From assembly GCF_002741075.1 (NCBI RefSeq), contig NZ_CP016634.1:3688001-3752000 (forward strand): 64,000 nt of DNA. The letters run 5' to 3'. Below the pieces are notes generated by a model. That model worked only from the letters and a program-made list of their open reading frames with translations. It was not told the DNA's origin and did not search any database. Positions 1-64,000 of this stretch are shown one piece after another; position 1 is the stretch's first letter, and each line of letters opens with the position of its first letter. The DNA is from Pseudomonas putida. GTDB lineage: Bacteria > Pseudomonadota > Gammaproteobacteria > Pseudomonadales > Pseudomonadaceae. The position numbers were made by a program, and so were the translations under genes.

Positions 1-649
1 GGAATCTGTCGAGGGCGAAGCCGTGCAGGCGGTGGTCGAAGCGGCGCGTCAGCGCAATGTGGCGGTGGTGCTGGGGCTTTATGAGAATGCCAATGGCACC
101 TTCTACAACACCACCCTGTTCATCGCCCCTGAAGGCATTCTGCTCACCTACCGCAAAACCCATCTGTGGGTGCCGGAGCATGGCATCGTGGTACCAGGAA
201 ATCGCTTCTCGACCGTGGAGTGGCGCGGGGTGCGCATTGGCCTGCTGATTTGCTACGACAGCGAATTCCCTGAGACCGCCCGGGCACTGACGGCGCTCGA
301 CGCGCAGGTGATGCTCATCACCGATGGCCTGGCCGAGCCCGAGGACAACGTGCATCGCGTGTCGGTGATGGCCCGGGCGATGGAAAACCAGGTGTTTGCC
401 GTGGTGGCCAACCGGGTCGGCCACGGGCCGGATGATTGTGTGTTCGTTGGCAACAGCCTGGGAGTGGACCCCTTTGGCAGGACGCTGTTCGAGGCAGGCC
501 GAGGCGAGTCCCGCCATGCCGTGACCCTGGACCTGTCGCTGATCGGCAAGGCTCGCGCCTTCCACGACTACCGCGCCAACCAGCGCATCGCCTTGCCGGG
601 TGAGCGCATCGAGCATCCCAATGGCCTGCGTGAACTGGTCATCGGCTAA
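1..649 (+). CDS. Carbon-nitrogen hydrolase (nitrilase superfamily), 5' end cut by window edge
   Basis: The reading frame is open from base 2, so the true start lies outside the window and the GTG at 23 is internal. The visible part carries the nitrilase-superfamily lysine (YRKTHLW) and the nucleophilic cysteine in LLICYDSEFPE. The first catalytic glutamate should lie upstream of the edge. Family members hydrolyse amides or nitriles through a Glu-Lys-Cys triad, usually in the cytoplasm. The substrate cannot be read from the sequence; the short C-terminus (HDYRANQRIALPGE) resembles small aliphatic or omega-amidase types. It converges on the transporter gene at 809-2143 across a REP pair. Confidence 0.85.
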   Translation, partial: ESVEGEAVQAVVEAARQRNVAVVLGLYENANGTFYNTTLFIAPEGILLTYRKTHLWVPEHGIVVPGNRFSTVEWRGVRIGLLICYDSEFPETARALTALDAQVMLITDGLAEPEDNVHRVSVMARAMENQVFAVVANRVGHGPDDCVFVGNSLGVDPFGRTLFEAGRGESRHAVTLDLSLIGKARAFHDYRANQRIALPGERIEHPNGLRELVIG

Positions 650-680
650 GCCCCTGGCGGCGCCTGCGCTACACCGCGCC

Positions 681-774
681 GCCTGCTTCGCGGGTAAACC
701 CGCTCCCACAGGTTCTGCAGCGCCCTCGAGAACAACGCTGTACCTGTGGGAGCGGGTTTACCCGCGAAAGGGCC
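681..774. repeat. Inverted pair of putida-type REP elements
   Basis: Two copies of the REP palindrome (TTCGCGGGTAAACCCGCTCC and its inverse) face each other at 681-714 and 742-774, between the convergent nitrilase and transporter genes. The pair could form a large cruciform and may stabilise or end transcripts from both sides. Confidence 0.9.
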
Positions 775-808
775 AGGTCTGGCGATACACAACGATCGCC
801 ATACGCTG

Positions 809-2143
809 TCAATGGCGGGCCAGCACCGCCTCCCCGGCAACGCCAGCCGGCGCTTCGTCGATCTGCGCCATGCTCAGGCGCGAGGTCTCGCGCAGCATCA
901 GCGAACAGACCGCCACCAACGCCAGCGCCCCTGCCCCATACAACGCCACGCCCAACGGGTTGTGGTCGGTGAGGATAAGGATCGCCGTGGCGATGCTCGA
1001 AGCTGTCCCACCGCCCAATGCCGCACCGATCTGATAGCTCGCCGAGATCCCGGAGTAGCGCATGCTGCGCGGGAACTGCTCGCCCAGGAACGCCGGGATC
1101 GGCCCTTGGGTAGCGCCCATCAACAGGCCCGTGAGGCTGTAGGCGAACAGGGCGATGCCAAAGCTCTTCATGCCGACCAGCTCGAAGAAGGCAAACAACC
1201 CGAGCGCCATGACCACCGCACCGAACACCATCACCGTGCGCCGACCCAGGCGATCGGACAGGTAGCCGAACAGCGGCGCGGAGAACACGATGGCGATAGA
1301 CAAGGTCAGGTCGAACATCAACGCTTGGGTGCTGCCGAAGCCCACCTGGGTGGCATAGGTCAGGAAGAAGGTGCTGCCGATGTAGGCGATGGTGCAATAG
1401 CCGAAGGCGATCCCGGTGCACAACAGCAGCTGACGTGGACGCTGACGCAACGCCTCGGCCAGTGGCGCACGGACCGGCTTGACTGCCGGAGCAGCGACCG
1501 GTGCCGGTGCCTTCAGGCGCGCATACAGGCCGATCAACACCAGTGTGCCTCCGAGCCAGAATGGGATGCGCCAGGCAAAGTCCACCAGGTTGTCGTTGAA
1601 GGCGGCACTGACGATGGCGAACACCGCTGCGCCGAGGATGCCGCCGACGCCGATGCCCATGCTGGTGAAGCTACCCCACAACCCTCGCCTGCCCGGCGGC
1701 GCCGACTCGATGCCGAACAGCGCGGCACCGCCCCATTCCCCCCCGGCGGCAAAGCCCTGGATCAGGCGCAACAACACCAGCAGGATAGGCGCAGCGATGC
1801 CGATGCTGGCATGGCTTGGCAAGCAACCGATGAGGAAGGTGCTCAGGCCCATGAGCAGCAAGGTCGCGACCAACACCTTCTGGCGACCGATGCGGTCACC
1901 GTAGTGGCCAAACACCAAACCGCCCAACGGACGGGCGAAGAAGCCGGCGCCAAAGGCGCTGAAAGCCACCAAGGTCGCGGTCAGGTGGTCCATCTGGGGG
2001 AAGAACACCTGGGGAAACACCAGCGCAGCCGCGGTGCCATAAATGATGAAGTCATAGAACTCCAGCGCAGTGCCCATGCCGGAGACGCAGAAGGTCCGCA
2101 GCGCAGACCGGGACGACGCAGGGTTGGAATGTTCCGCATGCAT
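809..2143 (-). CDS. MFS transporter, metabolite:H+ symporter (MHS) type
   Basis: A 444-residue protein with twelve predicted hydrophobic segments. MHS-type signatures are EFYDFIIYGTAAALVF near the start, [15 protein letters not shown] in the loop between helices 2 and 3, and RLIQGFAAGGEWGGA in helix 4. MHS transporters (ProP, ShiA and KgtP relatives) bring small organic acids, betaines or amino acids in with protons across the inner membrane. It lies downstream of the C45 hydrolase gene on the same strand, 56 bases away, which suggests joint transcription and a related substrate. The substrate itself is unknown. Confidence 0.88.
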   Translation of the reverse strand: MHAEHSNPASSRSALRTFCVSGMGTALEFYDFIIYGTAAALVFPQVFFPQMDHLTATLVAFSAFGAGFFARPLGGLVFGHYGDRIGRQKVLVATLLLMGLSTFLIGCLPSHASIGIAAPILLVLLRLIQGFAAGGEWGGAALFGIESAPPGRRGLWGSFTSMGIGVGGILGAAVFAIVSAAFNDNLVDFAWRIPFWLGGTLVLIGLYARLKAPAPVAAPAVKPVRAPLAEALRQRPRQLLLCTGIAFGYCTIAYIGSTFFLTYATQVGFGSTQALMFDLTLSIAIVFSAPLFGYLSDRLGRRTVMVFGAVVMALGLFAFFELVGMKSFGIALFAYSLTGLLMGATQGPIPAFLGEQFPRSMRYSGISASYQIGAALGGGTASSIATAILILTDHNPLGVALYGAGALALVAVCSLMLRETSRLSMAQIDEAPAGVAGEAVLARH

Positions 2144-2199
2144 TGTTGTTGTTCTCGTTGTCAGCGGGTGCCGCCCTGCTCAGGCGGCACCGGGTGGGC

Positions 2200-3270
2200 T
2201 CAGAAACGTTCGAAGCCAGCCTTGGCCAGTTGCAGCGGCGTGCCCGCTACGTATTCCAGCGCGCAGCGCTCGGTATCGATCCCCACGCTCAGCAGGGTTT
2301 CCCACCGCTCGGTGTCGGGCATGGCCATGTCCGGGTGGAAGCAGATCGGTGCGCTGTCGCCTTGCGCGCCACACATGGCTTCGGCACGGGCGCGCAGATC
2401 GGCGCTGCCCATCTGGCCGATCACCTGCTCCAGGTGCCCCAGGCGGCACTGAGTGTCGGCGCGGTCGGCGACCTGTTCGCCCAAGCTCAGTTGCGGGTCG
2501 AGGAAGTGGTTGGTGTGCAGCAACCAGCCGTCTTCACGCGGCAGCACCAGCGCCGTGCGCTCAGGGCTCAGTTCGATGCTGACGGCGCGCGGGCTGCTGT
2601 CCTCGCGCGAGAACACGGTGAGCACGGTGGAGGCGCTGACCCGCGCCGAACGGGCCAGTTCGATGGCTTCCTCGACACTGCTGGCGTCTTCGAGCAGGCG
2701 GCGGGCAATCGCATGCACCGGCACCCCCCCGCTGTCGTTGTCGCTGGTGTGATGGAGGATGTTGAAATGCAGGCCCAGACCTGCGCTGTTCACCCCCAGC
2801 TTGGCGAGCATGCCGAACTCGCAGAACAGTTTGACGTTCATGCCACGCTCGGTGTGCAGCGCCAGCATCAGGCCGTGGGGGCAGAGGCTGTCGTGCCAGT
2901 CCCAAGTCTGCAGGGTCTGCGGCGCACGCGGGCCACGCGGTGCATGCACAGTGGTTGAACATTCGCTGTGACGGGTACGCGCCGCCAGCACCTCGGTGCG
3001 GGCGTTAAGGCTTGCCAGCTGCCACAACGGCAGGTCGGCGCCGCTGGCCATACCGATCACCTCGGCTGCCAGGTTCGGGCTCCAGGCTTCCAGGGCGGCC
3101 AGGCTGTTTTCGCCGATGCGCTGCGCCTCGCGCAGGGACACGCCCACTCGCGGGAAGAAGTCCAGGTAAAGCTGGGTGGTATGGCGGATCTGCTCGGCGA
3201 AGCGCTCGCCGATCTGACGACCACGCTCGGCGGGCGTGCGGATATCGGTGACTAGGGTATGGATCTTCAC
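2200..3270 (-). CDS. C45-family autoproteolytic acyltransferase/hydrolase
   Basis: About 356 residues with a GTG start (MKIHTLVTDIRT) that has a clear AGGAG nine bases upstream; ATG-type starts further out lack a site. The product resembles peptidase family C45, acyl-coenzyme A:6-aminopenicillanic acid acyltransferase, an Ntn-hydrolase activated by self-cleavage. Cys104 in RHSECSTTVH sits where the family's new N-terminal nucleophile is expected, and TWDWHD plus NSAGLGLHFN follow as in relatives. Bacterial members likely cleave or form amide bonds of small acylated compounds. The adjacent transporter downstream suggests uptake and hydrolysis of one substrate. Function beyond the family is inferred. 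Confidence 0.78.
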   Translation of the reverse strand: MKIHTLVTDIRTPAERGRQIGERFAEQIRHTTQLYLDFFPRVGVSLREAQRIGENSLAALEAWSPNLAAEVIGMASGADLPLWQLASLNARTEVLAARTRHSECSTTVHAPRGPRAPQTLQTWDWHDSLCPHGLMLALHTERGMNVKLFCEFGMLAKLGVNSAGLGLHFNILHHTSDNDSGGVPVHAIARRLLEDASSVEEAIELARSARVSASTVLTVFSREDSSPRAVSIELSPERTALVLPREDGWLLHTNHFLDPQLSLGEQVADRADTQCRLGHLEQVIGQMGSADLRARAEAMCGAQGDSAPICFHPDMAMPDTERWETLLSVGIDTERCALEYVAGTPLQLAKAGFERF

Positions 3271-3510
3271 TGCGGGGGAACTCCTGGTACAGCTGGCTCG
3301 AGGCATCGTTGCTGTTCTGGAAAGAGTGAGGCCGCCTCGCCCCCCTGTTGCATGTACCTGCCGTGAGAGTGACGGGACCATGGACCGGGCACGAAGTGGC
3401 CGCTGTGTTCAAGCAACCACCGCTAGCCTAGCGAGCCATCCCCGGTCGATCATCGCCACAACCCGCACAACTTTTGTGCCTGAGCGGAACAATTGAGCCC
3501 CGCTGCCTGG

Positions 3511-4422
3511 TTACAGCCCCTGGCTGCGCAGTTGTTCATGCAACAAGGCGATGAAGGCCTGCACCTTGCGCGTGTTGCGCCGATGGGGCAGGTACAGCAC
3601 GTGCACCCAGGGCCCGAAGGCACTCAACGCCCGCCAGTAGTCCGGCAGCACTTCCACGAGTTGCCCCTTGGCCAAATAGGGCGCGGCGCACCAGGTGGGC
3701 ACGAACTGCAGGCCATGACCATCGAGCAAGCAGGCAAGCAGGAAGTCGAAGTTGTCGCTCACCAGCCGAGGCGTGGGCTGGCGCACGCGCAAGGTCTGGC
3801 CCTCGTGCTCGACCCACCAGAAGCTGCGATTGAGCAGAGGATGGCGCAGTAGCAGCCAGTCGTGCTGGGCGTAGTTCTCCAAGGTGATGGCCCCACCCCG
3901 CTGGGCCAGGTAGTCGGGGCTGGCGCAGAGGATCACGCGGTTCTCGATCAGCGGCTGGGCGATCAGTTCTGGCTGGTCGGTGGGGCCATCGCGCAGCGAC
4001 AGGTCGTAACCACCGTCGATCAGGTCTTCGTTGGCGTCGTTGAGGTTCACCTCCAGACGCACCTGCGGGTGTTCGCGCATGAAGCGAAAGCACACCTGGT
4101 TGAGAAACGCCGGACCGAACGACGGCGGCGCGGTGATGCGCAAGGTGCCACGCAGCTCGTGCTGCAACTGCTCCACCTCCTCGGTCACCAGCTGCAGGTG
4201 CATCAAGGCCTGGCGCGCGCCGTCCAGGTACAGGCTGCCAGCCTCGGTGAGCGCCATGCGCCGGGTGGTGCGCTCGAACAGGCGCACCCCAAGCTCGGCC
4301 TCCAGGTGAGCGACAGCCTTGGTGATGGCCGAGGGCGTCTTGCCCAACTGCTCGGCCGCACGGCTGAAACTGCCGTGCTCGGCGGCGGCGACGAAGATGG
4401 TCAGGGCCGTCATTTTGTCCAT
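3511..4422 (-). CDS. LysR-family transcriptional regulator
   Basis: A 303-residue regulator. The N-terminal winged helix (MTALTIFVAAAEHGSFSRAA, then KTPSAITKAVAHLE) is typical of LysR proteins, followed by a periplasmic-binding-like effector domain from about residue 90. The start at MDKMTAL is supported by AGGAAG six bases upstream; an in-frame extension to 4605 has no ribosome-binding site. It is divergent from the amidohydrolase gene starting at 4666, with 243 bases between, so it probably controls that gene and perhaps its own. The DNA-binding helix and the CrgA-like length suggest the subgroup that senses aromatic or small organic effectors; the effector is unknown. Confidence 0.9.
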   Translation of the reverse strand: MDKMTALTIFVAAAEHGSFSRAAEQLGKTPSAITKAVAHLEAELGVRLFERTTRRMALTEAGSLYLDGARQALMHLQLVTEEVEQLQHELRGTLRITAPPSFGPAFLNQVCFRFMREHPQVRLEVNLNDANEDLIDGGYDLSLRDGPTDQPELIAQPLIENRVILCASPDYLAQRGGAITLENYAQHDWLLLRHPLLNRSFWWVEHEGQTLRVRQPTPRLVSDNFDFLLACLLDGHGLQFVPTWCAAPYLAKGQLVEVLPDYWRALSAFGPWVHVLYLPHRRNTRKVQAFIALLHEQLRSQGL

Positions 4423-4665
4423 GGTTTCTTCCTGTTCGGCACAAGCGAGGCAATGGCGGGAGCGCGTGAGTATCCGCGCCTTTTCATCAAGCCCGCAAAT
4501 GGCGCGGATTTGAATAGGCGCCGAGCAGCCTGTGGCTTGCACCACGGCAATCATAGGCCAGGGATTGTTTCCTGATCGCGAAAAAAGTTGTGCCTGTCGT
4601 CGCATTTAACCGGCCTTGCGCGTTGGCTAGGCTGCGGCTCCATCACAACAAGAACGAGGCATCGA

Positions 4666-6387
4666 ATGAAGCACCTCCTGAAGATGGCGATCAGCGCGGG
4701 CCTGGCCTGCACCTCCCTGCACAGCTTCGCGGCAGTGGACGTGATCTTTCACAACGCCAAGGTCTACACCGCCGAACCAGGCCAGCCGCTCCAGCAGGCG
4801 GTGGCAGTCGAGGGCGAGAGGATCGTCGCCGTGGGCTCGGACCAGGCCGTGCTGGCCCTGAAGGCCGACGGCACCCGGGTCATCGACCTGGGCGGCAAGG
4901 TGCTGATGCCAGGCATGCTCGACTCCCACTCCCATGCCATCAAAGGCGGCCTGCAACTGGAGCTGGCCAACCTGATGGGCGAGCAGATCCCCCTCGATGA
5001 ACTGGAACAGCGCCTGCGCGAGTGGCGCAAAGATGGCAAGGCCGTGCGTGGCGAGTTCCTGGCCGTCGGTGGCGTGCCGGGGACCTACTGGGACGACATC
5101 CCGGCCCTGGAGCAGCGTTTCAACCATGGCGAATGGGCCGACCAGCCGATCCTGCTGGCCGCCAACGACATGCACACCGGATGGGCCAACCAGGCCCTGC
5201 TCAAGCGCGCCAAGATCGACGCCAAGACCATCGCGGCGTTGCCCGCCGAAGCGCGCAGCACCATTGGCCAACACCAGGACGGCACGCCCAACGGGTTTCT
5301 GGCCGACGCCAGCTACTACCCGGTGACCGACCTGCTGCCGCCGCTGTCCCACGACACCTTGATGACCGCCGGGCGCATGGCCCTGGACTACTCCAAGCAG
5401 CTGGGCATCACCGGCTGGATGGACCCGCTGGCCAACGAACTGCCCGGCGCGGATGTGAAGAACGACTCGCTGGGCGTGCTGCCGGTCTACAAGGACCTCT
5501 CCGAACGCGGTGAACTGACGGCGCACATCGCCGCCCTGCTGATGGCCGACTCCAAGGCCCGCCCAGCCGACCTGGATGAACTGGACAAAGTGCGCCAACA
5601 GTTCCTCGGCGTACGCAATCTCACCCTGCCCGGCATCAAGGTCTTCGCCGACGGCGTCGCCGAAATGCCGGCGCAGAGCGCGGCGATGCTCGAGCCCTAC
5701 AAAAACTCCGGCCAACGCGGCGAACTGCTGCTGGACCCGAAGCACTTCGGTGAGCTGGTCGATGCCGCCGATGCCCGTGGCTGGCTGGTGCATGTGCATG
5801 CCATAGGCGATCGCGCTGTGCGCGAGGCACTCAACGGCGTGGAACAGGCCCGACGCGCGCGACACAGCGGTGTCCCGCACTCGATCACCCATTTGCAGAT
5901 GGTCAGCGCCCAAGACTACCCGCGCTTCAAACAACTCGATGTGATTGCCTCGATGCAGTTGTACTGGGCCAGTGCCGACGAGACCAACCTCGACCTGGTC
6001 AAGCCCTATGTCGATGAGCATGCCTTCGCCCACAGCTACCCGGCCCACTCGCTGTACAAGGCCGGCGCGACCATCGCTGGCGCAAGCGACTGGCCGATCA
6101 CCACCCCGGAGCCGTGGAAGGCGATCTACCAGGCCGTCAGCCGTAAAGGTCCCAAGGGCGTGCTCAATGCCGACGAAGCCATCGACCGAGAAACCATGTT
6201 CCAGGCCTACACCCTCAATGCCGCCCGCGCCATGCGTCTGGAGCAGCAAGTCGGCTCGCTGAAGGTGGGCAAGCAGGCCGACATGATCGTCCTCGACCGC
6301 GACGTGCTCCACGTCGATCCCGAGGCGCTGCGTGACACCCAGGTGCTGCAGACCTGGTTCGCCGGCAAGCAGATCTACCAGCGCTGA
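4666..6387 (+). CDS. Exported amidohydrolase (YtcJ-like)
   Basis: A 573-residue metal-dependent hydrolase. A Sec signal peptide (MKHLLKMAISAGLACTSLHS, cleavage near residue 22) puts it in the periplasm. The metal-binding HSH (His88, His90) in MPGMLDSHSHA, VHVHAIGDRAV and the late SDWPITTPEPW match the COG1574 amidohydrolase group, which acts on N-acyl or cyclic amides, enol ethers or formamides. The C-terminal QADMIVLDRD closes the small beta-sandwich. The start was chosen at 4666 because it opens the signal peptide; the 78 bases of in-frame sequence upstream have no export signal. It is divergent from the LysR gene and followed by a porin gene. Confidence 0.85.
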   Translation: MKHLLKMAISAGLACTSLHSFAAVDVIFHNAKVYTAEPGQPLQQAVAVEGERIVAVGSDQAVLALKADGTRVIDLGGKVLMPGMLDSHSHAIKGGLQLELANLMGEQIPLDELEQRLREWRKDGKAVRGEFLAVGGVPGTYWDDIPALEQRFNHGEWADQPILLAANDMHTGWANQALLKRAKIDAKTIAALPAEARSTIGQHQDGTPNGFLADASYYPVTDLLPPLSHDTLMTAGRMALDYSKQLGITGWMDPLANELPGADVKNDSLGVLPVYKDLSERGELTAHIAALLMADSKARPADLDELDKVRQQFLGVRNLTLPGIKVFADGVAEMPAQSAAMLEPYKNSGQRGELLLDPKHFGELVDAADARGWLVHVHAIGDRAVREALNGVEQARRARHSGVPHSITHLQMVSAQDYPRFKQLDVIASMQLYWASADETNLDLVKPYVDEHAFAHSYPAHSLYKAGATIAGASDWPITTPEPWKAIYQAVSRKGPKGVLNADEAIDRETMFQAYTLNAARAMRLEQQVGSLKVGKQADMIVLDRDVLHVDPEALRDTQVLQTWFAGKQIYQR

Positions 6388-6431
6388 TCGCATCCCGGAG
6401 GGAAACCCGCGTCCACAAACTCGACACGCAT

Positions 6432-6460
6432 CCCTGTGGGAGCGGGTTCACCCACGAAGC
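6432..6460. repeat. Single REP element
   Basis: CTGTGGGAGCGGGTTCACCC with a degenerate second arm lies between the amidohydrolase and porin genes, downstream of the former. A weaker facing copy may be present at 6396-6420. Confidence 0.7.
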
Positions 6461-6506
6461 GCCCCCCGTTACACCGTGCACAACAACAATAAATGGAAAG
6501 CATCGA

Positions 6507-7232
6507 ATGACCGTACGCAACCTCATCGCAGGCGGCCTGCTCGCCTGCGCCCCGCTGGCCCATGCCATCGACCTCAACGACGATTTCAGCCTTGAGGCCA
6601 CGGCTGGCGTTTTCAGCGACTACCGCACCCGCGGCATCTCCCAGACCCAGAACGATCCGGCCCTGCAGGGCTCGCTGACCCTGGCCCACGCCAGCGGCCT
6701 GTATGCAGGCGTATGGAGCTCGAACGTCGACTTCGGTTTCGGCAGCAGTACGCGCCAGGAGCTGGACTACTACGCCGGCTACTTCTGGCAGATCAACGAC
6801 GACGTCACCCTCGACACCTCGTACATCAAGTACGTTTACCCGCGCCAGGGCAACTTCAACTACGGCGAGTACCATGCCGAACTGCGCGCCTGGGGCGTGC
6901 TGCTGGGCGGCAACTATTCGGACAACTTCAACGGCGACCAGTCGATGCTCTACAGCTACGTGGGCTACACCACGCTGCTGCCGTACGACACCGACCTGCT
7001 GGTGCGCTACGGGCGCAACGACTACAAGGACCCGAGCTGGTTCGCCAATGACGGCGCCAGCCGCGACGACTACCACGAATGGGAGGTGAAGCTGACCCGC
7101 ACGATGCTGTCGCTCGATTGGTCCGTCAGCTACATCGACACCGACCTCTCCGAGAGCGAATGCGCCAGTTACCTCGGCTTCAAGGATGTCTGCTCGGCCA
7201 CGGTGGTGGCCTCGGTCAGCAAGACGTTCTGA
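6507..7232 (+). CDS. TorF-family putative porin
   Basis: A 241-residue protein with a signal peptide ending near AHA (residue 20). Mature features are FSDYRTRGISQTQNDPALQG, LYAGVWSSNVDF and many alternating aromatic strands, ending in the outer-membrane C-terminal phenylalanine (SVSKTF). This is the pattern of the TIGR02001/TorF beta-barrel family. It follows the exported amidohydrolase by 119 bases, so substrate entry through this barrel and periplasmic hydrolysis could be linked. That link is inference from position. Confidence 0.85.
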   Translation: MTVRNLIAGGLLACAPLAHAIDLNDDFSLEATAGVFSDYRTRGISQTQNDPALQGSLTLAHASGLYAGVWSSNVDFGFGSSTRQELDYYAGYFWQINDDVTLDTSYIKYVYPRQGNFNYGEYHAELRAWGVLLGGNYSDNFNGDQSMLYSYVGYTTLLPYDTDLLVRYGRNDYKDPSWFANDGASRDDYHEWEVKLTRTMLSLDWSVSYIDTDLSESECASYLGFKDVCSATVVASVSKTF

Positions 7233-7244
7233 CCCACAGCGCGA

Positions 7245-7262
7245 GGGGCCGCATAGCGGCCC
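7245..7262. terminator. GC hairpin between convergent genes
   Basis: GGGCCGCATAGCGGCCC forms a short strong stem between the porin gene and the convergent regulator gene. There is no clear T run, so it is a weak or bidirectional terminator candidate. Confidence 0.5.
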
Positions 7263-7265
7263 TGA

Positions 7266-7889
7266 TCACTGGCTCGGGTCCTCGCGCTTGAGCGAGAACC
7301 GGCACACCGTGCCCCCACGCAACATGCACTCCTCATGCACCGCCTCAGCACCGCCCAGGGCCCCAATCAGCGCCAGGTCCAGCTCGCAGACAACCGGATG
7401 GGCCTTGGCCAGGTGATGGAACACGCAGTTGTGGGCAACGATCTGCGGCTCGCCGGAGGAACGGAAGAACACCTGGGCCTCGTAACCTGCGTTGTTCATG
7501 TACTCCACAATGCGCGCTTCATCCACCACCTGCGTCTCCAGGTCCTCGGCCATCTTGCGGCCTAGGTTGCGCATCAGCGCCGAAAGGGCCTGGGGCCCGA
7601 TGAGGCCGGCGACTTCGGCGATCAACAGGTTGGCCAGCAAGGGATACTGCCGGGGGAACAGCTCCCGTGCATGATCGGTCAGCTGATGCAGTTGCTCCGG
7701 GCGCCGCCCGGTGGGCCGGGTGGCGCCGCGTCTGACCAGGCCGTCGCGCTCCAGTGCCGCCAGGTGCTGACGCACCGCGGTACGGGTGATCGCCAGGGCC
7801 TGCGCCAATTCATCGATGCTCATGCCGTCAGGCTGGTAGAGCAAGGCATTGAGCAGGTCCTGCTGGGTACGGCCCAGTCCTTCCAGCAT
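7266..7889 (-). CDS. SufR-like winged-helix regulator with four cysteines
   Basis: A 207-residue protein. The N-terminal HTH (DELAQALAITRTAVRQHLAA) and wing (RRGATRPTGRRPE) match the COG2345/SufR group. The C-terminal part has cysteines 155, 168, 188 and 196 in the order HNCVF, VVCEL, EECML, TVCRF. In SufR and relatives such cysteines ligate an iron-sulphur cluster that gates DNA binding; the 12-residue gap between the first two matches what I recall of that family. It lies 16 bases downstream of a secreted-protein gene on the same strand, suggesting an operon. Cluster binding here is inferred. Confidence 0.75.
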   Translation of the reverse strand: MLEGLGRTQQDLLNALLYQPDGMSIDELAQALAITRTAVRQHLAALERDGLVRRGATRPTGRRPEQLHQLTDHARELFPRQYPLLANLLIAEVAGLIGPQALSALMRNLGRKMAEDLETQVVDEARIVEYMNNAGYEAQVFFRSSGEPQIVAHNCVFHHLAKAHPVVCELDLALIGALGGAEAVHEECMLRGGTVCRFSLKREDPSQ

Positions 7890-7905
7890 GCGAGTGGCTC
7901 CTCGT

Positions 7906-8538
7906 TCAGAACTTGTCCGGGAACTGCTTGACCAACGCCCCGGCCAAGGTATCGGCCAGTGTCAGCATGTGCTGACGCATCATCTGCCAGGTCTGTGCTT
8001 CCCCAGCGTAGTCCTGCGCGGCGAGCTGGTCGATCTGAGACAGGTGGTGCCCCCCATGGGCCGTCAGCATCGACAGCAACGTCTGCTCCGGCAAATACGG
8101 GTTGGCCTTGGCCAGGAAGGCCGACAACGCCTTGGCGTTGCTCGACAGCTCGTTCACCGCCGCTTGCTTAGCGGATTTGTCCTTGGCGACGGTGGCATCG
8201 CTGTAATGCTTGACGGCCCCCCAGTGTCCGGCCAGCAGCTTGAGCAACTGGTCAGCGGCAGGCTGGCCGTACAGCGGAGCAATGCTATTGGCGATGCTGG
8301 TGGCATTGCTGACCACCTGCTTGGCGGCGGTTTCAGCTTGCGCCTTGTTGCCGGTCTGGTTGGCGAGCGCATAATTCCTGACCCAGAACACATGCTCGCC
8401 CCAAAGATCGCGCAGGGCCAAGCGCGTGGTCAGGGCGGCGGAATCGGCAACTGGTGCAGCGGATGTGGCAGGGGTTTGGCTCCAGGCTGGCGGAACGCAC
8501 AGGGCGAGCAGCAGCAAGGCAGCGATCTTGAGATTCAT
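7906..8538 (-). CDS. Secreted alpha-helical protein, unknown function
   Basis: A 210-residue protein with a signal peptide (MNLKIAALLLLALCVPPAWS) and a predicted mature form that is almost entirely helical. It is histidine-rich in places (RDLWGEHVFWVRNY, GHWGAVKHYSD, LTAHGGHHLSQID), which could suggest metal or haem contacts, but no known motif is complete. It has no cysteine beyond the signal region. It is transcribed just ahead of the four-cysteine regulator. I do not recognise the family. Confidence 0.7.
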   Translation of the reverse strand: MNLKIAALLLLALCVPPAWSQTPATSAAPVADSAALTTRLALRDLWGEHVFWVRNYALANQTGNKAQAETAAKQVVSNATSIANSIAPLYGQPAADQLLKLLAGHWGAVKHYSDATVAKDKSAKQAAVNELSSNAKALSAFLAKANPYLPEQTLLSMLTAHGGHHLSQIDQLAAQDYAGEAQTWQMMRQHMLTLADTLAGALVKQFPDKF

Positions 8539-8728
8539 GGCAGCACCCTCAGGAAAAGGATCGGACTGACAAGAATAATTTAAGCATCAAAATATGTTTT
8601 TATTCGGCCGAAGCCTGGATTCCGATCAACGGTGCGGGTACGCCACAGAGGTTCGTGCAGTTCCCACGACGTGTTCAGCACCCAAGAATCCCCCACAGGT
8701 ACAACGCCGAGCCTGAGCACGGCGCGGT

Positions 8729-8760
8729 ACCGGTGGGAGCGGGTTCACCCGCGAAGGGCG
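8729..8760. repeat. REP element
   Basis: CGGTGGGAGCGGGTTCACCC followed by GCGAAGGGCG, directly downstream of the chemoreceptor stop codon. A degraded partner (CCCCCACAGGTACA) precedes it at about 8691-8704. Confidence 0.8.
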
Positions 8761-8764
8761 CGCC

Positions 8765-10651
8765 TCAGATCCGGAAGCTGCCCACCAGTTGCTTCAACCG
8801 CCCCGCCTGCTGGCTCAGGGCGTCGCAATGGCGCAGGGTCTCGTTGAGGTTCTCCACCCCTTGCTGGTTGAGGCTGTTGATCTGGGTGATGTCCAGGTTC
8901 AGGCTCTCGACCACGGCGCTCTGCTCCTCGGTGGCGGTGGCCACCGACTGGTTCATGCCGTCAATTTCGCCGATGCGTTGGGTCACGCTGGCCAGGCGGG
9001 CGCCGGCCTGGTTGGCCACCTGCACGGTCTGCTCGCTGGACACCTGACTTTCGTTCATGGTGTGCACCGCCTCGCGCGAACCTACCTGCAGGCTGGTGAT
9101 CATGCGGTGGATCTCCTCGGCCGACTCCTGGGTGCGGTGAGCCAGGTTGCGCACCTCGTCGGCCACCACGGCAAAGCCACGCCCGGCCTCGCCGGCGCGG
9201 GCGGCCTCGATGGCAGCGTTGAGCGCCAGCAGGTTGGTCTGCTGGGAAATGCCCTTGATCACGTCGAGAATCTTGCCGATCTCGTCGGTGCTGGCGTTGA
9301 GCGTTTCGATCTGCTCGCACGACTCGCTGATCTTCTGCGAAAGCGCGGTCATGGCGTTGATCGCATCGTCCACCACCTGACGGCCATCGTTGGCCTGGTC
9401 GCTGGCGCCGCTGGCGTGCTGCGAAGCGTCGGCGGCATTGCGGGCGATTTCCTGGGTGGCCGCGCCCAGCTGGTTGATCGCCGCGGCGACGCTGTTGGTG
9501 CGCATGCTCTGCTCCTCGGAGCCGATGATCGAGGCGTTGGAGGCGTTGACCACCTTCTCCGACAGGTCATGCACCAGGCGGGTGGCCGAGGACACCTCGC
9601 TGATCGAGGCGTGGATGCGCTCGACGAAACGGTTGAACGAGGTGGCCAGCTCACCGAACTCGTCCTTGTGCTGCACTGCCAGGCGGCGGGTCAGGTCGCC
9701 TTCGCCTTCGGCGATGTCCCGCATGGCGCGGCCCATGGTGGTCAGCGGACGCATCAGCACCGGAATGAGCAGGCCCAGCAGGCCCGCGATGGCAGCCACG
9801 GCGATGAGCATGGCGATGATCGCCGAGGTGCGGAACTGGCTGAGCGGGGCGTAGGCCTTGTCCTTGTCGATGGACAGACCGATGTACCACTGCGCCGACG
9901 GCAGGCCTTCGACCGGGGCGAAGGAGATGATCCGATCCTGGCCATTGAGGGTGACGTCCTGCATGCCCGGTTCGACCTTCAGGCCGGCATTGGGGTAGAT
10001 GTCCTTGAGGTTCTTCATCAGCTGGTCCTTGTCGGGGCTGACGATGACCTGGCCGCTGCGATCGGCGAGGAAGGCGTGGCCGATGCCGCCGAAGTCCACC
10101 GAGTTGATGATCTTCACCAAGGTGTCCAAGGTGAGATCGCCCCCGACCACACCGACCAAGGTGCCATCAGCCCGGCTCTTGACCGGCGAGGCAATGGTGA
10201 CCATCAGGCCACCGACAGCGCCCTGGTAGGGGGCGGTGACCACCGTATGACCCGCACTGGTCGCCGCGTTGTACCAAGGTCGCTGGCGAGGGTCGTAGCC
10301 GTCGGGCATCTGCGTGTCCGGGCGCTGGGTGAAGACGCCGGTAGCATGGCCCAGGTAGGTGAAGAGGAAGTTGCTGGTGTAGGACGGTTGCTCAATCAAC
10401 CCCACCAGATTCTCGCCAGCGCCCTGCTGGGCGATGTCCTGGGCCAGGTTTTCCAGTATCAGGATGCGTCCGGTCATCCAGTTCTGCACACTGCTGGCGG
10501 TCAGGGCACCAGCCTGTTGTACGGAGGATTCGATGTTCTGGCGAATGATGTTGCGCTGCAGGTAGTCGTTGTAGAGGGTAAACAAGGCAAACGCCAATAC
10601 CACGATGCCACAGGCACTGAGCAGAATCTTGTGACGGAATTTCAGGTTCAT
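8765..10651 (-). CDS. Methyl-accepting chemotaxis protein with dCache domain
   Basis: A 628-residue inner-membrane chemoreceptor: helix 1 at about 10-28, periplasmic double-Cache domain about 35-275, second membrane helix about 278-298, HAMP domain ([20 protein letters not shown]), then the signalling coiled coil with the tip [20 protein letters not shown]. The distal pocket carries YDPRQRPWY, resembling the amino-acid-binding dCache motif, and a later Asp in VGGDLTLD. At the site where I expect a further Asp after the PY pair there is Gly (APYQGAVGG). A ligand of the amino-acid or amine class is plausible but uncertain. A sigma-28 promoter lies upstream. Confidence 0.92.
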
Positions 10652-10728
10652 GTTCAGAGACCTTGGGTAACTTTTCTTTTTTTAATGTTGCACGCTCGCC
10701 CCCGCAATCGCGGGGTCCTGCCTTTATC

Positions 10729-10755
10729 TATCGGCTGCCTGCGCTCGGTTCTTGA
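10729..10755 (-). promoter_or_regulatory. Sigma-28 (FliA) promoter
   Basis: On the minus strand TCAAG is followed after 15 bases by GCCGATAG, an almost exact match to the FliA consensus (TCAAG, 14-16 bases, GCCGATAA). It lies about 78 bases upstream of the chemoreceptor start and points toward it, placing the receptor in the motility regulon. Confidence 0.8.
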
Positions 10756-10920
10756 ATATCCCTTGGCGTATTTGCGACCTGCGGCATGCGGCACCTTTTA
10801 CTTGCCCCATGACCTCACAGGCAGCTTATGACCCACTGTATGGCCCGTTTCACGCCGATCTGTCACTAACGTCCGGCACGGGCCTGCACTAGCATCGGCC
10901 ACTCCACCGGAGTGCAGCGC

Positions 10921-11412
10921 ATGAACGAATTTCCTGGCGACATCGATTTCTCGGGCCTGACACCTCGCAGGCTGGAACTGGACGACCATGCAATGATCTG
11001 TGAACACCGTGAGCGGATGTTCCTGGAGGCCGGCGGGGACCCCACGCAACTGTGCGTGATGACCGAACACTTTCGGCCCTGGTTGCTCCCGCGCCTGACG
11101 GACGGGCGCTACTACGGGTTCGCCCTGATGGACGGGGCGATCAATGCAGCGGCGATTGGCCTGATGAGCATCGATTGGCCGCCCCATCCTGCTCATCCGA
11201 GTCAGGATCAACGCGGCTACGTACTGAATGTGTTCGTCGAGCCTGCTTACCGGCGACGGGGGTTGGCGTCGGCCTTGATGCAATTGGCCGAGGCCGAATT
11301 CGTCACGCGCGGGATCGGCTTCGGGGTGCTGCACGCCACGGAAGTTGGCCGGCCGGTATATGAAGCGCAGGGCTGGCAGGCCACTGCCGAGATGGCCAAG
11401 TCACTGGCTTAG
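10921..11412 (+). CDS. GNAT-family N-acetyltransferase
   Basis: About 163 residues. The acetyl-CoA binding segment is visible as YVLNVFVEPAYRRRGLASAL, the usual Q/RxxGxG/A-type turn of GNAT motif A, and the C-terminal YEAQGWQATAEMAKSL resembles the family's last helix and strand. The start at ATG 10921 is preceded by GGAG eight bases upstream; a GTG at 10912 is also in frame. Divergent from the chemoreceptor gene. The acceptor substrate is unknown. Confidence 0.85.
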   Translation: MNEFPGDIDFSGLTPRRLELDDHAMICEHRERMFLEAGGDPTQLCVMTEHFRPWLLPRLTDGRYYGFALMDGAINAAAIGLMSIDWPPHPAHPSQDQRGYVLNVFVEPAYRRRGLASALMQLAEAEFVTRGIGFGVLHATEVGRPVYEAQGWQATAEMAKSLA

Positions 11413-11487
11413 ATAAGTTGCGCCCTTAGTTTCGATGGCCTGATCGCAACTAATATCATAACGCCACTACTTGTTGCACACTGGCAA

Positions 11488-11522
11488 TAAAAAACCCCCT
11501 ACTCCATTAAGAGAGGGGGTTC
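11488..11522 (-). terminator. Rho-independent terminator of the YhfL-like gene
   Basis: On the minus strand AACCCCCTCTCTTAATGGAG is followed by the second arm AGGGGGTT and a T run. It sits about 40 bases past the stop codon of the small lipoprotein gene. Confidence 0.85.
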
Positions 11523-11561
11523 TGATTACACCCAATCGAGGTGTAATCCGTACATCCAAAA

Positions 11562-11753
11562 TTACTGCTGTTGTGGCAGCTTGTCGATCGGGCCGCAACC
11601 GCCGATAACTTTGGAGATGGAAACCGATGGGTGGAACAGGTAGTCGTACGAGCAGTTCTTTGGCTGGTTGTAGACTTGGCCGGTGCAGCCGGAGAGCAGG
11701 GCCACGCCCGAGATGACAGCAACAGCGGCGGTGGCTTTGATCAGCTTTTTCAT
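11562..11753 (-). CDS. Small lipoprotein, YhfL-like (DUF4223)
   Basis: A 63-residue precursor with a lysine start (MKKLIKATAA), hydrophobic segment and lipobox LLSGC, giving a lipidated peptide of about 40 residues. The mature part contains KNCSYDYLFHPSVSISKVIG, which closely matches what I remember of Escherichia coli YhfL (NCSYDYLLHPAISISKIIGGCG). The two mature cysteines after the lipid anchor may form a disulphide. The start at the MKK methionine is chosen because it opens the signal peptide; an in-frame ATG at 11783 would add ten residues. Function is unknown. It has its own terminator and so is monocistronic. Confidence 0.82.
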   Translation of the reverse strand: MKKLIKATAAVAVISGVALLSGCTGQVYNQPKNCSYDYLFHPSVSISKVIGGCGPIDKLPQQQ

Positions 11754-12026
11754 TACTAAATCCTTTAATTTATAATTCACCATCGTACTGATGGCGGCGC
11801 GATATTAACCACATCGTCAAAAAAAATAAACGCCGTTTTCATTGTTTCAAAACAAGAAGCGGCAAGTTTCTCGGCGCAGCCCACGCGCACTTATCCAGTT
11901 GGATTGTTTTTAACTGAACATCCACGCAAACAGCAACGCACGTCACGTTCGACTAAAACAATTATTCGAACGTTACTTGCGCATCCAATAAGAGGTTAAT
12001 GGTTCGCGTGAGCCGAGCGTCCCTCT

Positions 12027-13037
12027 TCACAGTAAACGGCGAATGTCCTCGACGACTTGTCGATTCACCCAGACACCTTCAACCACTGAACGCTTGCGGG
12101 CACTGAAACGTCGCTGGGAAGGCAAACGTGCGCCCTGATCGGTGATGGCGGCGAACAAGTGCTCCGCTCGTTGCAACCCGGCCTCGAGGTCTTCGCCGAG
12201 AAACGCCTTGGGGTCGAACGCCAGCAGCAGCTCGCCATGGCACGGCGTAGCACCGGCGCCGTCATCGAAGGCCATGGATTCGAGGCTGGTCATATCGCCG
12301 ATCAATGCACCTGCCAACAGCTCGATCATCGCCGCCAAGGCCGACCCCTTGTGCCCACCGAAGGTCTGCATGGCGCCGGCCAATGCAGCACTGGCATCGT
12401 TGGTCGGCTGGCCATCACGGTCCAGTGCCCAACCATCGGGAATCGGCTTGCCTTCACGCGCGTGCAGTTCGATATCACCCCGGGCGATCGCACTGGTGGC
12501 AAAGTCGAACACGAACGGCTCGCCATGCGGACGCGGCCAAGCGAATGCCAACGGGTTGGTGCCGAACACGCCCCGCTTGCCCCCTGCCGGCGCCACCCAG
12601 CTGTGGCTGGGTGTCATCGCCATGCCGACCAGCCCGTGGGCGGCGATGGCCTCCACCTCCGGCCACAACGCCGAGAAGTGGAAGCAGTTGCGAATCACCA
12701 GGGCCGCGATGCCCTGCTTGCGGGCCTTTTCCACCAGCACAGGAAGGCCGGTCTGGAAGGCCAGCAGCGAGTACCCCTTGTGGGCGTCGACCTTGACGAT
12801 CGACGGCCCACTGTCATGAACCGTCGGCAGCACCGCCGGGTCGACCTTGCCGGATCGCAGCGAACGCACACACACCAGCACCCGGTACAGGCCATGGGAA
12901 TGGCACTCGTCGCGCTGGCCCTGGGTGATCACATCGGCGATGGCCTGGGCATGGGCATCGGACATACCGTTGGCCAGCAGTGCGCTGACGGCCAGCGCAT
13001 GGACCTCTTCGAGCGTCATGTGGACACTGTCATTCAT
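12027..13037 (-). CDS. Ldh-family NAD(P)H oxidoreductase, probable pyrroline-2-carboxylate reductase
   Basis: A 336-residue member of the malate/L-lactate dehydrogenase 2 (Ldh) fold. Family features seen are QRDECHSHGLYRV, the NCFHFSALWPEVEA segment, VFGTNPLAFAWPRP and HKGSALAAMIELLAGAL. Pseudomonas members include DpkA and LhpI, which reduce Delta1-pyrroline- or piperideine-2-carboxylate to L-proline or pipecolate. Its place beside hydroxyproline genes favours the LhpI role, which belongs to trans-3-hydroxyproline breakdown. It is 91 bases downstream of the APC permease gene on the same strand, so the two are probably co-transcribed. The exact substrate is inferred. Confidence 0.75.
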   Translation of the reverse strand: MNDSVHMTLEEVHALAVSALLANGMSDAHAQAIADVITQGQRDECHSHGLYRVLVCVRSLRSGKVDPAVLPTVHDSGPSIVKVDAHKGYSLLAFQTGLPVLVEKARKQGIAALVIRNCFHFSALWPEVEAIAAHGLVGMAMTPSHSWVAPAGGKRGVFGTNPLAFAWPRPHGEPFVFDFATSAIARGDIELHAREGKPIPDGWALDRDGQPTNDASAALAGAMQTFGGHKGSALAAMIELLAGALIGDMTSLESMAFDDGAGATPCHGELLLAFDPKAFLGEDLEAGLQRAEHLFAAITDQGARLPSQRRFSARKRSVVEGVWVNRQVVEDIRRLL

Positions 13038-13128
13038 TTGCTGTTACTCCCTGAATGCGACCGCGGCAGCCCAAGGCTGCCGCGGTGCGTGCGTGAAAAT
13101 GCCAGGCGTGGCGGAGTCGACCTGCGAC

Positions 13129-14754
13129 TCAGCGAGCGTGGGCGGTGGTGAATCCTTTAGTGGCTGGCTGGACGTTCGGTTGTTCTTCCTCTTCATCGGC
13201 ATCCAGGCGCAGCAGGTGTGCCGGCACGCCAGTGCGTGCGCCCCAGTAATAGATGCCGAGGGAGCACAGGCCAACGACGACGTTGTCCAGCGGATGGGCC
13301 AGCACGCCGATTCCGCCGAAACTGCCGAGCTTGGAGAACACGATGATCATCGCGTAGAAGCCCACCAGCCACAGCGACGAACGCACTTGCTGCTTGAGCG
13401 ACAGGTGCTCGGTGGGCACGAAGCGGCCGGCCAGCAGATAGACGACGAACATCAGGATCTGCAGGCTGAGCAGCCAGGACACCGTGCTCCAGCCCGACCA
13501 GTAGACGATCAACGAGGCGATGATGAACGACACCGGACCCAGCACCCCCATGGCCTTGACGCGGAACGGGCGCTCCAGGTCCGGCGCGCTGCGGCGCAGG
13601 GCGGCGACCGAGACCGGGGCGACCGCATAGCTCAGCACCAGCGCGGCCGACACCACGTTGATCAGCGCTTCCCAGGAGGGGAACGGCAGGGTCCAGAAGA
13701 TCGACAGGCCGAAGGTCAGCCACAGCGCGGGGCGCGGGATGCCGGATTTCTCGTCGATGCGGGTGAACACCTTGAAGAAGGTGCCGGTGCGCGCCCAACC
13801 GTAGATGACCCGTGGTGTGGCGTTCATGTAGATGTTGCCGCAGCCGCTCGGCGAGATCACCGCATCGGCGACCACCAGGTACGCCAGCCAGCCTACGCCC
13901 AAGGCGACGGCGATGTCGCGGTAAGGCAGTGAGAATTCCTTGTTGATCAGGCCCCAGCCATTGGCCAGCATCTCGGTCGGCACACTGCCCAGGAATGCCA
14001 CTTGCAGCAGCACATAGATGGCCGTGGACAACAGCACCGAGAGAATCAGCGCAATCGGAATGGTACGTTGCGGGTTACGCACTTCACTGGCCACCGAGAT
14101 GATCGGCGTCAGCCCCAGGTACGCGAAGATGATGCCACCGCCGGAGACGGCCATTTCGATGCCGGACATGCCAAACGGGGCAAAGCCCTGGACCTCGAGG
14201 TTTTCCGGACGGAAGAAGCTGTAGAGCACGACGATGACCAGCAGCGGCACGATGAACTTGAACGTGCTGATCAGGTTGTTGGCCTTGGCAAAGGTCTTGA
14301 CGCTGCGGTAGTTGACCACGAAGAACAGGCACAGCAGGGCGAACTGCACCAGCCAGCCGGCCAGGGTCGCGTCATTGGTCCCCGGATGAGTCAGTTGCGG
14401 AAACCAGGCCGCAGCGTACTGACGCGAGGCGACCACTTCGATCGCCACCAGGCTCGAGAACGCGATGATGGTGATGAAGCCCATCAGGTAGCCCAGCAAG
14501 GGCCCGTGGGAAAAGACCGGGTAGCGCACCACGCCACCGGCGCGCGGCAAGGCGGCGCCCAGTTCGCAGTAGACGATGCCCAGCAGCAGCACGGCGAAGC
14601 CGCCGATCAACCAGGAAATGATGCCCGCCGGGCCTGCGATGGCCGACACATGGCTGGCGGCGAACAGCCAACCGGAGCCGAAAATGGCTCCCAGGCCGAT
14701 GAACGTCAAGTCCATCAGCGACAGTTGTTTCTTGAATTTACCTTGGCCTGACAT
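13129..14754 (-). CDS. APC-superfamily amino acid permease
   Basis: A 541-residue inner-membrane protein with about twelve to fourteen hydrophobic helices. It starts with FIGLGAIFGSGWLFAASHVS, the GS-G motif of unwound helix 1 in APC transporters, and has the conserved helix 6 region GGGIIFAYLGLTPIISVASE. The acidic C-terminal tail (DADEEEEQPN) is cytoplasmic. The context, between an Ldh-family reductase and hydroxyproline catabolic genes, suggests uptake of proline, hydroxyproline or a related amino acid. Start at ATG 14754 with a GC-poor leader. Confidence 0.85.
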   Translation of the reverse strand: MSGQGKFKKQLSLMDLTFIGLGAIFGSGWLFAASHVSAIAGPAGIISWLIGGFAVLLLGIVYCELGAALPRAGGVVRYPVFSHGPLLGYLMGFITIIAFSSLVAIEVVASRQYAAAWFPQLTHPGTNDATLAGWLVQFALLCLFFVVNYRSVKTFAKANNLISTFKFIVPLLVIVVLYSFFRPENLEVQGFAPFGMSGIEMAVSGGGIIFAYLGLTPIISVASEVRNPQRTIPIALILSVLLSTAIYVLLQVAFLGSVPTEMLANGWGLINKEFSLPYRDIAVALGVGWLAYLVVADAVISPSGCGNIYMNATPRVIYGWARTGTFFKVFTRIDEKSGIPRPALWLTFGLSIFWTLPFPSWEALINVVSAALVLSYAVAPVSVAALRRSAPDLERPFRVKAMGVLGPVSFIIASLIVYWSGWSTVSWLLSLQILMFVVYLLAGRFVPTEHLSLKQQVRSSLWLVGFYAMIIVFSKLGSFGGIGVLAHPLDNVVVGLCSLGIYYWGARTGVPAHLLRLDADEEEEQPNVQPATKGFTTAHAR

Positions 14755-15169
14755 AGCTAAGCCCTTTTTTGTGGATTATTGAAATAGGCAGAAACTGTGT
14801 TGGAGATCAGTGTGCTTAGGCGGTGGAGTTGCAGCCTCTCGGTTCGAGAATGCGCGTTCAGCGGATGTCCGGTGAGCGGCGCTCTGTTTTCAGCGATGGG
14901 TTACCAAACCCCGTCCCAGACAGGCGGGTGGTCTATAGCCGCCAGTGGATCGAAGGGTTCGACGAGGTGTCTGGCACGCTCTGTCTTTTTTAGGTTGAAC
15001 TGGTCGCGGCAACAATTGCTTGATGGTTTTCATCAGCGTTGATGACGATATCTGCACAATTTGCATTCATGACTTGACGCAGGAGCCACGCCCCGAGGCA
15101 TCCTGAACGGCAATCTCAGCCCCTGTCGAAAGCGCCCCACGACGCCTTCGCCCCTTCAGGACCAGCACC
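14755..15169. other. 415-base intergenic region between divergent genes
   Basis: This spacer separates the divergent APC permease and AraC-type regulator genes and should hold both promoters. I see no REP, no clear coding frame and no operator repeat like those at 16094 or 20615. Confidence 0.5.
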
Positions 15170-15943
15170 ATGCCCGAGCAGCACTTTTCCACCTTCAGCG
15201 AAGGCCTCACCGCCCATCGGCCGAAAAACATGAAGGAACTGATGGCCTGCATCTCGCTGATGCAGCCCATGCTCGACGCCATCCCCAATGCGGTGATCTT
15301 CGTGAAGGACGCCCAGGCCCGGTACCTGATGGCCAACCGCACCTTGGTCGAGCGCTGCGGCCTCAAGTCCCTCGCCCCCCTGCTCGGGCGCACCAGCGCA
15401 CAAGTCTTTCCCGCGCAGCTCGGGCCGGGCTATACCGAGCAGGACCGTCGCGTCCTGGAGGGCGGCCTGGTGCTGCAGGACCAACTGGAGGTGCACCTGT
15501 ATGGCAGCCAGGAACCGGGCTGGTGCCTGACCCACAAGCGGCCGATTCTCAACCGCCGCGGCGAGGTGATGGGGCTGATCGGCATTTCCGTCGACCTGCA
15601 GTCGGCCGCCCAGGCCCACCCGGCCTATCAGCGGCTGTCGGCGGTGGATACCTACATCCGTGAGCACTATCACCGGCCCATCACCCTCGATGACCTGACC
15701 GACGTCGCCGGCCTCTCGGTGGCGCAGCTGGAGCGGTACTGCAAGCGCATCTTCCACCTGACGCCCCGCCAGATGATCCACAAGGCGCGCCTCGAACAGG
15801 CGCACCTGCTGCTGCGCGCGGACCTTCCGATCACCGAGATCGCCCTGCGCTGCGGCTACACCGATCACAGCGCGTTCTCGCGCCAGTTCAAGACCATGAC
15901 TGGCTTCACGCCACGCCAGTACCGCCAGGCGACACGCAGCTGA
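15170..15943 (+). CDS. AraC-family regulator with N-terminal PAS domain
   Basis: A 257-residue protein. Residues about 30-145 look like a PAS fold (LDAIPNAVIFVKDAQARYLM, then NRRGEVMGLIGISVDL). Residues about 155-255 form two AraC helix-turn-helix units (LTDVAGLSVAQLERYCKRIF and DLPITEIALRCGYTDHSAFS), ending in TGFTPRQYR. It lies directly before the hydroxyproline epimerase gene and divergent from the APC permease gene, so it is a likely activator of one or both, analogous to the LhpR regulator I recall in P. aeruginosa. The effector is unknown. Confidence 0.88.
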   Translation: MPEQHFSTFSEGLTAHRPKNMKELMACISLMQPMLDAIPNAVIFVKDAQARYLMANRTLVERCGLKSLAPLLGRTSAQVFPAQLGPGYTEQDRRVLEGGLVLQDQLEVHLYGSQEPGWCLTHKRPILNRRGEVMGLIGISVDLQSAAQAHPAYQRLSAVDTYIREHYHRPITLDDLTDVAGLSVAQLERYCKRIFHLTPRQMIHKARLEQAHLLLRADLPITEIALRCGYTDHSAFSRQFKTMTGFTPRQYRQATRS

Positions 15944-15982
15944 TCACCTCAAGAACCCCATGACGCCTGGAGTTGGCACGTC

Positions 15983-16063
15983 TCTGTGGGAGCGGATTCA
16001 CCCGCGCATACTGGGCTGAACTCACCACCGCCTTCGCGGGTAAACCCGCTCCCGCCGGTTCGA
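15983..16063. repeat. Inverted REP pair
   Basis: CTGTGGGAGCGGATTCACCC (15984 onward) and the facing TTCGCGGGTAAACCCGCTCC (16033 onward) lie between the AraC gene and the epimerase promoter region. The first copy is slightly diverged. Confidence 0.85.
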
Positions 16064-16093
16064 TCATCGCGAAGGAAATGCACGAGAGGCTTG

Positions 16094-16123
16094 ATTGTAT
16101 AAAATCTACATTGTATAAAATCT
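16094..16123. promoter_or_regulatory. Tandem GntR-type operator boxes before the epimerase gene
   Basis: The 14-base sequence ATTGTATAAAATCT occurs twice, at 16094-16107 and 16110-16123, a 16-base period. ATTGTATAAAAT is one base off the perfect palindrome ATTGTATACAAT, a common style for FCD-type GntR operators. The same box recurs at 20615 before the dehydrogenase gene. The likely binder is the GntR protein encoded at 19909-20568. Confidence 0.7.
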
Positions 16124-16178
16124 TCAATCCGCCCATCCCAGCCCACCGGCTGATGCGTTCAGAGGATCCATAATTTCA

Positions 16179-17111
16179 ATGAAAAGCATCCACGTCATCG
16201 ACTCCCACACCGGTGGTGAACCCACCCGCCTGGTCATGAGCGGCTTCCCTGCCGTCGCTGGCCAGAGCATGAGCCAGAAGCGCGACGCGCTGCGCAACGA
16301 GCATGATCAATGGCGCCGCGCAACCTTGCTCGAACCGCGTGGCAACGACGTGCTGGTCGGCGCCTTGTACTGCGAGCCTGTTTCCGCCGATGCCACCTGC
16401 GGCGTCATCTTCTTCAACAACACCGGTTACCTGGGCATGTGCGGCCACGGCACCATTGGCCTGGTCGCCTCGCTGCATCACTTGGGGATGATCGAGCCAG
16501 GCGAGCACAAGATCGACACTCCGGTCGGCCCGGTAAACGCCACCCTGCATGCCGACGGCGCCGTCACCGTGCGCAACGTGCCGGCCTACCGTTATCGCCA
16601 CGACGTCCCGGTACAAGTGCCTGGCTACGGCGAAGTACGCGGCGACATTGCCTGGGGCGGCAACTGGTTCTTCTTGGTGTCCGACCACGGCCAGGTGCTG
16701 GAACTGGCCAACGTCGAAGCGCTGACTGCCTACACCTGGTCGATTCTCCAGGCGCTGGAAGCCAACGGCATCTTCGGTGAGGACGGCGGCGTGATCGATC
16801 ACGTCGAACTGTTCGCCTCCGACCCGCAGGCCGACAGCCGCAACTTCGTGATGTGCCCAGGCAAGGCCTATGACCGCTCCCCCTGCGGCACCGGCACCAG
16901 CGCCAAGCTCGCGTGCCTGGCCGCCGACGGCAAGCTCGCCCCCGGCCAGACCTGGGTCCAGGCCAGCATCACCGGCAGCCGCTTCGAAGGCCGTTATGAA
17001 CAGGAAGGCGAACGCATCCGTCCTTCCATCACCGGCCGCGCCCATGTCACCGCCGACAGTCAATTGCTGATCGACGAGCAGGACCCCTTCGCCTGGGGCA
17101 TCTGCCAGTAA
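16179..17111 (+). CDS. lhpA: 4-hydroxyproline 2-epimerase
   Basis: A 310-residue member of the proline racemase superfamily. It converts trans-4-hydroxy-L-proline to cis-4-hydroxy-D-proline, the first step of hydroxyproline catabolism, in the cytoplasm. Both catalytic cysteines are present: Cys88 in [12 protein letters not shown] and Cys236 in [12 protein letters not shown]. The numbering equals that of characterised epimerases, which separates it from dehydratases that carry Thr or Ser at one site. The N-terminal [13 protein letters not shown] and C-terminal SITGRAHV are family-typical. It heads the run epimerase, deaminase, semialdehyde dehydrogenase and has two operator boxes upstream. The equivalent gene is called hypRE in some strains. 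Confidence 0.93.
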
Positions 17112-17183
17112 CCACCACACGCGTCGCCCGCGGCGCGTACACCCTTCACGACCGACCTGAATGAATGCTTCAAGGAGCCCACA

Positions 17184-18131
17184 ATGACTGACAATATCTT
17201 CACTGGCTGCATTCCTGCCCTGATGACCCCCTGCACCCCAGACCGCAAGCCAGACTTCGACGCGCTGGTGAAAAAGGGCCGCGAGCTGATCGATATCGGC
17301 ATGAGCGCCGTGGTGTACTGCGGCTCGATGGGGGATTGGCCGCTGCTGACCGAAGCCGAGCGCCAGGAAGGCGTGGCCCGCCTGGTCGCCGCCGGCATCC
17401 CGACCATCGTCGGCACCGGCGCGGTCAACTCCCGTGAAGCCGTCTCCCATGCCGCCCACGCCGCCAAGGTCGGTGCCCACGGCCTGATGGTCATTCCGCG
17501 TGTACTGTCCCGCGGCTCGTCCATCCCGGCCCAGAAGGAACACTTCAAGGCCATCCTCAATGCCGCCCCGAACCTGCCGGCGGTGATCTACAACAGCCCT
17601 CACTACGGCTTCGCCACCCGCGCCGACCTGTTCTTCGAACTGCGCCGCGAACACCCGAACCTGATCGGCTTCAAGGAGTTCGGTGGCGCGGCTGCCATGA
17701 GCTACGCCGCCGAGTTCATCACCTCCAAGGATGAAGAAGTCACCTTGATGGCGGGCGTGGACACCCAGGTCTTCCACGGCTTCGTCAAGTGCAACGCCAC
17801 CGGCGCCATCACCGGCATCGGCAACGCCCTGCCACGCGAAGTGTTGCTGCTGATCAAGCTGTGCAAGGAAGCCGCGGTCGGTGACGCCAAGGCCCGTCGC
17901 CTGGCCCTGGAGCTCGAAGGCGCACTGGCGATCCTGTCGTCCTTCGATGAAGGCGTGGACCTGGTGCTGTACTACAAGCACCTGATGGTCCTGAACGGCG
18001 ACAAGGAATACACCCTGCACTTCAACGAGACCGACGTCCTGAGCGACAGCCAGCGCCGCTACGCGGAAAACCAGTACGCCCAGTTCCGCCGCTGGTACGC
18101 CAGCTGGTCGGTCGAAAACAACCTGGTCTGA
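17184..18131 (+). CDS. lhpC: Delta1-pyrroline-4-hydroxy-2-carboxylate deaminase (DapA family)
   Basis: A 315-residue TIM-barrel enzyme of the dihydrodipicolinate synthase superfamily. The Schiff-base lysine is Lys164 in LIGFKEFGG and the conserved tyrosine is Tyr136 in VIYNSPHYG. In hydroxyproline operons this family deaminates and dehydrates pyrroline-4-hydroxy-2-carboxylate to alpha-ketoglutarate semialdehyde and ammonia. The assignment rests on position between epimerase and semialdehyde dehydrogenase, since sequence alone would give only the superfamily. It is distinct from the biosynthetic dapA at 40033. It starts 72 bases after the epimerase stop; AAGGAG lies upstream of the ATG. Confidence 0.9.
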   Translation: MTDNIFTGCIPALMTPCTPDRKPDFDALVKKGRELIDIGMSAVVYCGSMGDWPLLTEAERQEGVARLVAAGIPTIVGTGAVNSREAVSHAAHAAKVGAHGLMVIPRVLSRGSSIPAQKEHFKAILNAAPNLPAVIYNSPHYGFATRADLFFELRREHPNLIGFKEFGGAAAMSYAAEFITSKDEEVTLMAGVDTQVFHGFVKCNATGAITGIGNALPREVLLLIKLCKEAAVGDAKARRLALELEGALAILSSFDEGVDLVLYYKHLMVLNGDKEYTLHFNETDVLSDSQRRYAENQYAQFRRWYASWSVENNLV

Positions 18132-18155
18132 TCCCGCCCCGCGTCACCTCCCTGA

Positions 18156-18181
18156 GGCGGTGCGCCCCTTGGCGCACCGCC
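18156..18181 (+). terminator. Strong 11-bp hairpin inside the hydroxyproline operon
   Basis: GGCGGTGCGCC, loop CCTT, GGCGCACCGCC forms a perfect 11-bp stem between the deaminase and semialdehyde dehydrogenase genes. A weak pyrimidine run follows. It may attenuate transcription or protect the upstream mRNA end. Confidence 0.65.
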
Positions 18182-18235
18182 CTCCTCTTCCCGCCTGGTG
18201 CGGGAATCTGACTTTCCCGACCTCAGGAGAACCCC

Positions 18236-19813
18236 ATGAGTCTTTCAGGTAACCTGCTGATCGGCCAACGCGCCGTCGCCGGCACCCAAGCCGCGGTCCA
18301 TGCTATCGATCCCGCCACCAACCAGCCGCTCGAACCGGCCTACCATGGCGGCAGCCGTGAGCATGTCGAGCTCGCCTGCAGCCTGGCCTGGGATGCCTTC
18401 GACCGTTATCGCGATACCTCGCTTGAAGCACGTGCCGCGTTCCTCGAGCGCATCGCCCAGAACATCGAAGTCCTCGGCGACACGCTGGTCCAGCGCGCCG
18501 TGGCCGAAAGCGGGCTGCCGCAAGCCCGCATTCAGGGTGAAATCGGTCGCACCTGCTTCCAGTTGCGCACTTTTGCCCGTACCGTCCGTGCCGGCGAATG
18601 GCTGGATGTGCGCGTGGACGAAGCGCTGCCCGAGCGCCAGCCACTGCCGCGTCCGGACTTGCGCCAGCGTCATGTCGCCCTGGGCCCGGTGGCGGTGTTC
18701 GGCGCCAGCAACTTCCCCCTGGCCTTCTCGGTGGCCGGTGGTGATACCGCCTCGGCCTTCGCCGCCGGTTGCCCGGTGATCGTCAAGGCCCACAGCGCCC
18801 ACCCGGGCACCAGCGAACTGGTTGGCCGCGCCATCCAGCAGGCCGTTCAGGATTGCAAGCTGCCCGAGGGGGTGTTCTCGCTGCTGTACGGCTCGGGCAC
18901 CGAAATCGGCATTGGCCTAGTCAACGACCCGCGCATCAAGGCCGTCGGCTTCACCGGCTCGCGCAGTGGTGGCGTTGCCCTGACCCACGCCGCCCAGGCA
19001 CGCCGTGAGCCCATCCCGGTATATGCCGAAATGAGCTCGATCAACCCAGTGTTCCTGTTCGAGTCGGCGCTGGCCAACCGTGGTACCGCGCTCGCCGAAG
19101 GCTTCGTCGCCTCCCTCAACCAGGGCGCCGGCCAATTCTGCACCAACCCTGGCCTGGTGATCTCCGTCAAAGGCCCAGCCCTGGACAACTTCATCGCCAC
19201 CGCCAGCGCCGCCATCGCCAAGAGCCCGACCCAGACCATGCTCACGCCTGGTATCTACAAGGCCTATAGCAATGGTGTCCAAGCCCTGGCAGCCAACGCC
19301 AGCGCACGCCTGCAAGCCAAAGGCGTCGAGAGCGAAGGCCACAACCAATGCCAATCGCACCTGTTCGTGACCACTGCCCACGACTTCATGCGTGACGACG
19401 CTCTGCAGGCCGAGGTATTCGGCTCGTCTTCGCTGATCGTCGAATGCGACGACCTGGCCCAGGCCAGGCAAGTGGCCGAACAGCTCGAAGGCCAGCTCAC
19501 CGCCACCGTGCACATGGACGATGCCGATACCGACGCCGTCGCCACGCTGCTGCCAACGCTGGAGCGCAAGGCCGGACGCATCCTGATCAATGGCTGGCCG
19601 ACCGGCGTGGAAGTGTGCGACGCGATGGTCCACGGCGGCCCGTTCCCGGCCACCTCCGATGCCCGCAGCACCTCGGTGGGCACTGCGGCGATCCTGCGGT
19701 TCCTGCGCCCGGTGTGCTACCAGAACTTCCCGGACAGCCTCCTGCCAACGGCCATCAAGCAGGGCAACCCGCTGAACCTCAGCCGTCTGGTCAATGGCCA
19801 GCGGGTAAGCTGA
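18236..19813 (+). CDS. Alpha-ketoglutarate semialdehyde dehydrogenase
   Basis: A 525-residue aldehyde dehydrogenase. The catalytic cysteine is Cys302 in [12 protein letters not shown], and the general base Glu265 lies in [25 protein letters not shown] forms part of the cofactor site. It oxidises 2,5-dioxopentanoate to alpha-ketoglutarate, the last step of hydroxyproline catabolism. Homologues also serve pentose or glucarate pathways, so the role is assigned by context. It begins after a strong hairpin and ends 95 bases before the GntR gene. AGGAGAACCCC precedes the ATG. Confidence 0.9.
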
Positions 19814-19863
19814 CCGGCAATGGCGCATCCACCTACAGCACGTCGGTGGATGCGCTTTTGCCC

Positions 19864-19882
19864 TTTGCATACAATATGCAAA
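19864..19882. promoter_or_regulatory. Palindromic operator at the GntR gene
   Basis: TTTGCATA-CAA-TATGCAAA is a perfect 8-base inverted repeat with a 3-base spacer. On the minus strand it reads ATTGTATGCAAA, sharing ATTGTAT with the boxes at 16094, 16110 and 20615. Its place 27 bases before the chosen ATG suggests autoregulation. Confidence 0.65.
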
Positions 19883-19908
19883 TTCCAATCGGGTTCTCGA
19901 ACAGTACT

Positions 19909-20568
19909 ATGGCTAGCTTCAAGACACGTGCCCAGCACGTAGCGGACGATCTTCGCAAACGTATCCTCAGCGGTGAGTTCAAAGGCGCCACCCAGTTGCG
20001 TCAGGACGCGCTCGCGCGGGACTACGACGTCAGCCGGATCCCCGTGCGCGAGGCGCTGCTGGCCCTCGAGGCCGAAGGGCTGGTGCAGTTCCACCCGCAC
20101 CGGGGCGCATTCACCACCGAGCTCTCCACCGCCACCATTCGCGAGCTGTTCGACCTGCGCGTACTGCTCGAATGCAGGGCCCTGGAGCAAGCCATCCCGA
20201 AACTGACGCCAAGCGAACTCGACCGAGCAGAGCGCCTGCTGGACCAATACGATGCCGCACTGGATTCCGGCAGCGACATCGACAACTGGAGTGAGCTGAA
20301 CTTCGCCTTCCACACTGCCTTGTATTCGCCGGCCCAGCTGCCGGAAACCCTGGCGATGATCACGCACCTCAATACCAAGTGCGATCGCTACATCCGCATG
20401 CAACTGCTCTACACGCGGGAAATCCAGAAAGCCGAAAAAGAGCACCGCGAACTGCTGGAACATGCCCGCAACAAAGACATCGAGGCGGCCTGCCGTCTGC
20501 TGGATCGCCACATCCGCGAAGCCTGCGAGGGCATCGTCGCGGTCCTGGAAAACAGTCTGAACCACTGA
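19909..20568 (+). CDS. GntR-family regulator, FCD type
   Basis: A 219-residue regulator. The winged helix is seen at residues about 8-70 (VADDLRKRILSGEFKGATQL, DYDVSRIPVREALLALEAEG), followed by an all-helical FCD ligand domain with the metal-site histidines in FHTALYS, EHRELLEHA and DRHIREAC. It lies inside the hydroxyproline cluster and probably represses it until an intermediate binds. The start at 19909 gives the normal family N-terminus; an in-frame ATG at 19876 falls within the operator palindrome and is less likely. No clear ribosome-binding site precedes either. Confidence 0.88.
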   Translation: MASFKTRAQHVADDLRKRILSGEFKGATQLRQDALARDYDVSRIPVREALLALEAEGLVQFHPHRGAFTTELSTATIRELFDLRVLLECRALEQAIPKLTPSELDRAERLLDQYDAALDSGSDIDNWSELNFAFHTALYSPAQLPETLAMITHLNTKCDRYIRMQLLYTREIQKAEKEHRELLEHARNKDIEAACRLLDRHIREACEGIVAVLENSLNH

Positions 20569-20614
20569 CCCCTTGCCCTGAGCGTCTGCGCCAGGGCGCG
20601 GTCTGAACACAATA

Positions 20615-20630
20615 ATTGTATAAAATCTAC
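20615..20630. promoter_or_regulatory. GntR-type operator box before the dehydrogenase gene
   Basis: ATTGTATAAAATCTAC is identical over 16 bases to 16094-16109 upstream of the epimerase gene. It lies 20 bases before the ATG at 20651 and separates this gene's control from read-through of the GntR gene. Confidence 0.72.
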
Positions 20631-20650
20631 GATCATCGAGGTTTGAGCAG

Positions 20651-21934
20651 ATGCTTTCAGACGAACTTCACCGTAACGGTCACGATGTCTATGACATCGC
20701 CGTGGTCGGCGCCGGCATCGTAGGCGCGGCCTGCGCCCTGGCCCTCTCGCGCCAGGGCCATCGGGTGCTGGTGCTCGACCGGGATGAGCCAGGCCAAGGC
20801 GCATCGTTCGGCAACGCCGGCCACCTGGCCACCGAACAGGTCTTCCCCATCGCCGACGTGTCCATTCTCAAACGCCTGCCGGCCATGCTGATGGACCCGA
20901 TGGGCCCCCTGCGCCTGGATTGGCGTTACCTGCCCAGGGCCCTGCCCTGGTTCACACGCTTGCTGCTGAACCTGCGTCAACGCCCCTACCGCAACAGCGT
21001 CGCAGCCCTGCGCGCCCTCAACGAAGCGAGCCTGGATGCCTGGCGGCGTCTGCTGGCCTCCACCGGCAATACGCAGTTGCTCAAGGAAGATGGCTCCCTG
21101 CTGGTGTTCGAGCGTCCCGAGTCGCGCACTGCCATCGATGCGCTCAAGCAGAAGATGCAGGCCCAGGGCGTGCCCGTCGATTTCTGGGACGCCAATGCCG
21201 TACGACATGCGGCGCCGCAATTGTCCGAATCGATCCAGGGCGCACTGTTCTTCCCCGCGACCGGTCATTTCATCGACCCCCACGTGGTGGTGAACGCCTT
21301 GGTAAAAGCGGCCCAGGACGGCGGCGTTCATTTCGCCCGTCAACGCGTCGACGGGGGACGCGTGCATCAGGACGGCGTCGTGCTACGAACCGACCATGGC
21401 GAGGTCAATGCGCGAAAGGTGCTGATCGCCTGCGGTGCCCACTCCGCCAAGCTCACCCAGCAACTGACCGGCAAGCGCGTACCGCTGGACACCGAACGCG
21501 GCTATCACCTGATGCTGCCCAACGAGCACGACCGCCTGCCCTTGGCTGTCACCTCGCTGGAGCGTCGTTTCATCATGACGCCCATGCAAGGCGGCCTGCG
21601 CCTGGCCGGCACCGTGGAGTTCGCAGGGCTCGATCGGGCGCCGAACATGCAGCGGGCCTGGCAGTTGCATCGACTGACCCAGGGGCTGTTCAAGAAAGCA
21701 CTGAACATCGATGCGGCGAGCACCTGGATGGGCTTTCGTCCTTCCCTGCCCGACTCGCTGCCGGTGATCGACCAAGCCTGCGGCGGCAAAGTCTTGCTCG
21801 CCTTCGGTCACCAGCACCTGGGGCTCACCCAGGCGGCGACCACTGCCGAACTGGTCGCCTCCATGACCGGATCGGTGCCCACTGGGGCTGGGCATTTGCC
21901 TGCGCTTGCGCCTTACCGTTTGGATCGGTTCTGA
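20651..21934 (+). CDS. FAD-dependent D-hydroxyproline dehydrogenase/oxidase
   Basis: A 427-residue DAO-family flavoprotein. The N-terminal Rossmann motif is VVGAGIVGAACALALSRQG, followed by QGASFGNAGHLATEQ and the C-terminal FGHQHLGLTQAATTAELV. In putida-type hydroxyproline clusters a single enzyme of this kind oxidises cis-4-hydroxy-D-proline to pyrroline-4-hydroxy-2-carboxylate, the substrate of the deaminase at 17184. P. aeruginosa uses a multi-subunit enzyme instead. The function is inferred from context and family; no transmembrane helix is visible, so a peripheral or soluble enzyme is expected. Confidence 0.87.
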   Translation: MLSDELHRNGHDVYDIAVVGAGIVGAACALALSRQGHRVLVLDRDEPGQGASFGNAGHLATEQVFPIADVSILKRLPAMLMDPMGPLRLDWRYLPRALPWFTRLLLNLRQRPYRNSVAALRALNEASLDAWRRLLASTGNTQLLKEDGSLLVFERPESRTAIDALKQKMQAQGVPVDFWDANAVRHAAPQLSESIQGALFFPATGHFIDPHVVVNALVKAAQDGGVHFARQRVDGGRVHQDGVVLRTDHGEVNARKVLIACGAHSAKLTQQLTGKRVPLDTERGYHLMLPNEHDRLPLAVTSLERRFIMTPMQGGLRLAGTVEFAGLDRAPNMQRAWQLHRLTQGLFKKALNIDAASTWMGFRPSLPDSLPVIDQACGGKVLLAFGHQHLGLTQAATTAELVASMTGSVPTGAGHLPALAPYRLDRF

Positions 21935-21939
21935 AGTCG

Positions 21940-21958
21940 GGGGCTGCTTTGCAGCCCC
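21940..21958. terminator. Bidirectional hairpin between convergent genes
   Basis: GGGGCTGCTTTGCAGCCCC forms an 8-bp stem in the 30-base gap between the dehydrogenase and MFS stop codons. There is no strong T run on either strand. Confidence 0.6.
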
Positions 21959-21964
21959 AGCGTC

Positions 21965-23326
21965 TCAGCGTTTGGCCAACTCCTCATCCACCGCCCGCAG
22001 CGACTTGCCTCGGGTCTCACGGGTCGCCGCCACCGCGACGATCGAGATCAACGCAGCCCCCACCAGGTACCAGGCAATCGGCGTCGAGCTGTTGTATTCC
22101 TTGAGCAAGGTGACCGCGATCAGCGGCGCCAACGACCCCGCCAGGATCGGCGCCACCTGATAGCACAGCGACAAAGCCGTGTAGCGAACATGGGTCGGGA
22201 ACAACTCCGCCATCAGCGCCGAGTAAGGCGCGTAGGTCATGGACTCGATGGCCAGGCCCAGGGTGATCGCGGCCATGATCAGCCACTCATTGCCGGTGTC
22301 CATCATCGGGAAGCCAACGAAGCCCCAGAATCCGGTCAGCACCGCCCCGATCAGGTACACCGGCTTGCGCCCGATGATGTCCGAGAGGTACCCCATCGCC
22401 GGAATCATGAAGAAGTGCAGCAGGTGCGCACCGAACATCAACAGCAGGATCTGCGAGGTGTCCTTGTGCACCACGAGCTTGAGGTAGGTGATGGAGAAGG
22501 TCACCACGGTGTAATAAAGGATGTTCTCGGCAAAGCGCGCACCGATGCCGATCAACACTGCGCGCCAGTGCTTGGTCAGTACCTCGACAACTCCGAGCTG
22601 GGCCTGCGCGACATGTTGCTGGCGGGCCTGGGCCTCCTTGAAGATCGGCGCATCATCCACCCGCTTGCGGATCCAGTAGCCGATCAGCACCACCACGGCG
22701 GAGAACCAGAACGCCACACGCCACCCCCACTCGAGGAACTGCGCCTCCGAGAGGCTCGAGGACAGGATCAGCAGGATGACCGTGGCAATCAGGTTACCGG
22801 CCGGAACGCCTGCCTGGGGCCAACTGGCCCAGTAGCCCCGACGGTTGTCCGGGCTGTGCTCGGACACCAGCAACACCGCCCCACCCCATTCGCCACCGAA
22901 AGCAAAGCCCTGGATCAGCCGCAGCAGCACCAGCAGCACCGGTGCGGCATAGCCAATCTTTTCGAAGGTGGGCAAGCAGCCCATCAGGAAGGTCGTGATG
23001 CCCACCACCACCAGGCTGATCTGCAGCAAGTGTTTGCGCCCCAGCTTGTCGCCGTAGTGGCCGAACACCAAGCCACCGATGGGCCGCGCCAGAAAGCCCA
23101 CGGCATACAGGGCGAAGGCCGCGATGATGCCATCCATCGCGCTGCCGGTCTGACGGAAGAACAACTGGCCAAAGACCAGGGCCGAGGCCGTGCCATAAAG
23201 GAAGAATTCGTACCACTCCGCCACAGCGCCGGCCATGGCGGCGGCCACTACGCGTTTGATACCGGCGGGCGCATGGTCCGCCGTACGGTCAAGCGTTTTG
23301 GATGCCACAGAGGTCGTAGAGGTCAT
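21965..23326 (-). CDS. MFS transporter, MHS type, probable hydroxyproline/proline porter
   Basis: A 453-residue protein with twelve hydrophobic helices. MHS signatures are [35 protein letters not shown] and [18 protein letters not shown]. The start at 23326 has GGAG upstream; an in-frame extension to 23470 reads through the operator region and is rejected. The gene converges on the dehydrogenase gene and shares a TCGTATACGA-type box with the neighbouring GntR gene. Uptake of hydroxyproline or a betaine is plausible from context. Confidence 0.85.
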
Positions 23327-23412
23327 CGATGTTCCGCTCCGTTGATCGTTCGTGCTCGGCGTCCGGCCCCAGCTGCCTGGGGATGGAGCACCCATTTTTG
23401 TTATATCGTATT

Positions 23413-23422
23413 TCGTATACGA
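23413..23422. promoter_or_regulatory. Palindromic operator of the MFS gene
   Basis: TCGTATACGA is a perfect palindrome 87 bases upstream of the MFS start, within the AT-rich stretch ATCGTATTTCGTATACGATT. A near copy (TCTTATACGA) lies at 24312 before the GntR gene at 23612-24298. Confidence 0.65.
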
Positions 23423-23611
23423 TTTTATCCGAGCAAGAATGAGGCCAGCGTTTCGCCCTGCTCCAGGCAAAGCGGCGCAGGTCGCGCGTTTAAAGGGCTA
23501 TGAGGTAAAACGGAAGATGCCCCATAGGGCCGGACTGGCCCGGGGGACTGTTACGGGAGGAAGCAACGCGGAAAGCGATGCCACAGAAAGGATCACCTGC
23601 CAGTGGGTTGC

Positions 23612-24298
23612 TCAGCGATGAGGCAAGTGCTCGTAGAGGCTCTGGCAGACGCCGTTGATGTGCGCTTCGATCAACTGCGCGGCCAGATCAGCATCGCGAT
23701 TCCGGCAGGCGGCGACGATGTCCCGGTGTTCGTGATCGGCGCGCTCCTTCCCGGCAGACAGACTCATCTGCATCCGCAGGTAACGTTCGACCTTGTCGTG
23801 GATCGAGCGGATCAAGCCCACCAGAAACGGTCTCTGCGCGGGCTCGTAAAGACACGCATGCAGCGCCCAGTTGAGTTCGGCCCAGCGGCCGATGTCATCC
23901 TCACCAATGAACTCGGCGCAGATCCCTTCCGCTTTCTGGAACGTCTCTTCGGTCATGTTCGGTACCGCCAGGCGGATGGCCTTGACCTCCAGCAGCACAC
24001 GCACCTCGAACATCTGCGCCAGCTCAGGCTCGGAAATCTTGGTCACCAAGGCGCCCCGGTTGCGGTGAAAATCCACCAGCCCTTCCGCCTCCAGCCGCTT
24101 GAGCGCTTCGCGCACTGGGATCTTGCTGACGTTGAACGCTTGGGCGATGTCGTCCTGACGCACCGGCTCGCCCTCGGCCAGATGCCCGGAAATGATCGCT
24201 TCGCGCAGGTGCTCGGCGATGATTTCGGAGGTCGAGGGCGTGACACCCAGATTGGGAGCTTTGCGGGGCAGGATCGGCACGGCGGCATCCAGAAGCAA
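23612..24298 (-). CDS. GntR-family regulator, FCD type (second)
   Basis: A 228-residue regulator with winged helix (EHLREAIISGHLAEGEPVRQ, AFNVSKIPVREALKRLEAEG) and FCD domain (ELNWALHACLYEP, DHEHRDIVAA, EAHINGVCQSL). It shares the SKIPVREAL recognition helix with the first GntR protein, which has SRIPVREAL. The frame opens with TTG at 24298; GTG seven codons in is an alternative, so the exact start is uncertain. It lies behind the MFS gene on the same strand and the shared box suggests it controls itself and that transporter. Confidence 0.85.
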   Translation of the reverse strand: MLLDAAVPILPRKAPNLGVTPSTSEIIAEHLREAIISGHLAEGEPVRQDDIAQAFNVSKIPVREALKRLEAEGLVDFHRNRGALVTKISEPELAQMFEVRVLLEVKAIRLAVPNMTEETFQKAEGICAEFIGEDDIGRWAELNWALHACLYEPAQRPFLVGLIRSIHDKVERYLRMQMSLSAGKERADHEHRDIVAACRNRDADLAAQLIEAHINGVCQSLYEHLPHR

Positions 24299-24311
24299 TA
24301 CGGTGTGGATA

Positions 24312-24321
24312 TCTTATACGA
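24312..24321. promoter_or_regulatory. Operator-like box of the second GntR gene
   Basis: TCTTATACGA differs by one base from the palindrome at 23413-23422. It lies 14 bases upstream of the regulator start, in a position to overlap its promoter. Confidence 0.6.
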
Positions 24322-24374
24322 TACGCGGCACGACCGGCGCCAACCCCGTGCTGCCCGCGCGTCCATTCAATGCA

Positions 24375-24404
24375 AAGCCCCTGAGGTACGCGCTTCAGGG
24401 GCTT
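24375..24404 (-). terminator. Terminator after the exoprotein-chemoreceptor fusion gene
   Basis: AAGCCCCTGA and TCAGGGGCTT form a 10-bp stem with a 10-base loop, 37 bases beyond the stop codon at 24441. The T run is short on both strands. Confidence 0.65.
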
Positions 24405-24440
24405 GATTCAACGACGACGCAGCGCCGAGTCACCCACAGG

Positions 24441-26939
24441 TCAAAGCTTGAATTTGCCCACCAGCAACTGCAACTCGCCGCCCAATTGCGCCAGTTTGAC
24501 GCTGGAAGCGGCAGTTTCCTCGCTGGCCGCTGCCGTCTGCTCGGACACTTCCCGCACATTGAGCACGCTGCGGTTGATTTCCTCGGCCACGGCGCTCTGT
24601 TGCTCCGAGGCCGTGGCGATCTGCAGGTTCATCGATTCGATGGTCGCCACCGAACGGCTGATGTTCAGCAGCGAGGTGCCGGCCCGGCGGGTCAACTCGA
24701 CACTGTTGCTGGTCAACGCGCGGCTGCGCTCAAGGATGTCACCGACCTGCTGCGTGCCACGGTGCAAGCCACTGATCAACTCTTCGATCTCTTCGGTGGA
24801 GCTCTGGGTGCGCTGTGCCAGGCTGCGCACCTCATCGGCCACCACCGCGAAGCCGCGACCGGCCTCCCCCGCCCGCGCCGCTTCGATGGCGGCGTTCAAG
24901 GCCAGCAGGTTGGTCTGCTGGGCGACCGACTTGATCACATCCAGCACCGTGCCGATCTTGTCGCTTTCTCGCTTGAGCCCGGCCATCGCCTCTGTCGAAT
25001 GCCCCACCTCGACGTCCAGATGGGTGATCTGCTCGATGGCCTGATTCACCACCGTATCGCTTTCCCGCGCTTCATGGCCTGCGTTGACCGCCGCATTGGA
25101 AGCCTCCTCGGCACTGCGCGCGACATCCTGCACGGTCGAGGCCATCTGGTTCATGGCGGTGGCGACCTGGTCCGTCTCGACCTTCTGGCTGCTCACCCCC
25201 GCGCTGGTCTGCTCGGTGACCGCCGACAGTTCTTCAGCGGCACTGGCGATCTGCACCACGCCGTCGCGCAGCCCGCCGATCAGGTCGCGCAGGTTCACTG
25301 TCATGCGCTGCATACTGGCCTGCAACTCGCCCAGTTCATCACGTCGGGACACCGAAACGTCCTGGCTCAAATCACCATTGGCCACCCGCTCGGCGCTTTG
25401 CAGCGCGTCTTTCAACGGCAGCACGATCAACCGTGTAACGGCTTGCCTCAACTCGGTCGCCAGCGCTTCGTTGGCACCAGCGGCAATGGCGCCACTGGCG
25501 AAGTCCTTGCCCGCGGCCTCGGCCACCAGCCCGCCTACCAGCGCGTGCGCCGCAATCTTCGGCGCACTGCCATTTTCCAGGTGCAGATTACCCACGGCAT
25601 TGAACGCAGCGGCGGCTAGCGTGTTGTACAGCGAGTCCTTTAACGCGCTACCGAAACTTCCTCCCTGTCCCAATGCTTGGCTCAACGCCGTGCTGGTGAT
25701 GTTTTGCAGCGCCTGATTCACCTGCAGGCTGCGGCTGGCCACCACACTGGCGCTGTTGCGCAGATTCTGCGCCGTCAGCGTTACATCGCCCTGGGTGTTA
25801 CGACTGTTGTCTGCATTGACCCCGGCCTCGACGATACCGCTGTTAATGAGCTGCGCGCCGCTGAGCTGGACATGCCGCCCGGCTGCCACGCTCTGGTTGT
25901 TGCTCAATTGGCCGCGAGCGTTCAGCTCAGCGGTACCGGCCGCATACGCAGGGCCATCGAGGGTGACCTGCTGAGCCTTGGCGCGCAGATCGCCTGCGGC
26001 GCTGACCTGAGCCATGCGCAATTGCCCATTGGCGTCCAGCTGGATATCGCCACCGCTGGCGATCAGCTTGCCATCGAGTTTTACACCCACCCCAGCTTCT
26101 GTACCCACCAGCTTGATCGACCCGGCGTACATGCCGCCGAGCGCTGAAGAGTCGATGGCCAGCTCTGGTTTGGCGGTGCCGTTGTCAGTGCGAGCAGTGG
26201 CGGCCAGTGTGCGGGCGTCGACATCGTTGCGCCCGGTGACGATGGTCAGGTCGCGAGCCTGGATCCGGGCGTTGATCTTCGCGCTGCGGGTGATGATCTC
26301 GAAGCTATCGACGTTGCTGGCATTGAGCCCCGCCCCTTCGATGATGACCTGGCCTTGGTCGACCTGGTGACGGGTCAACTGGCCATTCTCGATCACCGGT
26401 CGCCCCGTGCTCAGCGTGGCCCGCGGCGTGTTGATGAAGCCGCAACCGTCACAGGTGATGCCGTGGGGGTTGGCGACGATGACGTGTGCCCGTTGCCCTG
26501 CCACTTCGGTGTAGCCGCGCAACTGGCTGGGGTTGGTACCGTTGACTTCGTTGAGGATGGTAGTGGCGGCGCTGCCCTTCAGATTGGGGTTGCCGAGGAC
26601 GATGCCACCCAACTGAGTCGCCTGGGTCCGCCCGGTGGCATTGTTGAGGATGACGCCCTGCTTACCGACGTTGTAATCACTGAAGCGGTTGTGCGATAGC
26701 CCACTGCCGTTGGGCGCGGCGATGTTGACGATCGGTACGCCGTTGCCCGCCCGATCAAGGCTCGTCCCCGGCGCACTGACCACGATACCTTCACCCGCCT
26801 GGGCCCATAACGGCTGCCAGAAGATGGCATTGGCCAATAAGAAGGCCAAGCCACGCTTGGGCAATCCGCAAAAGCGCTCACGGGGTTGAATGGCGGCCGA
26901 GCGTTGGCGGGCCAGGAAGGCGAATAGGCGAACGTCCAT
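24441..26939 (-). CDS. Chimeric protein: two-partner-secretion exoprotein fused to chemoreceptor signalling domain
   Basis: An uninterrupted 832-residue frame made of two unrelated halves. Residues 1-48 are a long signal peptide ending in WAQA. Residues about 50-290 are the TPS secretion domain of filamentous haemagglutinins ([38 protein letters not shown]). About 290-405 are haemagglutinin repeats. About 408-493 match the far C-terminal region of large TpsA/CdiA proteins ([25 protein letters not shown]). From about 503 the sequence is HAMP ([19 protein letters not shown]) and then a full MCP signalling domain with the tip [20 protein letters not shown]. No membrane helix precedes the HAMP part. 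An exported N-terminus and a cytoplasmic signalling domain are incompatible, so this is most likely a deletion fusion or an assembly collapse. Confidence 0.85.
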
Positions 26940-26961
26940 GTGTGCTCTCGTGAATCAGGTG

Positions 26962-28665
26962 TCAGATGAAAAGGTCCAGGCGCAAATACACCGGGTGTTC
27001 CTTGTCGGGCAGCGCATCGGGCTGCTCCAGGCTGCGGGCGAAGGTCACGCTGGCCGCGAGGTGCTCGCCCCGGGCGAACAATTCCAGCGAGTGGCTGCTG
27101 GCACGCCCATGGAAGTCGCCGTTGTAGCGGTCATTGCGGATCACACCCAAGTCGTAACCCAGACCCATGCCGTACTCGGCGACGATCGGCCGCAAAGAGG
27201 GCCAGGTGACCGGTCGACTCCAGCGCAGATCGTTGCGCCAGTAACCACCGCTGTCGCCGGACAGCGACTGGTCCTTGAACCCCCGAATCGAAGCCAGGCC
27301 ACCGAGGCTGATGCGTTGCGGGCTGAACAGCACATCCTCGCTGCGCTGGCCATTGGCCAGGCTACTGAAGCTCAGGCGCTCGCCAAGCAGCTCGAAGCCT
27401 TGGATGAAGCTGAGGGTCGCGCTGTATTTGCGATAACGCGCAACCGGCTCGCCGGGCCGCGGATGACCATTGTCCTGGGCATCGAAAGCACCGATGCCCT
27501 GCTGAATACCGAGATCGAGGTTCACGAAAGCCCTACCCAGGCGCCGGCCATGGTTGATGCCGAACTGCGCATCGCTGAGGCGATTGCTGCTAGCGTCCAG
27601 ACGGGTATCTTCGATGTAGTTGTTGGTACGCAGGTGGGCGATCCCGACGTTCAAAGCGGTCTTGCTGACTGCGTCACGGTGTACCACGCGCTCAGCGCGC
27701 AGTTGGTGGTTTTGGTTGTCACCGGTTTGCTTGAAGGCAAAGCTGTTAGCCCGTGCTGTTGAGCGGTATTCGCTTTCGCTGTAGCTGTAGCTGAAGTTCC
27801 ACCACCCCCACGGCAGGTTGTAGTACAGCACGCGGTTGTTCGACCCTTGCGTGTGGTCGCTGACCACATCATGGCCCCCACGCAGCACCAGTTGGTCGGC
27901 CAGGCCAAGCGGACTGTCCCATTCAAACCCCATATTGGCTTGCTGCTCGCCCGTGCTGCGTTGGCCTTCGTTGTTGCGCGACAGCGAGGCACGCCAAGGC
28001 TTTTGCGGAGTATTGCGCACCAGCGCCCGGCTACCGCCGACCGCTTCGCCTGGGGTCAGTTCCATCTTCGCCTGGTTCGACGGCAAGCGATTGAGCTGAT
28101 CGATCATCTGCTCGATCTCACGCAGATTGAGCAACTGGCCCGTCGAACCAGGGAAGGCCATGGCCAGCTCACGTTCGGACAGGCCACTGCTGTCGTCGGG
28201 GCGAAAACCTTCCAGACGCCCTTCCACGACTATCACTTGCAAATGGCCGGACGACAGGTCCTGCTGGGGCAAGTAGGCGCGGCTGGTCACCAAGCCGCGC
28301 GCCAAGTACAGGTCGGTGATGGCTTTGAGCAAAGCGTTGAGGTCGGACACGTCCAGGCATTGGCCGATGAAAGGCTTGAGCAGTGCCTGACGGTTACTGG
28401 CCGACAGGCTGTCAGCGCCTTTGAGTTCGATGGTGCTGATGTCGAAGCAGCGCACGTCTTCCGGCCGCTCGGAGGATGCGGGCTGGGCAGCCTTACCAGG
28501 CAAAGAACGCAGCTCCTCGAGTCGACGCTGTTGCTCTTCGAGCAGGCGGTTCTGCCGCTCGCGGATCAGGTCCTGGTCACCTGGCGAAGCCCAGGCCGAA
28601 CCGACAAGATTGCTGAACACAACACACAAGGCAAACCCTTGCGCAGTAACCTGACCGCTCCTCAT
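26962..28665 (-). CDS. TpsB outer-membrane transporter (ShlB/FhaC/HecB family)
   Basis: A 567-residue protein with a signal peptide, a short helix (LLEEQQRRLEELRSLPGK), two POTRA domains (about 75-215, including LYLARGLVTSRAYLPQQDL) and a 16-strand barrel. The barrel loop L6 motif is seen as IRGF in SLGGLASIRGFKDQSLSG, and the last strand ends LRLDLFI. TpsB proteins translocate the partner TpsA exoprotein across the outer membrane. The gene is 22 bases ahead of the truncated partner, the normal tpsBA order. The transporter itself looks intact. Confidence 0.92.
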   Translation of the reverse strand: MRSGQVTAQGFALCVVFSNLVGSAWASPGDQDLIRERQNRLLEEQQRRLEELRSLPGKAAQPASSERPEDVRCFDISTIELKGADSLSASNRQALLKPFIGQCLDVSDLNALLKAITDLYLARGLVTSRAYLPQQDLSSGHLQVIVVEGRLEGFRPDDSSGLSERELAMAFPGSTGQLLNLREIEQMIDQLNRLPSNQAKMELTPGEAVGGSRALVRNTPQKPWRASLSRNNEGQRSTGEQQANMGFEWDSPLGLADQLVLRGGHDVVSDHTQGSNNRVLYYNLPWGWWNFSYSYSESEYRSTARANSFAFKQTGDNQNHQLRAERVVHRDAVSKTALNVGIAHLRTNNYIEDTRLDASSNRLSDAQFGINHGRRLGRAFVNLDLGIQQGIGAFDAQDNGHPRPGEPVARYRKYSATLSFIQGFELLGERLSFSSLANGQRSEDVLFSPQRISLGGLASIRGFKDQSLSGDSGGYWRNDLRWSRPVTWPSLRPIVAEYGMGLGYDLGVIRNDRYNGDFHGRASSHSLELFARGEHLAASVTFARSLEQPDALPDKEHPVYLRLDLFI

Positions 28666-28865
28666 TGACGCTTCCCTGAGTCATGAAAATCGGGGCGTGA
28701 TGCTATTTTTAAATCTTGCCCAGGGGCATCAGACGATTCCCTAATCCGAGCGGCGGTAATTACCTGCGTTGAAGGAATAGGTATTGAGGGAAACTAGTGG
28801 CATACCGCCGACTGAAAGAGGGGGGCTGAATCTGAAGGTTACCCAGAACTGGGCACCGAAATGCA

Positions 28866-28899
28866 AAAAGCCCCTGAAACTCTCGTTTCAGGGGCTTTT
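28866..28899. terminator. Strong bidirectional terminator next to the left island end
   Basis: AAAAGCCCCTGAAAC, loop TCTC, GTTTCAGGGGCTTTT is a perfect 15-bp stem with T runs both ways. It is probably the original terminator downstream of tRNA-Ser before the island was inserted. Confidence 0.85.
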
Positions 28900-28901
28900 C
28901 A

Positions 28902-28922
28902 TGTATGGCGGAGAGATAGGGA
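28902..28922. repeat. Left attachment site of the genomic island
   Basis: TGTATGGCGGAGAGATAGGG plus A is identical over 21 bases to 37215-37235, which spans the 3' end of tRNA-Ser(CGA). This copy is the leftover end of the tRNA gene created by integration. Confidence 0.9.
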
Positions 28923-28982
28923 CACTCAGCCAGATGAAAGAAAACCCGGCAAACCCAAGTAAAAATTGACACACAGACAAAA

Positions 28983-29005
28983 AGTAGTACAAATGAGTAG
29001 TACAA
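28983..29005. repeat. Integrase arm-type repeats, left end
   Basis: AGTAGTACAA occurs at 28983-28992 and 28996-29005, a 13-base period, between the attachment core and the integrase start. The same pair with the same spacing is found at the right end (37144-37166). A TTGACA at 28966 with a weak -10 falls over these repeats, so integrase may repress its own gene. Confidence 0.75.
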
Positions 29006-29030
29006 ATCAGATCTGAATCTCGGCGGTATC

Positions 29031-30524
29031 GTGGCGGACTTCATCTTCAGAAAACGGGACGAATCGACTTGGTATGTGCGCTTGGCCGTACCTGTAGACG
29101 TTCAAAAGATCATTGGAAAAAAGGTGTTCGTTCAGTCACTGAAGACTGCGTCCCGCCCTGAGGCTATCCATGCCAGTCATGCACATTTGGCGCTATGGCG
29201 GAACCAAATCCGAGGCGCACGAAAGGCGAAGGAAGCTCCTGATGGATGGCAGGAATCTATCGTTGCTGCCACGACCGAAGTCGAGACATTGATCCAAAGC
29301 CGAAAGCGCGCGGCAATTGGCGAAGTGGTGCCTGCTATGTCAGTCACAGATTCAGATGTTCAGGCGTTCAGACAGGCTAATCCAGACATCGTGACCCTGA
29401 TTGAAAAGTGGGAGGATACCCAACCGGGAAACGACATCGCGGGCGATTTGCGTTTGCAAGATACCCTGCAAGCTGGGTTCAAAGCCATGCTTGAACGTTC
29501 GTTCCGTGCGAAGCACAGCTTGACCGTGGAGCAACAACAGGAATTGGTATCCCTGATCGAGTCTCCGACCAGCTACCAAAAAAAATCTCCGCTGACCACA
29601 GCAAGACTGCTGTCATTTCGGGCTTACAGACTTGACAAGAAAATCGCCGAGAAAACAGTGGATCAACAAGAATCCAAGTTGCGAAAACTTTCGGAGTATC
29701 TAACGACTAATCAAGCCCCTCTGGATACTGATACGGTGGCGGATTGGTTAAAATCACTTGAATTATCAAGTAAAACCCTGACCCAATATCTGTTGGCAGG
29801 CAGCGTATTTTGGAAATGGGCAAATCGTTATGATGAACGCTGGCGAGCCGATTACAAAGGTCGAGTAAACCCATTCGAAAACCATGATTTGCCCAAAGTA
29901 CGAGCTAAAGACAGGGCTGCCAGCAAACGGAAAGACTACAGCCTTGAAGATCTAGAAGTATTGTACGATGCGGCCCAAAAGCGGGGGCTGCACGTTTTGG
30001 CGGACTTGATTCTCTTGGGTTTTTACACGGGCGCTCGTATAGAAGAACTATGCCAGTTGACTACTAATAATGTTGTAACCCAAGAAAAAATTCTATGCTT
30101 TGACTTCCCTGATAGCAAAACCTACGCAGGCATTCGATATGTCCCAGTACATCCTGCACTCAAACCAATTGTAAAACGACTACAAAGAGACTCAGTTGAT
30201 GACTACTTGATACACTCGACGAGTCGTAACAAGTATAAAAACCGGTCAGATCCTCTTTCAAAGGCATTCGGTCGCCTCAAGACAGCCCATGGATTTGGCA
30301 AGCAGCACGTTTTCCATAGCTTCCGGGGAACTGTAGTCACACAACTGCAGAGAGCCAATGTGCCTGGACCACTGATCGCACAGATCGTCGGGCATGAAAC
30401 GGGCACCGTGACATATGATGTGTACAGCCAAGGGGCAAGCCCACTGCAAAAGCTCAAAGCAATTTCCAAATTGCCACGACTGAAACCACCGGCCAAGACC
30501 GACACTACGCCCCCAGTCACCTGA
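29031..30524 (+). CDS. Tyrosine site-specific integrase
   Basis: A 497-residue integrase starting at GTG. The N-terminal part (RKRDESTWYVRLAVPVDVQK) resembles the DUF6538 domain of island integrases, the middle holds a SAM-like core-binding domain (about 210-290), and the catalytic domain has Arg336 (TGARIEELCQL), Lys363, His429 and Arg432 (HSFRG), His455 (VGHET) and nucleophile Tyr465. All catalytic residues are present, so the enzyme is probably active. It reads inward from the left attachment site, the usual layout for tRNA-targeting islands. Confidence 0.93.
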   Translation: MADFIFRKRDESTWYVRLAVPVDVQKIIGKKVFVQSLKTASRPEAIHASHAHLALWRNQIRGARKAKEAPDGWQESIVAATTEVETLIQSRKRAAIGEVVPAMSVTDSDVQAFRQANPDIVTLIEKWEDTQPGNDIAGDLRLQDTLQAGFKAMLERSFRAKHSLTVEQQQELVSLIESPTSYQKKSPLTTARLLSFRAYRLDKKIAEKTVDQQESKLRKLSEYLTTNQAPLDTDTVADWLKSLELSSKTLTQYLLAGSVFWKWANRYDERWRADYKGRVNPFENHDLPKVRAKDRAASKRKDYSLEDLEVLYDAAQKRGLHVLADLILLGFYTGARIEELCQLTTNNVVTQEKILCFDFPDSKTYAGIRYVPVHPALKPIVKRLQRDSVDDYLIHSTSRNKYKNRSDPLSKAFGRLKTAHGFGKQHVFHSFRGTVVTQLQRANVPGPLIAQIVGHETGTVTYDVYSQGASPLQKLKAISKLPRLKPPAKTDTTPPVT

Positions 30525-30649
30525 TGAGCCGAACAGCCAAGCCCTTGTTACCCGCTCCCTAACAAGAGAATCAGGTACATGTACCTACTAGTCGCTACCG
30601 GTGATATATGGAACCACCTGAATTTCCCCCCTAGCCCAGGTGGGGGGGG

Positions 30650-31267
30650 TTAAGCCCCACGCTTGATCCGGTAGACCGTGGCAACTCCGACGTCTGCAAG
30701 TTTGGCAATGTCATTCGCAGACATATTTGGGTGCTTTTCAATTAGCATCTGGACCTTTGTCCATTTTTCCACATTTCTTCCCTTACCCTTTGGCGTCCAG
30801 CTTGGGTCCGCAAGGCGTTTGTTTTCCAAGCCTTGTCTAATCCGTTCAACCCGCTTTTCCTGATCAAGGCGAGCCATCGTTGCCATGAGGTCCAACAGCA
30901 TGCTGTTGATCACGTCCATGATCTGACCTGTCATCCCCTTGTCTTCAATCTGCATGTGACTTGTAGGTAAATCTGCGATCACCAATCGTAAGCCCTTTGC
31001 TTTGATCTTGGCCTTCAGTGTTTCCCAATCCGACTGGGACAAGCGGCTTAAACGGTCAACGCTTTCACACACGATGCACTCACCAGTCTGCGCTTCATCC
31101 AGCATCCGCATTAGTTCAGGCCGATCTAACGTTGTGCCACTGATGTTTTCCGAATACACGCCAGCGACAAGAAGACCTTTCTCGGCTACGAATGCTTCCA
31201 GGCTAGCTTTGGCCCTTAATGCGTCTTGGTCTTTGGTGCTGGCCCGGAGGTACAGGTGTGATTTCAA
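30650..31267 (-). CDS. Serine recombinase (resolvase/invertase family)
   Basis: A 205-residue protein. The catalytic serine is Ser10 in LYLRASTKDQDA, with the family segments YSENISGTTLDRPEL, VCESVDRLSR and a long helix (LLDLMATMARLDQEKRVERI) before a C-terminal helix-turn-helix (MSANDIAKLADVGVATVYRI). Members resolve cointegrates or invert DNA. It is convergent with the integrase gene. Three TGATAG repeats lie just upstream and could be its sites. It appears complete. Confidence 0.9.
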   Translation of the reverse strand: MKSHLYLRASTKDQDALRAKASLEAFVAEKGLLVAGVYSENISGTTLDRPELMRMLDEAQTGECIVCESVDRLSRLSQSDWETLKAKIKAKGLRLVIADLPTSHMQIEDKGMTGQIMDVINSMLLDLMATMARLDQEKRVERIRQGLENKRLADPSWTPKGKGRNVEKWTKVQMLIEKHPNMSANDIAKLADVGVATVYRIKRGA

Positions 31268-31440
31268 TTTTATTATCCTTTATACTTAAATTTGATAGAC
31301 CTATGATAATTCGATCATATGGCTATTTTCAATAGGTTTCTGATAGACCAAAGCGAAGGGCCGCCGGACTACTAAAGAAGTAGACTTCTCTGATAGTTCT
31401 TAAATGGTGCTGGTTACGTATTCCTTACAACCCTAAAACA

Positions 31441-31464
31441 AAAGCCCCGCGATGCGGGGCTTTT
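31441..31464 (-). terminator. Terminator after the ImmA/IrrE gene
   Basis: AAAGCCCCGC-GAT-GCGGGGCTTT is a perfect 10-bp stem touching the stop codon at 31465, with an AT run on the minus strand side. Confidence 0.8.
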
Positions 31465-32598
31465 TTACTTGACCAATTTGAGCCCTGAGCGAGGTGTCAA
31501 ATTGGTAGGCTTCTGTATGTCCAAGCCAGTCGGTAGAACCTCTGCCAGAAATTCTGGTGTGATACCGAGTTGTTCCGCTAGGGCTTCATGTGTGATGCCG
31601 TGATGTTCGTATAACACCTTCAGAGCTGTTTTGATCATTTCAGGTTGTTCACGGACACAAAACGGGTCTTCCTTCTCAGTTATTCCTTCACCCTGATTCT
31701 TCAAGTAAATCACGGCACCCCGGTACTGATAGTCATCTATGAGACCCAGCGCTTTCGCACGGTAGATTATCGCTGCCTTGCTTACCTGGAAGTCCATTTT
31801 CATTTTGCTAATACCAACCCAGTCCAGTCTACTTCCTCGTCGAGGAAAAGCTTTCAAGAATGTTGATCTTGGTATCAGAAATGCTGATGCAAAACGGTTG
31901 GCTTCGGACTCTGTTTTGCGATCACCGGTGACTTGTCCTTCATGTAGTACTAAATGACCAAGTTCGTGAGCGATGTCGAATCGTAACCGAAACGGGCTCT
32001 GCTTTGCTTCATTCCTTACAATGACAGGTCTACGAGAGGTGATTGAAAGCGCATCAACCTCTGTTGAAGTGTCTTGAAAAAGCGTCACAACCGCACCGGC
32101 ACGCTCTACAACTCTAACCATATGAGAGATTGGTCCAAAACCCAATCCCCAGTATGAACGTAACCGCTCAGCCGCTTGTTCAATTTCTTCAGTCGTTTCA
32201 GCTCCTGATTCGTCTGGGAAGTCCACAGCTGGCAAACGTACCTTGGTATCGATGAACTCTACAAGCTGATCAAATACGGTACCTCGTGCTAAAACCTTCT
32301 GCTTCATGCTGGCCTTTGTTGTTGCCAGCTTACGGAAGTGAGCTTGTTCTTCAGATAGAGAAACTCCGACGGGCTTAAAGAAAAACGTCGGGGCTACATG
32401 AAGCGACCGCGCCAGGTCTTTGATAGTCGGGTCGTCAAGCTTTAGCTTTCCTTTCCCATTCTCTAGCTGTGACACATATTGGCGCGTCGTACCTATATCT
32501 TCAGCGATGTCGTTTAGGGTTTTTCCCCAGTAATGGCGGGCCAGGCGTAGCTGACTACCCTTAAACACCCCGTCCATTTCTATCAACGGCTTCATCAT
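31465..32598 (-). CDS. XRE-type HTH and ImmA/IrrE metallopeptidase
   Basis: A 377-residue two-domain protein. Residues about 10-75 are an XRE helix-turn-helix (TLNDIAEDIGTTRQYVSQLE). Residues about 150-260 are a zinc peptidase of the ImmA/IrrE type, with HELGH at 211-215 and the third ligand in EANRFASAFLIP. Such proteins cleave repressors or antitoxins and control mobile elements. ATG at 32598 has AAGGTAAAG upstream. It overlaps the preceding gene by 38 bases, which points to coupled translation. The C-terminal 80 residues (HHGITHEALAEQLGITPEFL) look like another HTH-like unit. The target is probably an island or phage regulator; this is inferred. Confidence 0.9.
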   Translation of the reverse strand: MMKPLIEMDGVFKGSQLRLARHYWGKTLNDIAEDIGTTRQYVSQLENGKGKLKLDDPTIKDLARSLHVAPTFFFKPVGVSLSEEQAHFRKLATTKASMKQKVLARGTVFDQLVEFIDTKVRLPAVDFPDESGAETTEEIEQAAERLRSYWGLGFGPISHMVRVVERAGAVVTLFQDTSTEVDALSITSRRPVIVRNEAKQSPFRLRFDIAHELGHLVLHEGQVTGDRKTESEANRFASAFLIPRSTFLKAFPRRGSRLDWVGISKMKMDFQVSKAAIIYRAKALGLIDDYQYRGAVIYLKNQGEGITEKEDPFCVREQPEMIKTALKVLYEHHGITHEALAEQLGITPEFLAEVLPTGLDIQKPTNLTPRSGLKLVK

Positions 32599-33196
32599 CT
32601 TTACCTTCGGCCGTATCTTCGTCTATCGGAGATAGTTCAATTGGTTCAAGTTCCGCTGCGGCAGGAATTTCATCATCCACAGCGACGAGGGTCCTAACGC
32701 GTTCTGCGTTGTAACGCCATTCCGCCACTAAAGTGCCATCATGCTCAGCATGAGCTTCATACCCGACGAAATAGATTTGGTGATCATCTTCCTCCGTCAA
32801 TGCACGCTCGATAATAAACCGCCACAAGTATTCGGAATGGGCATCTTCTTCGAACAACTGCAATTGCCTTGCTTCGGAGCTCGTAGGATTCAGCACGCGC
32901 ATTTTCTTGGGATTTTCGTGATCGTCAAGGAAAAAACGCACAGTTTCGCTGCCAATGCCCAGCAGCAGGTCATTTCCGGAATGCTTGATCGTCAACCATG
33001 GGTGCTCATTCGAGCGTGCAAGCTGGACTAGCGCGTTTTTAATTCTGGCCCAAGACAGCGTGCCACGGCTGTAGGAACAGTCGAGATCAGTGCTGGCGGT
33101 GCGAAGGGCGTCATCTAGGACATCGAGTATTCGCTTGGCGATGATGCTAAGACGGCTAGACGTCAAGCTCGAAGAGATTTCGGATGGTTTGTTCAT
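32561..33196 (-). CDS. Hypothetical partner of the ImmA/IrrE protein
   Basis: A 211-residue protein I do not recognise. It has a helical N-terminus (IAKRILDVLDDALRTAST), a central mixed region (WLTIKHSGNDLLLGIGSETV, HQIYFVGYEAHAEHDGTLVA) and a very acidic tail (EDTAEGKDDEAVDR). No signal peptide or membrane helix is seen. Its 3' end overlaps the peptidase gene by 38 bases, so the two form a translationally coupled pair. By analogy with repressor-protease and toxin-antitoxin-like pairs it may be the peptidase substrate or a controlled toxin. This is inference from layout. Confidence 0.7.
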   Translation of the reverse strand: MNKPSEISSSLTSSRLSIIAKRILDVLDDALRTASTDLDCSYSRGTLSWARIKNALVQLARSNEHPWLTIKHSGNDLLLGIGSETVRFFLDDHENPKKMRVLNPTSSEARQLQLFEEDAHSEYLWRFIIERALTEEDDHQIYFVGYEAHAEHDGTLVAEWRYNAERVRTLVAVDDEIPAAAELEPIELSPIDEDTAEGKDDEAVDRNGRGV

Positions 33197-33376
33197 GGGT
33201 CCGCCTGACTGTTCCCTTCATGTGATTTGTAAACCATAATTGTGCCAAACCAAAAATTTGTCAAGCAAGCGCGCTCCCAACCACGAGATTTCGCTATCTG
33301 TTCGAATTTGGTGCTATTTACGCCTAATCTTGGCGTTTTCACCACCGCATCCGATCAGAGCTTCTGGCTCGCGAAC

Positions 33377-34579
33377 TCAATGTCGCGGATAAACCTCCAC
33401 AGACCAGATCCCTTGGCCAGGCCCACTGCAAAGTGCATCAAGCTCCTCTATTGGATTTATCTCATCCATTTCAATCGACTTAATGAATTCGTCAAACTCT
33501 TGAGCTTCAGACTCTAGCTCACTGCAAAGCGCATTAAGTTCCTCTATTGGATTTATCTCATCCATTTCAATCGACTTAATGAATTCGTCAAACTCTTGAG
33601 CTTCAGACTCTAGCTCGCTGCAAAGCGCATTAAGTTCCTCTATTGGATTTATCTCATCCATTTCAATCGACTTAATGAGTTCGTCAAACTCTTGAGCTTC
33701 AGACTCTAGCCCACTGCAAAGTGCATCAAGCTCCTCTATTGGATCTATCTCATCCATTTCAATCAACTTAATGAGTTCGTCAAACTCTTGAGCTTCAGAC
33801 TCTAGCCCACTGCAAAGTGCATCAAGTTCTTCTAAGCCATCGACGCTATTTTTAACAATATCAAGCTCAACCCCAGCCGTCGCCAATGAACGATGATTAG
33901 CTTGAAAAAAGCAAGCACGACACCGACTAGAATCACCACGCAAATTTCGACAACTACAACTTACAACCATATCAGCCTTAGGCTTTAGACGCGACGCCGT
34001 AAATCGCTTGTAAGACTCACCTGTACCGTAGTTTTTCGATTCGACCTTGGCAAGATAGGATAAATGCTTAAAGCAATCTCCCAGCCTATCAACATCAAAC
34101 CAATCGAACCTATGGACTTTAGGGACGATGTGAGTCGTACCACCTGTCAATTTAATCCATGCTTGGTCAATGAACTGCCACAAGCCTGTATGGCCGGCAC
34201 CGTTGATTTCGCCGAGATCACGTTTTTTACTATTAAACCCAAAAAACACATGACAATGTGGCTTGCCTTTCTTAGGACCGATTTCCCTGGCTGCACCATG
34301 AATAACTTTCCCTACTCGACAAACACTCAACGATCCTAGTCTGATCTTGACAGCCTCAATATATGCACTTAATAGCTGACCTTCTTTTTTATGACCTAAT
34401 CTAGGACCATCAGGAAACCGGAGATCTACACGAATCACAGTAATTCTAGAGTGGTGGGTCATCAGCGAAAACAGCTGATCATGGATTCTAGCAAGGATTT
34501 CAACGTAACTTTTCTTATTGCGCTTTACGGACGCACGGATCGGCAAGCCTCTAAACAAGCCAGCCGAGGTTATTGTCAT
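33377..34579 (-). CDS. HUH/inovirus Gp2-like (YagK/YfjJ) protein with C-terminal tandem repeats
   Basis: A 400-residue protein. Residues about 40-200 resemble the YagK/YfjJ and inovirus Gp2 domain, with RITVIRVDLRFPD, the HUH-type KPHCHVFFGFN (His108, His110) and HLSYLAKVE carrying a candidate nucleophile Tyr175. A CxC-x9-CxxC cluster (Cys208, 210, 220, 223) could bind zinc. Residues about 249-385 are four and a half copies of a 32-residue acidic unit beginning EELDALCSGLESEAQEFDEL. The enzyme family nicks or rejoins single-stranded DNA in rolling-circle replication. Whether this copy replicates the island is unknown. The C-terminal GPGQGIWSVEVYPRH is unique. Confidence 0.78.
   Translation of the reverse strand: MTITSAGLFRGLPIRASVKRNKKSYVEILARIHDQLFSLMTHHSRITVIRVDLRFPDGPRLGHKKEGQLLSAYIEAVKIRLGSLSVCRVGKVIHGAAREIGPKKGKPHCHVFFGFNSKKRDLGEINGAGHTGLWQFIDQAWIKLTGGTTHIVPKVHRFDWFDVDRLGDCFKHLSYLAKVESKNYGTGESYKRFTASRLKPKADMVVSCSCRNLRGDSSRCRACFFQANHRSLATAGVELDIVKNSVDGLEELDALCSGLESEAQEFDELIKLIEMDEIDPIEELDALCSGLESEAQEFDELIKSIEMDEINPIEELNALCSELESEAQEFDEFIKSIEMDEINPIEELNALCSELESEAQEFDEFIKSIEMDEINPIEELDALCSGPGQGIWSVEVYPRH
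33415..33840. repeat. 96-bp tandem repeat inside the Gp2-like gene
   Basis: A unit marked by CCTCTATTGG recurs at 33445, 33541, 33637 and 33733, exactly 96 bases apart, with a partial copy ending near 33840. Copies differ by only a few bases (for example TTATCTC/CTATCTC and AATTCG/AGTTCG). The unit is a multiple of three, so copy loss or gain keeps the frame. Confidence 0.92.
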
Positions 34580-35275
34580 TCTAATTTTTGTACCTATATA
34601 AAATTTCTGATTACTGGAAAGCCATCACGCCCAATCACAGCCAATACTGCACCATCATAATTAGCACAACCTGTTTTCTTTCAATAGCACCGGGAAAGCG
34701 TATCACTCACTGAATTTCAGGAAGACAACGAAACAACACCCAGGCCAGCATTACGATGCCATAGACTGGATATTTGATATAACCATATAGCAAGGCACAT
34801 ACCCGTCGCGAACCAACCAGGTATTGGGCTTAACTGAAAAAATTGATACGGAAAACGGTACGAGAGGAAGGGACTTGAACTAAAGACTAGCAAAAAATCT
34901 AATGGGACTAAACATTAAATCATTTTTTTTGCACATCGGACCAGTTCGTCACCCCTTAGGCATCAACCGTCGAACACAGCCAAAAAGCCACCAAGGCGCG
35001 ATTTAAGCGGCGATCAGGCTAAGGGTATAGGGGTACATAGGCGCATAGCAGATCGCTTCTCAAAACGCGAATCAGGCACGCTGGTGCAGCCTATCAACGT
35101 CACCCCCAGACTTTCAATCGCGAGATCTGCGCGCAAGAGCGACGATTCTGAACCAAGAATAGGTCCATGGGCACGATACCAGAAACCATGCTCAGCTAAT
35201 GGGGTATAGACCAATCGAGAAGCCTAAGTGAATCACGTTACAACTCAACTCATCACTGAACCTAAATATCCGATT
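34580..35275. other. 700-base AT-rich stretch without a recognised gene
   Basis: No convincing coding frame; the 66-codon frame at 35014-35214 on the minus strand has no family signature. 34857-34880 (GGTACGAGAGGAAGGGACTTGAAC) resembles, on the minus strand, a T-arm plus acceptor end of a tRNA, possibly an old attachment scar. The minus strand near 34680-34810 could encode a short hydrophobic peptide ending in MLAWVLFRCLPEIQ, but no good start is visible. Confidence 0.4.
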
Positions 35276-35860
35276 CTATTTCCCATCATCCAACGAATTG
35301 AGATAGGCAGCGATAATATCACCATGACATGCTGCGGGCTTACAATGGCATGCCAACCGATGCCCCTTGATCGCCGTGACATGTTTTTCAAAATCTGCAG
35401 AGACCTTTAAGAGTCCGTTATCAAAATCATACTTAAATTTTCGAATAACCTCATCCCTATCACCATCAGCGCCAATTTGGTACGGATTACCCCAAATTGT
35501 TCCTCTACCAATGTAGGTATCATACGCATCACCACGATCCCTATTGACCACTCTAGTCAACTCGAGTTCGATAGCCCGGTACGGAATACCCATATCCCAA
35601 ATAGCTTGTTTAACAAGAAAGTAGTCATCCCTATCTTCAAACAGGACGGCATGAGTACAATCACGAATTGCATCTTGCCAAGTTTCGAACCCCTGAAACT
35701 CGATAGACTTTTCTGTGCAAAACCTTCCAATGAACCCATTGGGATCTTCTGCACAATGAACCACAAATTTTTTAGACTGTAGAATTCGACCAAACTTCCT
35801 TTCAAACTTAACAAATGAAAGAAACTCAGCCGGATACATAACAAACACTTTATTAGTCAT
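35276..35860 (-). CDS. DUF4326-domain protein
   Basis: A 194-residue protein. The C-terminal half carries the DUF4326 pattern: YIGRGTIWGNPYQIG (about 116-130) and GHRLACHCKPAACHG with Cys171, Cys173, Cys178 and His179. The N-terminal half (VFVMYPAEFLSFVKFERKFG, TWQDAIRDCTHAVLFEDRDD) is unfamiliar and may be a separate nucleotide- or sugar-binding fold. The start ATG overlaps the stop of the DUF488 gene by four bases, which implies translational coupling. DUF4326 proteins are uncharacterised and often phage- or island-borne. Confidence 0.82.
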   Translation of the reverse strand: MTNKVFVMYPAEFLSFVKFERKFGRILQSKKFVVHCAEDPNGFIGRFCTEKSIEFQGFETWQDAIRDCTHAVLFEDRDDYFLVKQAIWDMGIPYRAIELELTRVVNRDRGDAYDTYIGRGTIWGNPYQIGADGDRDEVIRKFKYDFDNGLLKVSADFEKHVTAIKGHRLACHCKPAACHGDIIAAYLNSLDDGK

Positions 35861-36300
35861 GTCAAATGCTGTACCTGAAGATCAATATCTGGCCACTGAT
35901 CTTTTAAGTATTCAATAACTAACCGTCGATGACAATGATGAGGAAGGTGCTCACTACATAGCAGGCAAGCCCCATCCAATGCAGATGGAGACAGTGCTTT
36001 TTCAATGCGTCGCTTTGACATCAGCTCCATAAACCTATCAGCATATTCATCCCAGCCAATCTCTTTCTGCTGATAGGGTTTTAGTATATTTTTGGTGGGA
36101 GCCAAGTCAGGTTCATAAACATACTCAATACCGCAAAGCTCGTTCAAAAAGTACTTCAGATCATCTTTCTTCGCAAACCCCGACAACTGCGAGACGTTAT
36201 TCAATCTAACATCTATCAGTTTTTTACTACCAGATAGTTTTAACAGCGAGAAAAAACGCTCAGCTTTCTTTTCTGTGAATCCAATTGTTAAAACCTTCAT
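35857..36300 (-). CDS. DUF488-family protein
   Basis: A 147-residue protein. The family start MKVLTIGFTEKKAERFFSLL and LIDVRLNN, then the C-terminal CLLCSEHLPHHCHRRLVIEY (Cys115, Cys123, His124, Arg125) define DUF488. The cysteine-histidine-arginine motif suggests a catalytic or metal site. It sits between the OB-like gene (13 bases upstream) and the DUF4326 gene (4-base overlap) in a tight operon. Its function is unknown; DUF488 has been seen in stress and defence contexts, a point I recall rather than see. Confidence 0.85.
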   Translation of the reverse strand: MKVLTIGFTEKKAERFFSLLKLSGSKKLIDVRLNNVSQLSGFAKKDDLKYFLNELCGIEYVYEPDLAPTKNILKPYQQKEIGWDEYADRFMELMSKRRIEKALSPSALDGACLLCSEHLPHHCHRRLVIEYLKDQWPDIDLQVQHLT

Positions 36301-36312
36301 TGAACACTCCAG

Positions 36313-36980
36313 TCAGAAAACTGCCGCTATGAGTTTGTATGCATAACCATCAGTATGAAGCAGACCAAGGCTAATGGTTAGATATTTGACGGTATCCTTA
36401 TACTCACCATCTTCAAAATTAGCATATTTCTTATGCCACTGCACATCCTTGATCCACAGACGATACGAGACGCCATTGTATACAAACTCACCACGAAATT
36501 TCTTCTTCCCAGAATCCGAGTCAGTTTCAACAGTCGTCGTGAGATTTTCGACACTGATCAGATAGAGGGATGGGGTCGGATGAGTCAGTCGCCCCCATGT
36601 ACTCGATCATTAAGCCCATGCTTAGTAGGCTCACACCCTTTCAACCATAACCCATCGGGGGCGTCAACAATACGATCCAACACATCCACAGCGTATTTCT
36701 TTTCGAGCCTCCACCGCGTGGACCCAACAAAGTGGTTCTCTGCCTGGAAGCAAGAATTATCCTTTCCGTCAAACTCTATACGAATCAGGTCAAGTTTGAC
36801 TGCATAGAAGCCGTCTGGATACTTGCGCTGCTCCAGGGTGATCGCCGATTTCGGCCCAGTGCTCACTGGCCGCACCCAAGATCCAACGCCTTGACCGGGA
36901 ATGATTTCCTTACCCGCAACGCAAAAACCACCAGGCTTTTGCGAACACGCAAGACACAGCAACAATTTGGTATAGGGCAT
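36313..36980 (-). pseudogene. OB-like nucleic-acid-binding protein with a frameshift
   Basis: The first frame runs 36980-36585 (131 residues) and begins LLLCLACSQKPGGFCVAGKE, then GSWVRPVS, a pattern I associate with the dual-OB (DuOB) family; that name is from memory. It stops right after HGGD at a run of five G. Reading in the -1 frame from this point continues without a stop as LYLISVENLTTTVETDSDSG, VYNGVSYRLWIKDVQWHKKY and ends KLIAAVF at 36313. The two parts together would give a protein of about 220 residues whose end is 13 bases before the DUF488 start. A one-base loss near 36597-36605, or a sequencing error, explains this. Programmed -1 shifting is possible but the slippery site (TGGGGGC) is imperfect. 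Confidence 0.72.
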
Positions 36981-37143
36981 GAGTCCGTCCTTGGTGGTGG
37001 CTATTCAATCTCAGTCTACATGATCTTAGAATGCCATCACACCACCCAACCAAATCCCCGTGGTGCCCGCCGCAACGACGGAGCACGTTGCGCCAAATAT
37101 CAGCAATGGCGGGCCGCCAAGAACACCTACCCAGCGTGGACCA

Positions 37144-37166
37144 AGTAGTACAACAGAGTAGTACAA
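37144..37166. repeat. Integrase arm-type repeats, right end
   Basis: AGTAGTACAA at 37144-37153 and 37157-37166, the same 10-base word, orientation and 13-base period as at the left end (28983-29005). The pair lies 49 bases inside the right attachment core. Confidence 0.75.
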
Positions 37167-37175
37167 CGCAGAAAC

Positions 37176-37209
37176 GAAAAAGCCCCGCAGACGTTAATCT
37201 GCGGGGCTT
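37176..37209 (-). terminator. Island-borne terminator behind tRNA-Ser
   Basis: On the minus strand AGCCCCGCAGATTAACGTCT is followed by GCGGGGCTTTTTCG, a 10-bp stem with a T run. It lies on the island side of the tRNA and replaces the original one now at 28866. Confidence 0.85.
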
Positions 37210-37218
37210 CATCTTGTA

Positions 37219-37308
37219 TGGCGGAGAGATAGGGATTTGAACCCTAGGTACCCGCGAAGGTACAACGGATTTCGAATCCGTCCCGTTCGACCACTCCGGC
37301 ATCTCTCC
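37219..37308 (-). tRNA. tRNA-Ser(CGA)
   Basis: On the minus strand the gene starts GGAGAGATGCCGGAGTGGTC and ends ATCTCTCC-G-CCA, so the 7-8 bp acceptor stem closes. The anticodon stem-loop is ACGGA-TTCGAAA-TCCGT, giving anticodon CGA, and the long variable arm and T-arm GGGTTCAAATCCC are typical for serine. CCA is encoded. Its last 17 bases are part of the island attachment core. Confidence 0.93.
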
Positions 37309-37400
37309 AGTGGCGCGCATCATACCAGCGATTTCGCGAAAGGCAAACCCTTCTTTGAAAAAAATCCGCGTGGTATCAGGCGCTTGCGTGAACGTGTCGC

Positions 37401-38111
37401 TTAGAGCGGCACGCCCAGACGCTTGGCCACTTCCTCGTAAGCTTCGATCACATCACCGAGGCCCTGGCGGAAGCGGTCCTTGTCCATCTTCTTGCGGGTT
37501 TCCTTGTCCCACAGACGGCAGCCGTCCGGGCTGAACTCGTCACCCAGGACGATCTGGCCGTGGAAGACACCGAACTCCAGCTTGAAGTCCACCAGCAGCA
37601 GGCCAGCGTCATCGAACAGCTTGCTCAGCACTTCATTGACCTTCAGCGACAGCTGCTTCATGGTCGCCAGTTGCTCGGCGGTACCCCAGCCGAAGGCAAC
37701 AACGTGGGATTCGTTGATGAAGGGGTCGCCCTTCTCGTCGTTCTTCAGGAACAGTTCGAAGGTCGACGGCTCCAGCTTGATACCTTCTTCGACGCCCAGG
37801 CGCTTGACGAGGCTGCCGGCAGCATAGTTACGCACCACGCATTCGACCGGGATCATGTCCAGCTTCTTGACCAGGCACTCGTTGTCGCCGAGCAGCTTGT
37901 CGAACTGGGTAGGAATGCCGGCTTCTTCCAGCTTTTGCATGATGAAGGCGTTGAACTTGTTGTTCACCATGCCTTTGCGATCGAGCTGTTCGATACGCTT
38001 GCCGTCGAACGCCGAAGTGTCGTTACGGAACAGCAGGATCAAGCGGTCGGCGTCGTCGGTCTTGTAAACCGATTTGGCCTTGCCGCGGTAGAGTTCTTCG
38101 CGTTTTTCCAT
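37401..38111 (-). CDS. purC: Phosphoribosylaminoimidazole-succinocarboxamide synthase
   Basis: A 236-residue SAICAR synthetase of normal length. It joins CAIR and aspartate with ATP in purine synthesis. Seen: [20 protein letters not shown] at the start (nucleotide-binding), [12 protein letters not shown], and [20 protein letters not shown] with the SPDGCRLWD segment. Cytoplasmic enzyme. It is the first core gene beyond the tRNA and the last of a minus-strand series bamC, hydrolase, purC. Confidence 0.96.
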
Positions 38112-38140
38112 GATGGGCTCCGCTTGCTAGAGTGGATGGG

Positions 38141-38899
38141 CTAGGCGATTTCGCGCCAGTCGAGCCCATGATCCTGATTCGCCACCTGGAGCCAGTCCGG
38201 GTCGCACCCCAAGGTGTCGACGAAACACTGGCGGGCCAGTTGTGGCCGGTTGTTCTTGCTGCTGAGGTGGGCCAGCACCAGGTGTTGCAAGTGTTTCCAG
38301 CCCAGCTCGGCCACCAGGCTCGCGGCCTGGTGGTTGTTCAAATGTCCCTGGCTGCCGCCAACCCTGAGTTTCAGGAAGTGCGGGTAATGCCCGCGCGCCA
38401 ACATGTCGCGACAGTGGTTGGCTTCGATCAGCAGGGCATCCAGGCCTTGGTAGCGTTCCAGCAGGTGCATGTCGTAGGAGCCGAGGTCGGTGAGCATGCC
38501 GAAACGTCGGCGCCCATCGCTGAGCACATACTGCAGCGGCTCGAGCGCATCATGTTCGACCCGCGCTGCGGTCACTTCCAAAGCGCCGATACGCAGGCTG
38601 TCACCACACCGGAGCAGACCGCTGGCCTCCACCGGTTTGCGCATGCCACGCAAGGTCCCCTGGCTGAGATAGACCGGTACATTGTAGCGCCGTGCCAGCA
38701 ACCCCACCCCATGCACATGGTCGGCATGTTCGTGGGTCACCAGCACGGCGCTCAGCTGTGCCGCGGACACCCCGAGCAGCGCCAGGCGCCGCTCGGTTTC
38801 TCGCAGGGAAAAGCCGCAATCGACCAGGATGAGCGTGTCACCACTGGCGATCAGCGTGCCGTTTCCCTGGCTTCCGCTTCCAAGTACCGCGAAACGCAC
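38141..38899 (-). CDS. MBL-fold metallo-hydrolase
   Basis: A 252-residue metallo-beta-lactamase fold protein. The zinc motif THEHADHVHG (HxHxDH) is intact, with later ligands in EANHCRDML and the C-terminal VLAHLSSKNN. The start MRFAVLGSGSQGNGTLI is typical of the YycJ/WalJ-like group, cytoplasmic hydrolases with possible nuclease activity. It starts one base after the bamC stop codon and ends 30 bases before purC, so all three are probably co-transcribed. The substrate is unknown. Confidence 0.88.
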   Translation of the reverse strand: MRFAVLGSGSQGNGTLIASGDTLILVDCGFSLRETERRLALLGVSAAQLSAVLVTHEHADHVHGVGLLARRYNVPVYLSQGTLRGMRKPVEASGLLRCGDSLRIGALEVTAARVEHDALEPLQYVLSDGRRRFGMLTDLGSYDMHLLERYQGLDALLIEANHCRDMLARGHYPHFLKLRVGGSQGHLNNHQAASLVAELGWKHLQHLVLAHLSSKNNRPQLARQCFVDTLGCDPDWLQVANQDHGLDWREIA

Positions 38900-40015
38900 T
38901 TAGCCCAGGTGGTCCTGAATCATGCTCAGCACGCGGCGGGCCACATCGGCCGGTGCCACGGTGTTGATGTTTTTCTCGACGGTGACCTGCACGCTTTCGC
39001 CAACCTTGCTCAGACGGACCTGATAACGCTCGGCGCGCGCTTCACGCTCTTCCTTGCTCGGCTCGCTGCCGAACAGGCGACCGAAGAAGCCAGGCTGGTC
39101 CTGCTTGTCGTCGGGCTTCTCGGACAGGTTGATGTAGTACAGGCCGAGGCTACGGTTGATGTCCTCGACACGCCATTCGCCCTGCTCCAGGGCGCGGCCC
39201 ACGCTGGACCAGGCGCGATCCAGGTCGGCGCCCAAGTAAAGCACCGGGTTGCCGCTGCCATCTTCGGCCAGGCTGACGCGGCTTGGCGCGTCGAAATCAC
39301 GGGCGGCGAGCAGCGAGACCGAACCGCCCTTCTCGGCGCTGCGGTTCATGCTGGCCAGCATTTCGTCGACCAACAGCGCATCGGCACCGGTGTTGGTGGA
39401 GCTGGACGGGAAATCTGGCTCGGTGGTGCTGCCGGCCGGACGCTCGACGCTGACGATGTACACCTCGGAGGTGTTGCGCTGCACGCCTGGCTCCATGCGT
39501 ACACGGACACGCACTTCGCTGTCCGGGCTGCTGGAGGCGCTGGCAAGACGCTGGCCCAGGGACGCGGAGAGTTCGTCGAAACGCTGCCAGGTGGTGTTGA
39601 ACTCACCAGTCTGCGGACGCTCCTCGGCGATGCGGAAGCCATTGTCCTCGAAGAACTGGCGCGCCACCGGCCAGACTTCCGCCGGCGAACGCTGGGCCAG
39701 CACCCAGCGGCTGCTGCCGCTGCGCTGGAGGGTGAAATCGCTGGCCTCAGCCGTGGCGGTCAGCGGCTGTGGACGGGGCACCTCGAACTCGCCAGTGGCA
39801 CGATCGTCGGCGACGTTACGCGGGATAGGCAGCAGCGGATCCAGGCGCTTGGGGTTGCTGGCGTCCGGCGGCAACTGCATCGGCGCGGTCGGGTGCGCCT
39901 GTAGGTAATCGCTGCCGCGGTCGCGGAAATAGCCATCCTCGCCCCACAGCCAGCCGCAACCGCTGGTGCTGGAAATGATCAGGGCAAGGGTGGAAAGACC
40001 AGCCAGTCGCTTCAT
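38900..40015 (-). CDS. bamC: Outer-membrane assembly lipoprotein BamC
   Basis: A 371-residue lipoprotein of the Bam complex that inserts beta-barrels in the outer membrane. Lipobox SSTSGCGW is at about residues 16-22; the mature start has the conserved unstructured lasso region (YFRDRGSDYLQAHPT, PMQLPPDA), followed by two helix-grip domains (WPVARQFFEDNGFRIAEERP and AWSSVGRALEQGEWRVEDIN). The start at 40015 is chosen because it opens the lipoprotein signal; the longer frame to 40153 overlaps dapA. It lies 17 bases after dapA on the same strand, a conserved dapA-bamC arrangement. Confidence 0.94.
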   Translation of the reverse strand: MKRLAGLSTLALIISSTSGCGWLWGEDGYFRDRGSDYLQAHPTAPMQLPPDASNPKRLDPLLPIPRNVADDRATGEFEVPRPQPLTATAEASDFTLQRSGSSRWVLAQRSPAEVWPVARQFFEDNGFRIAEERPQTGEFNTTWQRFDELSASLGQRLASASSSPDSEVRVRVRMEPGVQRNTSEVYIVSVERPAGSTTEPDFPSSSTNTGADALLVDEMLASMNRSAEKGGSVSLLAARDFDAPSRVSLAEDGSGNPVLYLGADLDRAWSSVGRALEQGEWRVEDINRSLGLYYINLSEKPDDKQDQPGFFGRLFGSEPSKEEREARAERYQVRLSKVGESVQVTVEKNINTVAPADVARRVLSMIQDHLG

Positions 40016-40032
40016 GCGGGGTACTTCCTCGA

Positions 40033-40920
40033 TTAAACCAGTACGCCGGACTGGCGCAGGGCCGCACGGACTTTTTCGTGGCAGCCTTCGCTCAGCCAGG
40101 TGAGCGGCAGACGGATGCCTTTTTGCATCAGGCCCATTTCCACCAGCGCCCACTTCACAGGAATCGGGTTGGCTTCGCAGAACAGGTCCTTGTGCAGCGG
40201 CATGAGTTTTTCGTTGATTGCGCGGGCCTTCTCGGCATTGCCCTCAAGGGCGGCCTCGCACAGATCGGCCATTTCGCGCGGGGCGACGTTGGCAGTGACG
40301 GAGATGTTGCCCTTGCCGCCCATCAGGATCAGCTCGACGGCGGTCGGGTCGTCGCCGGACAGGACGATGAAGTCTTTGTCGACGCCATCGAGGATGGCCT
40401 TGGCGCGCACCAGGTCGCCGGTGGCTTCCTTGATGCCGATGATGTTCTTGACCTTCGACAGGCGGATCACGGTCTCGGCCTGCATGTCGCAGGAGGTGCG
40501 GCCGGGTACGTTGTAGAGGATCTGCGGGATGTCGACGGCTTCGGCAATGTGCTTGAAGTGCTGATACAGGCCTTCTTGGGTCGGCTTGTTGTAGTACGGC
40601 ACGACGAGCAGGCAGGCGTCGGCGCCTGCGTTCTTCGCGTTCTGGGTCAGGTGGACGGCTTCGGCAGTGGAGTTGGCACCGGTACCGGCGATGACCGGGA
40701 CGCGGTGGCTGCTGCGCTTGACGCGCTCGACCACGTGCTTGATGACCAGGATATGCTCTTCGACATCCAGCGTGGCGGACTCACCGGTGGTGCCGACAGC
40801 GACGATCGCGTGAGTGCCTTTTTCCAGGTGGAAGTCTACAAGTTTGTCGAGGCTGTCCCAGTCAAGACGCCCTTGTGCATCCATGGGAGTGACCAATGCC
40901 ACCATACTGCCCGCAATCAT
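40033..40920 (-). CDS. dapA: 4-hydroxy-tetrahydrodipicolinate synthase
   Basis: A 295-residue DapA of usual length, catalysing condensation of pyruvate and aspartate semialdehyde in lysine and diaminopimelate synthesis. Seen: GTTGESATL (pyruvate site), [14 protein letters not shown], the general tyrosine in [11 protein letters not shown] and the Schiff-base lysine in [10 protein letters not shown]. It is the biosynthetic copy, in contrast to the catabolic relative at 17184. Start MIAGSMVAL at 40920 has GGAGCAG upstream. Confidence 0.96.
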
Positions 40921-41179
40921 GTAACTGCTCCTGCCGGAAAAAGAGAGCGGTAATGGTACTGGCGCCATCGGCCTTGCACAAGCGAAGCAGGCGGGCGGAG
41001 CATTCCCCTTCGCGCTGCTTTTCGCTACCCTTCTCCCTTTGATCGGCGCAGCGTGGCCCGCCGGGCCGTCGACAATGCTCCGCGCCAGCGTCCACGACCT
41101 CGAATCCGAGCCCGGGGCCCTGCCGACAGGAGGCTTATGCCTGTCCTGTGCCGACCGCTCATCGCTTTAGGAATGCTGC

Positions 41180-41740
41180 ATGTCCACCCCCACTGTCCGC
41201 GAACAATTCCTTGTCATCAGTGCCTTGGGTCCCAACCCCATGGAGCTGGCCAACGTTCTCAGCCGCGCTGCCTTCGACAATCGCTGCGCGGTGATCACTT
41301 CGCGCCTGACCCGCCATGGCGAGACCAGTGCCCTGGTCTTGCAGGTCGGTGGCAGCTGGGATGCCCTGGCGCGCCTGGAGGCGGTACTGCCGGGCCTGGG
41401 CAAGAAACACGGCCTGACCCTCGATGTGGTGCGCAGCGCCGACCAGGAAGTGCGCCCCCAGGCCCTGCCCTACGTGGCCTATGTCAGCGCCGCCTATCGC
41501 CCGGATATCGTCAGCGAGCTGTGCCAGTTCTTCCTCGACCACCGCGTCGAACTCGAGAGCATGACCTGCGACACCTACCTGGCCCCACAGACCGGCAGCA
41601 GCATGCTCAACGCCCAGTTCACCGTGATCCTGCCGGCCGGCACCCAGATCAGCTGGTTGCGTGACCAGTTCCTGGACTTCGCCGATGCCCTGAACCTGGA
41701 TGCGCTGATCGAACCCTGGCGCCCACAGAACCCCATGTAA
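41180..41740 (+). CDS. GcvR-type ACT-domain regulatory protein
   Basis: A 186-residue protein with two ACT domains, residues about 8-80 (EQFLVISALGPNPMELANVL) and 95-175 (YVAYVSAAYRPDIVSELCQF). This is the layout of the glycine cleavage repressor GcvR. The gene lies between dapA (divergent) and bcp (10 bases downstream, same strand), a conserved block in Pseudomonas. GcvR acts by binding the activator GcvA in E. coli; whether it does so here is unknown. Confidence 0.85.
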   Translation: MSTPTVREQFLVISALGPNPMELANVLSRAAFDNRCAVITSRLTRHGETSALVLQVGGSWDALARLEAVLPGLGKKHGLTLDVVRSADQEVRPQALPYVAYVSAAYRPDIVSELCQFFLDHRVELESMTCDTYLAPQTGSSMLNAQFTVILPAGTQISWLRDQFLDFADALNLDALIEPWRPQNPM

Positions 41741-41750
41741 GGAAGCCCCC

Positions 41751-42224
41751 ATGGCCGTAGCACTCGACCAATCCGTCGCCAACTTCCAGGCCCAGGCCAC
41801 CAGCGGCCAGTCCGTGAGCCTCGCCAGCCTCAAGGGCCAGCAGGTGGTGCTGTACTTCTACCCCAAGGACAGCACCCCGGGCTGCACCACCGAAGGCCAA
41901 GGTTTCCGCGACCAGCACGAGGCCTTCCGCGCCGCCAACACGGTTGTGTTCGGCGTCTCTCGCGATGGCATCAAGTCCCACGAGAACTTCAAGGCCAAGC
42001 AAGGCTTTCCATTCGAGCTGATCAGCGACAAGGACGAGGCGCTCTGCCAGCTGTTCGACGTGATCAAGCTCAAGAAGCTGTACGGCAAGGAATACATGGG
42101 CGTGGACCGCAGCACCTTCCTGATCGACAAGGACGGTGTGCTGCGTCAGGAGTGGCGCGGCGTGAAGGTGCCCGGGCATGTGGATGCCGTCCTGGCAGCT
42201 GCCCAGGCGCTGAACAAAGCCTGA
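41751..42224 (+). CDS. bcp: Thiol peroxidase Bcp (peroxiredoxin Q type)
   Basis: A 157-residue peroxiredoxin. The active-site segment is YPKDSTPGCTTEGQGF with the peroxidatic cysteine in PGCTTE; the position five residues later that carries the resolving cysteine in many Bcp proteins is Gly, so this copy likely uses a 1-Cys or other resolving route. The family's FGVSRDGIKSHENF and VDRSTFLIDKDG follow. It detoxifies hydroperoxides with thioredoxin. Only 10 bases behind the GcvR-like gene, so co-transcribed. Confidence 0.93.
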   Translation: MAVALDQSVANFQAQATSGQSVSLASLKGQQVVLYFYPKDSTPGCTTEGQGFRDQHEAFRAANTVVFGVSRDGIKSHENFKAKQGFPFELISDKDEALCQLFDVIKLKKLYGKEYMGVDRSTFLIDKDGVLRQEWRGVKVPGHVDAVLAAAQALNKA

Positions 42225-42231
42225 TATCACG

Positions 42232-42312
42232 CGGCAAACCCGCCCCCCACAGGGGCGACGTCGCCCTCATGGGCCACAGAGCACCTGTAGGAGCGGGTAT
42301 GCCCGCGAAGAA
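42232..42312. repeat. REP element with degenerate partner
   Basis: CACCTGTAGGAGCGGGTATG and CCCGCGAAG (42282-42311) form a good REP; a degraded facing copy (GGCAAACCCGCCCCCCACAG) starts at 42234. It lies between convergent bcp and the exporter gene. Confidence 0.8.
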
Positions 42313-42320
42313 GCAAGCGC

Positions 42321-43391
42321 TTAAAGCATGGGCGCCACTGAAGGCTCTTGCCTTGGCCACGCATCGAGCACGGCCTTGAACAGGGTCGCCAGCGGGATCG
42401 CGAAGAAGATTCCCCAGAAGCCCCACAACCCGCCAAACAGCAGCACCGCGCAAATGATCGCCACCGGGTGCAGACTGACCGCCTCGGAGAACAGCAGCGG
42501 CACCAGCACGTTGCCATCGAGCGCCTGGATGATCGCGTACACCGCCATCAGGTAGATGAACTGGTCGCCCCAGCCCCACTGGAACAACGCGATCAAGGTC
42601 ACCGGCACGGTCACCACCACCGCCCCCACATAGGGCACCACCACCGACAGCCCCACCAGCAAGGCCAACAGAGCCGCATAGTTGAGCCCCAGGCTGATGA
42701 AGGCGATGTACGTGGCGATGCCGCAGATCAGAATCTCGATACCCTTGCCGCGGATGTAGTTGGCAATCTGTCGATTCATCTCATCGCCCACACGATTGAG
42801 CAGAGAGCGCTGGCGCGGCAGGTAGCCACCGACCCAACGGGCGATCAGCTCGCGATCCTTGAGGAAGAAGAACACCAGGATCGGCACCAACACCAGGTAG
42901 ATCATGGCGTTGACCAGCAGCGGCAGGCTCGACAAGGAGAACGTCAGCGCCCACTGGCCGAACTTGCCGATCTCGCCACGCACCGACTCGATAGCGCGCA
43001 GTACCTGCTCATCGGAGACCAGGTGCGGATAACGCTCCGGCAGCAACAGCAGCAGCGACTGCCATTTGCCCAGCATGCCCGGCAGCTCGTTGAACAGCGT
43101 GATCAACTGGTGCCATAGCAGCGGTACCAGCACCAGCAGGAACACCGCCAGCGCCCCCATGAACAGCGCGAACACCAGCCACACCGCCAGCCGTGAGGGA
43201 ACACGCAGACGCTCCAGGGCATTGACCAGGCCCTGCATGAGAAAGGCCAGGACCATGCCCGCCAGCACCGGCGCAAGCATGCCACCCAGGGTCAGCACCG
43301 CAGTGAAAGCCAGGAACAGCAAGACCGCCAGCACCACCGCCTCCTCGTCGGAGAAGTAGCGCTGCATCCAGTCGCGAAGCACTTTGAACAT
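42321..43391 (-). CDS. PerM/AI-2E family exporter
   Basis: A 356-residue inner-membrane protein with about eight hydrophobic helices: N-terminal group (VVLAVLLFLAFTAVLTLGGM), a large cytoplasmic or periplasmic loop (about 75-200), and a C-terminal group ending in WGFWGIFFAIPLATLFKAVL. That last segment is diagnostic of the YdgG/PerM/TqsA family. Members export AI-2 or act as Na+/H+-linked permeases. The substrate cannot be told. Followed upstream by the TusA-like gene on the same strand. Confidence 0.88.
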   Translation of the reverse strand: MFKVLRDWMQRYFSDEEAVVLAVLLFLAFTAVLTLGGMLAPVLAGMVLAFLMQGLVNALERLRVPSRLAVWLVFALFMGALAVFLLVLVPLLWHQLITLFNELPGMLGKWQSLLLLLPERYPHLVSDEQVLRAIESVRGEIGKFGQWALTFSLSSLPLLVNAMIYLVLVPILVFFFLKDRELIARWVGGYLPRQRSLLNRVGDEMNRQIANYIRGKGIEILICGIATYIAFISLGLNYAALLALLVGLSVVVPYVGAVVVTVPVTLIALFQWGWGDQFIYLMAVYAIIQALDGNVLVPLLFSEAVSLHPVAIICAVLLFGGLWGFWGIFFAIPLATLFKAVLDAWPRQEPSVAPML

Positions 43392-43412
43392 TGACGATCC
43401 TTGGAATAAGAC

Positions 43413-43652
43413 TCAGGCCTTGCGCAACCAGTAGGTGTAGACGCCGGCCTCGGCGGTTTCACGAAGCAGCGTATGACCGGCGAGCTGGGCAAAAGTGCGG
43501 AAGTCGCGCTGGGAACCGGCGTCGGTGGCGATCACCTTGAGTACCGCGCCGCTGGCCAGCCGATTGAGCTCCATCTTTGCCTTGAGCAAGGGCAAGGGGC
43601 AATTGAGCCCACTGGCATCGAGTTCGGCATCGCAGGTGGGGGTGTCGATCAT
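43413..43652 (-). CDS. TusA-family sulphurtransferase
   Basis: A 79-residue protein with the TusA signature GLNCPLPLLKAKMELN, including the active cysteine of CPxP. TusA-like proteins carry persulphide sulphur to tRNA modification or cofactor assembly. It lies 21 bases ahead of the exporter gene on the same strand. It could be TusA itself or a paralogue. Confidence 0.88.
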   Translation of the reverse strand: MIDTPTCDAELDASGLNCPLPLLKAKMELNRLASGAVLKVIATDAGSQRDFRTFAQLAGHTLLRETAEAGVYTYWLRKA

Positions 43653-43769
43653 CCGGGTATCTCCTGGCGGGGCATCAGCATTGCAGACAAGTTCGCTAGG
43701 ATAACGCCACTGGTCGCCAACGTGTGAGCCAGCTACAGTAACGTTCTTTGATCGATGCGAGCTTCATGC

Positions 43770-45206
43770 ATGAATCTACTGCGCCCCACCCTGTTGACGC
43801 TGGCCTGCCTGATGGCCCTTCCCGGTCATGCCGACGACCTGCCGTCACTGGGCGACGCCAGTTCCGCGATCGTCTCGCCGCAGCAAGAGCACCAACTGGG
43901 CCGGGCCTGGCTGAGCCTGCTGCGCGGCCAGGTCAACCAGTTGAACGATCCGCAACTCCAAGACTACGTCGAGACCAGCGTCTACAAGCTGGCCGAAACC
44001 AGCCAACTGCAGGACCGGCGCCTGGAGTTCATCCTCATCGACAGCCGTGAGCTCAACGCCTTCGCCGCCCCCGGCGGGATCGTCGGGGTCAACGGCGGCC
44101 TGTTCCTCAACGCCCAGACCGAAGGCGAGTACGCCTCGGTCCTGGCCCACGAACTGGCGCACTTGTCCCAGCGCCACTTCGCCCGGGGCGTCGAGGCTCA
44201 ACAGCGCATGCAACTGCCCATGATGGCCGCGCTGCTGGCTGGTATCGTGCTGGCGGCCGGTGGCGGCGGCGATGCCGGCATCGGCGTGATCGCCGGCACC
44301 CAGGCCGCAGCGATCCAGGAACAGCGCCGCTTCTCCCGACAGAACGAACAGGAAGCCGACCGCATCGGTATCCTCAACCTGGAAAAAGCCGGTTACGACC
44401 CACGCAACATGCCCAGCATGTTCGAACGCCTGGCCCGCCAGTATCGCTATGACGCCAAGCCACCGGAGTTCCTGCTGACCCACCCGGTTACCGAATCGCG
44501 TATCGCCGACACCCGCAACCGCGCCGAACAAGCGCCCAAGGGCGGCGTCGAGGACAGCGCGCGCTACCAACTGATCCGCGCCCGCGTGGCGCTGATCTAC
44601 GAAGGCACGCCAGGCCTGGCGGCCAAGCGCTTCCGTGCCCAGCTAGACGAAGACCCCACCCTCGATGCCGCACGCTATGGCCTGGCCATCGCCCAGATCA
44701 AGGGCGGCCAGCTCAACGAAGCGCGGGCCAACCTGCAGCCGCTGCTGGCCAAGGCGCCCAACGACATCACCTACAATTTGGCGCAGATCGACCTGGACAT
44801 CACCAACAACCGCCTGGCCGACGCCCAGCAGCGGGCCGAGCGCCTGCGCGCGCTGTACCCGAGCAGCTACCCGTTGCAACAGATACGAGCCGACCTTCTG
44901 ATCAAGCAGAATCGCCCCGCCGAGGCGGAAAAGGTATTGGATGATCTGATCAAACGCCGACCGGACGATCCGGACGTGTGGTACGACGTCGCCGAGGTGC
45001 GCGGACTGTCAGGCAACACCATTGGCCTGCACCGGGCACGCGCCGAGTACTTCACCTTGGTCGGCGACTTCGACCAGGCCATCCAGCAACTGGATTACGC
45101 CAAGCGCCGCGCAGGCAGCAACTTCCCGCTGGCCTCGCAGATCGATCAGCGCCAGCGCGAGATCATGGAGCAGCAGCGGATGGTCAAGGAGATGATGGGA
45201 CGCTAA
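43770..45206 (+). CDS. Periplasmic M48 metalloprotease with TPR repeats (BepA-like)
   Basis: A 478-residue protein. A Sec signal peptide (NLLRPTLLTLACLMALPGHA) is followed by an M48 protease domain with HELAH at 127-131 and the third zinc ligand in NEQEADRIGI, then TPR helices from about 270 (LDEDPTLDAARYGLAIAQIK, RRPDDPDVWYDVAEV). In E. coli BepA chaperones and degrades LptD and other barrel proteins. Start at ATG 43770 opens the signal; a second ATG five codons earlier (43755) is in frame. Divergent from the TusA-like gene, convergent with nadA. Confidence 0.92.
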   Translation: MNLLRPTLLTLACLMALPGHADDLPSLGDASSAIVSPQQEHQLGRAWLSLLRGQVNQLNDPQLQDYVETSVYKLAETSQLQDRRLEFILIDSRELNAFAAPGGIVGVNGGLFLNAQTEGEYASVLAHELAHLSQRHFARGVEAQQRMQLPMMAALLAGIVLAAGGGGDAGIGVIAGTQAAAIQEQRRFSRQNEQEADRIGILNLEKAGYDPRNMPSMFERLARQYRYDAKPPEFLLTHPVTESRIADTRNRAEQAPKGGVEDSARYQLIRARVALIYEGTPGLAAKRFRAQLDEDPTLDAARYGLAIAQIKGGQLNEARANLQPLLAKAPNDITYNLAQIDLDITNNRLADAQQRAERLRALYPSSYPLQQIRADLLIKQNRPAEAEKVLDDLIKRRPDDPDVWYDVAEVRGLSGNTIGLHRARAEYFTLVGDFDQAIQQLDYAKRRAGSNFPLASQIDQRQREIMEQQRMVKEMMGR

Positions 45207-45209
45207 GGC

Positions 45210-45234
45210 CCAAGGGGCGCTTTGCGCCCCTTGG
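45210..45234. terminator. Bidirectional hairpin between M48 protease gene and nadA
   Basis: CCAAGGGGCG-CTT-TGCGCCCCTTGG gives a stem of about 10 bp in the gap between convergent genes. No T run. Confidence 0.6.
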
Positions 45235-45243
45235 CAATGCAGG

Positions 45244-46302
45244 TCAGGCGTTACCAGAAAGCTTCAAGCGCGCCGCCTGGGTGAAATCGAGCATGCGATT
45301 GAGCGGTTTGATCGCCTTGGGCACCAGAGCAGGATCCACGAAGATCTCGTTGCTGCCCTTACGCAGGCAGTCAAGGGTGCGCTCCAGGGTGTTCATGGCC
45401 ATCCACGGGCAATGGGCACAGCTACGGCAGGCCGCACCGTTACCTGCGGTCGGCGCTTCGACGAACTCTTTGTCCGGGCACAGCTGCTGCATCTTGTAGA
45501 AGATGCCACGGTCGGTGGCGACGATGAATGTCTTGTTCGGCAGCGTCTGGGCTGCCTTGATCAGCTGACTGGTGGAGCCCACCGCATCGGCCAGTTCGAT
45601 CACCGCCTCCGGCGACTCTGGATGGACCAGGATCGCCGCATCCGGATACAACGCCTTCATGTCGGCCAACTGACGCGACTTGAACTCTTCATGAACGATG
45701 CAGGCGCCATCCCACAGCAGCATGTCGGCGCCTGTCTGCTTCTGGATGTAGCGCCCCAGGTGCTGGTCCGGGCCCCAGATGATGGTCTCGCCGTTGTCCA
45801 TCAGGCTCTCGACGATCTCCAGCGCGCAGCTGGAGGTCACAACCCAGTCTGCCCGCGCCTTCACCGCCGCCGAGGTATTGGCATAGACCACAACGGTGCG
45901 TTCAGGATGCTGGTCGCAGAAGGCCGAGAACTCCTCGACCGGGCAACCTAGGTCGAGGGAGCAGGTCGCTTCCAGCGTCGGCATCAGCACACGCTTTTCG
46001 GGGGTGAGAATCTTGGCGGTCTCGCCCATGAAACGCACGCCTGCCACCACCACGGTACTGGCGGGATGGTTCTTGCCGAAGCGAGCCATTTCCAGGGAGT
46101 CGGACACACAGCCACCCGTCTCCTCGGCCAGCGCCTGGATCACCGGGTCGCAATAGTAATGGGCCACCAGCACGGCGTTCTGGGCCTTGAGCTCGGCAGC
46201 GATGGCCGCACGGTATTCGGCCTCCTGCTCGGGCGTCAGCGGGTTGGGCTGCTTGGCATCAAGATGGGCTTGAACCAACAGGCGTTCGGAAATCTGGGTC
46301 AT
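45244..46302 (-). CDS. nadA: Quinolinate synthase
   Basis: A 352-residue NadA of normal length. It condenses iminoaspartate with dihydroxyacetone phosphate to quinolinate in NAD synthesis and needs a 4Fe-4S cluster. The three cluster cysteines are visible in [25 protein letters not shown] and [31 protein letters not shown] is the N-terminal signature. Cytoplasmic. Single gene facing the M48 gene. Confidence 0.95.
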
Positions 46303-46528
46303 GATCGCTGAACCTGCGGGCGCATGTGCGCGTCAGTCGAGTGTATCACCCGGCCCTGGCAGATCGGCTAAAGGGTGCCGGATGGCCGGGCGACCATCGC
46401 GACCCATCTGCGGGCACGGACTATTATCGGAGGCCGAAGGCTACAGACAATCGCGGCAATTCAAAAGCCTTTTTTACGCCCCAGGCCAAGGCCGACGGGG
46501 CGTCGGCAATGGCCCGGGAGAAAGCACC

Positions 46529-48037
46529 TCACCCTTGCGAAGACAGTGCCGCCAGATGGGCTCCCACCAGCGCACCGAACTCCTCGAGCGTCATCTTCCT
46601 GCCGTTGAAGTCGACGATGCCATCGGCATAACTCAAGCTGGAGACCACGTCGTCACCCTGCACGGTGCCCATGCCGCTCTGCAACGCCATCATGCCGACC
46701 ATTTCGCCCGCCTGACGGGACTGCATCGCGATGGCCTGGGCATCGGTCTGGCCGTCAAGCAAAGCCTGCAAGGTCGCCAGATCCCCGAGCATCGGCTTGG
46801 AGACGGACAGCTTGCTTTGCAGACGGCTGACCATCTGCTCGCCCACTTGGGTCGGCGTCAGATCGAACGAGGGCGGATTGGCCAAGTCCACCGCCAGGCT
46901 GAAACGACTCTCACCATTGGCCGTCTTGAATGACAACTCCTCCAGCGCAAGCTGGGGCTTGGCTGCAAGCATCTTCTGCAAGTCCGCCTGAACCTTCACC
47001 CGCTCTTCAGGCGTCATGTCGAACGATGGCAGCGCTTCACCCTGGGCTGCGGCCTGCTGCGCTTGTGGCATATGGGTTTGGTACCAGGCGATCAACCCTT
47101 GCATCGCTGGGATGTCGATGGACTTCATGCTCCAGACCATCCGCCCGCTGCCCACCGCACGACCGGCGTAGGTGATGTCGGCGACCTTGTATTCCAGGCG
47201 ACCGGACAGCTTGTCTTCACCCTCGGCGTCATAACGGTTGTTCTGCTCCAGCCCCTTGAGCAGCAGCACATCCTGCTTGTCACCCAAGGTCACCTGGGTT
47301 TCAGCCAAGGTCATGTCGAGATTGCCGACATAGATCATGTCATGCCCTGTGCCCTTCAGGTCACCGGCGACCTTGAAGCCGTTGAGCAGCACGTTGACCG
47401 GCGGCTGCTCGCCATCCACCAGGTTCAACGCCAGGCGCTCGGCCTTGCCGTCGACCCTCACTGACTTGCCCTCACGGTCACCGCGCAACAACACGCGCAT
47501 GCCGGAAAATTCCAGGCTGCTGCCGTCATCTTCGCTGAACTTGACCGGCGCCAGACGGATGTCGCTGGAGACGCTGCCGTCGTAGCCCAAGCTGACCTGG
47601 CCGGAGATCGGGGATTGCTCGCCTGCGGCGGCATACCAGGACGCCGTGGCGTCGTCTTTGTCCAGTTGGCTGTTGCTGGTGGCCAGGACCGGCGCCAAAT
47701 TCAGCGCCTTGATCCGCGACCAGGGGAACGGCCCATGCTCGATCCGGTCGGTCACACCCAGATCGAAGCTCAGCGGCTCGCCCTCACCGAGCCAGAGGTC
47801 CTTGGCCTTGATCCGGTAGTGCGCGGTACTGGTGAAGAAGTGCTGATCCAGCGAGACCAGCTCGAGGGTCATGCTGCCGCCGGTACCGGCGATCGCTTTC
47901 TTCAGCTGCTCGTTGCCCTTGGCAACGGAACGCTCCAGCTCTGCGGGCAATTGCTTGCCGGTGTACCACGCGCCGCCCGTGGTGACGACGGCGATGGCGA
48001 CGGCCAGACCGCAGAAAATGCCTACTGATTTCTTCAT
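46529..48037 (-). CDS. YdgA-family protein (DUF945)
   Basis: A 502-residue protein anchored by an N-terminal membrane helix (VGIFCGLAVAIAVVTTGGAW) with a periplasmic body. GAWYTGKQLPAELERSVAKG and DQHFFTSTAHYRIKAKD are typical for the YdgA/DUF945 family, and the C-terminal YADGIVDFNGRKMTLEE is conserved in it. The function is unknown; E. coli relatives sit at the inner membrane. It is upstream of nadA in the same direction with 226 bases between. Confidence 0.88.
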   Translation of the reverse strand: MKKSVGIFCGLAVAIAVVTTGGAWYTGKQLPAELERSVAKGNEQLKKAIAGTGGSMTLELVSLDQHFFTSTAHYRIKAKDLWLGEGEPLSFDLGVTDRIEHGPFPWSRIKALNLAPVLATSNSQLDKDDATASWYAAAGEQSPISGQVSLGYDGSVSSDIRLAPVKFSEDDGSSLEFSGMRVLLRGDREGKSVRVDGKAERLALNLVDGEQPPVNVLLNGFKVAGDLKGTGHDMIYVGNLDMTLAETQVTLGDKQDVLLLKGLEQNNRYDAEGEDKLSGRLEYKVADITYAGRAVGSGRMVWSMKSIDIPAMQGLIAWYQTHMPQAQQAAAQGEALPSFDMTPEERVKVQADLQKMLAAKPQLALEELSFKTANGESRFSLAVDLANPPSFDLTPTQVGEQMVSRLQSKLSVSKPMLGDLATLQALLDGQTDAQAIAMQSRQAGEMVGMMALQSGMGTVQGDDVVSSLSYADGIVDFNGRKMTLEEFGALVGAHLAALSSQG

Positions 48038-48544
48038 GAATAAGACCGATTACTGTCCATAGGAGGCTGATACGCGGCACGCAGGGCCACGCGGGAGGCC
48101 AAGATTATCACCGCCTGAGAAAGGACGCCCGAGCGCACGATCTTTGCACCGCTGCAATGTAAACTTTTACGAACACAATAATCGACATAGCGACGATAAC
48201 ATTCCAAAAAACGACCACTCATCTGAATAATCCATCGATAAACCTTCATCAAAGTTACATATTGTCACGTTTCACTTGACACCATCCCGCCCTTCGTTTT
48301 TTATTTTTCCCACCCGCCCAGCGCCTCACAAACGAAGAAGAACAGCGCCGCCATCATGACCTCAGTCCGCCCCAGCCCCCACGCGCCGCCTTCGACGTTT
48401 TAAGCCCTGCCAGCCAGACACAGGCGCCCCTCGCGCCCATATCCGCTCCGACAAAAAAGGTGAACAACATGGAGCCCACCCGCTCGCCTCTGCCGTGCCT
48501 GTCGCACACCATGCCCGCGTCCCAGCCCAAGGAGCGCCGCCCGC
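48038..48544. other. 507-base divergent promoter region
   Basis: An AT-rich region between the divergent YdgA-like and permease genes. TTGACA at 48275 may be a -35 element for the permease, though no good -10 follows at 17 bases. No gene, REP or palindrome of note. The leader of the permease gene from about 48300 is rich in C. Confidence 0.45.
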
Positions 48545-49897
48545 ATGCAGCCTGACCACAGCACTCACGGCAATGCCCAACTGAGAAAGTCCCTGCGTCT
48601 TTGGCATGTGGTTGTCATCGGCCTGGCTTACCTGACACCGATGACCGTGTTCGATACCTTCGGCATCGTCTCTGGGATCACTGCTGGCCATGTACCCAGC
48701 GCCTACATCCTGGCGCTGGCCGGCATCCTGTTCACCGCATTGAGCTATGGCACGCTGGTGCGTCGTTTCCCACAATCGGGTTCGGCCTACACCTACACCC
48801 AACGCGCCATCAACAAGCATGTGGGCTTTCTGGTGGGCTGGGCATCGCTGCTGGACTACCTGCTGCTGCCGATGATCAATGCTCTTCTGGCCAAGCTGTA
48901 CCTCTCCGCGATGTTCCCGGAAGTCCCGGAGTGGATATGGGTCGTGGGCTTCGTCGCCCTGATCAGCCTGATCAACATGCGCAGCATCAACCTGGTGGCG
49001 AGCTTCAACACCCTGTTCGTCGGCGTGCAGATCGTGATCATGACGGTGTTCGCCTACCTCTGCGTGCGCGGCCTTAGCCAAGGTGAAGGGATGGGTACCG
49101 CCTGGACCCTGCGCCCGTTCGCCGACGATCAGACCCACCTCAACGCCCTGGTCGCGGGCGCGACCATCCTGTGCTTCTCGTTCCTGGGCTTCGATGCAGT
49201 CTCCACCCTGTCGGAGGAGACCCGTCACCCGGAGAAGGTCATCCCTCGCGCTATCTTCCTGGTGGCACTGATCGGCGGCCTGATGTTCATCCTCATGTCG
49301 TTCTTCATCCAGGCGTTCTTCCCGACCATGGAACGCTTCCACGACCAGGAAGCGGCCCTGCCGGAAATCGCCCTGTACGTCGGCGGCATGCTGTTCCAGT
49401 CGATCTTCATCGTCTGCACCGTGATCAACACCATCGCCTCGGGCCTGGCATCGCAGACCAGCGTCTCGCGCCTGCTGTACGTGATGGGCCGCGACAAGGT
49501 CATTCCCCAGGGCCTGTTCGCCCGCCTGCACCCACGCTACAAGACTCCGGTGCTGAATATCGCCGTGGTCGGCCTGATCTCCCTGTCGGCGATCTTCTTC
49601 GACCTGGTGACCGCCACCTCGATCATCAACTTCGGTGCACTGGTGGCCTTCAGCTTCGTCAACCTCTCGGTGATCAGCCACTGCTATCTGCGCGAAGGCC
49701 TCAACAAGGGGCTGGCGAACAAGTTGAAGTACCTGGTACTGCCGACCATCGGTTTCTGCATCATCGCCATGCTCTGGCTGAACCTGAACGTGGACTCACT
49801 GCTGTTCGGCGGGGTCTGGGCTGCATGCGGCCTGCTATACCTTGCCTGGTTGACCAAGGCGTTCAGGGTCGCGCCGCCGACCTACATTGCCGAATGA
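48545..49897 (+). CDS. APC permease, putrescine-importer type
   Basis: A 450-residue protein with twelve helices. The N-terminal [40 protein letters not shown] and the later [20 protein letters not shown] resemble E. coli PuuP and PlaP putrescine importers. It imports an amino acid or polyamine with protons across the inner membrane. The next gene is a McpU-type polyamine chemoreceptor, which supports the polyamine reading. Start chosen at ATG 48545; upstream AAGGAGCGCCGCCC fits. Confidence 0.82.
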
Positions 49898-49912
49898 GAC
49901 TGCCTGTCGACG

Positions 49913-49936
49913 ACGCCCGCGCTTGATCGCGGGCGT
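49913..49936. terminator. Hairpin between permease and chemoreceptor genes
   Basis: ACGCCCGCG-CTTGAT-CGCGGGCGT is a perfect 9-bp stem 16 bases after the permease stop. It may end part of the transcripts before the chemoreceptor gene. Confidence 0.65.
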
Positions 49937-49962
49937 TGTCCTTGATGAGAAGGAAAGCTCCC

Positions 49963-52089
49963 ATGTTCCTGCGCCGCCTCTCCATCCAGTGGAAGATCAC
50001 CCTCCTTGCCGGCCTGTGCCTGTTGACCATCGTCGTGTTGCTGGTCGCCACCTCGCTGTTCCAGGCCAAACGCAGTGCGGTGCAGGTCTTCCAGGCCAAC
50101 ACCGAACTGCTCGACCAGAGCGCGCGCCTGCGCCTGCAAGCCCACGCCGAAAGCCAGGCCTTGCGCGTACAGCGCTATTTCATGGACGCCTACCAGTACG
50201 GCAACGGCTTCGCCCGCCTGGTACAGGCGCTCAGGGCGCGTGGCGGTGACGACCTACGCGCCGATCTGGTCAAACAGGCCCGTCAGGCGCTGGCCGGCAA
50301 CCCGGACCTGATCGGTCTGTACCTGGTGTTCCAGCCCAACGCCCTGGACCAACAGGACGCCCGCTTCGTAGGCCAGGACGCCAGCGGCAGCAACGACATC
50401 GGTCGCTACTCTTTCTATTGGTCCCAGCCGAGCCCCGGCACTCTCGAATCCGAGGTCATGCCCGAATCCATGCTGGCCGACACCAGCACTGCAGCCAACG
50501 GCTCCCCCTACAACCGCTGGCTGACCTGCCCCTTGGAGAACGCCAAAGCCTGCGTGCTCGACCCTTACTTCGACGAGGTCAGCGGTCGCCAGGTCCTGAT
50601 GACCAGCATTGCCCTGCCCTTGCTGGAAAACGGCAAGGTGATCGGCGTGGTCGGCCTGGACATCGGCTTGGACAACCTGCAGCAATTGAGCCTGGCCGGG
50701 CGCCAGGAGCTGTTCGACGGCCAAGGCCAGGTCAGCATCGTCAGCCCCGCCGGCCTGTTGGCCGGACACAGCCAGGACAGCGCCCAGCTGAGCAAGACAC
50801 TGGAGCAGGCCTTTGGAGATCAAGCCGGCGAACTCGCCGGACCGATGCGTGCCGGCCAGGCCGTCGAGCGCCTCGATCATGGCTTGATGCGCATCTCACG
50901 CCCCTTTGCGCCGATTCCGCAGGCCGAGTCCTGGCAGGTGCTGCTGGAGTTGCCGGAGGCGGTTCTGCAGGCGCCAGCGGTCGCCCTCAACCAGCGCCTG
51001 GACGCACACAACCAGACCGCCAACCTCACCAGTTTGCTGGTTGGCTTGGTCGCCGCCGTGCTGGGCCTGCTGCTGGTGTGGCTGACAGCCCGCGGCGTGA
51101 CCCGGCCGATCCTTGCCGTGGCCGAGCGCCTGCGCGACATTGCCAGCGGCGAAGGCGACCTGACCCGACGCCTGGACTACACCCGCGAAGATGAACTAGG
51201 CCAACTGAGCGGCTGGTTCAACCGCTTTCTCGACAAACTCCAGCCGGTGATCGCCCAAGTCAAAGGCTCGCTGCAGGATGCCCGCGGCACCGCCGACCAG
51301 TCCGCCGCCATCGCCAGCCAGACCAGCGGTGGCATGCAGCAGCAACAACGGGAAATCGAACAGGTGGCTACCGCAGCCAACGAAATGAGCGCCACCGCGC
51401 AGGACGTCGCGCGCAATGCCTCCCAGGCGGCCCAGGCCGCTCGTGGCGCCGACCAAGCCACCCATGAAGGGCTGGAGCTGGTGGCCGTCACCCGCCAGGC
51501 TATCGACCAGTTGGTGACCGACATGGACACCGCCATGAACCAAGCCAGGGCGCTGGCCGGGCGTAGCGAACAGATTGGCTCTGTGCTCGAGGTGATTCGC
51601 TCGATCGCCGAACAGACCAACCTGCTGGCACTCAACGCCGCCATCGAGGCCGCGCGCGCGGGCGAAGCCGGGCGCGGCTTCGCGGTGGTCGCCGACGAAG
51701 TGCGCAGCCTTGCCCAGCGCACCCAGGTCTCGGTGCAGGAGATCCGCCAAGTGATCGAGGGGCTGCAACAAGGCACCCACGACGTGGTGGGCGCAATGCA
51801 CGAGGGCCAGCGCCAAGCCCAAGACAGCGCCACGCGCATGGAACAAGCGTTGCCCGCCCTGCAGCGGATCGGCGAGGCGGTGGCGGTGATCAGCGACATG
51901 AACCTGCAGATCGCCTCGGCCGCTGAAGAACAGAGCGCCGTGGCCGAAGAGGTCAACCGCAACGTGGCCGGCATCCGCGACGTGACCGAATCGCTGTCCG
52001 ATCAGGCCGACGAATCGGCGCGCATCAGCCAGGCACTTAACCGCCTGGCCAATCAGCAACAGGCCTTGATGGAGCAGTTCAAGGTCTAA
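49963..52089 (+). CDS. mcpU: McpU-type polyamine chemoreceptor
   Basis: A 708-residue methyl-accepting chemotaxis protein: membrane helix at about 10-30, double-Cache periplasmic domain about 40-360, second helix about 365-390 ([20 protein letters not shown]), HAMP ([20 protein letters not shown]) and a signalling domain with the tip [20 protein letters not shown]. In P. putida the chemoreceptor at this chromosomal spot is McpU, which senses putrescine, cadaverine and spermidine; the identification relies on conserved gene order and length. The aspartates in [11 protein letters not shown] and VVGLDIGL sit where dCache receptors contact amines. Start at 49963 has AAGGAA upstream; the in-frame extension to 49936 is rejected. 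Confidence 0.85.
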
Positions 52090-52111
52090 AGCCCCACCCC
52101 GGGGACGACAC

Positions 52112-52256
52112 TAGGGTCTGTATGAAAAGTCTTGAGACGAAGGTCAGGCAAGGCGAAAGCAGCCGAGGAAGCGGAGCTTACGGGTTGTAAATGAGCATTC
52201 CGAGGCTGCTTTCAACATAGCATCACCGAGTATCAAGGCTTTTCGTACAGAACCTA
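52112..52256. mobile_element. MITE of about 141 bp with TA flanks
   Basis: Ends GGGTCTGTATGAAAAGTCTT (from 52114) and the inverse of GGTTCTGTACGAAAAGCCTT (ending 52254) match over about 22 bases with three mismatches, each flanked by TA, the usual target duplication of the IS5/IS427 type. The inside has no coding frame. It is a non-autonomous element that depends on a transposase elsewhere. Confidence 0.75.
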
Positions 52257-52296
52257 AAGGATGGCTGCCCTTGGGCAGCCTTGATGGAGCCCCACG

Positions 52297-53244
52297 ATGG
52301 GAAAAGCGTTTTTCGACCTGACCAGCGAACAAGGCGTGCTGCGCCTGTCCATCGCGGTCACTCTGTTCATCGCCTTGATCGGTATCGCCTTCGGCCTGGC
52401 GTCAGGCTCGTTCTCGATTGTCTTCGATGGTGTCTACTCACTGGTCGATGCCAGCATGAGCGGACTGTCCCTGGTCGTGGTCAAGCTGATCACCTCCCAC
52501 GCCCGCGCAGAGCGCATGTCGCGCAAGCTGCGCGAACGCTTCACCATGGGGTTCTGGCATCTCGAACCCATGGTTCTGGCGCTCAACGGCATCCTGCTGA
52601 CCGGCGTTGCGCTCTACGCCCTGATTAACGCCGCCAGTAGCCTGCTCGAGGGCGGGCGGGACCTGGAGTTCGGCGTGGCGCTGGTGTACGCCGTGGTCAC
52701 CGTCAGCGCGTGCCTGGCCATCGCCATCGCCGAGGCCCGTGCCAATCGCAAGATCGGTTCGGACTTCGTGCGCATGGACGTCAAAGGCTGGGTGATGTCG
52801 GCCAGTATCACGGCAGCTCTGCTGGTCGCCTTCTGCGTCGGCTATTTGGTGCAAGGCACCCAGTGGGCCTGGATCTCGCCCTACATCGACCCGGCGGTGC
52901 TGGCGCTGGTCTGCCTGGTCATCATTCCGTTACCAATGTCAGTGGTACGCCAGGCACTCTCGGAGATGTTTCTGGTGACCCCGAGCGACCTGAAGCAGCA
53001 TGTGGATGATGTCGCCCAGACGTTCGTCGCCCAACACGGCCTGCAATCGTATCGGGCCTATGTGGCCAAGGTCGGGCGCTCGCGAGAAATCGAACTCTAC
53101 TTCATCGTCCCCGCAACCATGGCCGCCAGAACCATCGCCGAGTGGGACGCCTTGCGCGACGAGATTGGCAACGCCATCGGCGGCGAAGGCCCGGACCGCT
53201 GGCTCACGGTGGTGTTCACAGGCGATCCGGAGTGGGCTGAATAG
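52297..53244 (+). CDS. Cation diffusion facilitator-like efflux protein
   Basis: A 315-residue membrane protein with six helices in the CDF layout. The metal-site region of helix 2 reads FDGVYSLVDASMSGLSLVVV, and helix 5 has the polar residues of VRMDVKGWVMSASIT. A cytoplasmic C-terminal domain follows from about 215. CDF proteins move Zn, Co, Fe or Mn out of the cytoplasm by proton exchange. The usual HxxxD in helix 5 is changed (DVKGW), so metal specificity is uncertain. Preceded by a small hairpin (GGCTGCCCTTGGGCAGCC at 52263). Confidence 0.82.
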   Translation: MGKAFFDLTSEQGVLRLSIAVTLFIALIGIAFGLASGSFSIVFDGVYSLVDASMSGLSLVVVKLITSHARAERMSRKLRERFTMGFWHLEPMVLALNGILLTGVALYALINAASSLLEGGRDLEFGVALVYAVVTVSACLAIAIAEARANRKIGSDFVRMDVKGWVMSASITAALLVAFCVGYLVQGTQWAWISPYIDPAVLALVCLVIIPLPMSVVRQALSEMFLVTPSDLKQHVDDVAQTFVAQHGLQSYRAYVAKVGRSREIELYFIVPATMAARTIAEWDALRDEIGNAIGGEGPDRWLTVVFTGDPEWAE

Positions 53245-53278
53245 CATCAGCCCTTCGTCGCCGTGACAGGCAGGCCCT

Positions 53279-54079
53279 TCAGAGCGACGGAAACGCCTTG
53301 ACGAGGCCTTCCTGCAGGCTTTCAAGGCCCGGGCGGGAATAGCCCTCCGTGCTGCGCTCGATGGACCAGGCCTTGTCCAGGTGAATTTGCTCCGGGGTGA
53401 CCGGCACGGGATCGACGATTCCGAAACTGGAGTAGTAGTCCTGGAACTTGAACTCCCACTGCGGGTAACGCTTCATGCATAGCCACTGGTTCGGGACGCC
53501 ATAGGAGTCCGCGACGATCAGGCCGTGCAGACTGGTCGACAAGACGAACTCGCACGAAGCGATCTGTTCGAGCACTTGCTTGACGGGAGAGAACACATCG
53601 ATCACCCGCGAGCCTGGAATCAGCGACAGCAGGCTGGCGATTTCAGGCGAATTGCGGTGATTGATGTGCGGGATGATCCCAACACGGATGGTCTTCAAGG
53701 CCGGCTTCTTGACTAAAGAGGAGGCCAACAGGCCCGGATCACCCAGTACAGGCTGCCCATTCAGGCGCTTGATCTGCTCCAGGCACTTGCGACCACGGAC
53801 CGCGTGATAGTGATGGTGACCGGAAAACACATCACCCGGGGTGCTGGAACCGGTGCCCCAGACGTGCAGTTTGCGGCGAAACCCCCAGCTCTTGGCCTTT
53901 TTTTCCCGGGCCAGAATACTGCCGATGGCGATCATTTCGGCGTCTTTGACCGGGCTGTGCACCACCTTGCGCCCCGAGACGAACTCCACGGTCAAGGCGG
54001 AAAGATAATCACCAAAGTTCTGTTTGCCGGCATCGTCGCGCCCACTGCCGCGACTCCAGAAAAGCTTGATCGGTTTCAT
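53279..54079 (-). CDS. Polysaccharide pyruvyl transferase-family protein
   Basis: About 266 residues. NFGDYLSALTVEFV near the start and STSLHGLIVADSYGVP near residue 185 match the PS_pyruv_trans family, which adds ketal pyruvate to surface glycans such as exopolysaccharide. The start at MKPIKLFW was chosen because family N-termini begin at this strand and AGAGGA lies upstream; the frame extends to 54250. Its GC content is lower than that of neighbours, suggesting transfer. It is isolated from other glycan genes. Confidence 0.82.
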   Translation of the reverse strand: MKPIKLFWSRGSGRDDAGKQNFGDYLSALTVEFVSGRKVVHSPVKDAEMIAIGSILAREKKAKSWGFRRKLHVWGTGSSTPGDVFSGHHHYHAVRGRKCLEQIKRLNGQPVLGDPGLLASSLVKKPALKTIRVGIIPHINHRNSPEIASLLSLIPGSRVIDVFSPVKQVLEQIASCEFVLSTSLHGLIVADSYGVPNQWLCMKRYPQWEFKFQDYYSSFGIVDPVPVTPEQIHLDKAWSIERSTEGYSRPGLESLQEGLVKAFPSL

Positions 54080-54348
54080 GCCCGAGTAAATCCTCTCGCT
54101 CGCGGTACTTCGCTCGAGCCAATAGGACAGCGAAAACAGCGTGTTTAATTGGCGTGAAATATATAGGAATTTACTTATTGACGGGAGCGACTTCGACCAG
54201 TCAATAACCGGCAAAAAAATACGCCTACTCAATACACTTTGTTCCTCCATGGGTATTCGTTGACGTTATTTTCACGCCCGTTCCGCTAGCGTCGCAGCCT
54301 TTCTGGCAGCCGGCCCCTTGGCTGCCGTCGAGGTTCAACGAGGCACAC

Positions 54349-56121
54349 GTGGCAAGCACTACATCCCCAACGATTCGCAAAGGCATGGACTGGGCCGGAC
54401 TGGGCTGGCTCCTGCTGTTCTTCTGGTACTTCTCAGGTGTCACCCAGGCGCTGCTCATGTTCAGCGGCACGACCGGTTTTTCCGGTTTCCGTGATGCGTT
54501 GTTCCTCAGCACCTTGTGGCTTGCCCCAGTCCTGCTGCTACCCCGCCACACCCGCCTCATCAGCGCTCTGGTCGGCCTGGTGCTGTGGGCTGCTTCACTA
54601 GTGGGCCTGAGCTACTTCGGGATCTACCGCCAGGAGTTTTCCCAGAGCGTCATCTTCGTGATGTTCGAGTCCAATACCGCCGAGGCAGGCGAGTACTTCA
54701 GCCAGTACTTCAGCCTCTGGCTGTGCCTGGGCCTAGTGCTGTACACCCTGGTCGCGGTGGCCCTGTTCAAGCGTGTCCGTCCGGTCACCCTCTCGCTGCG
54801 CACCCGGATCCCCTTGGTCATCCTCCTGCTGGCGGCTAACCTGGTCTTCCCCTTCTACAAGCAACTGGTGACCCAGCAACGCACGTTCACCGAGGCCGTG
54901 GAAAAGGTTCAGCAGCGCATGGAGCCGGCCGTGCCCTGGCAACTGGTGGTCGGCTACCAGCAATACCGCCAGCAACTGGACAACATGCAGAAGCTGCTGG
55001 AGCAGAACGCAGCCCTGCCGCCGCTGAAAGACCTCAAGGACAGCAGCGGCGAAGCGCCGCGCACGCTGGTGCTGGTATTGGGCGAGTCCACCACGCGTGA
55101 ACACATGCACCTGTACGGCTATGGCCGGGACACCACGCCAGAACTCGACGCCCTGGCCGCAAACGACAAGAACCTCAGCGTGTTCCGCAACGTGGTGTCA
55201 CCACGCCCATACACCATCGAGGTGATGCAGCAGATCCTGACCTTCGGCGACCAGAAGAACCCGGACCGCTTCCTCACCGACCCGTCGCTGATCAACCTGA
55301 TGAAACAGGCCGGTTACAAGACCTTCTGGATCACCAACCAGCAGACGATGACCAAGCGCAACACCATGCTGACCACCTTCTCCCAGCAGACGGATGTGCC
55401 CGTCTACCTGAACAATCAGCGCAACCAGAACGCCAGTCAGTACGATGAAGTGGTGCTCGCGCCCTTCGAAAAGGCATTGCAGGACCCTGCCCAGAAGAAG
55501 CTCATCATCGTTCACCTGCTCGGCACGCACATGGACTACCGCTATCGCTACCCGGATGCCTACGAGCACTTCAAGGACAGCCAAGGCGTGCCTGGCGCCC
55601 TGACGCCGGACCAGGTGCAGACCTACAACTACTATGACAATGCAGTGCGCTACAACGACTATGTAGTCGCGAGCCTGATCAAACAGTATTCGGCCACCAC
55701 CCCCAACGGCTTCTTGCTGTACCTGTCCGACCATGGCGAGGACGTCTACAGCTCCGGCAATCATGATCGCCTGGGACGCAACGAGGGCGCACCGACCCGG
55801 CCGATGTACACCATCCCGTTCCTGCTCTGGACCTCGCCAAGCTGGCAGGCCGCACACCCACGCGACTTGCAGGCGATGACCGACCGGGCCTACAGCAGCT
55901 CACACCTGATCCACACGCTGTCCGACCTGGCAGGCCTGAGCTACGACCGTTACGAACCCGCCAAGAGCCTGGTAAACCCACAGTTTGTCGTGGCCCCCCG
56001 CTGGATCGGCGACCCCTACAGCAAGAATGGGCTGCGTGAGTTCGACGCCCTACCTGCGGACAAGGCCGACAAGGCACAGCAGACCGTGACCAGCGCCAAG
56101 GTGCAGCCGGACAAGACCTAA
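54349..56121 (+). CDS. Phosphoethanolamine transferase (EptA/CptA family)
   Basis: A 590-residue inner-membrane enzyme. The N-terminal half has five helices (LGWLLLFFWYFSGVTQALLM, LWLCLGLVLYTLVAVALFKR), and the C-terminal half is a periplasmic sulphatase-fold domain with the nucleophilic threonine in LGESTTREHMHLYGYGRDTT and metal ligands in LYLSDHGEDVYSSGNHD. It transfers phosphoethanolamine to lipopolysaccharide core or lipid A, often giving polymyxin tolerance. Closer to CptA by length and the FSQSVIFVMFESN segment; this is a judgement call. GTG start with GAGG upstream. A terminator follows. Confidence 0.86.
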   Translation: MASTTSPTIRKGMDWAGLGWLLLFFWYFSGVTQALLMFSGTTGFSGFRDALFLSTLWLAPVLLLPRHTRLISALVGLVLWAASLVGLSYFGIYRQEFSQSVIFVMFESNTAEAGEYFSQYFSLWLCLGLVLYTLVAVALFKRVRPVTLSLRTRIPLVILLLAANLVFPFYKQLVTQQRTFTEAVEKVQQRMEPAVPWQLVVGYQQYRQQLDNMQKLLEQNAALPPLKDLKDSSGEAPRTLVLVLGESTTREHMHLYGYGRDTTPELDALAANDKNLSVFRNVVSPRPYTIEVMQQILTFGDQKNPDRFLTDPSLINLMKQAGYKTFWITNQQTMTKRNTMLTTFSQQTDVPVYLNNQRNQNASQYDEVVLAPFEKALQDPAQKKLIIVHLLGTHMDYRYRYPDAYEHFKDSQGVPGALTPDQVQTYNYYDNAVRYNDYVVASLIKQYSATTPNGFLLYLSDHGEDVYSSGNHDRLGRNEGAPTRPMYTIPFLLWTSPSWQAAHPRDLQAMTDRAYSSSHLIHTLSDLAGLSYDRYEPAKSLVNPQFVVAPRWIGDPYSKNGLREFDALPADKADKAQQTVTSAKVQPDKT

Positions 56122-56144
56122 CCCCTCCTCCCTTCCTCAAAAAT

Positions 56145-56182
56145 AAAGCCGATGCCTGGATCGTCCAGGCATCGGCTTTTTT
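56145..56182 (+). terminator. Rho-independent terminator after the phosphoethanolamine transferase gene
   Basis: AAAGCCGATGCCTGG-ATCGT-CCAGGCATCGGC with a TTTTTTC run, 24 bases past the stop codon. Confidence 0.92.
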
Positions 56183-56613
56183 CTTTTGGGGCTGCCCGCA
56201 GCGCCCTGTGTTTATGAGTTTTTTTCCGTCTTTCTGTAAAGCACGGCAGGTAAGCCATACAAAATGACGATAAAAACAATCTTTTTGACGCTTATTAAGC
56301 GCCGAGATAGAGCGCCTAAAGGCAATTAGCCGAAAAAAGTAGGCAAGCACCGCCCTACATAATGACAGGTCAAAAAATAACCATTAATTCCAAATAGGAA
56401 TGATGTCTTGCCTAAAGGTCGTTTGTTCGAACCTCATTTGCAGACCGATACTGATCTCGATCAATAAAAACCTGCGATTGCACAGGAGACCCCGCACGGT
56501 GAACGACCGGCTCAACGCGAATTGGGCCTTGCTGCCTGGCTACCTCGAATCACAGGCGATGCCAGGAAAAAAAAACAACAAATCCAAAATGAACGCAGGT
56601 CAAAAGGTTGCCC
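56183..56613. other. 430-base AT-rich leader of the permease gene
   Basis: Between the terminator and the LysP-type gene the DNA is AT-rich and holds no credible gene. The upstream part has several A/T runs (TTTTTTCCGTCTTTCTGTAA). AAAAGG at 56602 serves as ribosome-binding site for the ATG at 56614. Confidence 0.5.
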
Positions 56614-58173
56614 ATGACCCATTCCAATAAAAACGCGAGTTCGGCTACCACCAGCAATACCTCCAACCACCTGAAGAGAACCCTCAATAGCCGCCACCTG
56701 AACATGATTGCCATTGGCGGCTCCATCGGCACCGGACTCTTCGTTTCCTCAGGCGCCACTATTGCGCAATCCGGTCCCGGCGGCGCACTGCTCTCCTTCG
56801 CGATCATCGGCTTGATGGTCTACTTCCTGATGACCAGCCTGGGCGAGCTGGCCGCCTGCATGCCGGTCAGCGGCTCGTTCTCGACCTATGCCTCACGCTA
56901 CGTTGACGAAAGCTTCGGCTTCGCCCTGGGCTGGAACTACTGGTACTCCTGGGCCGTGACCATTGCGGTCGATCTGGTGGCCGTACAGATCATCATGTCC
57001 TATTGGTTCCCCGACACGCCCGGGGTGATCTGGAGCGCCCTGTTCCTGGGCCTACTCTTCGCCCTGAACGTCGCCTCCGTGCGTTTTTTTGGCGAAACGG
57101 AATTCTGGTTCGCCCTGATCAAGGTCGTCACCATCATCGCCTTCATCATCACCGGCATCCTGATGCTCCTGGGCATCCTCGACGGCGGCCAGGAAGGCGG
57201 TGCACACCTGTGGCAAATCGGCGACGGTCCGATCGCCGGCGGCCTGCCCGCACTGATCGGCGTGGCCATGATCGTCGGCTTCTCGTTCCAGGGGACTGAG
57301 TTCGTCGGCATCGCGGCCGGGGAAACCGAAAACCCCGGGCGCAACATTCCCAAGGCCGTCCGCCAGATCTTCTGGCGCATCCTGCTGTTCTATGTCTGCA
57401 CCATCGTGGTGATCGGCCTGCTGATTCCCTATACCGACCCGCGCCTACTCAAGGACGGGCTGTCCGACATCACCATCAGCCCCTTCACGTTGATTTTCGA
57501 AAAGGCCGACATGCTGGCCGCAGCCGCCCTCATGAACGCCGTCATCCTGACGTCCGTGCTGTCGGCCGGCAACTCGGGGATGTACGCCTCGTCGCGCATG
57601 CTCTACAGCCTGGCTGTCGAGCGCAAGGCACCGGCGCTGTTCGCCAAGCTCACCCGCTCGGGCACACCGGTCTGGGCGCTACTCGCCACTACCGTGGTCG
57701 CAGGGCTGTGCCTGCTGAGCTTCCTGTTCAGCCCCGGCAAGCTCTACCTGTGGCTGCTGAATACGTCCGGGATGCTGGGGTTCATCGCCTGGCTGGGCAT
57801 TGCCATCAGCCACTACCGCTTCCGTCGCGGCTACAAGCTGCAGGGCAACAGCCTGGACAAGCTGCCGTACGTTTCGAAGTTCTTCCCGTTCGGGCCATTC
57901 TTTGCCTTCGCCCTGTGCATGATCGTCATGCTGGGTCAGAACTACCAGGCCTTCATCGGCGACCGCATTGACTGGATAGGCGCGGCAGCCACCTACATCG
58001 GCCTGGTGCTGTTCGTAGTGATGTGGTACGGCCACAAGCTGATCACCAAATCGCGCATCGTCCGCTACCGTGAAATGGACTTCAGCGTGATCGAGACCAG
58101 ACGCATGCAAGACGAACGAAAGGCCCAGAGCAACCTCGATGGCGTTGCACTTGGCCAACAGGCCTCAGCCTGA
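56614..58173 (+). CDS. APC amino acid permease, LysP type
   Basis: A 519-residue protein with twelve helices. LNSRHLNMIAIGGSIGTGLF and SGATIAQSGPGGALLSFAII are the helix 1-2 signatures of the amino-acid transporter (AAT) group, and VGFSFQGTEFVGIAAGETEN matches lysine permease LysP. It imports lysine or another cationic amino acid. The oxidoreductase 74 bases downstream may act on the imported compound. Start ATG at 56614 is preferred over the TTG at 56608 because of AAAAGG spacing. Confidence 0.85.
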   Translation: MTHSNKNASSATTSNTSNHLKRTLNSRHLNMIAIGGSIGTGLFVSSGATIAQSGPGGALLSFAIIGLMVYFLMTSLGELAACMPVSGSFSTYASRYVDESFGFALGWNYWYSWAVTIAVDLVAVQIIMSYWFPDTPGVIWSALFLGLLFALNVASVRFFGETEFWFALIKVVTIIAFIITGILMLLGILDGGQEGGAHLWQIGDGPIAGGLPALIGVAMIVGFSFQGTEFVGIAAGETENPGRNIPKAVRQIFWRILLFYVCTIVVIGLLIPYTDPRLLKDGLSDITISPFTLIFEKADMLAAAALMNAVILTSVLSAGNSGMYASSRMLYSLAVERKAPALFAKLTRSGTPVWALLATTVVAGLCLLSFLFSPGKLYLWLLNTSGMLGFIAWLGIAISHYRFRRGYKLQGNSLDKLPYVSKFFPFGPFFAFALCMIVMLGQNYQAFIGDRIDWIGAAATYIGLVLFVVMWYGHKLITKSRIVRYREMDFSVIETRRMQDERKAQSNLDGVALGQQASA

Positions 58174-58247
58174 ACCGCCCAGGCGCCGAGCACCTGCCCG
58201 GCGCCCTCCAGCCCTGAGCGAACGCCCACTCCCGCGTAGGAACACCG

Positions 58248-59537
58248 ATGAGCACCGATTTCAGCAAATCCTTCTACGAAGCTTCCGTCAAACGGGCTTC
58301 GTACCCCACCCACTCAGGCCGCACCGATACCCGAGTGTGCATTCTCGGCGGCGGCCTTGCCGGTCTTTCGACCGCCTTGGGACTTGCCGAACGCGGCGTC
58401 AATGACGTGGTGGTGCTGGAGTCGCAGCAGGTAGGGCATGGCGCCTCAGGACGTAACGGGGGCTTTGTATTCGGTGGCTACAGTTTGGGCAATGCGGACC
58501 TGCTGTCCGCCTTGGGCGCCACCGAAGCACGCCGGCTGTATCAGCTGACCGTCAACGCGGTCGACCTGATCCGCACCCGCGCCCGCCAATATGCTATCGA
58601 CTGCGACCTCGTCGACAAAGGCGTGATCCTCGCCAACTGGTTCAACGACCCGGCCCGCCTGGAAAAACCGCGCCAATTGATGAAGCAGGCCTACGGAGTG
58701 GAGTGGGAATGCATTTCTGCTGGCAAGCTCAAGGAAATGCTCAACACCGACCGCTATTACGGCGGACTGCTTGAACGCAACGCGTTCCACTTCCACCCCC
58801 TGAAGTATGTGTGCGGTGTGGCACGCACCATCACCGACCTCGGCGCGCGCCTGTTCGAACACTCCCCCGTGCTCGGCATTGAAAAGCGCTCAGGCAAATA
58901 CGTGGTGCGGACCCAAGGCGGTGAAGTGCACGCTGAAGAAGTGGTGTTCTCAGGCGGCGGCTACGCACGAGGCGTCTATCGCCCCATTGAACGCGCGGTA
59001 CTGCCGATTGCCACCTACGTCGTTGCTACCAAGCCCCTGGGCGAGCGACTGAAAGACGCCATTGCCTGCGAATCGGCTGTCTATGACACCCGCTTCGCGT
59101 TCGACTACTACCGCCCCCTGCAAGACACCCGAATCCTATGGGGTGGACGCATTTCCATTCTCGATCGCGGACCCGAGGCCATCGCCAAGCTGCTCAAGGC
59201 GGACCTGGTCACGGTCTACCCTCAACTTGAGGATGTAGAGATTGAATACTCCTGGGGCGGCCTGATGAGCTATGGCCGCCACCAAATGGCCCAGATCGGC
59301 CAGGATGACAATGGCATCTGGCACGCGGTCGGCTTCGGCGGTCACGGCATGGCACCGACTACGGTCGCCGGCGAAGTGCTCGCCGACGCCATTGCACGCA
59401 GGCTGCCCGTACCAGAAGGTTTCGGGCAATTCGGCCTGACCCGCACTTTCGGGCTTGCCGGCCTGATGGCCGCCCAGGCGACCTATACCACCTACCAGGC
59501 CATCGACGCCTTCGATGCCCGGCGCCTGAACACATGA
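58248..59537 (+). CDS. FAD-dependent amine/amino acid oxidase (PuuB/OrdL-like)
   Basis: A 429-residue DAO-family flavoprotein. VCILGGGLAGLSTALGLAER is the ADP-binding Rossmann unit; HGASGRNGGFVFGGYSLG is typical of gamma-glutamylputrescine oxidase-like enzymes; GFGGHGMAPTTVAGEVLADA closes the FAD site. It probably oxidises an amine or N-substituted amino acid with O2 or quinone as acceptor. It follows the LysP-type permease with 74 bases between, likely an operon for a basic amino acid or polyamine. Substrate inferred only. Confidence 0.83.
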   Translation: MSTDFSKSFYEASVKRASYPTHSGRTDTRVCILGGGLAGLSTALGLAERGVNDVVVLESQQVGHGASGRNGGFVFGGYSLGNADLLSALGATEARRLYQLTVNAVDLIRTRARQYAIDCDLVDKGVILANWFNDPARLEKPRQLMKQAYGVEWECISAGKLKEMLNTDRYYGGLLERNAFHFHPLKYVCGVARTITDLGARLFEHSPVLGIEKRSGKYVVRTQGGEVHAEEVVFSGGGYARGVYRPIERAVLPIATYVVATKPLGERLKDAIACESAVYDTRFAFDYYRPLQDTRILWGGRISILDRGPEAIAKLLKADLVTVYPQLEDVEIEYSWGGLMSYGRHQMAQIGQDDNGIWHAVGFGGHGMAPTTVAGEVLADAIARRLPVPEGFGQFGLTRTFGLAGLMAAQATYTTYQAIDAFDARRLNT

Positions 59538-59561
59538 AACCGAGCGCGTTTCGCGAGCCGA

Positions 59562-60278
59562 CTAACGCGTTCTTCTAAGCAACGTTGCCTTGAGCTTGCG
59601 CAGATTGTTCACCACCGGACGCAGAAGCCGGCTTCTGTCCAAGAACGACAGCTCATGCAGGTCAGTGCGCGAGGGGCGTTGATAGCCGAGGTTCCAGGTG
59701 AAATAGAACGCCCGCAGGTCTTTGTTGGTATGGATCAGCGTATTGAGGGCGGCATCATAGTGCATCGGCCCGCCATCGGGGTGACCTGGGGGCCGCTGCA
59801 GGATCTGGGACAAAAAGTCTCTCAGCCGCTCGATGCACTTGCCGTTCACTGCATAGAAGTGGGAGAGATGGATGGGGCGATCGACTGCCTGCCAGCCCGG
59901 TACATTGGCGTCGCCCTCGAAGGGATGCCCGAAATAGACGATGTCCCACTCCATCCCCTGCAGAGACTCGATTGCCTGCTTGCCGTACTGGGCAATACGC
60001 CTGGAGAACTGGATATCGTCCTCCAGGATCAGGATGTTGTTCAACTTTGAGTGGATGGCATCTTCCAGTATCCCCAAGTGACTCAGGAAGCACCCTCTCG
60101 CCCCGGCACTGGGAAAACCCGCACTCTCACCGGGTGTAACTGCGTCGAAAAAGCCTATTTTTTCAAAATCGATGTTGAAACCGTGACGGGAAAACTCTTG
60201 CACGGTTTCCATACGGCGATCATTTCGGGAAGGGATATTGATGATTCGTGCGCGATCAAAGTAGTCGATCACATTCAT
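59562..60278 (-). CDS. Glycosyltransferase family 25
   Basis: A 238-residue protein. RIINIPSRNDRRMETVQEFS at the start and LSHLGILEDAI plus NILILEDDIQFSRRIA (the DxD-like EDD) match GT25 lipopolysaccharide galactosyl or glucosyl transferases. It may decorate the LPS core or a surface protein. It is convergent with the oxidase gene and alone. No signal peptide; a peripheral membrane enzyme is expected from the basic C-terminus (NLRKLKATLLRRTR). Confidence 0.85.
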   Translation of the reverse strand: MNVIDYFDRARIINIPSRNDRRMETVQEFSRHGFNIDFEKIGFFDAVTPGESAGFPSAGARGCFLSHLGILEDAIHSKLNNILILEDDIQFSRRIAQYGKQAIESLQGMEWDIVYFGHPFEGDANVPGWQAVDRPIHLSHFYAVNGKCIERLRDFLSQILQRPPGHPDGGPMHYDAALNTLIHTNKDLRAFYFTWNLGYQRPSRTDLHELSFLDRSRLLRPVVNNLRKLKATLLRRTR

Positions 60279-60738
60279 CCAGCAGGCCCTCGGCGCAGGG
60301 GGTCAGAGCGATTGGAGGTGAGTATAGGAGACTTCGATCGAACCACCACCGGGCGCCAAGCGAGCGCCTGAGGGTGGAAAGCAGGCTTTTCGACTGCCTT
60401 GGGGGCTTCGCAGGAATGGTGACGACAGCGTTGAGCCGGCTGCCTCAGGGGCGCTCCAGCGCGGCGCGATCGGTCAAGAGACTGCTCGAGCCGCTACCTG
60501 ATTAACCACCGAGGCGTACGACCGGCCGCAAACAAGCCAATAAATTGCACCAAAGGCGCAACGAGCTAAGCTCATGATGGAATGTATCGAGACAGTTGAA
60601 TCCCGACTTAGCTCATCGAGGATAGTTAGGCAGCGTTCAATAATGGAAGATGACTCGAATACGCCCTCATCATACTTGAACAGCACCATTCCAGCACGAT
60701 TGACTCTATTGAGCCTTATGTCCATGAGGCATACTAAA
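60279..60738. other. 460-base intergenic region
   Basis: It lies between divergent GT25 and secreted-protein genes. AT content rises from about 60540. Short frames exist on both strands (for example 60474-60890 minus) but none shows a family motif or codon pattern like a Pseudomonas gene. Promoters for both flanking genes must be here. Confidence 0.4.
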
Positions 60739-61383
60739 ATGCACCAAACACGCCACATCAAAAAGGGCATCCATTGGTTATCGCTTATCGGCGCCATTGT
60801 AGGAGCCCAGTGTATTGCCGGCATGGCATTTGCGGGCAGTGGCAATGCAACCGAAGCACGTGGAGAACCCTCCAATAGCACCAATGCCAATGTAGAGGGT
60901 GCCTATCAAAGTGCTACACAGGCATTGCAAGGCATCATTGAAAACATGGATCAGGAAGACGCTGAACGGACTCAGAATGAGTTAAGAGATGCCGCCGAGA
61001 GGGATCGGCAGGCAATGATCCAAAAGGCCGATGAAGATAGAAAAAATCGTGAGAGCCTACGCAAAGCAAGTGAAGATAAATCGTTGAATCCTTGGGCAAA
61101 TAAAAAGCCGGCTCAATCCACTCCCCAAAAACTGCAACAGGCGTCGCACTCAAAGGCCAACCCACAACCCTTGGACCCTGACGTCAATTATGACGGCCAG
61201 CCATGCAAATACTTCACCAAACACAATGATGACTCGCACCTCTACTATCATCAGGAAGGTGCAATGGTTAGTTATGGAAACCGGGTCTATCAGTGTACAG
61301 GCAGCCGCTGGCGGTTCAAGGTGTTCGCCGACAAGTTCTGGGCTGACCCGAAGGCCATCTCTGCTGAAAAGACGGAAAACTGA
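60739..61383 (+). CDS. Secreted protein of unknown function
   Basis: About 214 residues. A signal peptide (HWLSLIGAIVGAQCIAGMAFA) is followed by a polar, coiled-coil-prone stretch (ENMDQEDAERTQNELRDAAE, DRQAMIQKADEDRKNRESLR) and a compact C-terminal domain with two cysteines (PCKYFTKHNDDSHLYYHQEG, VYQCTGSRWRFKVFADKFWA). The start at 60739 is chosen for GAGG upstream and the signal peptide; the frame reaches back to 60574. Three bases separate it from the next gene, a lipoprotein. AT-richer codons than the core genes indicate transfer. I do not recognise the family. Confidence 0.7.
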   Translation: MHQTRHIKKGIHWLSLIGAIVGAQCIAGMAFAGSGNATEARGEPSNSTNANVEGAYQSATQALQGIIENMDQEDAERTQNELRDAAERDRQAMIQKADEDRKNRESLRKASEDKSLNPWANKKPAQSTPQKLQQASHSKANPQPLDPDVNYDGQPCKYFTKHNDDSHLYYHQEGAMVSYGNRVYQCTGSRWRFKVFADKFWADPKAISAEKTEN

Positions 61384-61386
61384 ACC

Positions 61387-62250
61387 ATGGTGACTGGCAT
61401 GTCTATCAACAAAGCCGCCGTCTTACTCTATATGCTTACCCTGGTAGGCTGCAGCTCAAGCGGAAAATTCTTGGGCGACATTGAAAATATAAAAACATCG
61501 AATGATGTGAAAACAGCCTCTTCATGGTTGATTCCCAAGTACGAAGCGCATTGTGGGAAAAGCCAACGCCCCATTACCAATTACGATCAATGGTATGAAT
61601 GCAAGGATACCACTGCCCTCATTGCCGAATCGTTAATCCTCGCCGGCCGCTACACCGAGTCGGCTTTTTACGTGACGGATGCTGCGAAATTCTGGAGCGC
61701 TGACAAAGACAGCTCAACACGAGTCGACAACGCCTGCGACTCCAACGTTTTGACTTCGAGTTATGGCATTTATGGGGCCTATGTAAGATTTAACTATAAT
61801 CAATCGGCCACACTCATCAACGAAAAAACAGCGGGCGCACTGCAGCAAAGTCAGTTAATTCTAGCCTATCTGTGCGCACTTCCAGAAACGTCCGACTACA
61901 GAAGCATCATTTTAGAGCGAACCACTGGAGCAGGGAACACTGTCATACCTGAGCAATTCGCACGATTCCTGTCGAAATCCAATATGCTTGAAGACCTTGA
62001 GCGACATTTCGGCGCCTCCGCCAGGGCAGAAGCAGAGCGCTACTTTAATGAAATTGACTCCGTTCTTAAGCCCCGAGAAAACAAGGCTTATTTAAAAAGT
62101 ATCGGTAGCGAACACAATCCAAACGCAGACGTAATGGTCCTATATACCAATGCGCTCACGTACGCAAAAGATAATAACTTCTCGGCGCCTTACATTAAGT
62201 ATTTAGAGCTCAGGGTGCAGGAAGCCGCCCGTTATGCTGGAGCCAACTGA
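61387..62250 (+). CDS. Lipoprotein of unknown function
   Basis: A 287-residue protein with lipobox LTLVGCSSS (Cys at residue 22). The mature part is mostly helical and may contain Sel1- or TPR-like helices (TTALIAESLILAGRYTESAF, NADVMVLYTNALTYAKDNNF), without clear repeats. ATG at 61387 or 61399 could start it. It begins three bases after the secreted-protein stop, so both form an operon and may act together at the envelope. A terminator follows at 62335. Not recognised. Confidence 0.72.
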   Translation: MVTGMSINKAAVLLYMLTLVGCSSSGKFLGDIENIKTSNDVKTASSWLIPKYEAHCGKSQRPITNYDQWYECKDTTALIAESLILAGRYTESAFYVTDAAKFWSADKDSSTRVDNACDSNVLTSSYGIYGAYVRFNYNQSATLINEKTAGALQQSQLILAYLCALPETSDYRSIILERTTGAGNTVIPEQFARFLSKSNMLEDLERHFGASARAEAERYFNEIDSVLKPRENKAYLKSIGSEHNPNADVMVLYTNALTYAKDNNFSAPYIKYLELRVQEAARYAGAN

Positions 62251-62334
62251 AAATCTCCAACACCGTGTCCAGCCGAGCGCCGCGGGTTCACCTTAGCAGC
62301 AGCAAAATGCCGCCCTTAGCCCTCTGGTCCAGGA

Positions 62335-62369
62335 ACGAAAAAGCCCGCTAAAAAGACGGGCTTTTTCGT
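62335..62369 (+). terminator. Terminator after the lipoprotein gene
   Basis: ACGAAAAAGCCCG, loop CTAAAAAGA, CGGGCTTTTTCGT: a perfect 13-bp stem including A and T runs, active in both directions. Confidence 0.9.
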
Positions 62370-62440
62370 ATTGATACACACCGAAGCGATCCTGATTATC
62401 ACTCCATACGGCGGCATGACTAGATGACTGTGAAAGCGCT
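62335..62440. repeat. Imperfect direct repeat, first copy
   Basis: From the terminator CTTTTTCGTATTGATACACA onward this matches 63922-64000 with about 70% identity (CGAAGCGA, CTCCA-ACGGC, ACTAGA, CTGT-AG in common). The second copy runs into the window edge. Confidence 0.65.
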
Positions 62441-62468
62441 CTCTAGTACTCACCAACCGCTGTGAAGA

Positions 62469-62504
62469 TGGTGGATTGTGTAGGATTCGAACCTACGACC
62501 GACG
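62469..62504 (-). other. tRNA 3'-end fragment (lysine-like)
   Basis: On the minus strand GTCGGTCGTAGGTTCGAATCCTAC is followed by ACAATCCACCA. This equals a T-arm plus acceptor 3' strand with CCA and resembles tRNA-Lys. No 5' half is present. It is probably a leftover attachment site. Confidence 0.65.
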
Positions 62505-62869
62505 CTTGTCATTTCCTTTATGGTCTGGTGTTCCCTCTAGCCTTTGGCTTCATCTACCTCAAACTTCCTTCCAAGGCCGAATATGTACAACTGCGAATTT
62601 CGCTTACCCCGATGCCCAGTCCTACCCCCCCCTCTACTCCAGCCCCTTGGTATTTTGACGACCACCATTGCCGGCGGATTCAGCGTGACCCGTGTTTTTC
62701 ACCATTGGGAGTCGCAACTATGGAATAATTGCTACCCACATTTATATCAAGAACCTATGAACGGCGTGCGCAGGTCAAATTATTCAACTCTAGTATATCG
62801 ATGGATTTCTCCAGACTGCAGGTATTCACACTGACCTGCCGCGCTGTTCTGCTCCCCAGACACTTCACC

Positions 62870-63496
62870 CTATAGGCTGTTTTTATTATGCACCCTGTCT
62901 CTATTGGTGGTGACCCAGCCATTGCTGGCAATTGTAATTCGAGTACCACTATTCAGGGTTAACGAGAAGTCGCCTTTATTAGGGGCACCAAAGGACTTAG
63001 CCTTGAACAATAGCTCTCTATCATTCTCTGAGACCACGTAATATCGAGCCGGCCCACTTTTAGACTTTAAAACCGAAAGCTCTCGCCCCACTGAGTCAGA
63101 CAACGAGGGTATCACACAGTTGTAAATCGCAACGACCTCTACGGCTGAAGTATTTGCGCCATTCAAGAATTTAAGTGGAACACCATTTTTGAATTCTTCG
63201 TTGAAAACTTGGCCCTGCAGGGTCCGATAGACACCTTGGCCATTGAACATGCCGTCTCGCATTTCTCCACGATACTCTAGATGCTCGCCTCCCCAAGAGA
63301 CAACCAGAGAACCGTTGCCTGACACCTTGCCATCGATACAATCGCCGCTCCATTCAGCAGAATCTGGGGGAGCACCTGCACCGAGTGTGAGAATGACGGT
63401 GCAACCTGATGAGGTTTGAAACATCCTTTCTGCTTGGGCAAAGGAGGGTGCAAGCGCCATCAGACTTAGAACGAAGCAGAACGGCTTTCTGTTCAT
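62870..63496 (-). CDS. Secreted MORN-repeat-like protein
   Basis: A 208-residue protein with a signal peptide ending SFAQA. The mature part has two or three MORN-like units (AEWSGDCIDGKVSGNGSLVV, EYRGEMRDGMFNGQGVYRTL), which often bind lipid or form elongated sheets, then an unknown C-terminal domain (GARYYVV-type strand, GDFSLTLNSGTRITIASNGW). It is AT-richer than the core. Flanked by the two copies of the imperfect direct repeat. Function unknown. Confidence 0.7.
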   Translation of the reverse strand: MNRKPFCFVLSLMALAPSFAQAERMFQTSSGCTVILTLGAGAPPDSAEWSGDCIDGKVSGNGSLVVSWGGEHLEYRGEMRDGMFNGQGVYRTLQGQVFNEEFKNGVPLKFLNGANTSAVEVVAIYNCVIPSLSDSVGRELSVLKSKSGPARYYVVSENDRELLFKAKSFGAPNKGDFSLTLNSGTRITIASNGWVTTNRDRVHNKNSL

Positions 63497-63861
63497 GTCA
63501 TATCTCGCAGGTTAATTCCTCAAGAAGTATAGCTTGGGTGTATGGAGCCGATAGACCAGTCGCTCGACAGCATCAGCAACAGGTCTGATTTTTCGGCCAC
63601 CATAAGAATTGATCGCGATATGGCTTCATTGAGGCAACGAGTGGCAGTCACAGTTGAAGTGAGTCACCGCTTTCACACTGTCGCGCCACCCTACCTGCAC
63701 CTGGTCGCCAGGTTTCAGGGGAGTTGAAAAATCCAGGCATGCGAGCTAAGCATTTTCTGCTGAAACAAGATCAGGTCTGCACGAGGATGTACTCGGCCGC
63801 AGAAGCCGCCAAGCTGGCTTGGAATTTCTCAGGTAACTCGTCATGCATCAAATCAGGAGAA
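63497..63861. other. 365-base region without a clear gene
   Basis: Upstream of the MORN-like gene. Short frames such as 63542-63727 have no recognisable product. No repeat or RNA gene seen. Confidence 0.4.
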
Positions 63862-63930
63862 CAGTCAGGAGTTTTCCTGACTGGCAAGAACGAAAAAGCC
63901 CGCATACCTAGTTGGTCGCGGGCTTTTTCA
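63862..63930 (+). terminator. Double hairpin terminator near the window end
   Basis: First CAGTCAGGA-GTTT-TCCTGACTG (63862-63883), then GAAAAAGCCCGC...GCGGGCTTTTTC (63891-63929) with a T run. The second shares AACGAAAAAGCCCGC with the terminator at 62335. Confidence 0.8.
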
Positions 63931-64000
63931 TATTTACATCACATCGAAGCGAGCCTAAGGTTCGCTCCAGACGGCTGCAAAACTAGACATGGCTGTAGAG
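63889..64000. repeat. Imperfect direct repeat, second copy
   Basis: Matches the stretch from 62335 including the terminator and the following 75 bases. It is cut by the window edge, so any tRNA fragment beyond it is not visible. Confidence 0.6.

Follow-up and report, generated by a model that had tools for sequence, protein, structure and literature searches.

The 832-amino-acid open reading frame described here is probably a recent fusion formed by illegitimate deletion and most likely the relic of a broken gene pair, in which a truncated gene for a two-partner secretion exoprotein (tpsA/cdiA) runs in frame into a truncated gene for an HBM-type chemoreceptor (mcp). It lies in a 64,000-nt stretch of the Pseudomonas putida genome (assembly GCF_002741075.1, contig NZ_CP016634.1, positions 3,688,001-3,752,000 of the forward strand), referred to as the window. 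Chimaeric ORFs arising from illegitimate (short-homology) deletion are a known kind, and the fusion is a neat case of it. Like others of this kind, it has a few shared bases at its joins (two and four), lost DNA that is not found elsewhere, and parents in the same orientation; unlike them, it carries two joins within a single ORF, each of which keeps the frame. Intact relatives of both parents make each breakpoint readable to within a few bases. The locus may thus provide a snapshot of how a contact-toxin locus situated next to a tRNA that serves as insertion site is disarmed, dragging a resident gene along, and it holds a warning for annotation, in that the labels "filamentous haemagglutinin" and "MCP" fall on one probably dead ORF.

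Architecture of the fusion ORF

The frame and its three pieces, as delimited by the ORF list, Pfam searches and DNA comparisons with intact relatives (a viral-database contig, L191, for the exoprotein pieces), are as follows:

24441..26939, minus strand: fusion ORF, truncated tpsA/cdiA plus truncated HBM-type mcp, 832 aa (ORF list, Pfam, L191)
25717..26939, minus strand: TpsA N-terminal piece with the TPS domain, fusion nt 1-1223 (Pfam, L191)
25427..25718, minus strand: second piece of this exoprotein, with the DUF637 pretoxin domain, 292 nt, fusion nt 1222-1513 (Pfam, L191)
24441..25430, minus strand: HAMP and MCP signalling domains of an HBM chemoreceptor, fusion nt 1510-2499 (Pfam, DNA comparison)

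The ORF starts with an ATG at 26939 and is read on the minus strand to 24441, the plus strand across this interval being interrupted by stops. Four Pfam domains follow one another with scores far above chance: TPS (PF05860, residues 61-308, E 2.7e-57), DUF637 (residues 369-487, E 3.6e-14), HAMP (PF00672, residues 501-552, E 1.3e-14) and MCPsignal (PF00015, residues 615-798, E 2e-43). Because the front of the DUF637 match overlaps the TPS piece, the real start of the DUF637 piece is residue 408. Among the NCBIfam models, the N-terminal domain of filamentous haemagglutinins scores above its cut-off, and several chemoreceptor models match without any of them reaching its curated cut-off, a pattern to be expected when a receptor is devoid of its sensor half. 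An earlier, sequence-only reading had described a single 832-codon frame joining both modules, which is indeed present; its modular join is real, but the exoprotein part ends at about residue 504 rather than 493.

The same reading had remarked on the lack of a membrane helix and of the central haemagglutinin repeats, and both observations hold. On a 19-residue hydropathy scale, no stretch of the fusion exceeds 1.09, whereas in the intact receptor P0001 the two membrane helices score 2.84 and 2.65. No haemagglutinin repeat family matched the ORF in the Pfam search, and the fusion contains 2085 codons fewer than the intact tpsA of L191. With regard to a cleavable Sec signal peptide, residues 23-41 of the long N-terminus form a hydrophobic stretch. 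After the partial DUF637 pretoxin, the frame passes into receptor sequence, without a C-terminal toxin. An internal restart for the receptor part was considered and set aside, as the candidate sites, start codons at fusion codons 472 and 530 with five of six bases resembling a ribosome-binding site, are too weak to argue from.

Intact relatives of both parents and the position of the breakpoints

The exoprotein parent belongs to the CdiA/TpsA family, in which, as reported in PMC4725963, the DUF637 domain of Pseudomonas CdiA precedes a variable toxin tip. The fusion resembles these proteins in its TPS and DUF637 domains and the adjacent intact tpsB/cdiB gene. A scan of viral contigs with the exoprotein fragment P0042 returned a single contig, IMGVR_UViG_2554235231_000001 (IMG/VR; L191), and a TpsB query returned the same one. 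It contains the 3' remnant of a tRNA-Ser, tpsB, a tpsA gene of 2950 codons and further ORFs up to the contig end, 1.4 kb past tpsA; it thus provides a near-identical intact relative of the exoprotein part. ARAGORN found no whole tRNA on L191. When the whole record was searched with the stretch from the tRNA to purC, the tRNA end matched and purC did not; L191 is therefore assigned to a common position by its tRNA remnant and the adjacent tpsB. Identity to L191 amounts to 94.7% for window positions 25717-28708 and 97.9% (nucleotides) for 25427-25718 against L191 11609-11900. The TpsA N-terminal piece is 96.8% identical in amino acids to intact L191 TpsA over residues 1-407, with differences at 13 of 406 codons in the TPS piece. 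The DUF637 part is matched by exoprotein fragments among the best 120 of the 5312 hits of a protein search (see below), by P0042 at 99% and by P0053 at 94%. Unlike CdiA/TpsA exoproteins, the fusion lacks the 2085 codons of the repeats and maturation region as well as the whole toxin tip, and its tail is a receptor signalling domain.

The partner gene lies directly upstream of the fusion:

26962..28665, minus strand: tpsB, CdiB-like outer-membrane transporter, intact, 567 aa (Pfam POTRA_2, POTRA_3, ShlB)

As stated in the earlier reading, this TpsB is intact. Its gene has 93.1% of bases equal to L191 tpsB, whose frame contains the final stop only, and the proteins agree at 536 of 568 positions, stop included. 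No sigma-70-like promoter was detected 5' of tpsB between 28600 and 29040. In L191, the small ORF that follows tpsA may, judging by its position, be an immunity gene. On the 3' side of the intact tpsA, the beginning of DUF637 recurs as a short isolated copy (L191 13663-13746), resembling an orphan toxin-tip module.

The receptor part stems from a gene of the McpS/McpQ-like, HBM-containing type, whose members sense organic acids, as reported in PMC5126104; like these receptors, the fusion has a HAMP domain and an MCP signalling part, and unlike them it has lost both membrane helices and the HBM sensor. The closest intact receptor among the best 120 of 5312 matches, P0001, carries its HBM sensor at residues 39-176, and the receptor part of the fusion is 99% identical to it across P0001 residues 195-527 only. 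The four best-matching intact receptors, 516-527 aa in length, share 96-98% identity with the HAMP/MCP part where they align within residues 330-620.

Of the 473 loci confirmed in a scan of named genomes with P0003, the copy of another species, 80 were retained, and the top one belongs to P. guariconensis LMG 27394 (L050). There, purC and a tRNA-Ser are followed in turn by an integrative element of 7 kb, an intact mcp, a GntR gene and an MFS gene. The receptor part shares 95.3% nucleotide identity with this mcp, and the window aligns to LMG 27394 on both sides (14437-25436 and 37217-40094). The regulator gene following the fusion serves as an anchor for this synteny:

23612..24298, minus strand: GntR/FCD regulator, which also follows mcp in LMG 27394 (Pfam, LMG 27394 comparison)

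In P. sichuanensis (L055), an intact mcp lies about 0.5 kb downstream of a 92%-identical tRNA-Ser, with purC beyond, and is not followed by a GntR gene. An IS-like stretch located 5' of the intact LMG 27394 mcp (L050 9400-9585) has five 95% copies in the genome that contains the window.

Comparison with these relatives places the two joins as follows:

25717..25718, minus strand: J1, in-frame loss of 6255 bp within tpsA, parents sharing AA (vs L191)
25427..25430, minus strand: J2, tpsA pretoxin joined to mcp (vs L050, L185 and L191)

The two regions suspected previously, 25400-25480 and 25680-25740, each contain one of them. At J1, fusion nt 1-1223 track L191 tpsA, and from nt 1222 the sequence tracks L191 6255 bp further on, a loss of 2085 codons and thus a multiple of three. 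At J2, the match to tpsA stops at fusion nt 1513 and the match to the LMG 27394 mcp begins at nt 1510; the parents share TTGA in the comparison with LMG 27394 and TGA in that with genome G385 (L185). This join falls just past the second membrane helix of mcp, so that the first 198 mcp codons are lost. The second loss also removed the toxin tip of tpsA and, if the strain resembled L191, may have extended over no less than the 2.5 kb present past the join in L191. In 100,000 simulations, random joins had at least two shared bases in 18% and at least four in 2% of cases. J1 therefore requires no homology, and its 2-bp overlap is no evidence of microhomology; at J2, the overlap only hints at it. 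There is no long repeat at either breakpoint: in a search extending 500 bp around each pair of partners, exact matches reached 10 bp at most, and this one was out of register.

Origin and fate of the fusion

We suggest that a CDI-type tpsB-tpsA pair was once flanked by the tRNA-Ser insertion site on one side and by a resident gene for an HBM-type chemoreceptor on the other, with all genes pointing the same way. Two losses would then have followed, either as separate illegitimate deletions requiring hardly any homology or within a single complex event that jumped twice. One would have taken the tpsA repeat and maturation region (6255 bp), the other the toxin tip, what came after it and the sensor half of mcp, with the frame kept by chance in both. 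The idea of two deletions, already put forward in the sequence-only reading, gains support from the direct comparison with intact relatives of both parents. That reading also placed a chemoreceptor gene downstream of tpsA; synteny suggests such an order in this strain before the deletion, but no intact pair has emerged. Of the 86 loci searched by tblastn for the ancestral order (L050-L129, L184-L186 and L189-L191), 83 contain a receptor, and the flanks examined contained a tps gene in none of these 83. Many of the 83 receptors are only 55-70% relatives, so that truly orthologous loci are thinly sampled. A receptor is missing from L189 and L191, the two loci in which tpsBA is present, and a receptor scan of viral contigs found no relative. 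The genus-wide searches each covered 398 sampled genomes, a sample of the genus. The relatives thus provide a full tpsA (L191) and a separate chemoreceptor gene (LMG 27394, P. sichuanensis), each adjoining a similar tRNA-Ser sequence in some relative, but never both in one contig.

Other carriers were sought by comparing fusion residues 330-620 (291 residues) with 5.8 billion proteins, with 7996 candidates scored and 5312 matches obtained. Among the best 120 of these, receptor relatives reach 98%, no protein spans both parts (maximal coverage of the junction region, 42%), and none has only one of the two joins. The exact J2 20-mer is absent from the viral contigs searched, and a literature search aimed at such a TpsA-chemoreceptor fusion found nothing on point. 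Two other origins were considered and rejected: a chimaera with a paralogue, given that the best long genomic match of the signalling part is 75% at the DNA level (83% for a shorter one) and 59-61% at the protein level, and a phage or plasmid origin of the fusion, with no phage match and nine plasmid records matching over 75-180 bases at 78-88%.

Long and repetitive as tpsA genes are, one might suspect that the genome has a full tpsA and a full mcp, joined by the assembler or by a chimaeric read. We consider such an artefact, raised earlier as an assembly collapse, improbable: it would require two joins, both in frame, between sequences with only two and four bases in common, and the lost parts have no close match elsewhere in an assembly of two contigs that is 100% complete. 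The 6.25-kb tpsA middle from L191 gave no match in the assembly (an empty answer without positive control), whereas the L191 pieces flanking it do match the window, and P0042 matches the assembly at the fusion only. The 2.5 kb after the join in L191 match only as a 36-base stretch of the fusion itself, a weak result because toxin tips vary among strains. The 5' part of mcp gave three short matches (35-50 bases) to other receptors, and other receptors in the assembly match P0001 at 61% or less. With no long repeat at the breakpoints and no close match for the lost parts, a repeat collapse would have had no substrate. Within the deletion scenario, it is possible, if somewhat doubtful, that both joins arose together in a single complex event, for instance by template switching during replication that involved two jumps. 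The lack of long homology at either join and of single-join proteins among the best 120 of 5312 matches speaks for it, but the sequence does not separate one event from two, and an intermediate may be unsampled.

The fusion product is still predicted to be exported by way of Sec and TpsB, and a signalling rod that has left the cell's interior is out of reach of CheA. Because the product lacks repeats, toxin, sensor and membrane anchor, its HAMP and signalling domains would be unable to act as a receptor once outside the cytoplasm. The fusion probably has no function. It is nonetheless conceivable that the ORF encodes a functional new protein, secreted or cytoplasmic, whose HAMP-MCP rod influences CheA arrays or serves as a coiled coil at the cell surface. 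In favour of this idea, all 832 codons are open and both joins are in frame, which would occur by chance in about 1 of 9 cases and mildly favours a frame-keeping constraint; in addition, the receptor part differs from LMG 27394 by 42 synonymous and only 3 amino acid changes in 328 codons (dN/dS 0.021). However, this low divergence resembles that of the neighbouring genes (GntR, dN/dS 0.007; MFS, 0.026), as expected of a recent event, suggesting that little time has passed since the fusion. Relative to L191, dN/dS is 0.209 for the TPS part, 0.065, on few changes, for the DUF637 part and 0.115 for intact TpsB. The receptor part shows no relaxed constraint; the TPS value, somewhat above that of TpsB, rests on 15 changes without an intact-to-intact control, and single sequence pairs have no power to test selection. 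The divergence fits a young event and proves neither function nor decay. Since the product lacks a membrane helix and a sensor, and the best 120 of 5312 matches include no further carrier, we regard a functional protein as very improbable. Still less credence is due to the notion of a novel type of secreted protein, in which a stub exported by TpsB bears a chemoreceptor HAMP-signalling rod and is kept for its benefit; if true, the retained stub could, for example, provide a coiled coil at the surface, or part of it could stay in the cytoplasm and bias the chemotaxis array. The earlier suggestion of gene birth is accordingly not borne out, a recent, probably non-functional relic without a second carrier among these 120 matches accounting for the observations. 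The relic reading predicts that one HBM-type receptor is lost in this strain, a loss that may be tolerable because the genome retains related receptors (59 and 61% identity, open frames of 535 and 662 aa).

The tRNA-Ser island

An 8.3-kb integrative island (28902-37235) occupies the tRNA-Ser(CGA), with its integrase at the end away from the tRNA; the order from the tRNA-Ser is island, tpsB, fusion:

37401-38111: purC, beyond the tRNA-Ser (locus comparison)
37215..37308, minus strand: tRNA-Ser(CGA) (37219-37308) with the 21-bp attachment repeat at 37215-37235 (alignment, repeat search)
29031..30524, plus strand: tyrosine integrase of the island, DUF6538 and Phage_integrase (Pfam)
28902..28922, plus strand: 21-bp copy of the tRNA-Ser 3' end, the island's far attachment site, just upstream of tpsB (repeat)

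The island also contains an RmrA/RmrT-like pair at 31465-33196 (PADLOC RmrA, E 2e-146; RmrT, 1.5e-57), composed of a gene with HTH and IrrE-type peptidase domains and a partner without a Pfam family. Three adjoining genes at 35276-36980 have mSLOG-DUF4326, DUF488 and dual-OB domains, the latter two matching the PADLOC candidate defence families PDC-M45C and PDC-M45A. At 33421-33900, the 3' part of a gene with a YagK/YfjJ_C domain carries a tandem repeat spaced at 96 bp, in which consecutive copies of 192 nt resemble the first at 97, 93 and 71%.
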